This document shows, piece after piece, positions 1 to 64,000 of a DNA stretch of 64,000 bases. The translations under genes were made by a program, and so were the position numbers. Below the pieces are notes generated by a model. The model was not told where the DNA came from. It saw only the letters and a list, made by a program, of their open reading frames with translations, and did not search any database. Each line of letters starts with the position of its first letter. Positions within the stretch are counted from its first letter, which is position 1. Origin of the DNA: Haliotis asinina (Eukaryota; Mollusca; Gastropoda; Lepetellida; Haliotidae); contig NC_090288.1 in NCBI RefSeq assembly GCF_037392515.1, forward strand, positions 18,322,969-18,386,968, written 5' to 3'.

Positions 1-389
1 TCAATATTGTCATTGTGGTCGTCAAATGGAGGCATTTTAGGCATCTTGGGAATGGCTGCCGATCTATTCTCTCCTACCTGCCCTTCTTGATTTCCTGCCG
101 CACTCTTTTCTAACTTGGCTAGTTCTATTCTTTCATTTGACTGTATTTTACACTTTTCTTTCTCCAATTCTAATCGTTCTCTCTCTCGTTCCCATTCTAA
201 CCTTTCTTTCTCCTTTCTTTCCTCCAGTTCTAACTTTTTAATCTCCCGCTCCCTAGCTCTTTCCTCCCGTTCGAGCCTGTCCTTTTCTTTCTCATTCTCC
301 AACTCCATTTGCTCTTTCACAAACACTCTCAAATCATCTTTCTCATACCCTAAACTCTGACCCAGTTTGATAAGTTTGTCAATGTCCAT
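1..389 (-). CDS. Gag N-terminus of a Gypsy-type LTR retrotransposon (partial, 3' end outside window)
   Basis: The frame is open from ATG at 389 to the window edge, about 129 codons, starting MDIDKLIKLGQSLGYEKDD. Residues about 25-95 are almost entirely E, K, R and L in heptad-like order, predicting a long charged coiled coil. After this come Pro-Lys-Met repeats and the sequence MPPFDDHNDN. This arrangement (GLxLGYEGDDLR-like start, charged coil, then KLPPFDD) is familiar from Gag proteins of metazoan Gypsy elements, where the following region forms the capsid. No stop or frameshift lies in the visible part. A host coiled-coil gene is the alternative, but the LTR and primer site immediately upstream argue against it. 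Confidence 0.7.
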   Translation of the reverse strand, partial: MDIDKLIKLGQSLGYEKDDLRVFVKEQMELENEKEKDRLEREERAREREIKKLELEERKEKERLEWERERERLELEKEKCKIQSNERIELAKLEKSAAGNQEGQVGENRSAAIPKMPKMPPFDDHNDNI

Positions 390-728
390 AATTGTCTGTA
401 TGAGGGCAAAGCAGGGTACACAAAAAGTCAAACTGTCTGGAATAAATAGGGATCCTACCAAGAATAAAACCGGAGGTGATTTCCCATATATCCCAATGTT
501 CAAAATGTTCACGACGAACCAATGGCCTTAACTGACCAATAACCACAATACACCCTCCACCCTTGAATTCCAAATCATACACTCAAGGACGCAGAAGTGG
601 TGCCGTATGTTCTAACCCTTCTTTATGGACACAAAGATTCTGCAGCGATATACAATCAACAACGCTACATCAAATGCGCTACAGAACACAACTAGGGTTC
701 CCTTTGATAGTGACAAATAATCTAATTA

Positions 729-745
729 TCCCACCGCTGCCACCA
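729..745 (-). other. Primer-binding site for tRNA-Leu
   Basis: On the minus strand this reads TGGTGGCAGCGGTGGGA. It is the exact complement of the 3' end of an animal tRNA-Leu(UAG), ...CCCACCGCTGCCA plus the CCA tail. It lies three bases after the LTR end, the expected position for priming minus-strand DNA synthesis. The tRNA match is from memory of the conserved animal tRNA-Leu sequence. Confidence 0.75.
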
Positions 746-748
746 AAA

Positions 749-1354
749 TGTCACATACCAAAGTAACCACAACAGAAGAATAGTTTGTTTTGCAAAACTT
801 TATTCCTCCCCTTAAGATATAAGTAACCCCAATACCTATACTAAACTAATTCTACAGGTGCAAATACAACTAACTAATCTAATTACCTAACCTAGCTACA
901 TATACAGTTCTGTCTACCACTTATATTGCTAAAGTTCTAATAATACTACTACTACTACTAACTACACTAAAATCCTAATACCCTCACTAATATAGATAAT
1001 GATTACATATAATCCCAATCAGAAACTAAACAATTGAACTAAATAACAATAAAGGAATTTTCCACTCAGAGAGAACACTTTCTCTTTACAATGTAATCAG
1101 AATGTCAGTGCACTTTGGTTCCACTTGGTGACGTCATAGTATTTGTGTGGTATCCCTCACACCCAGGCGATGGTTTCCCTCACGGAGTTTAAGGGGCCTG
1201 TGTAATGGTTGATGGCTGTGCCATCCACATCTCACATTACTAGGAGATACATGCTCCTTGTACAACAGGGAAGACTCTTGTCTGTCTCCTTACAGGCGGA
1301 GATAATACCCCTCTCCTTACTTTAAGGATAACCGGCCAGTTCCGGGACACTACA
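749..1354 (-). repeat. Long terminal repeat (5' LTR of the Gypsy-type element)
   Basis: The LTR is about 606 bp with TGTAGTGTCC at its 5' end (1354) and TATGTGACA at its 3' end (749), directly preceding the primer-binding site. An AATAAA polyadenylation signal on the minus strand lies at 804-799. The partner LTR is outside the window, so length and borders rest on the TG/CA ends and the primer-site position. The flank ATACA at 1355-1359 is the likely target duplication, but its mate cannot be seen. Confidence 0.6.
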
Positions 1355-2124
1355 ATACAATATAAGTAACTACAGTTACTCAGTAAGACATGTGTCAATG
1401 TCTTATACTTTATGCATGTACTTTACTCCGATTTACATATTTGAAAGTGGAACAGTTTTTGTGGAACGATAACATTCAAATTTTGAATGGCTTTGTGGCT
1501 ATATAGTGTTACAATATGCACATATATCTAGAAATACTACATCAGTAAAACAATTTCTTGCTACATCTACTCAATCAATAAATACAAAAGTAATAATGAT
1601 AATAAAAACTTACGCCAGCCAGCGTGAGATGCAATCCCATACAAAAGTTGAACCCATACAGGTGAACACAGTGGTGATTCTGGCTGACTGTGCAGATTAC
1701 TACCCTTCCTCACTATTTATATTGACCTCCCATACCCAAGCTACTCAACACCTCTCTATTGTTTACAAATTAACACCCCAGCTCTCTGGCCATACCTGGT
1801 CACGCTTCCCTGAACATAACCCTGTTCCCATAGTATTACCGAACATAATCTAACAACAACTCCCAACAATATATAACACACTCTAACAATACCATACTAC
1901 ATCTATTTACAGTACCATAAACTAATTATATAAACGAAATCATCTGTGATCTTGACATACTTCATCATTAACAGCATGATCATCCAGATTGTACAGAGTA
2001 ATCTGTTGCTAAGGAACACGCGTAAACTTCCAACATCAGTAATCAAATCGGATACAACAGAATAAAACAGATGATTTCTTGCTTTATGCCAGTTAGCCTG
2101 GTCTGTTACCACCATGTACACCAC
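1355..2124. other. No gene recognised (probable APEH intron)
   Basis: AT-rich sequence between the LTR element and the last visible APEH exon. I see no conserved exon, repeat or RNA gene. The ORFs here have no recognisable motif. Confidence 0.4.
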
Positions 2125-5100
2125 CTGTAGAAGCAACGAACCATCATGAGCCGTGAACACTGGCAGTGCCCTCCTCTGTCTGGGTTGTCCAGATACACTA
2201 ATCTTGATCGGTCCTGGTTGAAGCATGGACTCCGCACTGACCGATCCTCCTCACTCAGTGCCACTGGATGTAACAGGAACATGTTGGTTCAACAGCTGCC
2301 TCATGTTTCATGAGGGTCATCTAGGTTCTACATACTGGCTAAAGCAGCATCAAAGATGCACTGCACACTGACACGTGTAACATCAGGTAAACCAAGGCAC
2401 TATACACTGGCAAATACAAAATCTGGGACACACATGCACTACACACAAGAACATGTACCATCTCAGACACCTGGCACTACACACAAGAACATGTCACATC
2501 ACAGCCACACACCCACAACACACTACCAATAAAAGATCAGGGAAACCAAGGCACTGCACACTGGTACATGTAACATCAAGGAAACCCAGGCTTTTCACAC
2601 TGGCAATATAAAATCAGGAAACCCCAGGCACCAGACGCAAGAACATAAAACATTAGGGAAACCAAAGCGCAGCACTATAAAATTAAACATCACATCCTAG
2701 ATTTTACAATTAGTCTGACAATACTCACAAAATTCTGTGTTCTTTACATCAACAAAGTAAATTCTACTTCTGCAAACAGAAAAACCATTGAGAAGTATTT
2801 CATCGTAAATGCTGCTTGTGAATACGAGGATGTATATTTTACATAAATATTTGCTGAAACCATCATATATTCCTACGAGACAGGGTTAATGACATGATAG
2901 CCTCAGAGGGTCATCAGACTGTCACGATGAACCATGGTTGTAACTGACTGATACTTTATGGACCAAACATTTTCCATGCGGAAGACTAGAACTGACCTCC
3001 TCTGGATACAGTATATAAGTCCCAGCCGCCATGGTTCATGGTTCCAGCCTACAAACACCACACCTGCGTCGTCACTGGCCCAAATTGCCTGAAACATTAC
3101 ATCAGTGTGGTGCTGACTGCAATGAAAATAACTGGAACTACTCAACGACATTGTATTCAACTTTTACAACATAACTGGAGTACTCGAAACTCATTCTACA
3201 GCAGGGCACTAGGGACTGTGAACAACACAAAGAATGGTAATTCTGTACGATGACTGAGTCTTCAGAGCACTGTCTTGCTGGACTACACTACATTGCCATC
3301 CTGACACATTTTTATTCCACACTGCCATGTAATTCGCCCACTGAATGCATATATTTCAGACGGTACGCACGAAAGCGTGGAGCCTACCAGTAGTTTGAGC
3401 ACTGCTCACATCCTGTTTACTTGTTAGTTACGCATGGTGCGCAATGTCACTCGATAGTCACTTATTTTCATGTAAGACAAGTATTGTTGGCGCATTGTTA
3501 CGTCTAGTGTATCCACTTTGCGCCTGTGTGAAGCAGGCATGGTAGTGTTTGACGCTACTCTATATAAATAACAGGATCCATCACCAGCTTCATGCATTGC
3601 TCGATTTGCTGTGAACCTGCAAGGTGTTGAAAACCACAGACAACCTCTTATTGCAGAAAAGAAAGATGTCTATATCTCGAAGGTGCAGCACTAAAGAATA
3701 TGAAGCAACAGAAGGCCAAAGAAAAAGACTGAACCCCAACTAGGAAAAGGAAAGCAAAGACAGTGTGGGTGAGGAGGTGGTTGCCTAGAAGACAGCGCTT
3801 CAGACATTATGATCAGTTCTTGACAGAAGTTAACCCTTCATCTTTCGAAGAAGACAACATTCGCATGAGAACCGCTGGTGGTATGACTCAGGCTCACAAT
3901 CTCTCTTCGCTTTCTAGCCACTGGTACTTCCTGCGCAAGTCTAGCAGTACAGCTTCATGAGAGTTGAAGTACAATCTGCACAGAACTCTTGCAAAGCCAT
4001 CATTGAAGTTAGTAAGGATGTAGAACTTATATGCCATAAAAGGGCATACTGAAAGTTTTAGTTCCAGATTGAACTACCACAGCTGTCTGTGAAGAAGTTG
4101 GAGAAGACACCCAAATCTGAAGTACTCATGCATGACCAATGTAGATGCTGGCTACAAGTACTTGCCTGTTGATGTTTGGGCACATGGTGGTGCTGCGGAT
4201 GGAGGAACATGAAAGAACTGTACTTTGCACGAAGTTGTCGCGGATAACGGAACCAGCTCAACTCCATATGACAAGCCTGTGTCACATCATTTTGCAGCGA
4301 TGACGCATTTGCACTCAGAACTTGAGTGATAAAACCATTCTCTCATTGCTCCCAGATTCACCGAGAAATTATCTACAACTACAAGTTGTCTCGTAGTTGT
4401 GTGATATAGAATACATTTGGAATCTTGTCTAAAAGGTACATATGTCTATAATCTTATAATTAATAGATTGGTAAAACAGTTACATTCCTTCTTATCAGCT
4501 AGAAAAACATATCTGTAAACCTTTCATTACAGATGTAACATCTCGTCGGTTTTTCTACTACAATGCAACAGCACCAAGAGACGATCAAACCGATGGCCAT
4601 GTGCGTCACAACCTCATTCTCAACAGATATCCATTGGTGCCGACTGATGTGGACCTCTGTCTCCACCTCTCTGTGTTTCTTGTCTAGTTTCTTCATCAAG
4701 TTGTCTATCCACTACTGATCCTGCCCTTCCTCGTGTTGTCTTTTTCTTGGCAAGCATCTTGCAGATTGTTCTCTGTCGAGTTGAGGTATGATGTGGAAGT
4801 CGCGGTGGCTGAGCGGGTTAGGCGGCTGACTTTGTGTGCCTGACTCTGAGGGTGCGGGTTCGAATCCCGGATGGGACTCAACCAAAAACGTACTAGAATT
4901 TGTACTTTACTGAGGAAGTGAAATCCCAAACATGACATATGTTGAGTTGAGGAATGTGAGGACTGACGATCGGCACCTATTTATATATGCACTCCTGAGT
5001 GCATGGTCGTCGCTGATTCGTGCGTCAACAATGCGTGAAGTAGGCGTGCCCAATGCGTATCGATTTTGTAACATGTGCAAAGAAATCGTGCTGTGCACAA

Positions 5101-7887
5101 CATTTCCAGGACCTCATCATGCCACGTGAACAAGTTGTGGCAATACCCAAGTCTCGCCCGTCCACCTCATGACAAGTTACAAGGCGTGATCAAACCAGCC
5201 CAATGCGTGACACTGCATGTCAATACGCGCAGGGCCGAAAACTGACTGCCCGCAGTGTTTAGAAATAGGTGGTGCAGTGTTCATAACTAGTTCATGCAAG
5301 GGGCAGGAAGATTATCAGTACCAGATTTTTCAGCATTTCAACATTTTCTGCACCCTTGAAGGTAACGGGGTAGAATAGGCCTTCAGCAACCCATGCTTGC
5401 CATAACTGAAAGACAACTATGCTTGTCGTAAGAGGTGACAAATGGGATCGGGTGGTCATGCTCGCTCACTTGCCTGACACATGTCATCGGTTGCCAATTG
5501 CGCAGATCGATGCTCATGTTTCTGATCACTGGATTGTCTGGTCCAGAAATTATCCAGATTATTTACAAACCGCCTCCATATAGCTGGAATATTGCTGAGT
5601 ATGGCATAAAACTAAACTCACTCACTCACTCAAAATTTTCTTTGCTTACTGTCTTGCAGCCCTGGACAGTGCATGTACACTTCACAACAGTTTGCAGCAA
5701 ATCTGCTCATGTGCACAAAAATTGGAACAAAATTCGTATATATACAAGTGTCAATGTGGCTTTAGACCTCTCCTCTAATACTCTCTACTCCAGAGCCACA
5801 AGATCACCAGGAATTACCTGTCCAGCAGATATATCCCCAGGAATTACCTGTCCAGCAGATATATCACCAGGAATTACCTGTCCAGCAGATATATCCCCAG
5901 GAATTACCTGTCCAGCAGATATATCCCCAGGAATTACCTGTCCAGCAGATATATCCCCAGGAATTACCTGTCCAGCAGATATATCACCAGGAATTACCTG
6001 TCCAGCAGATATATCACCAGGAATTACCTGTCCAGCAGATATATCCCCAGGAATCACCTGTCCAGCAGATATATCCCCAGGAATTACCTGTCCAGCAGAT
6101 ATATCACCAGGAATTACCTGTCCAGCAGATATATCACCAGGAATTACCTGTCCAGCAGATATATCCCCAGGAATCACCTGTCCAGCAGATATATCCCCAG
6201 GAATGATGTCCAGCACTGTCACCTCACCAGACATCACATCTATAACACATGGCACAGGATGATGCTTGTCCACCAGCTGTTCCCCCCAGTCTCCTCGGAA
6301 TACATGTTCATCGCCCTGCAGTGGAAACACCACAATTAATAACAAAATGTTGCTATTCTTAAAGCGCTTTGAAAATGCATACAAACAGCATACAGTCTGA
6401 TTTAAAGGAACTGATTTTTTTAACATAACCCTCTTACTTGTAAAATCTTTTCCTTCTTAGTACCCTCATCAGCAGGCTGCTTTTCTTCCTGAAAAAAGCT
6501 GACAGTCCTGTGCACCTTCTTCTCAGCAATATACACCAAGTACCTTTCAGAGGGAGACCACTCAAGACAGCCAAAAAACCCTGGAACAGTTTCTTACTGC
6601 CGTCTAGCATGACATATGACGCAAGGTGTACTTTAAAACAATATATATGGCAATTCTATGTCTTTGGCTAAATTGGGTAAAACATGTACAGTGTATTTGT
6701 ATTGCTTAGCCTAAAATCAACACTAAAATATATCCACAAATGACACTTCCTTTTGCATGGCTAAAGGGCAGAAACGTGGAGGTGATGTTTCTCACATTAT
6801 CTCCCCTGTGTCCATGACAACAAAATGGCAGTTACCAGCTTTGATATTGTATTTTTTACTTCAGGGAAATGAATCAGAATCTGCTTGTACAATCAGTGTC
6901 AGTCACAGTGAAACGTAATATGTACTGTCATAAAGATACCTGTATCATAATAGCCTGCGGTACAAATTTTGGACCATTACACTTCTCTTCAGTCTAGCAA
7001 TAACTGCAGTAGTACTTGCATGCCTAATGTGTAGCAACAATGAAGGGCAGCATGTCTTCTTACCATCTGCTTCATAAACCTTCCCATGTTTTTCACAGCT
7101 CTGTATGTCAAAGGTCTTCACCTTCCGAATCGAGTTCCATATCTGGACAGTACAGAAGAATCACTGATAATATCACGAAAGACTCAGAAAAATAGTTCAA
7201 ACAAACATGTTTGCTACACTGACAACAGTGACAAATGGTGTTTCCGCGCGTTAAGACTGTCATGCAGTATGTTATCAGTGACAGACATAGACATCAGGAA
7301 TGTCTTACCTCAAAGTATTGCTTCTCCTCGCCTTTCTTATTCTTCACTTTACAGACAAGAGCTCTGAGTCGACCAGACGGAGACTCACGGTTCCATAATC
7401 TGTAACAATAGTGGGTGCTATATTACAGTGCATTCTCACCCAACAGTAATACTCATGGTCCAATTATTCTGGCACCCTCTATACATTCTATATGATAAGG
7501 AAACATTAACAATGAATGCTCACATTGTAACAGATATGTTAAAATGGTAAAATTTCAGTTTACTATTATACAAATAAATATATCATAAACTGATAAAAAT
7601 ATTCCATTCAAGAACTGGAGATTTTATTACATTTCAGTAGATTCAGGGTCTTACACATTTGAGAATTCCTGTGGAGGTGTTGCCATAACAACACGCAGAC
7701 CAGACGGACCATCTGGAGACAGGATGTATGTTTTGGAGAAAGATGTTTTCTCTCCCTTCTGTAAGTCCCTCTGAGACCATTTTGTGTCCACAGCAAGTGT
7801 ATCCTCTGTAGACTGATTGCTAAATGTTGCTGAAGTCGGCTGAGCTTGTTTCGCCAACTCCAGGAACACTGAAACTATATCCTTTGC
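2125..7887 (-). CDS. APEH: Acylaminoacyl-peptide hydrolase (APEH), N-terminal beta-propeller exons; partial gene
   Basis: APEH is a cytosolic serine peptidase (S9C) that removes N-acylated amino acids from peptides. Seven exons follow the vertebrate protein in order, with matching splice phases for the first six: 7887-7655 (contains WSQRDLQKGEK), 7399-7309 (LWNRESPSG...GEEKQYFE), 7142-7064 (EKHGKVYEAD), 6580-6438 (FFGCLEWSPSERYLVYIAEKK), 6315-6178 (GDWGEQLVDK...SAGQ), 3088-about 2997 (AIWASDDAGVVFVGWNHEP) and 2263-2125 (SVRSPCFNQDRSRLVYLDN). About 12 residues expected between the last two exons are missing, so a small exon is probably unfound. The first coding exon is also not located. The catalytic alpha/beta-hydrolase exons are not in the remaining 2.1 kb, so the gene either continues left past the LTR element or is truncated by it. 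No in-frame stop occurs in the first six exons. The 6315 exon ends in a minisatellite that duplicates its splice donor. Confidence 0.85.
3560..3571 (+). promoter_or_regulatory. TATA-like box upstream of the Harbinger transposase remnant
   Basis: CTCTATATAAATAAC lies about 100 bp upstream of the first transposase-like codons. Its position fits a core promoter of the element, but this is only a motif match. Confidence 0.3.
3660..4440 (+). pseudogene. PIF/Harbinger transposase (HARBI1-like), decayed
   Basis: PIF/Harbinger transposases are DDE nucleases that move DNA elements with 3-bp target duplications. Fragments of one lie in order across three frames. At about 3760-3860 is VWVRRWLPRRQRFRHYDQF, the N-terminal block found before the DDE domain. 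At about 3975-4030 is CKAIIEVSKDVE. At about 4140-4210 is GYKYLPVDVWAHGGAADGGT, the block around the second catalytic Asp. At about 4283-4435 are SDDAFALRT and IYNYKLSRS followed by NTFGILSKRY, corresponding to the DDAFPL and YNYRLSRARRVVEN blocks. Several stops and frameshifts separate the blocks and the first catalytic block is missing. It sits inside the APEH intron in the opposite orientation. Family knowledge is from memory of conserved motifs. The terminal inverted repeats were not found. Confidence 0.8.
4797..4880 (+). repeat. tRNA-derived SINE head (tRNA-Leu/Ser-like, A and B boxes)
   Basis: GTCGCGGTGGCTGAGCGGG begins a tRNA-like stretch with an A box (TGGCTGAGCGGGTTAGG) and a perfect B box (GGTTCGAATCC). 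The acceptor arms pair only partly and the anticodon arm does not fold canonically, so I call a SINE head rather than a working tRNA gene. The 3' border is not defined. It lies in the APEH intron. Confidence 0.5.
5340..5633 (+). repeat. SINE-like interspersed repeat with a CTCA-repeat tail
   Basis: About 290 bp, starting near GGTAACGGGGTAGAATAGGC and ending in AAACTCACTCACTCACTC. The last 55 bp (ATATAGCTGGAATATTGC...) resemble the 3' end of the LINE family in this window. I recognise the body as a very abundant repeat type in abalone-like gastropod DNA (memory, not checked). It encodes nothing. It lies in the APEH intron. Confidence 0.6.
5806..6205 (-). repeat. 30-bp minisatellite, 13 copies, spanning an APEH exon end and its 5' splice site
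   Basis: On the minus strand each unit encodes VIPGDISAGQ and contains CAG|GTAATT or CAG|GTGATT, a plausible splice donor in every copy. The first copy coincides with the real end of the exon that starts at 6315. There the sequence IIPGDISAGQ aligns with the conserved APEH exon end, and the next exon at 3088 continues in phase 0. All units are exactly 10 codons, so any choice of donor keeps the frame. Copies differ mainly at one C/A position and one G/A position, suggesting recent expansion. Confidence 0.9.
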
Positions 7888-8109
7888 CTGAAGAATAAAG
7901 ATTCCTGTCAACTACACGTTTGCCATGATCAAATTGGATTCACATCTAAGAAATCTTTTCAGTGAATCTTGGAGTTGGGAAACCCAATCAGAAAGATTCT
8001 GGGATTACAATGGTCTTCACAAATGCTGTCACAGTGTATAAAAGCACTGTCATGAATATTTAGCAGCACCCCTTGGTTGTAAACTTGACTGAATCTGTTA
8101 ATTTCCAAT

Positions 8110-8935
8110 GTTTCTACAAGTTTTGGTCTACGTATGCCCTTAAGTGCACAATGGTCTTCAGTGCACAGACAGCATTAATATTCATCAGTGGGTGGAGCTT
8201 ATGTGACTGCGTCACATTCACAGCACTGTATCTTCCGGTGAACTAAGGGAGTGAATGAACACGCTTCATCGTCTGTTATCGCCTTATACAGTGCGACAGC
8301 TACAATATCCACGCGAGGTATATATAAACAGAACGTATGTGTGCCGTGTATTCAGGATAATGTGCTTTATTCAACCTTCCAGGGGTGACGCAGTTCAAGC
8401 GAGTTTTTTTCAAGTCACCTCCAGCCACCGCGTACTGCAGTAGCATTGCTGTCAGTACATTGACATGTATTTGCTCAAGTCTGACTTAACAGTCCGACTA
8501 AACACAGTTACAACTCTTGACAAACAACCAACTAAATAATTATACAATGTATATATATACACATATTGCCAGATCTCCACGTAATCAAAAGGCTGAAAAG
8601 CATCAACTCTTAATACAAGTAAGGCTGTCAGGGTACTGCAAACTTTGACGAGAATATTTGACACGAAAGACTTCCGCCCTTATTCAACTTTGAGGAAAAC
8701 GTTCTGAGAGTGTTATTGTTATGAGTTGAATGTGAGCACATGTTTCAGTATGTTATGATACAATTAAAAAAACATGTTAAAACTGCCTGCTGAGTTAAGA
8801 AATATATATATTCAAGTGATATCGTTTCGCTGGAATGAAATTTATGGGGCGATAAGGCCAGAAATCTTACCATTTGATATTTGTATCACCAGGGTAGACT
8901 AAATTGAGAACAAGCATTTATTAAGGTCAGTGTAG
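8110..8935 (+). repeat. Leader region of repeat family P (promoter-like, inverted copy at 50.64-52.11 kb)
   Basis: This stretch is matched in inverted orientation by 52110 down to about 50640. Shared blocks are the palindrome TGTGAC-TGC-GTCACA (8202-8216), TATCTTCCGGTGA, GAGGTATATATAAAC (TATA-like, 8315-8329), GTGTGCCGTGTATTCA, and a block with CATGTTTCAGTATGTTA. It starts near CCCTTAAGTGCACAATGG, the same sequence type found in the hairpins of the array that follows. No protein is evident. Confidence 0.65.
8315..8329 (+). promoter_or_regulatory. Conserved TATA-like box in the P leader
   Basis: GAGGTATATATAAAC is conserved in the inverted copy as GAGGTATATGTAAAC (51939-51925, minus strand). 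The sequence about 20 bp downstream (GTATGTGTGCCGTGTATTCA) is also conserved. Conservation of both suggests a core promoter. No transcript evidence. Confidence 0.4.
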
Positions 8936-9242
8936 CTGTCTTAAAAGTGCTCAGAAAAGCCTTAAATGCACAATGATGTCGTGGCCCCTCCCTCCACCCT
9001 CTTGGCTGTTTCTGACTGGTGCAGAGGCCTTACCCCATCCCTTTGACCATCTACAAACCCATCTACACTGAATATTTCATTCACTCTCTCTTCCATTTCA
9101 GCCAACATGGAACACTGTCTCGGCACCTAAAGCGAACAGTCAGTGTGCACTACAGGGCTCTCAGGAGAGCTTCGTCTGGTAGGAAATGAAATGCATTTTG
9201 TATTTGCTCTGTCTTTTCTCAAAACATCCATTGTGCGCTTAA
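8936..9242 (+). repeat. First, degenerate unit of the P tandem array (left of the piggyBac insertion)
   Basis: This is homologous to the ~370-bp units at 28.7-30.1 kb: GCACAATGATGTCGTGGCCCC, the exon-like block at about 9102-9180, then AAAACATCCATTGTGCGC ending in TTAA. The exon-like block carries a stop (CTCGGCACCTAAAGC) and a deletion. The unit stops exactly at the TTAA (9239-9242) where the piggyBac-like element begins. Confidence 0.75.
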
Positions 9243-9284
9243 CTCATTAAGGCCGAGAGCCGTATATATGCGGCAAATTAATTA

Positions 9285-9412
9285 GCGTCTCACAGCGAGA
9301 GCCGCATATTGGGGGTAATAAAAATCACCTCTTATTCAGCGAGAGCCGCAAATTGGGGGTTATGAAAAGCACCTCTCATTCAGCGAGAGCGGCGTATTGG
9401 GGTTTTACATTT
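9285..9412. repeat. Subterminal tandem repeats of the piggyBac-like element
   Basis: Three ~48-bp direct copies starting CAGCGAGAGCCGCATATTGG, CAGCGAGAGCCGCAAATTGG and CAGCGAGAGCGGCGTATTGG lie 40-170 bp inside the left end. A related GAGAGCCG is in the terminal repeat itself. Such subterminal repeats commonly bind the transposase; function here is inference. Confidence 0.6.
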
Positions 9413-11296
9413 TAAACTCGTACATTACCTATAATTTCAATCAATTTAGCAGTAATCATCAAAGATTAGCCTTTCTTCCGAGAGAGATTACTTTCTGTGT
9501 TAATCAGAAGAACTATTAATGTGTTTTGATAACAATTGCTTGCAATGTCGGGGGCTTATACTGGCAAATGAACACACGTCTGCGAGAAAAGGGATTATGA
9601 GATGTTGTTACAGGAGGTACGTGTTTGTTACTCGTCATTGGGAGTGAATACTAAGATACTATGTTTGCACATTGATTGAATTAACGGTGACAAGGTTACG
9701 AAACCTTCTTCTAAATTAAATTCATTCATTCATTGTAATAGTTCATATAATGAATCGTAGACATAAATAGCACTACTGTATTACACTCATGTTCGTGTAG
9801 ATTTGAAATAAACCAAGTTACTAATTTAGACCTAATTCATTTGCGACTATTGATTTTTAAAGTTGACAATAATACATAATCGAATATGAAGTGATAACTC
9901 TTGCATCTACTCATAATATACATATATAGGACACATAAACCATACAAAGGTAACTGGGGTATTTTGTTCAAGCTGTTTCATGCTTATTTGAAATATGATT
10001 TTTCAATGCAATTTACATAAGCATTGTGTAAGAAATATTTGTATTTGATCTCTGTAATTATCTTATCCTGTGTAATGATCACGTGTATCAGATCCATCGT
10101 CAATAAAAGGAGGAGAATATATCAGTTACGGAATTGATGCGTATAATCATTCAATCAGACAACACTAAATATATGAACACCTCTTTCAACCTCAAAAGAA
10201 CAGCCTCTGGTCGAATGCATGTCCAGGTAAACTTGTCCTGTGACAAGTGTAAAACAAACTTATGCGCTGTTACATCATTGGACAACCTGTTTTGTGGAGT
10301 CACGCCCATTGCCAATCTTCTGAACCTCGTTTGCTTTCAAAACAAATATAGGTATGCCCATCTTCATAAATATTTGGGGAGATTCAACTGCAAGTGTATA
10401 CATCACAATAAATCAGTATCGTGTTACTTTTTTGAATTCTATAATACATGTACTTGAATTATGATATTTATTCGTAACAATGTGCAGATTATATTGAAAT
10501 GTTCAGCAAGCCATTATTTTTGATGTACAAGTAGTGTGCGCAAAAAGTATACGCAAATAAATACTATCTCTACTCAATGATTGGATTGGGTTATCCGGGG
10601 TAAAAATAATCGGATTGTAGCGCTTTGAGGGCTTAGAAAAAAAAAACTCGTCAAAGTGCTTGTTAGTCCTACGTGTACATTTCAGGCATCCTTACGATTA
10701 TGTATGTTCACGATACACAAAGTTTTTCATGATAGCTAGAGTTGATAAAGCCGAAATCTAGCATATCGATTGGTCAACGATCTAACCAATAGTCAATCTG
10801 TATCCAAGCTGTCTACTGACCGAACGTACTCTTCAGAAATTTAGCCCACGCCCCATCACCTGTCATTTCCAATGTGACAGGTATCTCATGATACGATTGG
10901 TCATAGATAACAAATCGGGGACTATATTGAACAGTTAAGATACATAACGTCCTATTCGGAAACTTTGATGACGCCCATCCCATGACCCTTTGTCTTATGT
11001 ATGTGCAAGGAATAGCATTATACAATATGTATGCATGTATGTTCGTATATTTTCTGCGTTAAATCTAGATGACAAACTGAATCTGTTATATGTAAGTCAC
11101 AGTCTAGCTTATTAGTACTTACCTTAAAATATTCAGTATACACTAGCAATGTATCAGCGAAAACGCTTCTTTCATAGGTTATTATGCATGTGCGTAAATT
11201 TGTCTTTACTGCCATTGACATAGATGCTTTGAACAACTTAATCTCTCACAATGATATGAGAGGGACATCATTTGGTTTAAGTATGTCTTACATACA
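9413..11296. other. Interior of the piggyBac-like element, no complete gene
   Basis: AT-rich. A 107-codon ORF at 10134-10457 contains one CxxC (CDKCKTNLC) but matches no family I know. From about 10640 a block begins that is repeated at 17.6 kb. The main body of a transposase with its catalytic aspartates is not visible here. Confidence 0.4.
10640..11140. repeat. Direct repeat, copy 1 (copy 2 at 17610-17969 plus 28116-28260)
   Basis: Shared blocks include CATTGGTCAACGAT-like sequence, CTCTTCAGAAATTTAG, CACGCCCCATCACCT and ACGATTGGTCA. The homology resumes after the CACTA-like insertion in copy 2 with TATGTATG... and GACAAACT. Copy 2 is split exactly at the CACTA border, which supports that border. 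The copies are visibly diverged. Confidence 0.65.
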
Positions 11297-11934
11297 ATGA
11301 AACGGACTGGCAAACGTCGAGACATCAAATGCAGATGTTCAAGCTGTGATGTGTTTTTGTGCGTTGACTGTTTTGAGGCCTACCATAAAGTGAGTGAGTT
11401 AAGATTTAACGTCACATCGGCAATGTTGCAGCCATTGCGTGACGAGAACATACGTGACATAAAAAATATATATGTGTGCATATTATGTAGAACCTGTCGA
11501 CGAAGGACAGTAAAACCACTAGACTATCACAGTTAATATTAAAACTAGTGTGGAAACTTGTAAAAATATAACAGTATCATTATTTGGACAGTACAATATA
11601 AAAAAACAGGCCATAGATCGCCAACAACAGAGGGTAGATCACCATACTAGGGACCATGGGGACTTACAATACCTCTGCTACCTGCATGGTCCCTAGCTGG
11701 ATTTACACCATCCCCTCAGCTGCTAGCGATTGTATGCAAGATTAGCCACAAATTAAAATGACACATATTCTACGGCTAAAAAAGTGGAAGAATAAATCTG
11801 ACTTCAACACTTTTTGGACTTACGTACCCTCTCAGGAGGACAATATTTTTACGGTACTTCAACCCCCTTCGAGGATACAGCCACTAACAATCGTAGTTCC
11901 TGATTCGACTTCCAATCTTAAAATATTTATCTAT

Positions 11935-14900
11935 TTACAAGTCATGTAATAAATCTAATTCTTTTAAAAACGCAATGATTAAATGATTACTAACGTTACT
12001 AAAAAGATCCTTCATAGTTCCCGATTTAAAATAGTTATCCCTTGTGATGGAATATTCAACACAGTCAAGCAGGACATGCTTGACTGTGATTCTTTCATCA
12101 CAAGGGATACAGAACGGAGGATCTTCACCTTTAAGCAAATATTCATGCGTATATCTTGTGTGGCCAATGCGACATCGTCGCATGATGACCTCTTCAAATC
12201 TGGACTGACAACCCAAGTATGTATAACCAATGTAGGGTTTTATTTCATGTAGTTTATTTATACCTACTTGGGTGTCCCACTTCTTCTGCATCAGATCACG
12301 AGTGTAAGCTCTAATGCTAGCTTTGTAGTCAGAATAAGGAATACGAAGTGGTGTCACAGATTTGTTAAGTGCTGCCTTAGCAGCAAGATCGGCCATTGCG
12401 TTACCGGAAATGCCAACGTGGCTGGGTAACCAACAAAAAACGATGTCGTATTGGCCAGTAGCAAGATCATTATATAATTCAATAATTTCTATTAAAAGTG
12501 GATGTTTACAAGAAAGATTTTTAATAGCCTGAAGGCAAGAAAGAGAGTCGGAATAAATTATATATTGTTTATGTTTATGGCGTCTGTGAATATATTTAAG
12601 AGCTGTTAATATGGCGTTAGCCTCAGCGGTAAAAATAGAACTGTTGTCTGGTAATCTAGAAGATATTGTTCTGGATCCAATGACAGTGGCACAAGCTACT
12701 GCACCACCGACCTTGGACCCATCTGTAAATAAGGATTTATAACTGCTATATTTATGTTTCAATTCATTATATTCTTGTTTATACTGTAATTCATTAGTTT
12801 CTGATTTTTTAAATGTGGTCAGTGTTAGGTCCACTTGGGGCCTAACCAACTGCCAAGGAGGAGAAGAGAGAAGACGGGAAGGAGCTATATTTTCCAGCTC
12901 AATGCCGGCAGCAGCAAGAAGTGGTTTAATTCTTAAACCAAGAGGCGGTACAAGTGAAGATTTCATATTGTATAAGTCCTCACACAGAGGACTGAAAACA
13001 CAGTTATATGCAGGGTTTGACTCACTGGAATATAATTTTGTTACATACTGTAAAGCTAATTTGATACGTCGCTGCTCAAGAGATGGCTCATCGGCCTCAA
13101 CGTACAGGCTGTCAACAGGTGAAGTCCGAAAGGAGCCAAAACAAAGTCTTAGACCTTGATGGTGAACAGAATCTAAAAGTTTCAGGTGGCTTTTACAGGC
13201 TCCACCATATACAATGGAGCCATAATCAAGTTTTGACCGGATCAGTGATCGATAAAGTTGCAGGAGGGTAGCTTGGTCCCCTCCCCATTTAGAATTTGAA
13301 ACGACTTTCAACAAGTCAAGTGCCTTCAGGCATTTAGTTTTGAGGGATTTGATATGTGGTAGAAACGTTAAATGTGAGTCAAAAATTAATCCCAAGAACT
13401 TGGCCTCCTTTACAACTTTGATGGGAGTGCCATCTAGAGATAGTTCTGGGTTCTTATGTGGCTTATATGTTCTGCAAAAATGTATACAATTAGTTTTGGA
13501 CTTCGAAAATTTGAAGTCGTTTTCAAGACACCATTTATTTATTTTGTTTAAACACAACTGCAGTTGCCGTTCAATAGTATGCATATTTTTACCACGACAA
13601 GAAATGTTAAAATCATCCACAAATAATGATCCATCAATTGAATCGTTTAAAACTTTTGACAAACTATTTATCTTGATGCTAAAAAGTGTGACTGACAAAA
13701 TACTGCCTTGTGGAACACCCTGATCCTGATTATAATGATCAGACAGAGTAGAACCTACGCGAACTTGAAATTGTCTGTCATTTAAAAAGTTGGCTATGAA
13801 TTGAGGCAAACGACCTCGCAAACCAAGTTGTTTATGAATTAGTGCGTTTTTCACAAATGATTCCAGTCGCACTAAGTGATCGACAGTACTTCTATTTTTA
13901 CGGAAACCACACTGTATATCTGTGATTAGGTTATTGGTTCCCAAGTACCAAACAAGTCGATTATTTATCATGCGTTCCATGGTCTTGCAAACACAGCTTG
14001 TTAATGAAATCGGACGATAATTGGATGGATCCGCGTGATCACGTCCAGGTTTAGGTATTGGTACTACTATGGCATCACGCCATGAAGAAGGAAATTTACC
14101 TGAAGTCCAAATATCATCAAAAATAGATATGAGCGTCTCTAAACAGGTTTCTGGTAAGTGTTTCAGGAGTTGATAATGTATGTTATCAGCTCCTGTAGCA
14201 GTGTCATGAGCTTGATCAAGAGCAGTATGGAGTTCATGAATAGAAAACGTTTCATTATAATCTTCCCCATTATCAGAATTGAAATTAATAGTTTTCTTTT
14301 CTTGTTGTTTTTGATACTGCTGAAATTTTGGTACATAATTAGAAGAGGAAGAGTGTTTAGCAAGAGTTTCGCCCAGTTTATTCGCAATATCTGATTTATC
14401 AGTAAGTAATTGATCTCCATGTTTAAGATGATGGACAGTAGATTTAGTACCTTTACCTTTGATTTTCTGGACCATGTTCCATACCTTGGACATGGGTGTC
14501 CGAGAATGTAATTTAGATACATAATTTTGCCAAGATTGGCGTTTGTTCTGTCTAAAAGTACGCCGTGCTTTAGCATTTAAAATTTTAAATTTATTTAAAT
14601 TATGCACCATAGGATGGCGACGGAAATAATGTTCTGCTTTTTTCCTTGCCTTCCTAGCTTGTTTGCACTCATCGTTGAACCATGGTTTTCTTATGTGTGG
14701 AACTACAGAGGACTTTGGTATACACTCATCAGCTATGGAATTCAGATCATCAGAAAAGCACTTAATAGCATCCGGAACGTCAATAAAACGTTCAGGTTTA
14801 AGTTTTTCAGCACACAGTGTTTCATATAAAGCCCAGTTAGCCTTTTTAAAATTTCGTCTTGATGATGGAGGAACATCGGATGGAGTTACAGCTTTTAACA

Positions 14901-15546
14901 TAGTAGGAAAATGGTCACTTCCACAGAGGTCATCGTGGACTGACCAGTCGAATTCGTTTAATAGTTCGGAATTTGTCAATGACAAGTCGAGAGCAGAATA
15001 GGTCCCTGTACCAGGGTGTAAATATGTGTTGGAACCATCATTATAAATACATAAGTCATTGTCGGAACAAAAGTCCTCCAACAACTTACCTTTAGTGTTT
15101 GTATTTACACCACCCCAGAGTGGGTTGTGGCCATTTAAATCTCCCATTATAATACAGGGCTTCGGGAGTTGGTCATATAGAGCTTGGAGATCGGTTTTAG
15201 GAAACGTCGAAGACGGAGAAATATACAGAGAGCATAGCGTCAATGCTACATGTAAAGTAATTCTCACAGCAACAGCCTACATATTAGTATTAAGTGAAAC
15301 AGGGCTTTGAATAACGTTTTGTCTCACTAGAATGGATGATCCTCCAGTGGCCCGATCACCCGGAGGTGAAAAACAATGATATGCATTAAAATGACGAAGG
15401 TCAAATGTATCTGTTTGTTTTAAATATGTCTCTTGGAGACATATCGCTGAAGGTGTAAAATCTTGAACTAATAGCTGTAATTCATGTAAATTAGTCCTTA
15501 ATCCTCTGCAGTTCCACTGTACAATATTATTGGAATAAACTATCTT
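11935..15546 (-). pseudogene. LINE A ORF2: endonuclease, reverse transcriptase, RNase H (disabled)
   Basis: The long open part starts at 15267, but homology reaches back to about 15546, where the endonuclease begins (IVQWNCRGLRTN). A TAG at 15289-15287 replaces the CAG seen in LINE D. Visible motifs: GDLNGHNPLWGG and GSDHFP (APE endonuclease); FVDD (reverse transcriptase motif C); LFTDGSK, AEAN and YSDSLS (RNase H); and the C-terminal CIPCDERITVKHVLLDC Cys/His motif. The segment between NALIHKQ and GLRGRLP lacks the FDLEKAYD motif A, including one of the three catalytic aspartates, through an in-frame 27-codon deletion. No enzyme activity is expected. Translation start of ORF2 in this subfamily is unclear because no ATG precedes the endonuclease. 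Confidence 0.9.
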
Positions 15547-16771
15547 TTAGGGGGATTTATGGGGGATCTACCCCGCACTCTTTTGGTGGGCGACAAGCTA
15601 TGTGCCCTAGAATGGACGTTTTCAGAAACGTCCATGTCTTCAAGTGACCCATATTTATTAAACAACTGAATCTTGTTTTGTGACCCTTTCGGGGTTCTGC
15701 CACTTAGTTTTTTTCAAAGGATCTGGCCTTTTAGGTTTAGTTTTAACGGTTTCCGAAGATTTTGGAGTTGACTGAGAAGATTTGGATTTGGGACGAATGT
15801 GACTGTGGCGTTTGGGTAGATATTGTAGGTGAAGTAATCAGAGGAGCTTCTGATGTAATCCACGTCAAGTCAGTTTGACAGCTTGTGGTTGATTTTGTAA
15901 TCCTTGCTTCTGACGGTGTTTTAGTTATAGAAGCATAGCTTTCTTTAGGTTCAGAACTTTGGACCAGTTTTTTGGCATCTGCAAAACTAATGTTTCGGGT
16001 GAATTTTAGTTTGTTGATCTCCATGTGAAACTTCCAGACAGGACATTCTTTAGAAAAGGATGAATGGGCACCAGTGCAGTTTGTACATTTCTTAACGTTA
16101 CTGTCACAATCTTCTGTTGTATGTGTCTTTTCACCACAGTGAGCACAAACAACAGACAATGTGCAGTTATTAACCCCATGGCCGAACTTTTGGCATTTGA
16201 AACATCGAAGAGGGTTTGGAATGTACATTTCAACCTGGATGTTACAGTATCCTGCTTTCAGTGATTTTGGAACATTTGGAGAAGAGAAAGAAAACAAATA
16301 TGTGTTTGTGTTGACAGTAGCATCATTTCTACGGGTTGTAAAACGTTTGACAAAAAGGACACCTTGCTCCTTCATCTCTGAGGCGATGTCAAGTTCTGAC
16401 ATGTCAGCAAACAAACGTTCACGGTCCCTGACAATTCCTTTGCTCGTGTTGAGTGTTTTGTGAGCCGAGATCGTAACTGGAATGCCGACAAAAGATTTTG
16501 TGCTCATAAGATTGGTGGCTTGCTGTCTTTTTGCACACTCAACCAGAAGGGCACCGGAACGTAATCGCCTAATGTTTTTAACATCACCAGCGATGCCTTG
16601 TATACCTTTAGCTACGGCAAAAGGATTCAACTTTAAAGGGGTCTTGTCAATAGTCTCAACAACAAGAAAACGTGGCCAGTAATCAATTGAGTTGGGCAGT
16701 CTGTGGTCAGTTTCAACGGGATCAGTATCAAGTTGACGTTTGCTCTTTTTTTGAGGGGTTTCGTAAGCCAT
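15547..16771 (-). pseudogene. LINE A ORF1: RNA-binding gag-like protein with CCHC knuckles (frameshifted)
   Basis: Starts MAYETPQKKSKRQ at 16771 and is open to 15743 (342 codons). Homology to LINE D continues in another frame to the TAA at 15549-15547, so about 60 C-terminal codons are out of frame. Residues about 30-75 (FLVVETIDKTPLKLNPFAVA...) look like an RRM-type fold, followed by three Cys/His knuckles: CFKCQKFGHGVNNC, CAHCGEKTHTTEDC and CTNCTGAHSSFSKEC. Such ORF1 proteins bind the element RNA and form the ribonucleoprotein. A further single-base deletion lies in the run AGATCCCCCATAAATC near 15562. Confidence 0.85.
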
Positions 16772-17311
16772 GTTTAGTTAGTTAGATTTCATCATCTGAG
16801 CTCCCCACCCACCTCGGAGTATCACAAGGACAGTGCTAAACGCAAGTGGGTCTCCGACTTGCAGCACCAAGGATACTCAGATGATATACTCTAGCGGAAG
16901 AATTATGAATAACTAATCCACCAGATTGGCCCATGAGCCACCGCCTTCTGGGCATAAGACTCTAGGCAAAATTCAAGTACAAATTATCATATTACAAAAT
17001 CCAAATAATGCCACTGTAATAATAAGGCCAAGTCCGAAAATCAAACAATTCCAAATAAAATTTGTGCATTGACATATATATAGTCCATACACAGGGCTTG
17101 GCATGACCAGCCGATTGGTTGAACCGGGCCCATTCAACCACCCGTCTAGGTGAAGTAAGGGTCGAAGGGGTATGTTGGGCAAAGGGAACACGATTGCAGG
17201 CCCCCAGTGCCCTCAACCCCCAGACTCCCGTCCTCCACCGACACAGGGCCGCAACCCACGGCAAACGGGTTGGTGGACCAAATATCCCCCCGGGTCCACA
17301 ACGGGGGTGTC

Positions 17312-17369
17312 GGCGAGCTCTTGGCGTTACCCAGCACCCACCACGAGGAGGTGGCTCGCCACGGGTGCC
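17312..17369 (-). ncRNA. HDV-like self-cleaving ribozyme at the 5' end of LINE A
   Basis: Identical over 58 nt to the copy described at 52824-52881, where pairings are given. The element begins exactly at nucleotide 1 of the ribozyme (17369), next to the target duplication. Confidence 0.8.
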
Positions 17370-17431
17370 CCTACCATAAAGACTTGTTCCAAGGACAATA
17401 ACGCTTTATGCACTAGATGTGTTGAACAAAT

Positions 17432-17540
17432 GGTACGGTATACCATTCTTGTCAGTTGTTGGACACAATGTGTGAAGCCCGCGCGATACTGCTGGAATAT
17501 AGCTAAAATCGCTGTAAAACTAAATTCACTCATTCTTTTC
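17432..17540 (+). repeat. 3' part of a SINE with CTCA-type tail
   Basis: CGATACTGCTGGAATATAGC followed by TGTAAAACTAAATTCACTCATTC matches the 3' end of the tRNA-derived SINE seen at 45.8 kb. The tRNA head is not preserved. It lies just downstream of the piggyBac transposase stop codon. Confidence 0.55.
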
Positions 17541-17609
17541 AATTGTTGCATTTCAGTGGTTATTCTTTTACATGTCCAAAATACTAAGACATGTGTGTTC
17601 ACCATCTGA

Positions 17610-17969
17610 GAACGAATACACTCATCATAGTGTCAGTCTACTCCCATATGTCTTATGTGTTTCTTTCATACATCATTACAGTAACTGATGTTATGTTTAC
17701 AATACACAAATTGTTGCATGATAGTTGATACAGCCGTAACACAACATAGCCATTGGTCAACGATAAAGCCAATAATAAATCTCTACCCTATCACTTTGAG
17801 TGTCCAAACGTGCTCTTCAGAAATTTAGGCCACGCCCCATCACCTTGCCCTTCCTATGTGGCAGGTTCTCACGATACGATTGGTCAAAGTATCAGCCAAT
17901 ATAATGAGTAACTGAGATATAATGCGTTACATTCGGGATATTTTATCCCATCACATGACGGGAAGCTTT
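17610..17969. repeat. Direct repeat, copy 2 (first part; continues at 28116)
   Basis: Diverged copy of 10640-11000. It is interrupted at 17969 by the CACTA-like element and continues after it. Confidence 0.65.
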
Positions 17970-18156
17970 CACAGCAAAAATAAGCTGGTTTCCGGAACAC
18001 TGAAACCGAGAAGAAACGTCATGGAAACCAACATTTCCAGTTGGTTTCCAGGGAGTTTCCGATAGTTTCATTGTGGTTTCCATGCAACTGAAACTGCACC
18101 ATTTCAGGATGGTTTCCAGTTCGTTTCATTACCCACTCCTCCAAGTGGGATCCAGT

Positions 18157-18345
18157 TGGTTTCCATGTACGAGTTTATTGTAGGTTTCAACCTGGTTTCC
18201 ATGTATGAGTTTATTGTAGGTTTCAACCTGGTTTCCATGGATGAGTTTATTGTAGGTTTCAACCTGGTTTCCATGTATGAGTTTATTGTAGGTTTCAACC
18301 TGGTTTCCATGTATGAGTTTACTGTAGGTTTCAACCCGGTTTCCG
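18157..18345. repeat. 36-bp subterminal tandem repeat, five copies
   Basis: Units read GGTTTCCATGTATGAGTTT then ATTGTAGGTTTCAACCT. Each unit holds GGTTTCC plus GGTTTCAACC, variants of the subterminal motif used throughout both CACTA-like elements. The ORFs on both strands here are a by-product of the 36-bp period. Confidence 0.85.
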
Positions 18346-18651
18346 TGTTGTAGTTTCCAACCTAGTTTAATACCTAGTTTCCATGAACTGAAACTTGCTC
18401 GTGTCGGCCCTTTTTCCGGTCCTCCGGAAAAGATGTTGTTTCATGTCTCACATGTAGCAAATCAGGTATTTTATACAATTGCATAATGGTAAAAGGCTTC
18501 AGGATGACAAACAACAGAATAAAACACAAATTCATTAAAAGTTTATTTATATTCAACAATATGTTTGTAAACAAATAATATTCGGAATATTCAAGTTAGT
18601 AAATGAAACAAAAGCAAGGGAATAATTAGCAGTGAGTACAGAATATTTTTC

Positions 18652-20100
18652 TTAAACACACTGTTGACCAGCCCATATCACTTGGCTTCCTAGTTTGAAA
18701 AATGTTAGCTCTTTCCCCAAGAGAGGAAGAACTGGGTGCTTCTTTTCCTCCGGCCAGTCAATCGTTTCACAGCCTTCCTGCTTTCCAGCTTCTGAAATTT
18801 AGAAAACAAACTATCAGTACAAACAAGCATTCGTATATGATATCCATGGCTAGAGAAAAGAAAACGGTCAAACATTGCTTGAGGTGAAATACACTGAACC
18901 CTATGTCCGATAAGCGAAGAGATCAAAAAGTATAAACTGAGCATTTGACATCAAAAGTTTCAATCGCAGCGCAGCTTATTATGTTGTTATGTTGTATGTA
19001 CATTATGTACTGGACGGTTCAGGTTATACATACCTTTTGTATGTCAAAATGAGTTGGTCCTGGCTGCCTTCTTCAGTTTTTCCAACACTGCCCTCCTTTA
19101 TGCTGGAAACGTAGAAATGCATCGATTAAAAAACAAAGTCAGGAACTTGTCATATTGCACTCTTGGTTACAATAAAGTGTCGAATAAAAAGAATAAATAT
19201 CAATTTGCAAAGTGTAGAATATGCTAGATGAAAAGAATCCAGGTCAGCAAATTCATATGCTATTTTGGGCTGGCAATCCATCTATGTATACCCATATATT
19301 CTTTCTATCAAAAACTCTTCGTAACCTTTTCTGTGGGACTAACACAATCCACATTTCTTCATTCAGAGTTCGTTAAATCTTGATATGATAAGCATAACAC
19401 TACTTACATCAGATGGCAAATCTAAATTATCACATAAATCAATAATATAACAATATTCAATATTAGTTTGAAAATATTGAGGAATTTCAATTATGAAATT
19501 TCACTCAAACAATGCACCAAATCTGATCAGAGAATCCCTAACCTATAAATGCAAAATGACACACTATCCCCGACTACATTGTTTTCAAACGTGCAAATAT
19601 CAAAAGCAATATGAAAAGGATTTCTTAAATAATTATTCGTATTTATAAATACGTTTGAAGTTATTTTGAGTCGTAACAAGCACATTAGCAATAATATACT
19701 AGAGATATTTGTGATTTAATTTTCTTGCAAAGATAATTTTTCATTCATTAACACATTGAACCATTTTAATCGTGTGTGTGAGCTGATCCAAATCACAGTA
19801 ATATTGAGTTCTTGAATTAACCGAGTGCTGAGTGAAGGAAGCCATACATCTCTCTTGCTAAGAATTCGACACGCATGTGTTTACCGAGGTCCGTCAAGTC
19901 TAAAATTACATATGTATTGTAATAGTTACTTATTTACGTTAAACAATACGAATAACATGTGCTATTGCTTATTTCAAGAAAATAACACTGTACCTGACCA
20001 GATCGTGGAATGTTCCTTTTCTCCCGCTGCGATCGACGACTGCTGCTGTTCTCAATTTTTCACGTATCCGAATCTCCAAAGCTTCTATTGTAAACATCAT
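18652..20100 (-). pseudogene. Spliced remnant gene on the left of CACTA-like element 2 (function unknown)
   Basis: Exon-like blocks with good splice signals on the minus strand: 20100-19994 (MMFTIEALEIRIREKLR..., donor GTACAG), 19102-19034 (IKEGSVGKTEEGSQDQLILTYK, donor GTATGT) and 18791-18652 (GCETIDWPEEKKHPVLPLLG, ending in TAA). The first block resembles exon 1 of the minus-strand gene in CACTA element 1 (ALDERIRDLEKK), and both genes end with an IDWP motif. They are therefore the same ancestral gene. The exon phases do not join cleanly, so it is probably broken. I do not recognise a domain. It may be an accessory protein of the transposon or a captured host gene. Confidence 0.45.
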
Positions 20101-21335
20101 TGCCAGTCTCTTGAATCAGATAACACGGGCAAACGTAGGAATACTGCACTGTGTTGACTTCCTTGTCGTCGTTACTGGACATACCGGGTGAGACCTTTTC
20201 TCCAAAATAGTCGTCTCAAAACAACTTGGGACCAAGCAACAAAATGGCGGCAACTGTGCGTAGGGGCATTGTGGGTAATAAGAAATACCTGATCCTTTTT
20301 CGATTGGCAGGCACGAAATCCTTCTCTGACCCAATTTGGATGTGATTTTAAGACAAAGACTGAAAACGACCACTTCAGTACATAAAACTGTTGCTTTTAT
20401 GAAATGTCACGAGTTCACGTGCCCATGGATTACCGGTTCATTACTTCCGGTTTTGTCTGTCAACACTTGACTCAGGTAAGTTCTGTTGTTTTTACAGCTA
20501 GCTAATTTTGATGATAGGAGCCTGTTAAGTGGGGACTGCCCCAATGAAGCCGACACCCGAACCCCGACACACTAATGACCTGACACTGATTAGTTGTCAA
20601 GTATTTGAACTCAGTGTCAAAGTATGCCAACTATAAATGCTTTTAACGCTAAACTTTACGCACTGCCTCAGTTTATTGTATAATTCACGTATATTCTGCA
20701 TAAATACCATCATGTAAGTACCGAACTGACAATTGTTTTAATGACTTATACTAATCTTCCTAAATGCTTATACTCTTTCACATTCCCAGGAGTTGGCAGT
20801 CTGTTTTTTTATATATATTGCATCATGTACCTTTTATTAATTAATATATATCTGAACTATTGCTAAAGTGGCTTTATTGTTTTTTTTTACTTTTATACAA
20901 TATATTTACTGAAAGGAATACAAGCCCGTACACAGCTCAATGATCCAATAAGTTATAATTAATATATGATAAAAGTTTGAGCAATGTTTCTATGCAGAGT
21001 CAACTCACCTTTTATTCTTGTATATAGATATCACTGTTTTATTATTTCTTTTCAGATAAAGAAAGTGTCTGATCCTCAATTTGACAAAGCAGACAACCGA
21101 AACCTGGACTTGCCCCATTCATCCCAATCTAGAGAAACGGAACTAAGTGTGCCTCGCGCACATAGCTGGGCAAAGGCCATTTATAGCCATTCGTCCTTTC
21201 ACCATTTGCATGTTTAGTACGGTTATTGTGAAGTTTGTGCGCATGGTAGTTGGAATATGATGCTTCATTACAATACGAATAAACAAGAATGTGAAGGGAA
21301 AAAGTGTATAGTTTGTTCTTGTATCATCAGTTTGA
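20101..21335 (+). other. Central and right part of CACTA-like element 2, no complete gene
   Basis: A probable 5' exon on the plus strand ends at about 20476 (ACTTGACTCAG|GTAAGTTC). An exon-like block follows TTTTCAG at 21056 and is open to a TAG at 21215-21217 (PQFDKADNRNLDLPHSSQ). Neither shows a known domain. By position this corresponds to the transposase side of CACTA element 1, but the zinc-finger exon was not found here. LINE B is inserted at 21336. Confidence 0.4.
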
Positions 21336-21892
21336 GTGAGTGAGTGAGTTAATATTTAACGTCACATCGGCAATATTGCAGCCATATCGTGACGAGAGCA
21401 TTTAATGAGTAATTAGGATAATACAAATGAATTAATAGCACTTACATTGTAAAATCCTGTCGACGAAGGACAGTAAAACTAACTAGAATATCACAGAGTA
21501 GAATGTAAAACTAGTGAATAGACCTAAAACAATGCATCTATAGAGGACAGTACAATATAAAAATGAGCTATAGGTTGCCAACAACTGAAGGTAGATCACC
21601 ATACTAGGGACCATGGGGACTTACAGTACATTTGCTTCCTGCATGGACCCTAGTTGGATTTACACCATCCCCTCAGCTGTTAGCAATTGTAGACAAATCT
21701 AGCCATAAACTAAAAACACACTTATTCTACGATTAAAAAGATGGAAAACTGAAATTTACTTCAAATGTTTTTGGACTTATGTACCCTCTCAGGAGGACAA
21801 TAATTTTACGGTACTTCAACCCCCTTTGAGGGTACAGCCACGAACGATTTGAGTTTCTAATTTAATCTTCCAATTTTAAAATATTTATCTAT

Positions 21893-24800
21893 TTACAGTT
21901 CAATTAACAAATCTAATTCCTTTAAAAATGCAATAATTAAATGAGGGCTAATATTGCTAAAAAGATCCTTCATAGTTTCTGAATTAAAATACTGATCCCT
22001 TGTGATGGAATACTCAACACAGTCAAGCAAGATATGCTTGACTGTGATTTTTTCATCACAAGGGATGCAGAATGGAGGATCCTCACCTTTCAAAAGGTAT
22101 TCATGAGTATATCTCGTATGGCCAATACGACATCGCCTCATAATGACCTCCTCAAATCTGGACTGACAACCCAAGTGGGTATAACCAATATAAGGTTTTA
22201 TTGCATGTAATTTATTTACACCCATTTGGGTGTCCCACCTCTTTTGCATCAGATCTCGGATATACGATCTAATTGTAGCTTTATAATCAGTGTATGGAAT
22301 AAGAAGTGGTGTCACAGATTTGTTGAGTGCTGCCTTGGCAGCAAGATCAGCCATTGTGTTCCCGGAAATGCCTACGTGGCTGGGTAACCAACAAAAGACG
22401 ATGTCGTATTGGCCAGTGGCAAGATCATTATGCAATTCAATAATTTCAATTAAAAGTGGATGTTTACATGAGAGGTTTTTAATAGCCTGAAGGCAAGAAA
22501 GAGAGTCTGAATAGATTATATACTGTTTATGTTTAGGGTGTCTTTCAATATATTTAAGAGCCGTGAGTATCGCGTTAGCTTCTGCAGTAAAAATAGAGCT
22601 GTTATCTGGAATTCTAGAAGATATTGTTCTGTTTCCTATGACAGTGGCACTAGCTACTGCACCACCGTCCTTGGAACCATCTGTAAATAAAGGTTTGTAA
22701 TTGCTATATTTAGTTTTTAATTGATTATATTCTTGTTTGTATTGTAATTCATTAGTTTCTGATTTTTTATATGAAGTTAATGTTAGGTCAACTTGTGGCC
22801 TAACCAACTGCCAAGGAGGAGAAGAAAGAAGACGCGAGGGAGCTATGTTTTCCAGCTCAATGCCGGCTAAAGAAAGAAAGGGTTTAATTCTGTGCCCTAG
22901 AGGTGGAATAAGAGAAGACTGTTTGTTATATAAATCCTCATAAAGAGGGTTAAAGACACAATCAAATGCCGGGTCAGATTTGTTAGAGTATAGTTTTGTA
23001 GCATATTGTAAAGATAATTTTAAACGTCGCTGAGTGAGAGATGGCTCATCTGCCTCGACATAGAGACTGTCAACGGGAGAAGTTCGAAAAGATCCAAGAC
23101 ATAATCTTAGACCTTGATGATGGATAGAATCTAACATTTTCAGGCTGCTTTTACAGGCTCCACCATATACAACGGAACCGTAGTCAAGTTTGGAGCGAAT
23201 GAGTGATCTGTATAAGTGAAGTAGGGTGGTTTGATCGCCTCCCCATTTTGAGTTGGAAACAACTTTTAACAAGTCGAGTGCCTTCAAACATTTAACCTTG
23301 AGGGATTTAATGTGCGGCAAGAACGTCAAGTGGGAGTCAAATATAAGACCCAGAAACTTGGCCTCCTTTACAACTTTAATAGGTGAGCCGTTTAGATACA
23401 GTTCAGGGTCCTTATGTGGTTTATGTTTACGGCAGAAATGTATACAGTTAGTTTTAGACTTAGAAAATTTAAAGCCGTTTTCCAAACACCATTTATTTAT
23501 CTTGTTTAGACACAACTGCATTTGCCGTTCAATAGTATGCATGTTTTTACCTCGACATGAAATGTTAAAATCATCCACAAAAAGTGATCCATCAATTGAA
23601 TCATTTAAAACCTTGGATAAACTGTTTATCTTGATACTAAAAAGTGTTACAGACAAAATGCTGCCTTGTGGAACACCCTGATCCTGATTATAATAATCAG
23701 ACAGGGTAGAACCCACTCGAACTTGAAACTGCCTGTCTTGTAAAAATTGTGATATAAAAAGGGGCAAACGACCCCTTAAACCGAAGTCATGTAAGTCCTT
23801 TAAAATGCCATGCTTCCAAGTTGTATCGTATGCTTTCTCGAGATCAAAGAAGATCGATACTGCATGTTGTTTATTTACCAGAGCATTTTTAACAAAGGAT
23901 TCTAATCGTAGCAGATGATCAATTGTACTACGATTTTTCCTGAAACCACACTGAATATTTGTTATAAGATTATTGGTTTCAAGATACCACGTTAATCTAT
24001 TGTTTACCATTCGTTCCATGGTTTTACAGACACAACTTGTTAAGGAGATTGGTCTGTAGTTAGACGGATCAGTATGATCCCGGCCAGGCTTTGGAATAGG
24101 CACTACAATTGCATTACGCCAGGAAGGTGGGAAATTACCTGAAGTCCAAATTTGATCAAAAATTTCTAAAAGGATTTCCAAACACGGTTCAGGCAAATGC
24201 TTCAGGAGCTGATAATGTATGTTATCAGCCCCTGTTGCTGTATCATGAGCTTGCTCAAGGGCAGTATGGAGCTCATGTAACGAAAATAATTCGTTATAAT
24301 CTTCACCGTTGTCTGAGTTAAAATTAATCCTTTTCTGCTCTTGTTGTTTCTGATACTTTTGAAACTCAGGAGCATAATTAGATGATGAAGAATGTTTGGC
24401 AAGTGTTTCGCCAATTTTATTGGCTATGTCATCTTTATTAGTTAATACATTATCACCATCCTTTAGATGCTGAACAGTCGATTTATATCCTTTACCTTTT
24501 ATCCTTTGGATCATGTTCCACACCTTTGAAATTGGCGTGCGAGAATTTATTTGGGAAATATAGTTCCGCCAAGACTGACGCTTATTCTGTTTAAACGCAC
24601 GTCTAGCCTTGGCATTGAAGATTTTAACTTTGTTTAAATTATGGACCGTCGGATGTTTGCGAAAATATTTTTCAGCTTTCTTCCTACTCTTTCTGGCCTG
24701 TTTACACTCGTTATTAAACCATGGTTTGCGAATGTGTGGAGTTGCAGAGGACTGTGGAATTGCTCTGTCAGCTATTTTATTTAGAAGATCTGAAAACGAC

Positions 24801-25582
24801 AGTATGGGATCTTGACTGTTCCTGAAAAGATCATGCTTCAAGTGTTCAACACACAGTGTTTCATATAATGACCAGTCAGCCCTGGCGAAGTTCCTTCTAG
24901 ATACAGGTGGATCATCACCAGGATTGTATGTTTTCAGAAGGGTGGGGAAGTGATCACTCCCACATAGGTCATCATGGACCATCCATTCAAATTCAGTATA
25001 CAAGTTTGAATCGGTAAGTGACAGATCCAGGGAAGAATATGTTCCCGTAGCTGGATGTAGATACGTGGCGGAATCGTTGTTGAAAATGCACAAATTATTG
25101 TCGGAAATAAATTCCTCAAGGATTTTACCTTTAGTATTAGTGTCGGCACTTCCCCAAAGCGGACTGTGTCCGTTAAGGTCACCCATGATGATAAATGGCT
25201 TTGGGAGTTGATCATACAGGTTTTGAAGATCCGACTGTCTGATATTAGAAGACGGAGGGATATACAAGCTGCACAGAGTCAATGCAATATGCAGGGTCAG
25301 TCGAACAGCTACAGCCTGAAGATTGGTAGTAAGTGGAACAGGGCTGTGTATTATACCCTGTCGCACTAAGATAGAAGCACCTCCTGTTGCTCTATCTCCT
25401 GGGGGAGAAAAGGAATGGTAATCACTGTGTTGTCTTAAAGTGAAGTTATCTGTAGATTTTAAATATGTCTCTTGGAGACATATGGCTGACGGCTGTAAAT
25501 CTTGTATCAGCAATTGTACCTCACTGAAATTATTTTTTAGTCCTCTGCAATTCCATTGCATTAATGTAGACAACTGAGTCAT
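21893..25582 (-). CDS. LINE B ORF2 polyprotein: APE endonuclease, reverse transcriptase, RNase H, Cys/His C-terminus
   Basis: The enzyme nicks target DNA and copies the element RNA from the nick. 1229 aa, full length. Domain 1 (about 1-230) is an AP-type endonuclease with QE at 37-38, GDLNGH at 134-139 and SDH at 209-211. The reverse transcriptase (about 440-760) has motif A FDLEKAYD with Asp580, motif B VPQGSILS, and motif C FVDD with Asp670/671. The RNase H domain (about 960-1095) has Asp968, Glu1001 and Asp1026, and the GNTMAD block. The C-terminus carries CIPCDEKITVKHILLDC, a C-x2-C-x7-H-x4-C motif. The ATG overlaps the ORF1 stop as ATGA, which suggests termination-reinitiation. All catalytic residues I can identify are present. 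Confidence 0.95.
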   Translation of the reverse strand: MTQLSTLMQWNCRGLKNNFSEVQLLIQDLQPSAICLQETYLKSTDNFTLRQHSDYHSFSPPGDRATGGASILVRQGIIHSPVPLTTNLQAVAVRLTLHIALTLCSLYIPPSSNIRQSDLQNLYDQLPKPFIIMGDLNGHSPLWGSADTNTKGKILEEFISDNNLCIFNNDSATYLHPATGTYSSLDLSLTDSNLYTEFEWMVHDDLCGSDHFPTLLKTYNPGDDPPVSRRNFARADWSLYETLCVEHLKHDLFRNSQDPILSFSDLLNKIADRAIPQSSATPHIRKPWFNNECKQARKSRKKAEKYFRKHPTVHNLNKVKIFNAKARRAFKQNKRQSWRNYISQINSRTPISKVWNMIQRIKGKGYKSTVQHLKDGDNVLTNKDDIANKIGETLAKHSSSSNYAPEFQKYQKQQEQKRINFNSDNGEDYNELFSLHELHTALEQAHDTATGADNIHYQLLKHLPEPCLEILLEIFDQIWTSGNFPPSWRNAIVVPIPKPGRDHTDPSNYRPISLTSCVCKTMERMVNNRLTWYLETNNLITNIQCGFRKNRSTIDHLLRLESFVKNALVNKQHAVSIFFDLEKAYDTTWKHGILKDLHDFGLRGRLPLFISQFLQDRQFQVRVGSTLSDYYNQDQGVPQGSILSVTLFSIKINSLSKVLNDSIDGSLFVDDFNISCRGKNMHTIERQMQLCLNKINKWCLENGFKFSKSKTNCIHFCRKHKPHKDPELYLNGSPIKVVKEAKFLGLIFDSHLTFLPHIKSLKVKCLKALDLLKVVSNSKWGGDQTTLLHLYRSLIRSKLDYGSVVYGGACKSSLKMLDSIHHQGLRLCLGSFRTSPVDSLYVEADEPSLTQRRLKLSLQYATKLYSNKSDPAFDCVFNPLYEDLYNKQSSLIPPLGHRIKPFLSLAGIELENIAPSRLLSSPPWQLVRPQVDLTLTSYKKSETNELQYKQEYNQLKTKYSNYKPLFTDGSKDGGAVASATVIGNRTISSRIPDNSSIFTAEANAILTALKYIERHPKHKQYIIYSDSLSCLQAIKNLSCKHPLLIEIIELHNDLATGQYDIVFCWLPSHVGISGNTMADLAAKAALNKSVTPLLIPYTDYKATIRSYIRDLMQKRWDTQMGVNKLHAIKPYIGYTHLGCQSRFEEVIMRRCRIGHTRYTHEYLLKGEDPPFCIPCDEKITVKHILLDCVEYSITRDQYFNSETMKDLFSNISPHLIIAFLKELDLLIEL

Positions 25583-26814
25583 GGCGCCTCAATTGGTGAT
25601 CTCTCTCGTGAATGTGAGGAGGATAAGCTTCTCCGCCTATCTTGTGAGGATGGAGTTACCTCCATAGCCAGAGGTCCAAATGAGTTTTCAAGAGGAACCT
25701 CTGGAACTGTGGGGACAACAGGTAGTTTATCCCTATTAATCTTTTTTCCTTTCTTCTTTTTAGATTTATCGATGGCTGGTTGCAAAACAGTCTTTTGAGA
25801 TGATGACTCGGATTCAGTTTCATCAGTCTGAGAACCAGATGTAGAATGAATAACAGTGGCAGTAGGTATAGTGGCTGAAACTGAAGAGATAGGTGTTGCC
25901 GTCTTGACCCAAGACAAGTCAGTCTGAGATGCAGTAGAGGACACTACCACAGAGCAGTTCACTGCCGTAGCGTAGGTAATGTTTGAAGGAGTAGAGGTTT
26001 GATTTAGCATTTTTTTGGCATCCATGTATGAGACATTTTTCTCGCATTTAAGTTTCATAATCTGAGACTCACGCTGGAACACAGGGCACGATTTTGAAGA
26101 AGCGGGATGTGCACCATTACAGTTTGCACACTTGTAATCTTTCTTGCAGTCAGACCCGTCATGACTATCGCCACAACGATAACATACGACAGAGTTCCGG
26201 CAAGAATTTGAGCCATGTCCAAAATGCTGACATTTGTAACATCGCAGTGGACTTGGGATATACACATCCACTCCGATATTGAAATAACCTGCTTTGATAG
26301 ATGTTGGAAGTGAAGAGCGGGAAAAGGTCAAGAGATAGGTGTTAGTTTTTGTAACAATGCCGTCGTTCTTAAAGGTGAACCGTTTCACTGCTGAAACTCC
26401 CTGATCTTGTAGCTCTAAAGCAATGTCCTCTTCAGACATATCAGCAAGGCAACGTGCCCTGTCACGAATAATGCCACGGCATGAGTTTAATGTTTTATGT
26501 ATAGAAACACGAACCTCTACATTTGCAAATGTTTTGATGGATAACAAATTTAGAGACTGTTGTTTCCGTAAACATTCCACCAAAAGTGAGCCACTACGGA
26601 GACGAATAACATTTTTCACCTCACCACAAATACCAGATATAGCCTTTGAAACGGCAAAAGGGTTGAGTTTGAGAGGAAGAAAATCCGCAGCTTCTATCAC
26701 AAGAAACCGAGCCCATGAATCTATATTTTTCTGAATTTGCTCTGTGGGGTGATCTATTTCGTCAAGACGTCTTTTCTTTTCATGACGAGATGAACCAGCT
26801 TGTTGTTGAGCCAT
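25579..26814 (-). CDS. LINE B ORF1: gag-like RNA-binding protein with three zinc knuckles
   Basis: 411 aa from MAQQQAGSSRHEKKRR at 26814. The frame is open further upstream to 26883, but this ATG aligns with the starts in the other copies. Residues about 30-80 (FLVIEAADFLPLKLNPFAVS...LLVEC) resemble an RRM-type fold. Knuckles follow: CYKCQHFGHGSNSC (C-x2-C-x4-H-x4-C), CYRCGDSHDGSDC and CANCNGAHPASSKSC. The C-terminal third is Ser/Thr-rich with a Lys-rich stretch (KSKKKKGKK) and ends RSPIEAP. Its role is packaging element RNA for retrotransposition, by family analogy. The TGA stop overlaps the ORF2 start. Confidence 0.9.
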   Translation of the reverse strand: MAQQQAGSSRHEKKRRLDEIDHPTEQIQKNIDSWARFLVIEAADFLPLKLNPFAVSKAISGICGEVKNVIRLRSGSLLVECLRKQQSLNLLSIKTFANVEVRVSIHKTLNSCRGIIRDRARCLADMSEEDIALELQDQGVSAVKRFTFKNDGIVTKTNTYLLTFSRSSLPTSIKAGYFNIGVDVYIPSPLRCYKCQHFGHGSNSCRNSVVCYRCGDSHDGSDCKKDYKCANCNGAHPASSKSCPVFQRESQIMKLKCEKNVSYMDAKKMLNQTSTPSNITYATAVNCSVVVSSTASQTDLSWVKTATPISSVSATIPTATVIHSTSGSQTDETESESSSQKTVLQPAIDKSKKKKGKKINRDKLPVVPTVPEVPLENSFGPLAMEVTPSSQDRRRSLSSSHSRERSPIEAP

Positions 26815-27430
26815 GATGAAAAGAAAATAATTCAGCATCCTTGCTCCCCACCCACCATGGAGTGTCAACAAGGACGGTGTCAAATAGCATCGGATATCCT
26901 AGATGCCGACACCAGGGATACAGGGATGCTATACTCTAGTGAGTAGGACACAAATAGCAACATTTGTATACCATATTAAATGCCAGGGTGGTTCTGCCCG
27001 TGACAAGAAATTGGACACATGTTGAATCTGGAGGTCAACGTCACCAGATTGGCCCATGAGCCACCGCCTTCTGGCACGGGACTCTAGGCAATGTAATTAT
27101 ATTACAGAGTAGAACACACAAACGTAAAGTTATCAATAATTTAAACATTGCAAATAAAAAATGTCCAAGACCCAAATGATAATGTACTGTGCAAATATAA
27201 TCACCATGCACAGGGCTTGGCGTGACCAGCCGATTGGTCGAACCGGGCCCATTCGACCACCCGTCTAGGTGAAGTCAGGGCCAAAGTGGTGTGTTAGGCA
27301 ATAGCAACACGGTTCCAGGCCCCTATTGCCCTCAACCACCAGGATCCCCTCCTCCACCGACACAGGGCCGCAACCCACGGCTAACGGGTTGGTGGACCAA
27401 ATATACCCCCGGGTCCACAACGGGGGTGTT

Positions 27431-27488
27431 GGCGAGCTCTTGGCGTTACCCAGCACCCACCACGAGGAGGTGGCTCGCCACGGGTGCC
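27431..27488 (-). ncRNA. HDV-like self-cleaving ribozyme at the 5' end of LINE B
   Basis: Same 58-nt sequence as in the other three LINEs (pairings given for 52824-52881). The element starts at ribozyme nucleotide 1 (27488). Confidence 0.8.
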
Positions 27489-27501
27489 ATCATCAGTTTG
27501 A

Positions 27502-28112
27502 AGCCACATTTAATATTATGATATCCACAGAATGATGCGTCAACAATTTACTTTTGTTGTCTTGTTCATCTAAGCAATGATACGAATCTACTATTCCTTC
27601 CCCAGGCACATTCAGATTGAATTATAACACCTCGTGAAAGCTAAGTTTCAGTCAGGAATGGAAACCAACACATGACCATTGCTTCGTGTCAGTTTCCATC
27701 ACCGGAGCTTAGAGTATCCATTATGGATTCTATTTGGAAACTAGGTCACCCAGTTTTACTGAATGGATACCAACTGGATGTCAGGATGGTAAACGATTAC
27801 ACATTTTATGTTACTTAGTTCAAAACAGCGCAATGGAAACCAACATGAAACTACATTTTCTACTTTTATGTTGGTTTCCATTTAGTGAGATCTGAGAGTT
27901 GCAAATTCCAGGTATGGAAACCAACAAGAAACCCCCGAACTTAGTTTCATTTTGGTTTCCATTTACAGAAATACCAAAATCACATTTCCAAAATGGAATC
28001 TAGTTGGAAACTCAGTTAGAGAGTTTCAGGGAATGGAAACCAACTGGATACCGCAATTACCCACATTACGGATGGTTTCCAGGTTTCTGGAAACCAAGTC
28101 ATTTTTGTAGTG
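27502..28112. repeat. Right subterminal region of CACTA-like element 2
   Basis: From about 27650 the sequence is packed with GGAAACCAAC / GTTGGTTTCC and related motifs in both orientations (about a dozen). It ends in the inverted terminal repeat. No coding potential. Confidence 0.75.
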
Positions 28113-28115
28113 TTT

Positions 28116-28717
28116 GTTTAGCATCAAGTAATCATAAATGTATCATGCAGTATGTATGTGTATGAATGGTGATGTATGTTTGCAGCGTTAAGTTAAGATG
28201 AAGAAAGTGACAAACTATAAATCTCTATATGTTCCATGTTACTTACACACCTATTGATACTTTCAAAAAACATATACACGATTATAATGCAAGCCCCCCC
28301 GTCCCCCCCCCCCCTCCCCCTTTTTAAACTCTATTATAAATAATATATTATAATTCAGTCCATACGATGAGAGAGACAGGAGGAATTTGTATATTTGTTC
28401 ATCTCGCACGTACAAAGACCGCGTAGGTGTTGATAAAAATACAGCACACACTGGCAAAGGGGTATGAGAGACACAGGTAATAAATTACATGAAATGCTGT
28501 AATATATGTATTCACACCGGCCTCTTTCCCATTAAAATCTTTACGACACAATTAAATAATCAGTACTTGTTTGTGCGACTAGACAGTTTCCTGTCATATC
28601 CGAGACCTGCCAGGGAAATCAGGCATGATTAGCACTAATTAGCCTCGTCGCAGCAATCAGGCAGTCAGCGAGGGGTGCCAGGTGTTGGGCAGTGGAGCGG
28701 CTCCAGGGCTTAATGAG
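28116..28717. other. Right end of the piggyBac-like element
   Basis: Starts with the rest of direct repeat copy 2 (to about 28260). Then come a C-rich homopolymer stretch (28294-28322), AT-rich sequence and the GC-richer right end with the terminal inverted repeat at 28698-28717. No gene seen. Confidence 0.6.
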
Positions 28718-30115
28718 TTAAGACCTTTCTGTGCACTTAAGGTCTTGTATAGGAGTCCATAAGTGCACAGAAAAGCCTAAAATGCACAATGATGTCTTGG
28801 CCCCTCCCTCCACCCTCTTGACTGTTTCTGGTTGATGCAGAGGCCTTACCCCATCCCTTTGACCATCTAAAAACACATCTACACTGAATATTTCATTCAC
28901 TCTCTCTCCCATTTCAGCCAACATGAGTGACTGCCTCGGCTCGTCAGGCGAACAGTCAGTGTGTACCATAGAGGTGCTGCCAGGTTCTCAGGAGAGCTTC
29001 ATCCAGCCCCAAGCACCCCAGAGAACTGGTAGGAAATGAAATGCATCTTGTATTTGCTCTGTCTTTTCTCAAAATATCCATTGTGCACTTAAGAACTTTC
29101 TGTGCACTTAAGGTCTTGTATAGGAGTTCTTAAGTGCACAGAAAAGCCTTAAATGCACAATGATGTCTTGGCCCCTCCCTCCAACCTCTTGACTGTTTCT
29201 GGCTGGTGCAGAGGCCTTACCCCATCCCTTTGACCATCTACAAACACATCTACACTGAATATTTCATTCACTCTCTCTTCCATTTCAGCCATCATGGAAC
29301 ACCTGCCTCGGCACCCAAGGCGAACAGTCAGTGTGTACCATAGAGGTGCTGCCAGCTGTCTAGTAGAGCTTCATCCAGCCCCAAGCACCCCAGAGGACTG
29401 GTAGGAAATGAAATGCATCGTGTATTTGCTCTGTCTTTTCTCAAAATATCCATTGTGCACTTAAGACCTTTCTGTGCACTTAAGGTCTTGTATAGGAGTT
29501 CTTAAGTGCACAGAAAAGCCTTAAATGCACAATGATGTCTTGGCCCCTCCCTTAACCCTCTTGGCTGTATCTGGCTGGTGCAGAGGCCCCACCTCATCCT
29601 TTTCACCATGTACAAACCCCTGTTGACTCAACATTTCAATTGTTTTCTCTCTCATTTCAGGTCACATGGGCTTCTCCCTCGGCACATCAGGTGGACAGTC
29701 AGTGTGCACCTTACACCTGCTGCCAGCAGTCCAGGAGCATTTCATCCAGCCCAAATCCTCCCAGAAGGAAATGAAATGCATCTTCGTTTTTTGCTTGGGC
29801 TATCCTTGAAATGTATTGTGTACAGACTTCAGTGCTGACTGAATATTCTGACAGCAGTGATTGGATGCTTTTGTGTAAGCAGTTTTCTGTTTTTGAAATG
29901 TCCATCCATACAGTAATTAAAAGTAATCATAGTTTTGAATATTTAGTTGCTTCTTTTATAATCCATCCTTTTGACCATCTACAAACCCATCTACACTGAA
30001 TATTCCATTCACTCTCTCTCTCATTTCAGCTATCATGGAACACTGTCTCGGCACCTCAGGCGAACAGTGTGCACCATAGAGGTTTTAACCAGCCCCAAGT
30101 ACTTGAGGATATGAA
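28718..30115 (+). repeat. P tandem array: three ~370-bp units plus a partial fourth
   Basis: Units start at about 28732, 29102 and 29473. Each has a hairpin (TTTCTGTGCACTTAAG, 16-nt loop, CTTAAGTGCACAGAAA in the best copies), a C-rich block (TTGGCCCCTCCCTCC), a pyrimidine tract with CATTTCAG, an exon-like block, and a donor-like CTG|GTAGGAAATG. A partial unit at about 29960-30115 closes the array. The unit at 29.65 kb is diverged and shortened. The array is the continuation of 8936-9242 across the piggyBac insertion. Confidence 0.85.
28918..29028 (+). CDS. Exon-like block of the P array, intact copy (putative, unknown protein)
   Basis: 111 bp between CCCATTTCAG and GTAGGAAATG, both good splice signals. 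In its open frame (entry phase needing one base from upstream) it reads NMSDCLGSSGEQSVC then TIEVLPGSQESFIQPQ, with no stop. The length is a multiple of three and entry and exit phases match, so copies can be joined to each other in frame. The closest intact partner is 49843-49953 in the inverted array. Other copies (9102, 29290, 29662, 49476 and 50210 regions) are variants; several carry stops at LPAV-TAG. No family recognised. It may simply be non-coding repeat sequence. Confidence 0.35.
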
Positions 30116-33100
30116 GGGCCTTGAAGAAATAGAAATTAACTGAAAGTGTGTTTTTTCACATTGTGTGCAGGTCTGATTTGAGTTATGATATTGTGTGAGA
30201 TGATCTGTGGTGGAGCAATTTCTGCATTGTTCCGAATTTTTGTTAGAGACTTTTGGTTTCAAAATATGGTTTTGCATATGTTGGATTTTGGGCATATAGC
30301 CTGATATTATGTTTACGCCTTCTTTGTGTATGATTCTGATAGGAGAATCCTCCCAGAATGTTGGTGTAAGACCTGTTATCCAATCTGTATTATAAAGTTG
30401 TTATATATTGATGGTTTGGTGGGACTTGTTAACATGATATACCTGGTATTGTTGTGAACTGGGGCAGTGCTTTTTGTGGTTGAGTATAATACATGATGTC
30501 ATAAATGGTTACTGTGTTTTGTTTTGTTGCTGTGTTATTTTTTTTAGTTATTGCTTTATTTCAGAATCCTGTTTTTTAACTGGGGACTGCGCCAGGGAAA
30601 CCAAATTCTTATTGGATAAAAGCAAGAAAAGAACAAGTATTTAATCAACAGGCTTTTGTTATTGTTCCTTAAAGTGTACACTAAACAATCTAAGACACAC
30701 AGAAAAAAATAAACAAAAAAATAAAAACAACACTGAAAAATGATAACACTTTTTACTATTTTAAAAATTGTTACAGATATTTTTTTCTAAATGTGAAAAT
30801 AATAGATTCTATAAGAAATGGATTTATTGTGCTCCTGTGGAACAGTTGTACACTCCCAGTCATCGGAATAACACCATGCTGAACTTTTCACCCATTTCCA
30901 TTACCATATAATTCAAAGTATGTGCTAGCTTTTCGGTCAGTGGTATTGTGTGAGTGAATGGAATGTGCTTGTCTAATGGTTTGTAGGAATGAAATTTAAC
31001 ATGAGTGTTTAATTACTTTGGGGTTTGTTATAATGCGCTTCAGATGAGAAGATTTAGCATTCTTGGGGTGGTGTCTTCAAGCATGGTAAATGGGGGTCAT
31101 TTGTTTATTATATTTTGATAAGTAACAAATAGTGAAGGCGTTTGTTTCAGGAATTTGTTAAGTGATATATTTGCTGTTTGGCTGTAGGCTGATTTTGTGT
31201 AGATAGTGATTAACATTTCAATTTGCTAATCTTAGAGAGGTCATGGCAGTATCACTTTGGCGTGTTTGGTAATAATTTTCACTTTTGGCATTTACTGTTT
31301 GTTGAATTTGGTAGAGAATAATTTAACAGGGAACAGCACAATCATAAATTAAGTAGGCACAGACAAGCCAAGCGTACATTCTTCACAGCTGACACACTGG
31401 CAAGCAAGAGGAAGAAAGGCTTCCCCTGCTTACTGAAATACTACTCAGTTTTGGAGTGTTTAAAGGTAAAAGGTGTAGCATTTAATCAAGCAGGAGAAGG
31501 AGACATTGGTTGAAGCTAGCAAGGAATAAATACTAGTTCACTGATGTTTCCATACAAATCCTAACCTAAGGTAATGACTGAGCTCTTACACACATGAAAT
31601 TAGCCTTAAGAACATCTCATCCAGAGTAATCATCCAAAACTTCAGTAAATGTGTGAACAAGATTACTTGAAGTAGGATTAGCAATATAAGCACTTACCTC
31701 TGTGTGGTCGTTACAGCAGTTATTGTTGCATATGCCATATTCTGTATTGCATTACTTATTTTAGGGCAAGATAATTTCTGTATCAGTCCAGTACTTGTGA
31801 TATTGTCAATGTTTTGATTCCCGATAAATGAAATGTTAGTCAGGAGGGTTTAGACTCTCTGAACACAGGTTATCTCTAGGGCGTTGAGTTGTACTGACTC
31901 TGTGGCCACCCCATTTAATTCTTGTCAATAAGTTGTAAGTAGCTCCTTGTGACATCAAATTCTTTGCTGAGTTCATTTCCCACAACCAGACAATTATGCT
32001 GGTTAGGAAAGTGATTACACCTGAACACTCACTGGCATGCAAGACTATAACCATAACAGTCACTATATAAGGTTGCAATTAAGGGTCATTTCCTTTCAAA
32101 TAATACCTAAAGGAGCATGCCTCCAATGTGTTTCGTATTCCAGGCCAATATTTTTCAAGGAATATAGTAACCCTCTCCATAATATTACATAAACAAAAGG
32201 TACCAGAAACATGTACATGTAAAATTGTTATTTTCTAAGTCATGCATTCATCGCAATATAAATAAAAAGGTAATGATTCTGTTTGAAGATGAATAGCAAG
32301 TACTTTTTCTATAGTCAGGATACAGAGGGAAATTCATGAAGAGATTCTGATGCACTTTATACTTTGTATAACTCCCATCTAAACTCTTGACCCACTTAAA
32401 AACTTCACAATACCTACCTACCTACCTACCTACCTACCTACCTACCTACCTACCTACCTACCTACCTACCTACCTACCTACCTACCTACCCGGTTACCTA
32501 TATGAATGCATGCATGGTTACTTCAAATACTGATTTATCGGCATATTTGGGGGAACCAACTGCAAATTGTTTGCAGAAGAATTGTACGAGGATCATGCAT
32601 CAAACTGATAAAAAACATGCAAATATGATGCCAGTCTGTGAAGGGCATTTAGAAGCAGAAAGTCTCTTAAGAATTCCCCAAGTTTTAATGAGACTTTGAG
32701 ACTTACAGTTTTAGTGAACTCCTGAAAATAATTTTGGAAACATTACAAATATGTCTCATAATACATCAGTTCGTGTTTTAACTATACATTTTAACTGTGT
32801 GGAATATTTTCCAAGAAGAACGTGGCTATGTATACAACAGTTAATGTAAACTTTAAATGGGAAGTACAGTCATGACAGTCACATAGTGGGAAGAAATGAC
32901 GATCAGGAAAATGTACGTGCACATTGTGTAAAAATTGTGATAAAAAATTTCAGGCCGGAGAGCTTTTACTGACACAAACTGTGTGTCTTTGACTGGCCAT
33001 CTGATACTGACACAAACTGTGTGTCTTTGACTGGCCATCTGATACTGACATCTGGTAGGCATCCTTATTGTTAGTTCCATGTGGCATGTTTTCATATCTA

Positions 33101-33404
33101 AACTTCATTATTTCACTGGGATGTACTGGTGTGGGGAGTGCACAGGGTCAACAATGTCCCAACCACACAAGATAGCACTCTGACGAACATGTCGCCCACA
33201 TTTTAGATGACGGAGGAATCTATCAAGTCATAATTACACTTTATTTTTATCAATCATTGATTCCAGTAAACTCATAAAACTAAAGGATAAATAAAATATA
33301 TACATTTTCATCAGCACTGATCCTCTTTTGTTTCCACAAAGCAGACTGGGTGAGCATGTACCTGAAGAAAATTTGAGAGAGCATGAATTCTGCTCTTTTA
33401 GCAT
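30116..33404. other. No gene recognised; simple repeats
   Basis: AT-rich sequence with no convincing exon. It holds a (CCTA)n microsatellite at 32412-32490 and a 37-bp two-copy tandem repeat (CTGACACAAACTGTGTGTC...) at about 32968-33045. Confidence 0.5.
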
Positions 33405-33444
33405 GGGTGGGGTAGCTCAGTGGTTAGTGTTTGCTCATCATGAG
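33405..33444 (+). repeat. tRNA-derived SINE, 5' part with A box (rest at 45750)
   Basis: ATGGGTGGGGTAGCTCAGTG with TTAGTGTTTGCTCATCATGAG is a tRNA-like head with A box TAGCTCAGTGG. It is interrupted after GCTCATCATGAG by LINE D. That 12-mer is repeated at 45750-45761, where the SINE resumes. Confidence 0.8.
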
Positions 33445-33979
33445 TGAGTGAGTGAGTGAGTTAGTATTTAACGTCACATCGGCAATGTCTCAGCCATATC
33501 GTGACGAGAACATTTAATACTGAAATGAAATACATGTATTGTATAAAAACCTGTCAGCGAAGGACAGTAAAACAACTAGAATATCACAAATGAGATTAAA
33601 ACTAATGTGGAAAGTTTAAAACTAATATCACTATTCGGACAATACAGTATAAAATCAGGCTATAGGTTGCCAGCAACTGAAGGTAGATCACCATACTAGG
33701 GACCATGGGGACTTACAGTGCCTTTGCTACCTGCATGGAGCCTAGTCGGATTTACATCATCCCCTCAGCTGTTAGCAATTTTGACATATCTAGCCAAAAA
33801 TTAAAAATACAGATATACTACGACTAAGAACAGTGGAAAGTTTAAATTTACTGTGAATGTTTTTGGACTTACGTACCCTCTCAAGAGGACAATAATTTTA
33901 CAATACTTCAACCCCCTTTGAGGGTACAGCCACCAACAATTCAAGTTACAAATCCAAACTTCCAATAATTAAAATACAT

Positions 33980-34867
33980 CTATTTACACAGCATAATTTC
34001 AAAATTCAACCAAAAAATCAATTTCTTTTGAAAATCAATAATTGAATGAGACCTAACGCTGGTAAAAAGATCCTTAATTGTTTTAACTGTAAAATACTTA
34101 TCCCTTGTGATGGAGAATTCAACACAGTCAAGCAGGAAATGCTTGACTGTAACTCTCTCATCACAAGGGATACAAAATGGAGGATCCTCACCTTTTAAAA
34201 GGTATGAATGAGTATATCTAGTATGGCCAATACGACATCGTCTTAAAATAACCTCTTCAAATCTGGACTGACAACCCAAGTAGGTGTAACCAATATACGG
34301 TTTTATTTCATGTAATTTATTGATACCTACGTGGGTGTCCCACTTCTTCTGCATCAGACCACGGATATAAGATCTAATGGTGGCTTTGTAATCACTGTAA
34401 GGAATAAGAAGTGGTGTCACAGATTTGTTGAGTGCTGCCTTGCGTTACCAGAAATGCCTACGTGGCTTGGTAACCAACAGAAGACGATGTCGTACTGGCC
34501 AGTAGCAAGATTATTATACAATTCAATTATTTCAATTAAAAGTGGATGTTTACATGATACATTTTAATAGCTTGAAGGCAAGAAAGAGAATCAGAATAGA
34601 TTATATATTGATTACGTTTAGGGTGTCTTTGAATATATTTTAGAGCTGTTAATATGGCGTTAGCTTCAGCTGTAAAAATAGAACTATTATCTGGTAACCT
34701 AGAACATATTGTTCTGGATCCAATGACGGTGGCACAAGCGACTGCGCCACCGTCCTTGGACCCATCTGTGAATAAGGATTTATAATTGCTATATTTATGT
34801 TTCAATTGATTATATTCTTGTTTATACTGTAATTCATTCGTTTCTGATTTTTTAAGTGATGTTAATG
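33980..34867 (-). pseudogene. LINE D ORF2, 3' part: RNase H and C-terminal domain
   Basis: Two open pieces, 34805-34536 (SLFTDGSKDGGAVACATVIG, AEAN, YSDSLS) and 34420-33980 (GHTRYTHSYLLKGEDPPFC, CIPCDERVTVKHFLLDC), are separated by a frame change and an internal deletion that removes the last RNase H Asp block (MADLAAK). At the 5' side homology stops exactly at 34867, the base before the TTA duplicated by the CACTA insertion. It continues at 41084. Confidence 0.9.
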
Positions 34868-34870
34868 TTA

Positions 34871-35230
34871 CACAGCAAAAATAACCTGGTTTCCGCAGTG
34901 CGGAAACCTGATGGAAAGTGGACTGAAACTTAAGTTTCCACCAAGAATCCAGTGAGTTTCCGTTCTTTTACACTGAGTTTCCGCAATGACGGAAACTGTC
35001 AATTACCCACTTTCTAAGGGTTTCCGCACGGTATCCGTTACCCATGCTCCAACAAGTTTCCGTTGAGTTTCAGTTAAGTTAGAGATCCATCAGGTTTCCG
35101 CAGGGTTTCAGTCACCAAGACTCCATCAGGTTTCCGCAGAGTTTCAGTTACCAAGACTCCATCAAGTTTCCGCAGAGTTTCTGTTGCCAGAAAACTTTCC
35201 ACAGCATTTCATTTACTCGGGTTCACAGGA
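34871..35230. repeat. Left subterminal repeats of CACTA-like element 1
   Basis: Repeated CATCAGGTTTCCGCAGGGTTTCAGT-like units and inverted CGGAAAC motifs. Mirrored at 40790-41083. This motif array is the usual binding region for the element's own DNA-binding protein in CACTA elements. Confidence 0.8.
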
Positions 35231-35804
35231 GTCATTCAATGTGTGTCACTGCATATAACATTCTTGTTACTCCTGGTTGGCAAAGACAATATAAGGAGTT
35301 TGTGTACAATCATCACGTATACATAAAGAAAAACAAAAGATACAATAAGATTCACTGTTTTATTTTCAGACAAATATGGATCAAACATATATCTAATAAA
35401 TAATAAAAAGATATAGCACTAGATAACAGATCAATATTTGTCACTTATGACAAAAATATTTCTAAAAACATGCTAGAACAGTTGCATCCCTTGACTCCTC
35501 CTGCACCTCCTCACGCTGACACAGAAAAACACACCCCAGTCAGTCAATGCTAAACATATAATAACACACACCATGCAATACAATACAACAATGAAATAAA
35601 ATGCAATAAAGAACTTAGGTTACATTGAAAGTACAAAAAATGTATTTAAAGTAAATAAAGGTCTCTTGGAAAATAGATAAAAATTAAGATTGAATAAAAT
35701 TGTATTAATTGAAATACAATCAGAATATCAAAACTATTAAAGTTTTACATTGAGAATAATTCAAATTTAATTGATCACAGATAAAATTAAGTTCATGTGA
35801 TCGA

Positions 35805-38404
35805 TTAGCTATTTACTAGCCCACTTGGGCATCCTTGAGCGGATATCTCTGTCATTGTGGTTGGATGCCGCATCCTGGTCTTCATGTTGGCCTTAGCTTT
35901 GGTGGTGGCGTTGAAAATTGTGGCTGAGTCCAGTGCAGACATCTTGAGTTTAGATTCCCAGGTAAAGGGGTAAGAGAGCAATGAATTGGCATCTTCTTCA
36001 TCACTCACAACTGGTGAAGTCATTTCCAAGGTAAGTATAGTTGAAACCCTTTCCTTTCGTCGATCTGGCCAGTCAATAATTTATAGGCTTTTCATGCGCA
36101 GTGCAATTTTCTGAAAATTAAACAAAAATCAATCAACAGATAAAGCATAATGCCAAGATGGATTGCAAATTATTAAAAAGGAAGTGTCGTGAAAAATTAT
36201 TTACTTCATTAATCACCCCAACACAAGTTAAGCAGTTCATCACATTTAATGACATATCCTATTTTCTTATGGACACACAATCTGTTGCTCTGAAGTGACA
36301 TGAAGTCACTGAAGTGTAATAACATGTTTATATATCACCATTAACTGACTTGATTCTTATGTTATGATTTACGAAATTATGATCTGAATCATGTGTTACA
36401 TGTCTTAAGAATGTAAAAAGCAATAATCCATAAACATTTTAAATGTATATTTCCGGAACTTAGAATCTGTCACACATTGTAATGAGAAGAATTGTTACAT
36501 GTTATTATTCGAATAGATATACTTACGGATTTCATTCTTTTTGTTTTTGTTTTTTTGCTGCTGTTCTGTGTGACACTTTCTTTCCGGTTTCTTGTCTATT
36601 GAGATCATCACGCCTGTTCCGCCACACTCTACAAAGCGCTTCTGAAAATAAATGTTTAAAGTACTATACAGCATGTTTCACACATTTTAGTTCATCTGTT
36701 AGGCAAAGGTATTTATATATGCCATGCTGGCTTGGTTACTGAAGTTAGCATCCATAAATCTGTCTTTACACTATTATTTAAATCATTAACTATCTATAAT
36801 GACAGGCAGGTGAGTGAAAATTACCTTCACAAGATCCTATTGACCATCCTTGGTCGTCATATATATATATAGTCACTTGTTTCTTTGACTACTATATTCA
36901 TAGAGTCCTCGTCATCGGCTTTACTGAAATAAAAACAAATGTCATTTTTCTTGCACTTCATTCAATCATGCATTCAACACAATGTCTATTAAAATTAACG
37001 ATCGTCAGTGAAAATTATACAACCAAGTAAACTGCAGATTTATAACTTTGAATACATATATTGTTCTGAAAGTTTACCATTTTGTAGTTAAATGATTTAA
37101 AATAACTTCCAAAAAGGCTAACCATCCTTTGTGTTATTTCGTGCAAATTCTATGTACATCCTGTTTGCCAAAGTTATGCAACCGGTAAGTGAACAACTGA
37201 CATAAAGATCATGATAAAAGAAGTTTAGTTATATCACATGACATAACCTTGCAGCAATTAAGCATTGTAAAATCAAGGGGTCAGTTTGATGGCAATTTCA
37301 CACAGGTGTAATGTTAAACTGATTTAGTTTACCGGCTATTCAAATCCATTTGCAAATGATACTTTCATGTATTTTTCATTTTGAGAAAACGTACGTAGGG
37401 AAGTGAATTAATGAAATATTCAAAGTGAAATTACCTAGTAACATGAGCACATACCTTCGATAGACAAGGGTGATCCTCCAGGAGCAGTCGTGTCCAGATT
37501 TTTCTCACAACAGCCTAAAAGATTAAATCAAATACGTTAAATATAACAGATATATATATATGATTATGCTCAACACGTATGTATTACATTATTGAAAAAT
37601 TACATGAAATTTTAAATGTATCCTACGCAGAGCTAACAGTTTCTTATATGAATTTAGTGTTTGCCTCAAATAGTTCAGAAACACATGTGACCCCTCTGAG
37701 CGAATTTGGGGGTAAACAATTTCATTTCACTAATGATCCAGGATTGCATTTAATAAATTACACCGAAATGTTGCCATTGTAAAAGCCCATCATTTTTATC
37801 ATTCTTTAAAATATATCTGAATTGGTGAAATACATCTTGCAATACCCAGTAAACCCATGAGTGAACCACTACATATGGCGGATCTTTTTGATGCAGATCG
37901 TAATTCATCACCCCCCCCACACACACACCCCCACCCCCCCACACACACCTTTTGTACAAGTGTTAACCGAGTTGCAACGCTAAAATTTGCAAACTATTAA
38001 CAGGAGCACTAAAATCAAAAGTCTGCCGCTTTAAACTTAAATAAATACTTGTGGTTAGTACTAAGATAGTTACTTACAAATACAAGCTTGGTGTATTCTA
38101 TACCATGTCGATCTATTGAAATGGAATATAAACAAACTTATTTTTCAGGCCTATTTTACTTAGATTTAACGATAACATTTGAAAATAATACGAGCGAAAA
38201 TATACATTCGCGGGATAAACATTATAATCTATCCGGATTTCTGTCATTAACGCAATATTTCTTTAAACGTTTTTTACAATAAAATACCCTCGGTCTTACC
38301 CGACACATCCGAGGTACTCCGAGTTGCTCGCATCCGTTCTCTGCTTTCTTCTCCAAGTCGCGAATTCTTTCGTCGAGTGCTTTTGGGGAAAGTGAGGTGG
38401 CCAT
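35805..38404 (-). pseudogene. Spliced gene remnant on the left side of CACTA-like element 1 (function unknown)
   Basis: Five exon-like blocks on the minus strand: 38404-38300 (MATSLSPKALDERIRDLEKK..., short coiled coil), 37514-37455 (AVVRKIWTRLLLEDHPCLSK, phase 0 junction with exon 1), 36923-36835 (DDEDSMNIVVKE...DDQGWSIGSCE), 36641-36537 (ALCRVWRNRRDDLNRQE) and 36110-35805 (IIDWPDRRKERV... to a TAG). Exon 3 begins with an in-frame TAA after a phase-0 junction and is frameshifted inside a TA run. Exon 5 has a TAA just before IIDWP. The gene is therefore decayed although splice sites remain. The related remnant in CACTA element 2 shares the start and the IDWP end. Not recognised: accessory transposon gene or captured host gene. 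Confidence 0.5.
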
Positions 38405-39765
38405 GGCAAAGTTTACACGACGCAGCCATCTTATGCTTAAAGTTTTGAAAAATAATTGCTAGGAAAACAAATTTGTTCCTACCCGCCAAACAAGATGGCG
38501 TCTCGCTAACACTCACGGGAAATAGACAGTTTTGTCATTGTGTTTTTTTAAATAAATCTAATGTGACCATTTGACAGTAGATTTCCTCGTTCTACAACAA
38601 AAGAGGAAGGTATACCCTGTTGTGAGTTGTTTTGTTAACAATGAGATAGTCTCGCGTGGACGTGATCCTGTCGCCATTCGTTTATTTGTTTACATTGCCG
38701 ACATCAAAGGGGAGTGTGAAAAGTGGAATTCAGCGGATTGAATGTAAGTACTCAAAGTGACAACAGTGAGCAGTTATGGTTTTAGCAGTCTTTTCATCGC
38801 ATTAGCGTCACTGATTGCTTTTTCTCAGTGTCAAGCATCAATATGTAGACCTTGTGATTATTAACAGTGATTAATTGTGAAAACATGTTCACCTTAGTTT
38901 AACATGTCCGAGCGTCATGAGTCCTACTGATTTAGCACTCATGGGAAACTTTATTGTGGCAAATAAGTTATTTTCTAAAATCCTGTCAGGAGAAGGTAGT
39001 ATCCGGATATATTTCTGCTGGATGGACCCCCCACCCCCTCCACCACGTACCATGTAAGTAATTTACGCACTGTGCTCACAACATGCACGGGGGTTAGAAA
39101 TATTAACATTATTTGTTCTTTTCAGGTATACGCCCAGATCTACTATCCCTATCTACCCTTTAAGTTAACTTTACTACTATTACTAATATAATTTGGAGAT
39201 GTGTCACAATTTCTTTGAAACCTTAATTCATTTGTCAATGTGAATGAAGAATGAAGCACAATCCCACTGACCCTTTGGCTATGATTTGTACATGCATAAT
39301 TTCTGTAGACTATTCGTGGCACTTTCTGCTGCAGGGACACAGTTCTTTGTGGACATTGCGACAAGTAATTGTCAAGAAAAACAGCCTAAAATCACGAGAA
39401 ATACGTTTCTGAAATATGGTTGGTTTCTACAGTATTTGTTTTAACATGGGTACCCAGAGATATTCCGCATATATGTCTTCGTTATATCTATTCATATAAT
39501 CTGTACTCCAGAAATATTTCAACCAAGTCACATCATACATTTATTAGTTCATCAAATTATCTAGTATCTTATGTTCTGTGTCAGTTCTGTGTATCCAGTT
39601 GTACCAGTTAATCAGTTTCATGGTTTGATATTTGTTTTATAACCATTAAAACCTTGTCCATCAGTACATGTTGCATGTGTTAGCCCTACAATGCATTGAC
39701 ATTATCATCACACCTCAAGTTTCATATTTCTGAAAGAATCGTTGTGTCAGTTATTTGATTTACAG
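38405..39765. other. Bidirectional centre of CACTA-like element 1
   Basis: Between the two divergent gene remnants. Probable non-coding plus-strand 5' exons end at about 38749 (GATTGAAT|GTAAGTAC) and 39054 (ACCAT|GTAAGTAA). It likely held the divergent promoters, but no TATA box is obvious. Confidence 0.4.
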
Positions 39766-40580
39766 ATATGGATTGTGGACCAACAAACTCGGAGAATGAT
39801 GCCCGGTAAGGGAATCTCTTTTATAACAATATTATTCATATAGCTTTATAATGAAGCTGACACTATGTTAATACATACAACAAACCTTTTTGACCTCACT
39901 CAAAGTGTAACTGTACATGGATTCAAGCATAATATATACATATATTTTAAATTCCAGGAGAAATACGGCTTTTCTGTCCTCACTGCCAGACGTCTTTTTC
40001 AAGAAAAACACGTTATCTCCATCTCCGTAACAAGATGTTTGTTAGTTTGTAAAGATTTTTCGGGTGAATGACAAATGTTTCATCAGGTTAGTCATCAAAG
40101 AATTTTTAGATTTCACTAAAAATCGAGTTTGCACTGTCACTTTGCTATCCATGTTTAATATATTTAATGTATGTATCATACATGTAACTGTAATAACTGA
40201 AAGTGAGCAAATGGTAATACGTATTTAATATTTGTAATACATGTTATCTGCATTATCATATATATTGCTGTGTTTCATTCATTGAATTGTCTCTCAGTTG
40301 AATTGATGATTCAAACTGAATGTCCTTTTCCTTTCCAGACACTGACACTGACCAAGATATTAACAGCACATTCAAGGTTTGCGAGCTATTACCACCACAA
40401 TGTGAGAGCCTGATTGATTCGGATTCAGATGTTTCGCCAGATATTAACCAGGACTCGCATACACCAACAAACATCTACAGAAGAACAAAGCACTTTGTGT
40501 ACTGGCTAGCTCGTCTTCATTCAGTGTGCCTACTTCCTGAGCAATGCTTGTGTGCAGAGAATTCTGTTACTCTTCTCTGA
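39766..40580 (+). pseudogene. N-terminal fragment of a CACTA transposase (zinc finger plus acidic region)
   Basis: Three exons join in frame: 39766-39805 (ATG at 39796, MMPG), 39958-40026 (EIRLFCPHCQTSFSRKTRYLHL) and 40339-40580 (TDTDQDINSTFKVCELLPPQ ... LIDSDSDVSPD ... ending VTLL and a stop). Acceptors are TACAG, TTCCAG and TTCCAG; donors are GTAAGG, GTAACA. The CPHC...HL pattern followed by a Ser/Asp-rich stretch and a short hydrophobic helix (FVYWLARLHSVCLL) is how I remember the N-termini of animal EnSpm/CACTA transposases. The following catalytic domain is missing, so the product would be about 115 aa. It might act as a repressor or end-binding protein. Confidence 0.55.
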
Positions 40581-40789
40581 GCGCCCCAGTTTCTTAATAC
40601 AGCGAATTGTGTACTACTGCAACTGCCCTGTTGCATTAAAATGTGAGCTTTTCTAAGAAATGAAACAGTTGGATCATAATATTTCCAGCGTTTGTTTTTT
40701 GTTCAAATAAATATGTAATAAATATAACAAGATAATACAACATATTTCAGCTTTCTAAACTAAGCGAACTCTCATTGTCATCTTCCTTG

Positions 40790-41083
40790 TACAGAAACCT
40801 AGCGGAAACCTACATTACCCAAGATCCACAAGGTTTCCGCAAGACCAGAAACTTACTCACTCCAGCTATAAAGGTTTCAGTAAACTGAAACTAAATGGAA
40901 ACTTCCAACTACAGTTTCAGTTGACGGAAACATGACGGAAACTAAGACTTGTTAGTTTCAGTTGTGGAAACTATGCGGAAACTCTCATTGCGCGTTTCCT
41001 GAAACTGAAACCTAGCGGAAACCTACATTACCCAGTATCCATCAGGTTTCCGCAAGAACGGAAACCAAGTTATTTTTGCTGTG
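40790..41083. repeat. Right subterminal repeats of CACTA-like element 1
   Basis: Dense AAACCTAGCGGAAACCTACATTACCCA-like units (two near-identical copies at about 40797 and 41007) and other GGAAAC/GTTTCC motifs, ending in the terminal inverted repeat. Confidence 0.8.
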
Positions 41084-43881
41084 TTAGGTCAACTTGTGGC
41101 CTAACCAACTGCCAAGGAGGAGAAGAAAGAAGACGGGAAGGAGCTATATGGTTCAGCTCAATGCTGGAAGCAGCAAGAAATGGCTTAATTCTGAGCCCAA
41201 AAGGCGGAACAAGGGAAGACTTTTTGTTGTACAAATCCTCATAGAGAGGATTAAAAACACAATTAAATGCGGGGTTAGACTCATTAGAAGCTAATTTTGT
41301 AATGTATTGTAAAGATAGTTTGATACGACGTAAGTTGAGAGAAGGCTCATCAGCTTCGACGTATAGACTGTCGATAGGAGAGGTTCTAAAAGAACCAAGA
41401 CAAAGTCTTAGGCCTTGGTGGTGAACAGGATCAAGTAGTTTTAGGTTGCTTTGACAAGCGCCACCATATACGATGGAGCCGTAATCAAGTTCGGATCAGT
41501 GATCTATATAAGTGAAGAAGGGTAGATTGATCCCCTCCCCATTTTGAATTTGAAACAACCTTTAATAAATCGAGTGCCTTCAGGCATTTGGCTTTAAGGA
41601 ATTTAATATGTGGCAGAAAGGTCAAATGTGAGTCGAAAATAAGTCCCAAGAACTTGGCCTCCTTGACGACTTTGATGGTGGTACCACTGAGAAATAACTC
41701 TGGTTCTTTATGGGGTTTGTATTTACGACAGAAGTTTATACAATTGGTTTTTGATTTAGAAAATTTAAAACTGTCTTAAAGACACCACTTATCAATTTTG
41801 TTTAAACACAGCTGCAGTTGCCGTTCAATAGTATGCATATTCTTACCGCGGCAAGAAATATTAAAATCATCCACAAATAAAGATCCATCTATTAAATCGT
41901 TTAAAACTTTAGATAAACTGTTGATCTTGACGCTAAAAAGAGTGACTGACAAAATACTGCCTTGTGGAACACTCTGATCCTGATTATAATGATCAGACAG
42001 GGTAGAACCCACGCGGACTTGAAATTGCCTGTTATTTAAAAAATTTAGCAATGAATTCAGGCAAACGACCTCGCAAACCGAAATCATGTAAATCTCTCAG
42101 TATGCCATATTTCCAGGTTGTGTCATATGCTTTTTCAAGATCAAAAAAGATAGACACAGCATGTTGTTTATTAATGAGTGCGTTTTTCACAAATGATTCC
42201 AGTCGCACTAAGTGATCGACAGTACTTCTGTTTTTACGGAAAACAGAAACATTGTATATCTGTGATAAGATTATTTGTTTCCAAGTACCAAACAAGTCGA
42301 TTATTTATCATGCGTTCCATGGTCTTGCAAACACAGCTAGTTAGTGAAATAGGTCGATAATTGGACGGATCCGTATGATCACGTCCAGGTTTAGGTATTG
42401 GTACTACTATGGCGTCACGCCATGAAGGAGGAAAGTTACCCGATGTCCAAATATCATCAAAAATATTGAGAAGAGTTTCAAGGCAGGATTCCGGTAAGTG
42501 CTTCAGGAGTTGATAATGTATGTTATCAGCTCCAGTAGCAGTGTCATGAGCTTGATCAAGAGCAGTATAGAGTTCATGAATAGAAAACGTTTCATTATAA
42601 TCTTCCCCATTATCAGAATTGAAATTAATAGTTTTCTTTTCTTGTTGTTTTTGATACTGCTGAAATTTTGGTACATGATTTGAAGAGGAAGAGTGTTTAG
42701 AAAGGGTTTCACCCAGTTTATTCGCAATATCTGATTTATCAGTAAGTAATTGATCTCCATGTTTAAGATGATGGACAGTAGATTTAGTACCTTTACCTTT
42801 GATTTTCTGGACCATGTTCCATACCTTGGACATGGGTGTCCGAGAATTTATTTTAGATACATAATTTTGCCAAGATTGGCGTTTGTTTTGTTTGAAAGTA
42901 CGCCGTGCTTTAGCATTTAAAATTTTAATTATAATTATGCACCATAGGATGGCGACGGAAATAATGTTCTGCCTTTTTCCTTGCATTCCTAGCTTGTTTG
43001 CACTCATCGTTGAACCATGGTTTTCTTATGTGTGGAACTACAGAGGACTTTGGTATACACTCATCAGCTATGGAATTCAGTTCATCAGAAAAAGATTTAA
43101 TAGCATCAGGAACGTCAATAAAACGTTCTGGTTTTAGTTTTTCAGCACACAGTGTTTCATATAAAGCCCAGTTAGCCTTTTTAAAATTTCGTCTTGATGA
43201 TGGAGGAACATCAGATGGAGTTACAGCTTTTAATATAGTAGGAAAATGGTCACTTCCACAGAGGTCATCGTGGACTGACCATTCGAATTCATTTAATAGT
43301 TCGGAATTTGTCAATGACAAGTCGAGAGCAGAATAAGTCCCTGTACCAGGGTGTAAATATGTGTTGGAACCATCATTATAAATACATAAGTCATTGTCAG
43401 AACAAAAGTCCTCCAACAATTTACCTCTAGTGTTTGTATTTACACCACCCCAGAGTGGGTTGTGCCCATTTAAATCTCCCATTATAATACAGGGCTTCGG
43501 GAGCTGATCATATAGGGCTTGAAGATCGGTTTTGGCAAAAGCCGAAGATGGTAAAATATAAAGAGAGCATAGCGTAAACGCTACATGTAAAGTAATTCTC
43601 ACAGCAACAGCCTGCATATTAGTATTAAGTGAAACATGGTTTTGATTAACGTTTTGTTTGACTAGAATGGATGATCCGCCAGTGGCCCGATCACCCGGAG
43701 GTGAAAAACAATGATATGCATTAAAATGACGAAGGTCAAATGTATCTGTTTGTTTTAAATATGTCTCCTGGAGACAAATCGCTGAAGGTGTAAAATCTTG
43801 GACTAATAGCTGTAATTCATGTAAATTTGTCCTCAATCCTCTGCAGTTCCACTGTACAATATTATTGGAATAAACTATCTT
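41084..43881 (-). pseudogene. LINE D ORF2, 5' part: endonuclease and reverse transcriptase (multiply frameshifted)
   Basis: Endonuclease motifs (IVQWNCRG, QETYLKQTD, GDLNGHNPLWGG, GSDHFP) are open from 43881 to about 42935. Frame breaks then occur near 42930 (HNYN in place of HNLNKFKI), near 42240 (extra bases after FRKN-coding sequence), near 42045 and near 41776. The reverse transcriptase still shows FDLEKAYDTTW and FVDDF. Unlike LINE A, motif A is retained. No ATG precedes the endonuclease in this subfamily. The ORF is entered from ORF1 without a stop because of the change at 43882-43884. Confidence 0.9.
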
Positions 43882-45149
43882 TTGGGTGGATTTATTGGGG
43901 GATCTACCCCGCACTCTTTTGGAGGGCGACAAGCTATGTGCCCTAGAATGGACGTTTTCAGAAACGTACATATCTTCAAGAGACCCATATTTATTGTACA
44001 ATTGAATTTTATTTTGTGACCCCTTAGGAGCTCTGCTACTGTGTTCTTTTAAAGCATCAGGCCTTGGCTCCGGTTTACTTTTCACTGTTTGATCAGATGT
44101 TGATTGAGACCTTGAATGTGACTGAGATGATGATGATTTGTGATCAGAAGACGACTTTGAGGTACTAGGGAGTGGTTCCTCAGTCTGTGATGATATAGCA
44201 GGGTACAAAAGCTGTGGAGAATCGCAGTTGACCCAAGTCAAGGTAGTTTGGCAGCCTGTGGATGATTTTGTTATTTTGGAGCGTGACTCCAATGTTGTTT
44301 TTGCCACCGCAGCATAACTTTCTGGAAGATCAGATCTTTTTACTATATTTTTGGCCTCAGAAAAAGAGATATTTTGAGTGAATTTGATTTTATTTATTTC
44401 CATTTGTTCTTTCCAAACAGGACATTGTTTAGAAAATGAGTAATGGTCGCCTGAGCAGTTGGTGCATTTTTTGAAGTCACTAGTACAATCTTCTGTTGTG
44501 TGTGTCTTCTCACCACAGTGGGCACACACAACGGACAATGTACAAGTATTTACACCATGGCCGTACTTCTGACATTTAAAACATCTCAGCGGGTTCGGAA
44601 TGTACACGTCAACCTTGATGTTGCAGTAACCAGCCTTCAATGATTTTGGAGCTGTCGGAGATGAAAAGGAGAACAGATAAGTATTGGTTGGAACACTTTC
44701 ATTGTTCTTACGGACTGAAAAGCGTTTGACGTCGAGCACACCTTGATCTTTCATTTCAGTCATGGTGTCAAGTTCTGTCATGTCAGAAAACAACCGATCA
44801 CGGTCTCTGATGATCCCTTTGCTCGTGTTTAACGTCTTGTGAGCAGATACAGTAACCGGAATTCCAACAAACGATTCTATGCTCATCAAATTGACTGACT
44901 GCTGCCGTTTCCCACACTCAACCTGCAGTGCACCTGAACGTAACCGTTTAATGCTCTTAACTTCCCCGGCAATACCTTGAATACCTTTGGCAACTGCGAA
45001 CGGGTTCAATTTTAGAGGCGTTTTATCAGCAGATTCAATAACAAGAAAGCGTGGCCAAAACTCAATTGATCTGGACGGTCGAAGGTCATTATCATCAACA
45101 TCATTTTCAAGAGGACGTTTGGTTTTTTTGTGGGGATTTCATAAGCCAT
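43882..45149 (-). pseudogene. LINE D ORF1: gag-like RNA-binding protein (frameshift at start, stop codon lost)
   Basis: The original start is ATG at 45149 (MAYEIP...). One A missing from a run near 45128 shifts the frame. Homology continues in the frame opening MNPFAVAKGIQG at 45009. Knuckles CFKCQKYGHGVNTC, CAHCGEKTHTTEDC and CTNCSGDHYSFSKQC follow an RRM-like N-terminus. The Ser-rich C-terminal region is longer than in LINE B. Where LINE A has a TAA stop, this copy has CAA (43884-43882), so ORF1 runs straight into the ORF2 endonuclease in one frame. Confidence 0.85.
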
Positions 45150-45691
45150 ATTTAGTGTTGAGATTTCATCATCCGAGCTCCCCACCCACCACGGAGTATC
45201 ACAAGGACAATGCTAAAAACAAGCGGATCTCCAGCTTGCAGCACCAAGGATACCCGGATGATATACTCCAGCAGAAAAATTAAAAGATTAATAGTTCCAC
45301 CAGATTGGCCCATGAGCCACCGCCTTCTGGCATAGGACTCTAGGCAAATTTCAGAACAAAATATGTCAAAATCAAAAATGTTTTAGATAATATAGCCAAG
45401 TCCAAAGTTATAACAATTCTAAATGATATGTGTGCATTGAAAAATATAACAATACTCCATGCACAGGGCTTGGCATGACCAGCCGATTGGTCGAACCGGG
45501 CCCATTCGACCACCCGTCTAGGCGAAGTCAGGGCCAAAGTGGTGTATTGAGCAACAGGAGCACGATTGCAGGCCCGTATTGCCCTCAACCACCAGGACCC
45601 CCCCCCCCCCCCCTCCGCCGACACAGGGCCGCAACCCACGGTAAACGGGTTGGTGGACCAAATATCCCCCCGGGTCCACTACGGGGGTGTT

Positions 45692-45749
45692 GGCGAGCTC
45701 TTGGCGTTACCCAGCACCCACCACGAGGAGGTGGCTCGCCACGGGTGCC
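45692..45749 (-). ncRNA. HDV-like self-cleaving ribozyme at the 5' end of LINE D
   Basis: Identical to the 58-nt element at the start of LINEs A, B and E. Nucleotide 1 is at 45749, directly abutting the target duplication. Confidence 0.8.
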
Positions 45750-45880
45750 GCTCATCATGAGACTCAAGTCCGATTCTCCACATGGGTACAATGTTTGAAG
45801 CTCATTTCTGGTGTTCCCCATTGTGATAGTGATGGAATATTGCTGAAAGTGAAGTAAAACCACACTCACTCTTTCAGCAG
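45750..45880 (+). repeat. tRNA-derived SINE, 3' part with B box and CTCA tail
   Basis: Resumes the SINE of 33405-33444 after LINE D: GACTCAAGTCCGATTCTCC (B box), then ATGGAATATTGCTGAAAGTG and AAAACCACACTCACTC at the 3' end. The reconstructed SINE is about 160 bp. The GGAATATTGCTGA segment resembles the LINE 3' end. Confidence 0.8.
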
Positions 45881-47830
45881 AGTGGTGGGTTGTTTGCAGG
45901 CCTTCCCAATGTTGGAACTTACTTTGGTGTTAGGTGATCAATATGTAATGTTCTTTCATAATATTGAAATATAAGTGTGCTCATGCATTATGAGAAGCAC
46001 TGTATTCAGGACACCTCTAGTACAGTTTAGAAAAGATACCACATGCACTTACGACTCTTAAGACATCAGAAGTTTAAATGTTTGGGGCAGCTTTTGAAAA
46101 CATAAATAAAGTGTAAAATGAGAGGTAGTTGTTTATGATGCCTCATATCATACCGGTCACATCACAATCAAGGATATCAACTGTACATATTTGCATTGAG
46201 GGAAGAGTAAAGTCAATATCTGTAGCATCTATATTGTTTATGCAGCTGAACATTGACAAGTGTGTTCTTGGTGAACATGTCACAGTGGACATTTTCTGTC
46301 CAGATCATGGTGCTACTTGTCTGAGTATTCAGAAATTTTGTAGAGCATCAGCTGACCAGGTAAAAGATAACCATTGTCACATTTTCCCATAAAATGACAA
46401 AACAAATCAATTTTGTTAAAGGTGTTTTATACCAAAATACAGCGCAGCCTGTCATCCTAAGTGGTAGATTTGAAGAATACCATGTTAAACATAATGATAT
46501 GTAGTATTAAAGTCATTAACTTCATATACACACATACCTTTATGTGTGAAAAAGAATCCAACGAGCAAGTAATGCCATTGGCTAACCAACAATGAACGTG
46601 TCAATATATGACAGTTACAATTCTATGACACTAAACATATACCTTTCATATTTGCAGGAGCATAGCTACCACTATAAAACACCCAGGGCTTACAGATAGT
46701 TGTTGCGAAAAGAGTTGGGCAAGCTGTCTAGGTATAAAGCTTTGCAACCTATCAGGCTTACACGAAAAAATCGGCTTGTTACGAGCCTGATTTGTGAAAA
46801 GATAATGTTTATAGTTAGTGCTTTCAGAAACAGAGGCATCCCCTACACCCATTCTTTAACATATTTTCAAATATTACAAGGTTAACTTTAAAACAACACA
46901 AGCTTAAAATCCAACAATGTTCACTTATCATTAATACTGAACATGGCAGTAAAAATAAAGAGACATGAAAACTGGGAACATATTGCATCATAGAAAACAA
47001 AACATGTATTTCAGCTACGTGAAGTTTTATATAAATGTAACAAGTTTCACCAAAATCTTGGTGAAATCTTCACAGAACAGGGTACTCATTGGAAAGACGA
47101 AAGCACATGCCATATGCGTTGATAATGAATTATGCACGCTTCAGTTTCCTTCTTAGAACCTGTGTTGTCTTGTGATATGGATATTTTACTGAAACAGTTC
47201 TGCAAGACTAATGAAGAAAAATCTCAATAATCCTTGGGTAGTAAAGCATAAAAGAAACAACACTGTTTCACTGGACTGCACAGTTTGTTTATTTATTATT
47301 ACCCTTATAAAATAATCCGGTATTTGGTTATGAACTCATGATAGGAAGGTACATTTCCCAAAATGGCCAACAAAATATGTAAAGATCTGGAGCAAAGAAA
47401 ACTCACAAAGCTGAATATTTTAAGAAGGGTTGATTTTCTTTTTTTTCTAAAACTTACAGCATACTTATGAGAAAGTAAGATGTAGCATCACATATATCAG
47501 ACCTCTGTACATATCATGAATTTCATTTTTCACAACTTTCTAATTTCTGGCAAAGGGAAACAGTGTAACATGCTTTCCTAGTAGACATGCAGACAACACA
47601 TGGTTGCAGTTATGTGCAGCCTTAATTAAAAGCAAACTATTACAAAAGTCAGTTTTAATGAGAGCAATAGTCAAGTTCATGAAATATTATATAACTTTAC
47701 TATTCCGATGTTTGCTACATGCAGCATACACTAAAAATAAACCACCAGACTCTCTCTAATCATAAATGTAGTCCATCAAAGTAACCGTCATCACTTCTAC
47801 TGTCATGTACAGTGATGTGGACACCTGTTG
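45881..47830. other. No gene recognised
   Basis: AT-rich. Short ORFs at 46129-46392 and 46646-46885 show no motif and no flanking splice pattern that I trust. Confidence 0.45.
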
Positions 47831-47964
47831 CTAGAAATTCGTCAGCATCAAATTCTGTTCATTTGCATTCTGGTCAACTTCTTCATTGCTGTTTTCTTCA
47901 CATCCATCAGAATAAATGCAATTGATTCTTATACCCCAGCACCCGACATACATCCGTGGCTGCT
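47831..47964 (-). CDS. Candidate 3'-terminal exon of an unidentified minus-strand gene
   Basis: TTTTTACTTCAG precedes an open frame QPRMYVGCWGIRINC...SDGCEENSNEEVDQN ending in TAG at 47833-47831, about 44 codons, acidic at the end. The support is only a good acceptor and an open frame. No upstream partner exon was identified, and a 78-codon ORF at 48329-48565 may or may not belong. Low confidence. Confidence 0.2.
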
Positions 47965-49344
47965 CTGAAGTAAAAAAAGAAACGTATTATTTTTATGATG
48001 TATAAAAACAATATGCACAGCAATCAAAGCTCACTTACGTATGTGATCAATGGCAAAATATGACAACAGAGCCAGTTACCTGATGGCACTTCCTAATGCT
48101 CATCCTACAAAACATAGCTATTTTCACTATTTTAAAATATAAAAATATATGCATGTAGAAACTGGAACCTTCTGGAAATATTGCATTACAAAACAAATGG
48201 CCATTTATGAAGAAAAGTTATTGGCATGCATGACATGTCCTGATGGAACACCAGTGCTACCATGTTGACTTGAACATTAGCCACCCAGTTACAGTTAAGA
48301 TATTAGAAAACATGTGAAGAAACACATTTTAATCCTGCTGATCTGATGACTGATTGTCAATAAGAGGAGAAAACTGACAGAAGATGCCTGTACAAGGGGT
48401 GGTTACATTAGGCACTGATGTGGTAGCCACTGGTGATTCATAGAACTGCAGCAATGAGTAATTAAGAACTGTGACAGTGAGACTGGTGGCACAGTCGTGG
48501 TGACACAAATAATCTCTGTACATAGGAATTATTATATCACTATTATACCCAGGATATGGTAACATTCATCAGTTCTTTAATGATGCTGTACCTTTCCTTC
48601 TAATTGACTCTACATTATACATGAATCATTAGTCGCATGCACTTGGAATAAAGCATGCAAAATCTACAGTTTATGGAGTTTCAATATTTCCTTTGTACAG
48701 ATGATAGTAAATTGCATTTCAAACTTGCAATCAACGTCTGATTGTACTGGCTCAAAAGTTCGTACTTTCAGAGGTTTTAAACTATTTTTATTTGTCATAC
48801 ACCCTTCACCTGAAATGGAATGTGTACATCAACCATGGGATGAATGGTGAATAACCTGTGAACATAGGAAGTTATTTATTAATAAAAACATTTCTTTCCA
48901 ATGTCATGATAACCTGAAGAGAGCAAAATATAAGAAATATATGATGGAATTAAACATAAAACATAAAGATGTCTTATTGGACAATTATGGTTAAATTCTA
49001 ACATGAACACAGAAAGGTCTAACAATATAAAAATGCCAAAAGGAGCATACATGTTAAGGTGTCATGGCAGAAACCTTTGAATTGTCAAATACATGTATTC
49101 ACTGAATGGAAAAACGAAAAACATGTCATTAGTCATGCCACTACAGAGCTGAGGGAATTGTCTGATTGTTACTATGGCATATAGTGTTGATGAATTACTG
49201 CCATTCAGTATTGTACTCAGGGTTCACAGAAAGCTGAGCATATACTGCATCACCAGTGGAAACTTGCAAGTCAAATACATATTTTCTGTGTTTGTGTCTC
49301 ATCTATAATTACACCAACAATAATTTTCTTTATATCACACATCA
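47965..49344. other. No gene recognised
   Basis: AT-rich sequence. The only sizeable ORF (48329-48565, minus) has no motif I recognise. Confidence 0.4.
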
Positions 49345-50635
49345 GGTAGATGTGTTAAGGACTCCTATACAGGACCTTAAGTGCACAGAAAAGCCTTAAA
49401 AGGTCGTAAGTGCACAATGGATATTTTGAGAAAAGACAGAGCAAATACAAGATGCATTTCATTTCCTACCAGTCCTCTGGGGTCCTTGGGGCTGGATGAA
49501 GCTCTATTAGACAGCTGGCAGCACCTCTATGGTACACATGGACTGTTCGTCTGACGAGCCGAGGCAGTCACCCATGTTGGCTGAAATGGGAGAGAGAGAG
49601 TGAATGAAATATACAGTGTAGATGGGTTTGTAGATGGTCAAAGGGATGGGGTAAGGCCTCTGCGCCAGCTAGATACAGCCAAGAGGGTGGAGGGAGGGGC
49701 CAAGACATCATTGTGCATTTAAGGCTTTTCTGTGCACTTAAGAACTCCTATACAAGACCTTAAATGCACAGAAAGGTCTTAAGTGCACAATGGATATTTT
49801 GAGAAAAGACAGAGCAAATACAAGATGCATTTCATTTCCTACCAGTCCTCTGGGGTGCTTGGGGCTGGATGAAGCTCTCCTGAGAACCTGGCAGCACCTC
49901 TGTGGTACACACTGACTGTTCGCCTGATGAGCCGAGGCAGTCACTCATGTTGGCTGAAATGGGAGAGAGAGTAAATGAAATATTCAGTGTAGATGGGTTT
50001 GTAGATGGTCAGAGGGATGGGGTAAGGCCTCTGCACCAGCCAGATACAGCCAAGAGGGTGGAGGGAGGGGCCAAGACATCATTGTGCATTTAAGGCTTTT
50101 CTGTGCACTTAAGAACTCCTATACAAGACCTTAAATGCACAGAAAGGTCTTAAGTACACAATGGATATTTTGAGAAAAGACAGAGCAAATACAAGATGCA
50201 TTTCATTTCCTACCAGTCCTCTGGGGTGCTTGGGGTTGGATGAAGCTCCACTAGACAGCTGGCAGCACCTCTGTGGTACACACTGACTGTTCGCCTTGGG
50301 TGCCGAGACAGTGTTGCATGATGGCTGAAATGGGAGAGAGAGAGTGAATGAAATATTCAGTGTAGATGGGTTTGTAGATGGTCAAAGGGATGGGGTAAGG
50401 CCTCTGCACCAGCCAGATACAGCCAAGAGGGTGGAGGGAGGGGCCAAGACATCAGTGTGCATTTAAGGCTTTTCTGTGCACTTAAGAACTCCTATACAAG
50501 ACCTTAAGTGCACAGAAAGGTCTTAAGTGCACAATGGATATTTTGAGAAAAGACAGAGCAAATACAAGATGCATTTCATTTCCTACCAGTCCTCTGGGGT
50601 CCTTGGGGCTGGATGAAGCTCATTTTGTACTTAAG
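49345..50635 (-). repeat. Q tandem array: inverted copy of the P units (about 3.5 units)
   Basis: Read on the minus strand it has the same ~370-bp units as 28718-30115: hairpins of CTGTGCACTTAAG type, C-rich block, CATTTCAG, exon-like block, GTAGGAAATG. Two unit types alternate: one with an open block (49953-49843) and one ending LPAV-stop (about 49590-49476 and 50325-50213). The array joins the leader copy at about 50640 in the same order as P. Confidence 0.85.
49843..49953 (-). CDS. Exon-like block of the Q array, intact copy (putative, unknown protein)
   Basis: 111 bp with CATTTCAG acceptor and GTAGGAAATG donor, reading NMSDCLGSSGEQSVC then TTEVLPGSQESFIQPQ. It differs from 28918-29028 by few substitutions, one of them I to T, with no stop and the same phase. 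Two distant copies keeping both the frame and the splice sites argues mildly for coding use. Recent duplication would give the same picture. Confidence 0.35.
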
Positions 50636-52110
50636 GCTTTGTCGAGTACATAAGGACAGCTACCTGTAGATGACCTTAAAAAATATTTCTTCCCATCCTT
50701 GGCTATTCTGTGGATAGAATTTTATAATGGTAAGACATCCCTTTTCCCCTCTGAAATTTTATTCTAGTGAAAAATGTCATCTGATGACATATTCCTCTTG
50801 TGATAACAATATTTTCAACATGTTTTTTTAAAATGTATCCTAACATACTGAAACACATATTAAAGTTATGTATAGTCTCCCTGCTTTGGTATGGATAATG
50901 AATGAATGAATGAATGAATGAATGAATCTCTTTGTTTCCTCCAGACTGCAGTCCGAAGATCATTGTAAACATATACATAAAATATTTACAGCAACATTAT
51001 CACAGCAATATATCTACAATACATTCATATAGTCATATATATATATATCATATGTACAAAGAGAAATAATGAAAGGTCTAGAATGCAAGGTTTAGAGAGG
51101 GAAGCAATGAATATAAGTATTTACAGAAGAGGGCAATCATGCATCTCCATGACATTTCATCAATATCGTTAGTTATTGGTAGTTCACCCCCAGAAAGCAG
51201 TGACAATATTTCATCTTCAGATAGTAGTTCTATTTGTACATAAACATCCACATCAAGGAGATCGATGAGTTTTGAAAAGAAGTTGTTTCTGTTGTTCATA
51301 GAGTGTTAGAATTATATGGCAGTCATAATCATTACAGTATCTTTTGCAGAGTTTGCAGTATTTTGAGAATTTTCCCCTTGAGCTGATTTGTACACAAAAC
51401 AGTAATATATCTTTAAATTGTGGGTAAAAATACATCAAACAATACAATCTATGTATACCAAAGAAATGTGGGTCAGGCGATATTACATGTATGATTACAT
51501 ATTCCTCATGTGATAACAATATTTTCAACATGTTTTTTAAAATATATCCTAACATACTGAAACACATATTAAAGTTATATATAGTCTCCCAGCTTTTGTA
51601 TGCATATGTAGCCTTACTTACATTAACCCTATTAGACGTGACGCGTTTGATTAGGTGGGGATAGCTTAAGTAGATCTGGCGATATGTATGTCTATATACA
51701 TTGTGTACATATTTAGTTGGTTATGAGTTGTTAATGTGCTTGGCCGGATAGTTGTGAAAAAGTTATGATTGAGCAAAGACTTGTCAATATTTCGATCGCA
51801 GTGGCTACTGGAGTACCGCGGTTGTTCTCCAGGTGACTTGAAAACAATCTGACTTCGTCACTCTGTCACTGCCGGAAGCTTTAAGAAAGAACATTACATT
51901 GAATACACGGCACACATACTTCATGTTTACATATACCTCACGTGGATATTGTAGCTGTCGCACTGTATCGGGCGTATCGGTGTATCGTTCACTCCCTCCA
52001 TTAGGTCACCGGAAGATACTGTGCTGTGAATGTGACGCAGTCACATAAGCTCCGCCCACTGATGAATATTAATGCTTTCTGTGCACTTAAGACGATTGTG
52101 CACTTAAGGG
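50636..52110 (-). repeat. Leader region of the Q copy (inverted relative to P)
   Basis: Holds the palindrome TGTGACGCAGTCACA (52031-52045), TATCTTCCGGTGA, the TATA-like GAGGTATATGTAAAC, GTGTGCCGTGTATTCA and the TAAGGTCA...TAGCTGTC block, as in P. It is longer than P through a duplicated ~115-bp segment (50773-50888 and 51495-51607) enclosing about 600 bp that begins with (TGAA)n at 50898-50925. Confidence 0.65.
50773..51607. repeat. 115-bp direct repeats enclosing ~600 bp
   Basis: Both copies contain GATAACAATATTTTCAACATG, CCTAACATACTGAAACACAT and TATAGTCTCCC. P has only one copy at this place, so the second copy and the enclosed sequence arose in Q. The enclosed segment starts with a (GAAT)n run and CTCTTTGTTTCCTCCAGACTG, which could be a retroposed piece. 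Its short ORFs are not recognisable. Confidence 0.6.
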
Positions 52111-52114
52111 CACC

Positions 52115-52575
52115 ACACACGTCTCCCTCTGATCACAACAGTACTGCCATGTTACATCTCGCATCAGTTTGGGGACAATTCATCCTCTCACGTCTACCTC
52201 TGATCACAACAGTACTGTGATGTTTCATCTCGCATCGGTGTCAATTCATCCTGTCATGTCTCCCTCTGATCACAACAGTACTGCCATGTTTCATCTCGCA
52301 TCGGTGTCAATTCATCCTGTCACGTCTCCCTCTGATCACAACAGTACTGCCATGTTTCATCTCGCATCAGTGTCAATTCATCCTCTCACGTCTCCCGCTG
52401 ATCACAACAGTACTGCCATGTTTTATCTGACATCAGTGTCAATTCATCCTGTCACGTCTCCCTCTGATCACAACAGTACTGCCATGTTTTATCTGGCATC
52501 AGTGTCAATTCATCCTGTCACGTCTCCCTCTGATCACAACAGTACTGCCATGGCATCAGTATGGGGACAATTCAC
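52115..52575. repeat. 66-bp minisatellite, seven copies
   Basis: Units contain GTCTCCCTCTGATCACAAC, AGTACTGCCATGTTTCATCT and GTGTCAATTCATCCT. GATCACAAC recurs at 52131, 52202, 52268, 52334, 52400, 52466 and 52532 (first gap 71, then 66). Because 66 is a multiple of three an ORF runs through it. It starts immediately beyond the Q leader end. Confidence 0.9.
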
Positions 52576-52823
52576 TCTTACATTTCTCCCTCAGACCCAA
52601 ACAATACAACAAATACAAACAAAGGATTAATTACAAAACTTTATTCTGGAATGTTTGGTATGAAATATGTCAAAATAATTGTACAATGTCCACTATGTAC
52701 AAGTAAAAAGATGTCCCACGCCTCCCAATGGATCTAATAATAGTGGTATGAAACAATTTGCCCTAAACTTCACAGATTTCCACAAATACCTATCACACTG
52801 TTGAAGCCTAACTCATTAGTATG

Positions 52824-52881
52824 GGCACCCGTGGCGAGCCACCTCCTCGTGGTGGGTGCTGGGTAACGCCAAGAGCTCGCC
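52824..52881 (+). ncRNA. HDV-like self-cleaving ribozyme at the 5' end of LINE E
   Basis: The 58 nt can be folded in the HDV double-pseudoknot order. P1 pairs nt 1-7 (GGCACCC) with 31-37 (GGGUGCU). P2 pairs 10-16 (GGCGAGC) with 52-58 (GCUCGCC), seven Watson-Crick pairs. P3 pairs 18-20 (ACC) with 28-30 (GGU). L3 is UCCUCGU, against UCCUCGC in genomic HDV. After P1 comes CUGGGUAAC, against CUGGGCAAC in HDV, so GG at 38-39 can form P1.1 with the L3 CC. CAAGA at 47-51 would be J4/2 with C47 as the catalytic cytosine. P4 is minimal or missing. All four LINEs share the sequence and start at G1. The HDV comparison is from memory of the published ribozyme. Confidence 0.85.
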
Positions 52882-53456
52882 GACACCCCCGTAGTGGACC
52901 CGGGGGGATATTTGGTCCACCAACCCGTTTGCCGTGGGTTGCGGCCCTGTGTCGGTGGAGGAAGGGATCCTGGTGGTTGAGGGTAACAGGGGACTGTGAC
53001 CGTGTTCCTGTTGCTCAACACACCACTTTGGCCCTGACTTCACCTAGACGGGTGGTTGAATGGGCCCGATTCAATCAATCGGCTGGTCACGCCATGCCCT
53101 GTGCATAGAAATTGCTTACATTTTGCACTTACATTTTTCGGGTATTGGTCATTTTAAAATCTAGTGTACAAATTATTGATACATTTACTTACCTAGAGTC
53201 CTGTGCCAGCAAGCGGTGGCTCATGGGTCAATCTGGTTATATAGACCTCTGAATTCCGTGTTCTTAGGAACAGTGTCATGGGCCGAACCAGTCTGACACT
53301 TATTCTTTAAGTTACCATGGCTTTTCAAGTCTGTATTTTCTGGAGTATGTCCTCCCTGTAACCCTGGTGTTGCAGTCTGGTTTCCACTGCGGTACCGTCC
53401 TTGTTGACACTCCATGGTGGGTGGGGGGCAGGGTTGTTGAATTACACTAATACACC
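52882..53456 (+). other. LINE E 5' UTR
   Basis: GC-rich for the first ~250 bp, then AT-richer. It contains the conserved segments CCAGATTG(G)CC / GAGCCACCGC (here rearranged as AGCGGTGGCTCATGGGTCAA) and ends in CTCCATGGTGGGTGGGG before ORF1. The first part has open frames on both strands in all four copies, including a conserved antisense ORF (53043-52816 here). Confidence 0.7.
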
Positions 53457-54725
53457 ATGGCTAAAAACGCTCATTCTGGTTCATCTAAAATGGGCAAACG
53501 TCGTCATATGTCTTCTTCATCCGATGAAGAGATATCTACTTTCACACATGATTCCTGGCCAAGGTTTTTGGTCATTGAAAGTTCTGATGGCCATCCTTTA
53601 AATACCAATCCTTTTGCCGTCTCCAAGGGCATCCAAGGTATCTGTGGAGAGGTAAAAAACGTCACACGTTTACGAAATGGTTCTCTTTTAATTGAATGTT
53701 TACGTAGGCAACAATCTGTCAATCTGCTGGGAGTAAAGCAGTTTGTAAACAGCCAGGTTGTTGTTTCTGTTCACAAAACTCTCAACAGCTGTAGAGGTAT
53801 TGTTAGAGACAGGGCACGTTGTTTGTACGATATGACAGAAGATGAGATTGTGGCAGAACTGAAAGATCAGGGAGTTACTTCTGTTAAACGTTTCAGCAGA
53901 AAACATGAATCAACTTTAGTCAAAACAAATACCTATCTTTTCACGTTTGGTCTGACAACTCTTCCAAAATTCATAAAGGCTGGGTATTGTAATATTGGAG
54001 TTGAGGTATATGTACCAAATCCACTCCGGTGTTACAAGTGTCAAAAGTTTGGACATGGTGCAAGATCTTGCACAGGTAAATCAGTATGCTCACGCTGTAG
54101 TGGAAACCATGAAGGCACTGAATGTACAAATGAGATAAAGTGTGCCAATTGCAGTGGTGAGCATATGGCATCATCGAAAACGTGTCCAAAATATGAGTAT
54201 GAGAACAAAATCTTGAAACTGAAGTGCAATAATAATATCTCATACTTCGAAGCAAAGAAACTGATTCAGGCTCAATCAAAACCAGCAACAGTTCCTACCT
54301 ATTCTGCCACAGTGTCTTCTGCTGTTCCTTCTTCTGTCAAAAAAGCTACCCTCGTTTCAACATCTTGTCAGACTGAAATATCTTGGATAAAGGATTCTCA
54401 AATAACCTTAGATGACGCCACTCACTCATCACAAGATTGTCAGTGATCATCAGCTTCACAAACTGAGTACAGTCAGCCAGGACAAATATCTGATTTTAAT
54501 TTAACTCAAGATACTCAGAGCGTTGAAAAACTCACAAATAAAGAAAAGAAAAAGTTGAGAAGAAAGACCAGAGCCCTTCAGCATTTAGAAGAGTCTTCTC
54601 ATTTAACACCTTCTGTGGCGGTTCAAAATCTGTTTGAACCGCTTGACATGGACATAACTCCGTCACAAACAGGGTGTAGGGGTAGCGCTGCCACGCGCTC
54701 ACGATCTCCAGTTGAAGCGCCCTAA
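53457..54725 (+). pseudogene. LINE E ORF1: gag-like RNA-binding protein with one premature stop
   Basis: Starts MAKNAHSGSSKMGKRR at 53457. An RRM-like region (FLVIESSDGHPLNTNPFAVS) is followed by CYKCQKFGHGARSC, CSRCSGNHEGTEC and CANCSGEHMASSKTC. TGA at 54444-54446 interrupts the frame after 329 codons. The same frame then stays open for 93 more codons to RSPVEAP and TAA at 54723-54725, matching the C-terminus of LINE B ORF1 (RSPIEAP). The single stop is therefore a recent nonsense mutation. ORF2 starts 9 bp after the TAA, whereas in LINE B the ORFs overlap. Confidence 0.9.
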
Positions 54726-54734
54726 GCAGTTTTT

Positions 54735-57700
54735 ATGGAATTAATACAATGGAATTGCAGAGGCCTCAGGAACAATTTTAATGAATTACAGTTATTATCA
54801 CAAGATTTTACACCATCAGCTTTTAGTCTGCAGGAGACGTACTTGAAAAGTACAGATCGATTTGAATTGCGTCGGTACAATTCTTTTCATGCATTCTCCC
54901 CTCCCGATGGAAAAGCCACGGGTGGTGCTTCTATACTCGTGAGGCAGGGTGTTATTCATAGTCCAGTTCCTCTTAAAACCAATCTTCAGGCTGTTGCCGT
55001 CCGTCTTACTCTTCAGATAACCTTTACGCTTTGCTCTTTGTATATTTCCCCTTCTTCAGATCTTCAGCAGTCCGTTCTTCAGAATCTATGTGACCAACTT
55101 CCCAAAACCTCTATTATTATGGGTGATCTGAACGGACATAATCCTTTGTGGGGAAGTACTAATATTAATAATAAAGGCAAAGTCATTGAAGACTTCCTTT
55201 CTAACAATAATCTATGCCTATTTAATGATGGATCAGCCACATATTTACATCCTGGAACTGGGACGTATTCTCAACTTGACTTATCACTCTCAGATCCAAA
55301 TATTTATAACGAGTTTCAATGGTCGGTCCATGATGACCTTTGTGGTAGTGACCTTTTTCCGACAATTCTCTCCGCTTTAAATCCGACTGATGACATACCT
55401 GCAACAAGGTGGAACTGGCCTTTATTTCAAACACTTTGTACAGAAAAATTGAAATCTGAATTTTTTGTAAATGTTCCTGATCCTATTCAGTTGTTCTCGG
55501 ATACACTGAATGATATCGCTGATGAAACTGTTCCCATGTCCTCTGCTAAACCTCATTGCCGCAAACCATGGTTTTCTGATGATTGTAAACAGGCAAGGAA
55601 GAGCAGGAAAAAGGCAGAGACGACATCCTACAGTTCACAATTTAAATAATGTAAAAATAAATAATGCCAAGGCTCGGCGTACTTTTAAACAAAGTAAACG
55701 TCAGTCATGGAAGACCTTTGTGTCAAAAATTAATTCACGTACGCCAATGACGAAGGTGTGGAACATGATACAGAGAATCAACGGCAAGGGTAGCAATTCT
55801 AGCGTTCATCATCTTAAAGATGGACATGATATGTTAATTGACATTGCCAACAAGTTGGGTGAAACTTTAGCTAGTCATTCTTCTTCATCAAATTATCTTC
55901 CGAAGTTTCAGAGATATAAAACTCATCAAGAAAAGTTGAAACTCAGCTTTCATTCCGAAAATGGTGAAGACTATAATGAAGTATTTTCACTGCATGAGCT
56001 GAATTCTGCCTTGGCACAAGCTCATGATACGGCAACTGGAGCAGATAATATCCACTACCAGCTCCTGAAACATTTACCCAATGCTTGTCTTGAGACACTT
56101 TTGAACATTTTTGATCATATTTGGACTACAGGACACTTTCCTCCTTCGTGGTGTCATGCCATTGTTGTACCAATACCTAAGCCTGGCCGAGACAATACAG
56201 ATCCATCTAACTATAGACCAATTTCCTTAACAAGCTGCGTTTGTAAAACTATGGAACGCATGGTCAATAATAGATTAGTATGGTTTCTAGAATCCAATCA
56301 TCTTATTTCTAACATTCAGTGTGGTTTTCGGAAATATAGAAGCACTATTGATCATTGGTTCGCCTAGAATCATTCGTTAAAAATTCCATTGTAAATAACC
56401 AGCATGCTGTGTCAATCATTTTCGACCTGGAAAAGGCCTATGATACAACATGGAAACATGGTATTTTGAGAGACTTACATGACTTTGGTTTGAGAGGCCG
56501 TTTGCCTAATTTTATATCCCAGTTCTTAGCAGGCAGACAATTTCAAGTTCGCGTTGGATCAACCCTGTCTGAACATTATAATCAGGATCACGGAGTTCCA
56601 CAAGGTAGTATTTTGTCTGTTACCTTGTTTAGTATAAAAATCAATAGTCTCTCGAAAGTATTAAATGACTCAATAGATGGGTCATTGTTTGTGGATGATT
56701 TTAACGTTTCATGTTGTGGTAAAAACATTCATACCATCGAAAGGCAACTGCAGATGTGTTTAAATAAAATTCATAAATGGTCACTTGAGAATGGCTTCAA
56801 ATTTTCACAGATAAAGACCAAATGCATACATTTCTGTCGGAAATATAAGACTCATAAAGATCCCGAACTGTTCTTGGATGGCTCTCCAATTAACGTTATA
56901 AAGGAAGCCAAGTTTCTGGGATTGATCTTCGACAAACATTTGACTTTTTTACCACATATTAAGTATCTGAAGACTAAATGCCTGAAGGCATTAGATCTAT
57001 TAAAAGTTGTGTCCAATTCAAATTGGGGAGGGGATCAAACTACACTCCTTCATTTATACAGATCTCTTATCCGATCAAAACTTGATTATGGCTCCATAGT
57101 ATATGGTGGAGCCTGCAAAAGCAACCTAAAACTATTAGATTCGATTCATCACCAAGGTCTGAGACTTTGTCTTGGATCTTTCAGAACATCTCCCATCGAC
57201 AGTATCTACGTTGAGGCCGATGAGCCATCTTTAAAACTTCGCCGTGTCAAATTATCTTTACAATATATCACAAAGTTATATTCTAATGAATCCAATCCTG
57301 CCCATAACTGCGTATTTAATCCTCTTTATGAGGAATTGTATAATAAAAGAACTTCACTTGTTCCACCTCTTGGGTTAAGAATCAAACCATTCATTTCTGC
57401 AGCTGGGATTGAGCTGGAGACTATTTCTCCTTCTCGGCTTTTTTCTTCTCCTTCTTGGCAGTTGGTGAGGCCACATGTTGACCTAACACTTACAGAGTTT
57501 AAAAAATCAGAAACTAATGAATTACAATATAAAGAAGAATTTATTCAATTAAAACATAAATATAATAAACACAAATTCCTATTTACAGATGGGTCCAAGG
57601 ATGGTGGCGCAGTAGCTTGTGCTACTGTCATTGGATCCAGAACAATCTCTTTTAGAATACCTGATTATACCTCTATTTTTACAGCAGAAGCAAACGCAAT

Positions 57701-58373
57701 ACTAACGGCTCTTAAATATATTCAAAGACATCCTGCACATAAACAGTATATAATCTTTTCTGACTCTCTTTCTTGTCTTCAGGCTATTAAAAATCTATCT
57801 TGTAAACATCCACTTTTAATACAAATTATTGAGTTATATAATGATCTTGCTACTGGCCAATATGACATCGTCTTTTGTTGGTTACCCAGCCACGTGGGCA
57901 TTTCTGAGAACACAATGGCCGATTTTGCTGCTAAGGCAGGACTCAATAAATCAGTGACACCACTCCTTATTCCATACTCAGATTACAAAGCAAACATTAA
58001 AACTTACATCCGTGATCTGATGCAAAAGAAGTGGGACGCCCAGGTGGTTATCAATAAATTGCATGAAATGAAACCGTATATTGGTTATACCTACTTGGGA
58101 TGTCAGTCCAGATTTGAGGAGGTCGTTATGCGACGATGTCGTATTGGCCATACGCGGTATACACACGAATATTTACTTAAAGGTGAGGATCCTCCGTTTT
58201 GTATCCCTTGTGATGAAGCAATCACGGTCAAGCATATTCTGCTTGACTGTATTGATTTTGCCATCACAAGGGAGAAATATTTTACTGTCAACACAATGAA
58301 GGATCTTTTTAATGTTAATTATCATTTAATTATTGAATTTTTAAAGGAAATAGAATTATTAGATAAATTCTGA
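54735..58373 (+). pseudogene. LINE E ORF2: endonuclease, reverse transcriptase, RNase H (two frameshifts)
   Basis: Three frames cover the protein: 54735-about 55620 (MELIQWNCRG, QETYLKST, GDLNGHNPLWGS, GSDLFP), about 55620-56355, and about 56357-58373. The first break is a ~10-bp deletion after KKAE relative to LINE B. The second is a one-base loss in the codons for DHLVRLE. About ten codons near RNFKKAN are also deleted in frame. The SDH catalytic triplet of the endonuclease reads SDL here. The reverse transcriptase has FDLEKAYDTTW and FVDDF. RNase H has FTDGSKDGG, AEAN and FSDSLS. The C-terminus has CIPCDEAITVKHILLDC. Otherwise well preserved. Confidence 0.9.
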
Positions 58374-58939
58374 ATAATATGTTTTGTAAATAGAAAGCTG
58401 ATATCTTAAACATGGTAGTGTGAATTGTCAACTGCGATTGTTAGTGGCCGTACCCTCAAAGGGGGTTAAAGCAGCGTAAAATTATTGTCCCCCTGAAAGG
58501 GTGCTTAAGTCCAGAAACTTTCAAAGTGAAATTTAAGCTTACCAGTATTTTAAACGTAGTATTTTTGTCATTTTAAATTTCGGCTACATTTTCCTACAAT
58601 CGCCAGCAGCTGAGGGGATGATGTAAATCCAGCTAGGGGCCATGCAGGTTGCTAAAGTAACGTAAGTCCCCATGGTTCCTAGTATGGTGATCTACCTTCA
58701 GTTGTTGGTGATCTATAGGCTACTTTTATATTATGTATTGTCCAAATTGTGCTGTAGTTTTAACTTCATATGCTAGTTTTAGACTCGAATTGTGATACTC
58801 TAGTTATTTTACCGTACTTTGATGACGGGTTTTATAATATCTACATGTTCTGTATAATCATGCTTATTCTCGTCACGATATGGCTGAAATATTGCCGATG
58901 TGACGTTAAATTATAACTCACTCACTCACTCACTCACTC
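58374..58939 (+). other. LINE E 3' UTR and CTCA tail
   Basis: Contains GTACCCTCAAAGGGGGTTAA, CCATGCAGG...CTAAAG and CCATGGTTCCTAGTATGGTG, which also occur inverted in LINEs A, B and D. It ends CGTCACGATATGGCTGAAAT, ATTGCCGATGTGACGTTAAA and a (CTCA)n run. The last ~55 bp is the part shared with SINE 3' ends. Confidence 0.8.
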
Positions 58940-58952
58940 ACTCATTAGTATG

Positions 58953-59991
58953 TAAGAATATAGAATTATATGACACAACAAATCAATAAAAGGATTCACT
59001 AAAATTCTTACATTGCTACAAATTAAGATTTGTTCTTTTCAGGATGTATTCGACAATTCCTTAATACCATTCGGATTTTGCACAAATGATATATACGCCA
59101 TGCTCACACACTACTGAAAGCTGGAATTATGAGAGAAAAGCATACAGTTAAATATAAAGCATTTAAAATATATCATAAAAAAAATAATGTATATAAATGA
59201 TCAACACTAGAATGATGGTCACTGATGAAATATTGGGCACTATGTACATAATGACAATTTAAACTTCCATTGATATGTACCTATGATTTATCTACTGTTT
59301 GTATGTACATCAAGCTCAAACACAGACATTCTCAAGAAATGTTATCTAGTTACTAACTAATGAATATTGTGGCTTGTACTAGCATAACTAATACTATAGA
59401 AAATTCAAGTTAAAAAAACAAATAAACAACACCATTTGGATTTTTGGTGATGACCCTGGATGCGTACATTGTAGTAAGATGTGATTGAAGCACCATAAAA
59501 TATACAGTGTTTAATTTCAGGGACTCCCAGTTACTCATCCATATGATTAAAAGAATTTGATTCTGAAGTTGACCACACCCTCTTCTATCAAACAAGGAGT
59601 TTGTCTGCTAAGAAATTAGTGATGGTTCTTATGTACATATCAGATGCAACTGAAATTTGTAAGTGTTGAAGAATGGCAAGTATTTCCTCAAGGACAACGC
59701 CCCACCTATCTGCATTCGGGATGGGACACACAGATGGATGAAAACAGATCTTCAAAACATGATGGACCTTCAGTGCTATCTGCCTGAAGAACACTGTGAG
59801 CATCACTGCTCTATAAAACTTACATAGTAGAATTCCATAATTCCATATGACAAAACATGTTATAATTCACCTAATGTCAAGAAATAACATTAAGAGAACA
59901 AAAATTTTGGGAAAAAGACATTCTTCAAATGTTATCGAAAATAAGCAAAACATCTCAGTAAGCATTATTGCTAGCCAAAAAATCCTGGTTT
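58953..59991. other. No gene recognised; possible 3' UTR of the gene at 60 kb
   Basis: AT-rich. It lies directly downstream of the minus-strand stop codon at 59992, so part may be 3' UTR. No clear polyadenylation signal was chosen among several AT-rich candidates. Confidence 0.35.
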
Positions 59992-62974
59992 TTACACAAA
60001 TGAAGAGGATGTCCTTCCACCACTAGGGGATTTACCAGACGGTGAGTAGCGAAGGTCGTCATCACGGTCATACTTTTCGTCATCTCGGTGCGACGGCTTC
60101 CTGTCATAGTCTTCATATGCATCACGGTCATAGTCATCATCGTCATCATAGTATTGGCCTGAGTAGCGGTCCTTGTCGCTGTAGCGGTCCTTGTCGCTGT
60201 AGTAACTTGGTGGGCGTTTCTCATTCAGCGATGTCTGACTCCTCCTTATGCTGTCAGCATCGCGGTCATTGTCATAGTAGCTGGAACAAAATACAATGGC
60301 TTTAGATTGTACCAGTGGTACAGGTACTGGGACTCCCTGTGATAACTTCAAGACTGCCTGTGGACTGATCTTGGTTTGACACTACTGCGACTCTAGCATT
60401 TGGCCTGTACTGGCCCATTGATCGCAATCCTTACATATTCCATATATCTGCCTTGTTAAGTTACCATAACAACATTTTCTTACCTGTCTCTATCTCTATC
60501 GTCATAGTAATCATTGCTGTAGCCGCGTGGCTCCGGACCAAAGTCACTTGACCGTTCAGGGATGCGGGAAGTATCTGGACAGAGAAGCATCAGGATTCAT
60601 ATTCTTACATGAGAGTCACTTTCCATCATCAGTTGAAGCATAACCATAACAATAACTTACACACAAATAAGCTGTCTTTGTTTTCATTGATCTACTGTCA
60701 GAGTACATTTCACATTTTGTAGATAATAGCCATAGCATACAAGGGCAGGACAGATACATTTAGACAGGTAGGACTGTTTATTGAAGGAGGTGGTCATTGT
60801 AGGAATGTCCACATCACTGCACTAACCATGATATGAGGCTATACAAATAAATACTGAGATTGGGCAAATGACTGTTAGTTCAGTTATTGTGATTCATGCC
60901 TCTGGGCAGTCGCATGCAATATTTCTGACAATTCTGATACACATGTTAAACTCTCCACCAAGTATTCCCTTAACTGTCATGACAAATACACATCTTATCT
61001 GCTCTGTTAATGATTAAAACCATGAAACAACAGAATCACTAAGGGAGAACCATCCCTTACATAACCAGAGTTATGGAAGGGCCTTTCAGTTAAATGGATC
61101 AACAAAACAACAGTGAACCGACCCAAATGACCTTTCATGAGTAAATGACAAGAATAATGGTTTTAGTATAGTACATCCATGTGCTCCTCACAGTCCTACT
61201 AGATACGCGACGTGATGGGGTATTATAGTGGTTAAAGTGTTTGCTCATGACGTGGGACACCCAGGTTTCAACAGTTGCGATCTATATCTACAATATATAT
61301 GTAACAGTCGAAAGTGTTGCATCCAGATATACAGGAGGGATTATCCTACATTGGGAACAGATTGACCAGTCACTGTTTGAGGCCTCCTGTTGGTATGCTT
61401 AGTTCATCACAAAAAGAATAACTTGACATAAAGTAATCAAAGTAGGAAGAAGAAATATCATCTTTAATGAGTGAAAATATTACTTTTATGTTAAGTGGGT
61501 CCATTCTCTGTTAAGTCAATTTTGATTCAGAGCACCAATAATGGCACAACATGGTTGTCCCTTAATTAACACTGAGTCCAAACGATCAGTTCACACACAA
61601 CTTCCACATATTAATGTAAACACTAAAAGAGAACTGAGCAAAATTTCAAATAAAATTAATAAAATGGGTTACAAGTAGAAGTTAAAGTATACAATAACTC
61701 TCATAATCTGATACTGTTTTTACAGGATCAACATGCATACTTTATTGAACACCTCTGCCCTACTTTTTGTTCAAAATTGGGAATAGAATTTGATTCTTGA
61801 TTAAGTATAGCCCTATTTACAACAGAACATAGTAACAAGAATGATTCAACAAGGTTTTTCAAACAATACACAATGGTAAAGTTCATAACATAAAATGTGT
61901 TTTATTAAACACAAAGTGTTCATTTACGTCCTAAGTTTGCAATCATTTCAAAAGAAAGTAAATTACTGAATCAAACTTTTGTGTCATTCAGCAAAACCCA
62001 ATGTTTATGATTATGAAAAGGGTTCAGTGGGTGATTAAATCAAATAAGATCATGAAATCTCCCACAGTCTGTCATAAAAGTCCTGTTTTTCCAAAGGCCT
62101 GTACTCAAGTATATAAACTCTGCACTGATAAAAACCAGCATCTCACTATGAGGTAAACATAGCAATATCTTTTCTGTAGTCACTCACTTCTAATAAGTTT
62201 TAATTTCATAAAGACATACTGTTACTAAAGGCTTCAATTCCTTGCAATAATTAAACTAGCCATAGAGACAGTGGCATCAGTGAACACAATGGCTTGTTGG
62301 AACTAACAAGGTATTAGTGCCATTAGTAGGAGGATGATTTGTAACTGAATGGTGATCATGAGGTGAGTCTGGCATCAAAGATGGTGCCAACACCCGCCCA
62401 ATAACACCATAATGTTAAGGGGGGTCATCAGTTGTCAGTATGTATGGTTTACAACACATATGAAGCAGTGAGGAGGAAAACAGCGATGACAATGAAGAAG
62501 CCAAGCAAGTGGTGACATGGTAGGACACACAAAACTCAACAAATGTGATCATGCAGATGAGGTGACCAACAAGAGTAAATATAAAAATGCTCCCATCCAC
62601 CAAGGTATGAAAGGACTTCACAATCATGTTATCTGTTTTGGAGCTTCTATTTAACACTGAGTGTGAACCTGGCCACATCAAAATGCCTCTGTTTCGGGCA
62701 ACGTGCCCGATTGAAAAAATAGCTCTGACTTATTTGTGCTTTTACCCTAAAAATCAGCATGTCTATCCATCCACAATCATTTAATCATATAAAGTCTTAA
62801 CCAAAAATCCCTACCTACCAAAATTCAAAGAAGTGTTTCGCGTTGCCCGAAACATATATTTTGAAAGATGGCCCTAGTCTGAATATTTTTCTGTGACCTA
62901 AGCAAGCGTCACAATTGAGGGGTCCTACTCACATGGCTCATGTTCTGAATCAGAAGTATCTTTTCCAGACACCC
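59992..62974 (-). CDS. 3' exons of an unidentified gene with Asp/Arg/Tyr-rich tail ending SSSFV (possible adhesion or membrane protein)
   Basis: Three exons join in frame: 62974-62933 (GVSGKDTSDSEHEP), 60574-60484 (TSRIPERSSDFGPEPRGY...DDRDRD) and 60278-59992 (SYYDNDRDADSIRRSQTSLN..., with YSDKDR twice, a DDDDDYDRD stretch, and SPSGKSPSGGRTSSSFV then TAA). Donors are GTGAGT and GTAAGA-like GTAAG; acceptors are TTTCAG, TCCAG and TTCCAG. The end S-F-V fits a class I PDZ ligand. Sidekick cell-adhesion proteins end GFSSFV and bind MAGI PDZ domains, so a Sidekick-like cytoplasmic tail is one guess. The rest of the tail gives no proof. Upstream exons would lie right of the window. Confidence 0.55.
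61215..61275 (+). repeat. Decayed tRNA-derived SINE head
   Basis: GATGGGGTATTATAGTGGTT with AAGTGTTTGCTCATGACGTGG resembles the SINE head at 33405 (GGGGTAGCTCAGTGGTTAGTGTTTGCTCATCATGAG) with a damaged A box. A B-box-like GGTTTCAAC follows. No CTCA tail is seen. Confidence 0.5.
62690..62854. mobile_element. Small inverted-repeat element (MITE-like)
   Basis: A perfect 14-bp inverted repeat, TGTTTCGGGCAACG at 62690-62703 and CGTTGCCCGAAACA at 62841-62854, encloses 137 bp of AT-rich DNA without an ORF. No clear target duplication was found, so a transposon origin is an inference. Confidence 0.45.
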
Positions 62975-64000
62975 CTGAAATGGATTGGTTTCTAGTTTTC
63001 TGATTATGCTTATCTGTATAACATTATCATGTCTAGATCATAAATCTATGAACTGTTCCTGGAAGAAGTGTGATAATGAGTGAAAAGCTGGATGGAAGTT
63101 CCTTACAGTTGTTACACTGTTAGTAGATATGATCATTGAGACACCTGTGGGTTACACTCAGCAAACTGATGAGCAATGATTCCAAGGCATATGCTTCATC
63201 CATTGAAACTGAACATCAAACAGAATACTACCTGTTTTGAAGAACATACGAATGAAAAAAATAAGGGAATGACTGAAATGTGCCATAAATGATTAGAACA
63301 CTGACCATGATAATAATGAGATGTCTGAATGTTTCTAAAATATGTGACCCCATGACTCTTGACAACTGCTTGGCATGCTCCCAATGAAGTTAATGATGAC
63401 AGGTCTTGGAATGCAGAGCCATTCATTGGCAACAACTAAGCTATTGAGGCTATAATATCTGCTTTACCCATGACCCTGCCATGCTCAGTGAGGGTCAAGA
63501 CAATAGATTTGACAGACAAAGGTTGCAGTTTCAAATAAGCAGCCCATAACAGAAGACATGTGATGATGGAAGACTTCCTTGTTGAAAGCCATGGGTCAAC
63601 AGTGTCATAACTGGTGTCAACACTTTGCCATGGTAAATGAAGGCAAATGAGGTCAGTCCTAGTATCAAACGTGATCGTTCTCACACCACTACAGATCAAG
63701 CAACATACATGTCATGTTGTTAAGTGCTGCATTGCAAATGATGTTCATGGACCAGTCATGAAACATGAATGTGACCATCTGAATGTACCAGAAGAAGGCC
63801 CTGACTTATTACTACAAATGGTTTGACACCACAGACACATATCCTGGATGCATGGATGCCCATCTGCTGCACGCCCTCCAATGAAAGCATCTTGAAACAT
63901 CTGTCATTTTGACGATTACTACAGCACAGTTGTTTTATTGTGCTAATGTCTCATGTCTGTGCTTGCTCGTAAGTCAGCGTTTATTTCTGAAAGGGGTTTA
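62975..64000. other. No further exon recognised (likely intron of the 60-63 kb gene)
   Basis: The ORFs at 63196-63699 (minus) show no domain and no paired splice sites I trust. Confidence 0.4.

Follow-up and report, generated by a model that had tools for sequence, protein, structure and literature searches.

A P4-less HDV-like ribozyme, predicted to self-cleave, at the 5' end of an abundant RNase H-encoding LINE family of abalone

In a stretch of Haliotis asinina DNA of 64 kb (hereafter the window) we found four copies of a LINE, named A, B, D and E, which begin with the same 58 nt. Computation gives good support for the view that at the start of the LINE these 58 nt form an RNA with the HDV fold, predicted to be self-cleaving. 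We consider it very likely that a self-cleaving HDV-like ribozyme without P4 forms the exact 5' end of this LINE family, which encodes APE, RT and RNase H, as an earlier note on this DNA had proposed from the letters of the window.

The window copies are bounded by target-site duplications (TSDs) of 13, 12, 13 and 12 nt in E, D, B and A respectively, and in all four the upstream TSD ends exactly at G1, the first nucleotide of the 58, as claimed before (Table 1). The 5' boundary is unambiguous in these copies because a base other than G follows the 3' TSD copy in each. The elements terminate in (ACTC)n; the first bases of the 3' TSD copy of E are tail-like, and its start is therefore uncertain. 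ORF2 has domains over the Pfam cut-off for APE (PF14529/PF03372), RT (PF00078) and RNase H (PF00075), and in ORF1 CCHC knuckles are visible with a Pfam score below the cut-off. This combination of APE, RT and RNase H in ORF2 with a CCHC ORF1 is that of an APE-type LINE with RNase H (I superfamily). The insertion that splits LINE D lies at about 34870-41081, with the 3' part of the element beyond it at 34870-33435. It has inverted termini (CACAGCAAAAATAAC ... GTTATTTTTGCTGTG) and TAA on both flanks, which suggests a Harbinger-like DNA transposon or a derivative of one. The window also holds a repeat some 370 bases long, which recurs at several sites in either orientation (28718-29769, 49355-50621 and 8921-9242), and a 30-base tandem repeat (5803-6215) within an open frame of 276 codons (5432-6262).

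Table 1. Features of the LINE copies and of the predicted ribozyme, in window coordinates (nt, position within the 58 nt)
Feature	Position	Strand	Remarks
LINE copy A	11391..17369, lower end approximate	-	Repeat and TSD comparison
LINE copy B	21336..27488	-	
LINE copy B, ORF1	26898-25579	-	CCHC-like knuckles
LINE copy B, ORF2	25588-21893	-	APE-RT-RNase H
LINE copy D	33445..45749	-	Interrupted by an insertion (about 6.2 kb)
LINE copy E	52824..58939	+	About 6.1 kb, (ACTC)n tail
Upstream TSD of E	52811..52823	+	ACTCATTAGTATG, adjoins G1; 3' copy 58940-58952
Upstream TSD of D	45750..45761	-	CTCATGATGAGC; 3' copy 33433-33444
Upstream TSD of B	27489..27501	-	TCAAACTGATGAT; 3' copy 21323-21335
Upstream TSD of A	17370..17381	-	CTTTATGGTAGG; 3' copy 11379-11390
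Predicted HDV-like ribozyme, 58 nt	52824..52881	+	5' end of LINE E, G1 = 52824
Identical 58 nt, 5' end of LINE D	45692..45749	-	Identity and descriptor
Identical 58 nt, 5' end of LINE B	27431..27488	-	Identity and descriptor
Identical 58 nt, 5' end of LINE A	17312..17369	-	Identity and descriptor
P1 5' strand GGCACCC	nt 1-7, 52824..52830	+	Pairs with 52854-52860
P1 3' strand GGGTGCT	nt 31-37, 52854..52860	+	7 bp
P2 5' strand GGCGAGC	nt 10-16, 52833..52839	+	Pairs with 52875-52881, covariation
P2 3' strand GCTCGCC	nt 52-58, 52875..52881	+	7 bp, covariation
P3 stem and L3	52841..52853	+	3 bp, 52841-52843 (nt 18-20) with 52851-52853 (nt 28-30)
L3 UCCUCGU	nt 21-27, 52844-52850	+	Rfam alignment, descriptor
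GG after P1	nt 38-39, 52861..52862	+	Can pair with C52845-C52846 of L3 (P1.1), predicted from sequence
J4/2 CCAAGA	nt 46-51, 52869..52874	+	Proposed catalytic C46 = 52869; polymorphic N47 = 52870

No mismatch occurs in nt 1-58 among A, B, D and E, which bears out the identity first reported for them. In the alignment of the four copies 0 of 58 columns are variable in nt 1-58 versus 58 of 244 in nt 59-290 (12 of the 58 being gap columns; Fisher p = 1.3e-6), and the drop in conservation past nt 58 is gradual, since over nt 59-116 just 5 of the 58 columns are variable. The HDV order that had been described (P1, P2 and P3, L3 and the GG) is present, and all four copies have a nested double pseudoknot, G1 in P1, P2, P3, a G after P1 and a J4/2 of the form C-N-R-A. 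P1 closes at its cleavage end with a G1.U37 wobble, and between P1.1 and J4/2 all four copies have GGGTAACGC and no P4. The earlier note had proposed searches with a structure descriptor and with Infernal against Rfam. A strict HDV descriptor gave four matches in the 64-kb window, all at the LINE starts and none elsewhere, and none in 10 mononucleotide shuffles or in the reversed window sequence; since it was composed after the sequence had been seen, this is a check of specificity and no independent discovery. The minimum-energy fold without pseudoknots is an alternative hairpin with a stability not above that of shuffles (z = -0.30), and folding energy therefore does not decide. CM R1 recovers the four window copies, but it was built from those copies and this is no evidence.

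The Rfam search pointed to the same fold at low scores. A scan of the whole window gave nothing at gathering level; with a 161-nt stretch and E values up to 10 there were four matches, the best three of which were to HDV families, all of them below gathering: RF02682 (HDV-F-prausnitzii; E 0.016, 22.7 bits versus a gathering score of 44), RF00094 (E 0.11, 23.2 bits versus 50) and RF01787 (E 0.58, 15.8 bits versus 37; a partial match). The 3' half of the RF00094 match falls beyond the proposed P2. RF02682 has the best E-value, and P1, P3, L3 and J4/2 align with it, although the score lies below gathering. This alignment sets GC-C-AAG over GC-U-AAG and thereby puts the catalytic-C position at C46; in HDV ribozymes the C at this position is the general acid. 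The base originally named as catalytic was C47, and here the proposal has to be corrected. Position 47 is a common C/T polymorphism, with 39 C and 31 T in 70 fetched copies, sampled with a pattern that required C at 46 and either C or T at 47. A count in a fixed 32-nt context, free of that requirement, found 219 copies with C46 that carry A or G at 47, and 71 copies with a base other than C at 46. Because position 47 varies, the catalytic cytosine is most likely C46, judging from the aligned sequences, and mutating C47, as had been suggested, would hit a variable site.

Junctions beyond the window were then compared in 26 copies, comprising 20 E-type copies drawn from the 39 further scored matches, two copies with other versions of P2 and the four window copies. 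A TSD of 12-14 nt adjoins G1 in 20 of the 26; in two (L013 and L025) there are 1-2 extra nucleotides between TSD and G1, which could be non-templated additions or mutations, and for four (L024, L028, L029 and L108) no convincing TSD was found within the stretch examined. In the genomic DNA search, the alignment of each of the 40 scored matches opens at query base 1; as the E-type copies came from a similarity-ranked search, short 5' truncations are under-represented among them. The 25 nt upstream of G1 are unrelated at 54 loci. Their highest columns are -13 (0.65 bits), -12 (0.45) and -9 (0.35), all of which fall within the TSD, with -13 and -12 at its edge. Conserved sequence upstream of G1, which would have spoken against the proposal, was thus absent from the 54 loci. 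These results show that the LINE copies start at G1, in agreement with the claim that the 58 nt are the exact end of the element.

We searched the 1.14-Gb assembly with the core pattern TCCTCGNGGN{7,11}GGGNAACN{0,25}GCYAAG, which gave 3,326 matches, and none with a reversed control. Among the 100 matches listed of the 3,326 none has an insert at the place of P4, though the pattern allowed 0-25 nt there. Covariation was examined in the first 70 of these 100 matches, all on one chromosome-scale contig, together with the four window copies. The resulting alignment is gapless and has 74 rows, 32 of them distinct; segmental duplicates with common flanks are present among the 70 (L090-L103), and identical rows were counted once. 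L3, the GG and GCYAAG were held constant by the sampling pattern and lie outside the test. Three versions of P2 were found: GGCGAGC/GCTCGCC (43 of 70, clean), GAAGAGC/GCTCTTC (13 of 70) and GAACGGC/GCCGTTC (one of 70, plus one with a G.U pair), the remaining 12 being base-changed variants of the three. Two-sided changes are present in 4 of the 7 P2 pairs, in 24 cells over the 32 distinct rows; a cell is a sequence and not an event, and two or three switches between P2 versions might be enough to account for the 24. None of 500 shuffles reached 24 cells, and slid registers reached at most 9. Two further measures gave weaker results. As many as 4 pairs with a two-sided change arose in 43 of 500 shuffles when the whole structure was scored and in 19 of 500 when P2 was scored by itself; for the count of further pair types the figures were 197 and 118 of 500, respectively. 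The nested hairpin that competes with this fold shows no two-sided change, and 10 of the 32 distinct rows break one of its pairs. A search for a fourth version of P2 gave 73 matches, and the five that were fetched looked like decayed forms with G.U pairs or mismatches. The covariation shows that P2, the long-range helix in the double pseudoknot, is under constraint at the level of RNA, and it adds to the case for the HDV order. On the same assembly we observed eight ribozyme cores at an exact spacing of 2,655 bases (G000:C1:38718116-38736733), where a unit derived from the LINE is repeated in tandem.

The alignment does not contradict P1 and P3, but lends them no covariation support. In the 74 rows (32 distinct) P1 has no two-sided change, its strands being GGCACCC in 66 and GGGTGCT in 65 of the 70, and when the genome was searched for cores in which the first four bases of the P1 3' strand are all altered, there was no match. 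The ribozyme core is nearly unchanged despite the divergence of the proteins in the copies compared with B: their ORF1 proteins are 45-55% identical to that of B where the match is longer (29-55% when every piece is counted), and ORF2 identity among the compared copies is 64-90% by piece. It is possible, although we hold the idea only tentatively and think it rather doubtful, that the sequence of P1 and the loops, and not only the pairing, is kept constant across lineages while P2 covaries. In that case these 40-odd nt would have a second function that depends on their sequence, as a core promoter or as a binding site of the LINE's own proteins for handling of the 5' end. The 58 nt would then be an animal counterpart of the trypanosome Pr77, possibly from a common RNase-H LINE ancestor. 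At one locus (L058, G000:C1 about 2381760-2382500) the ribozyme is joined to the LINE 3' end in an internally deleted element of about 0.75 kb, which is probably non-autonomous and resembles the internally deleted relatives of L1Tc and R2; L057 and L059 are apparently internally deleted too.

The mechanism that we favour would run as follows. Transcripts would begin upstream of G1, or at an internal promoter reaching upstream, and the RNA would be cut 5' of G1 through general-acid catalysis by C46. The product would be a LINE RNA with a 5'-OH, the reverse transcript of which would end at G1, and each full new copy would thereby regain the whole ribozyme. By analogy with what has been proposed for R2 and L1Tc, the folded RNA may after cleavage also aid translation or protein binding.

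Other explanations of the conserved 5' end have to be weighed against this one. The 58 nt might be kept mainly as an internal promoter at the DNA level, like Pr77 of L1Tc, with the ribozyme fold secondary or vestigial. The frozen first 58 nt, the nearly frozen next 58 and the divergent remainder would fit such a promoter, as would a P1 that shows no covariation where a pure ribozyme would leave it free to covary, and Pr77 itself is both promoter and ribozyme (PMC4035085). However, a promoter does not predict that the two strands of P2, separated by 35 nt, should vary in concert, as they do in the three versions. The core also fits the HDV descriptor, and we regard this explanation as very unlikely. 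The three P2 versions with their pairing kept argue in the same way against a recent homogenisation, by swapping of 5' ends between LINE lineages, in which the identity would reflect no function and the likeness to HDV would be chance. Although copies with ORF1 proteins as distant from that of B as the longer matches above have a common 5' end, and segmental duplicates do exist (L090-L103), the descriptor found nothing in shuffles and the core pattern found 3,326 matches against none in its control, and we hold this explanation to be extremely improbable.

Somewhat less remote, but still unlikely, is an HDV-like ribozyme that acts mainly after transcription, in protecting the 5' end, in the start of translation or in handling of the template 5' end, the LINE 5' ends being set by transcription starting at G1. 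The ribozymes of R2 and L1Tc have been proposed to aid translation (PMC8256844), and nothing decisive speaks against this alternative, as the junction of G1 with the TSD and the unrelated flanks fit cleavage and choice of start site equally well. It overlaps with the self-cleaving 5' end that we prefer, and the odds of the two are not additive.

Several parts of this picture have precedents. HDV-like ribozymes are named in PMC3774820 for R2, R4, Dong, Baggins, RTE and L1Tc. L1Tc is a LINE with APE, RT and RNase H, and its Pr77 is both a promoter and an HDV-like ribozyme (PMC4035085). The 5' ends of the trypanosomatid L1Tc/ingi elements (L1TcRz/Pr77) are thus alike in joining an HDV-like ribozyme to an APE-RT-RNase H LINE, and their short, internally deleted relatives retain the ribozyme as here; L1TcRz has a P4 and trypanosomatid hosts, whereas the ribozyme of the abalone LINE is without P4. 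The RNase H that the earlier note attributed to the element is indeed present in ORF2, but its pairing with an HDV-like ribozyme, which had been thought a notable addition, was known from L1Tc. Similarly, the lack of P4 holds for all four copies but is no novelty, since ribozymes without it are described for silkmoth R2 and abalone (PMC3774820) and as minimal or theta ribozymes (PMC10879173). The last of these (drz-Mtgn-1 and those of gut phages) share the P4-less HDV fold in a phage and tRNA context without a LINE. R2 of animals also has an HDV-like ribozyme at its 5' end and is rDNA-specific. According to PMC3774820, Drosophila R2 junctions are often irregular, whereas here, of 22 copies whose TSD is clear, 20 join exactly at G1, and P1 of fruit-fly R2 has compensatory differences, in contrast to the frozen P1 of the abalone LINE.

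The nearest precedent is an HDV-like ribozyme of the abalone Haliotis discus (Webb and Luptak 2011, RNA Biol 8:719, as cited in PMC3774820). By that citing description it is likewise HDV-like with P4 replaced by 5 nt, and it is probably from the same host genus; the ribozyme of this LINE may be the one already reported from abalone. Nimbus and Ingi elements both occur in gastropods according to PMC11203168, in the main text of which the word ribozyme is absent. A title and abstract search of the open-licence literature (Nimb, mollusc, Haliotis, abalone) found no paper on this LINE with an HDV-like ribozyme, though one could be in print elsewhere. The new part may be the abundant LINE family carrying the ribozyme, together with its frozen P1.

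Searches outside the genome gave no relatives of the LINE proteins in viral contigs. One IMG/VR contig (L001) has a 20-nt core match without the rest of the ribozyme and without an Rfam match, and this was put down to chance. Eight loci (L060-L067) on contigs labelled as bacterial MAG or gill symbiont encode relatives of the LINE proteins and are probably animal DNA in bacterial assemblies. The strict descriptor found no ribozyme in these eight loci, and neither did a relaxed descriptor on the plus strand of the upstream parts of six of them; two weak matches of CM R1 in L065 (E 3.5 and 5.6) were taken as chance. Most of these loci have little DNA ahead of ORF2 and may lack the 5' end of the element; they say nothing about the distribution of the ribozyme. 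A separate observation from the abalone genome is a cluster of sperm-lysin (PF01303) exons (G000:C14, about 26671878-26918244), with six matches in this genome and none in 14 control genomes. For the one exon tested the best solved relatives are sperm lysins (3lyn, E 3.9e-11), which are abalone proteins, and the cluster points to Haliotis or a close vetigastropod as the probable host.

The analysis links an HDV-like ribozyme that has no P4 with a very abundant family of RNase-H LINEs. The thousands of copies of the core, with mostly uniform 5' junctions, are a large natural set of mutations for studying the way in which cleavage sets the 5' ends of LINEs. Should a second function be what keeps P1 frozen, this would suggest that combined promoter-ribozyme 5' ends extend beyond the trypanosomatids.
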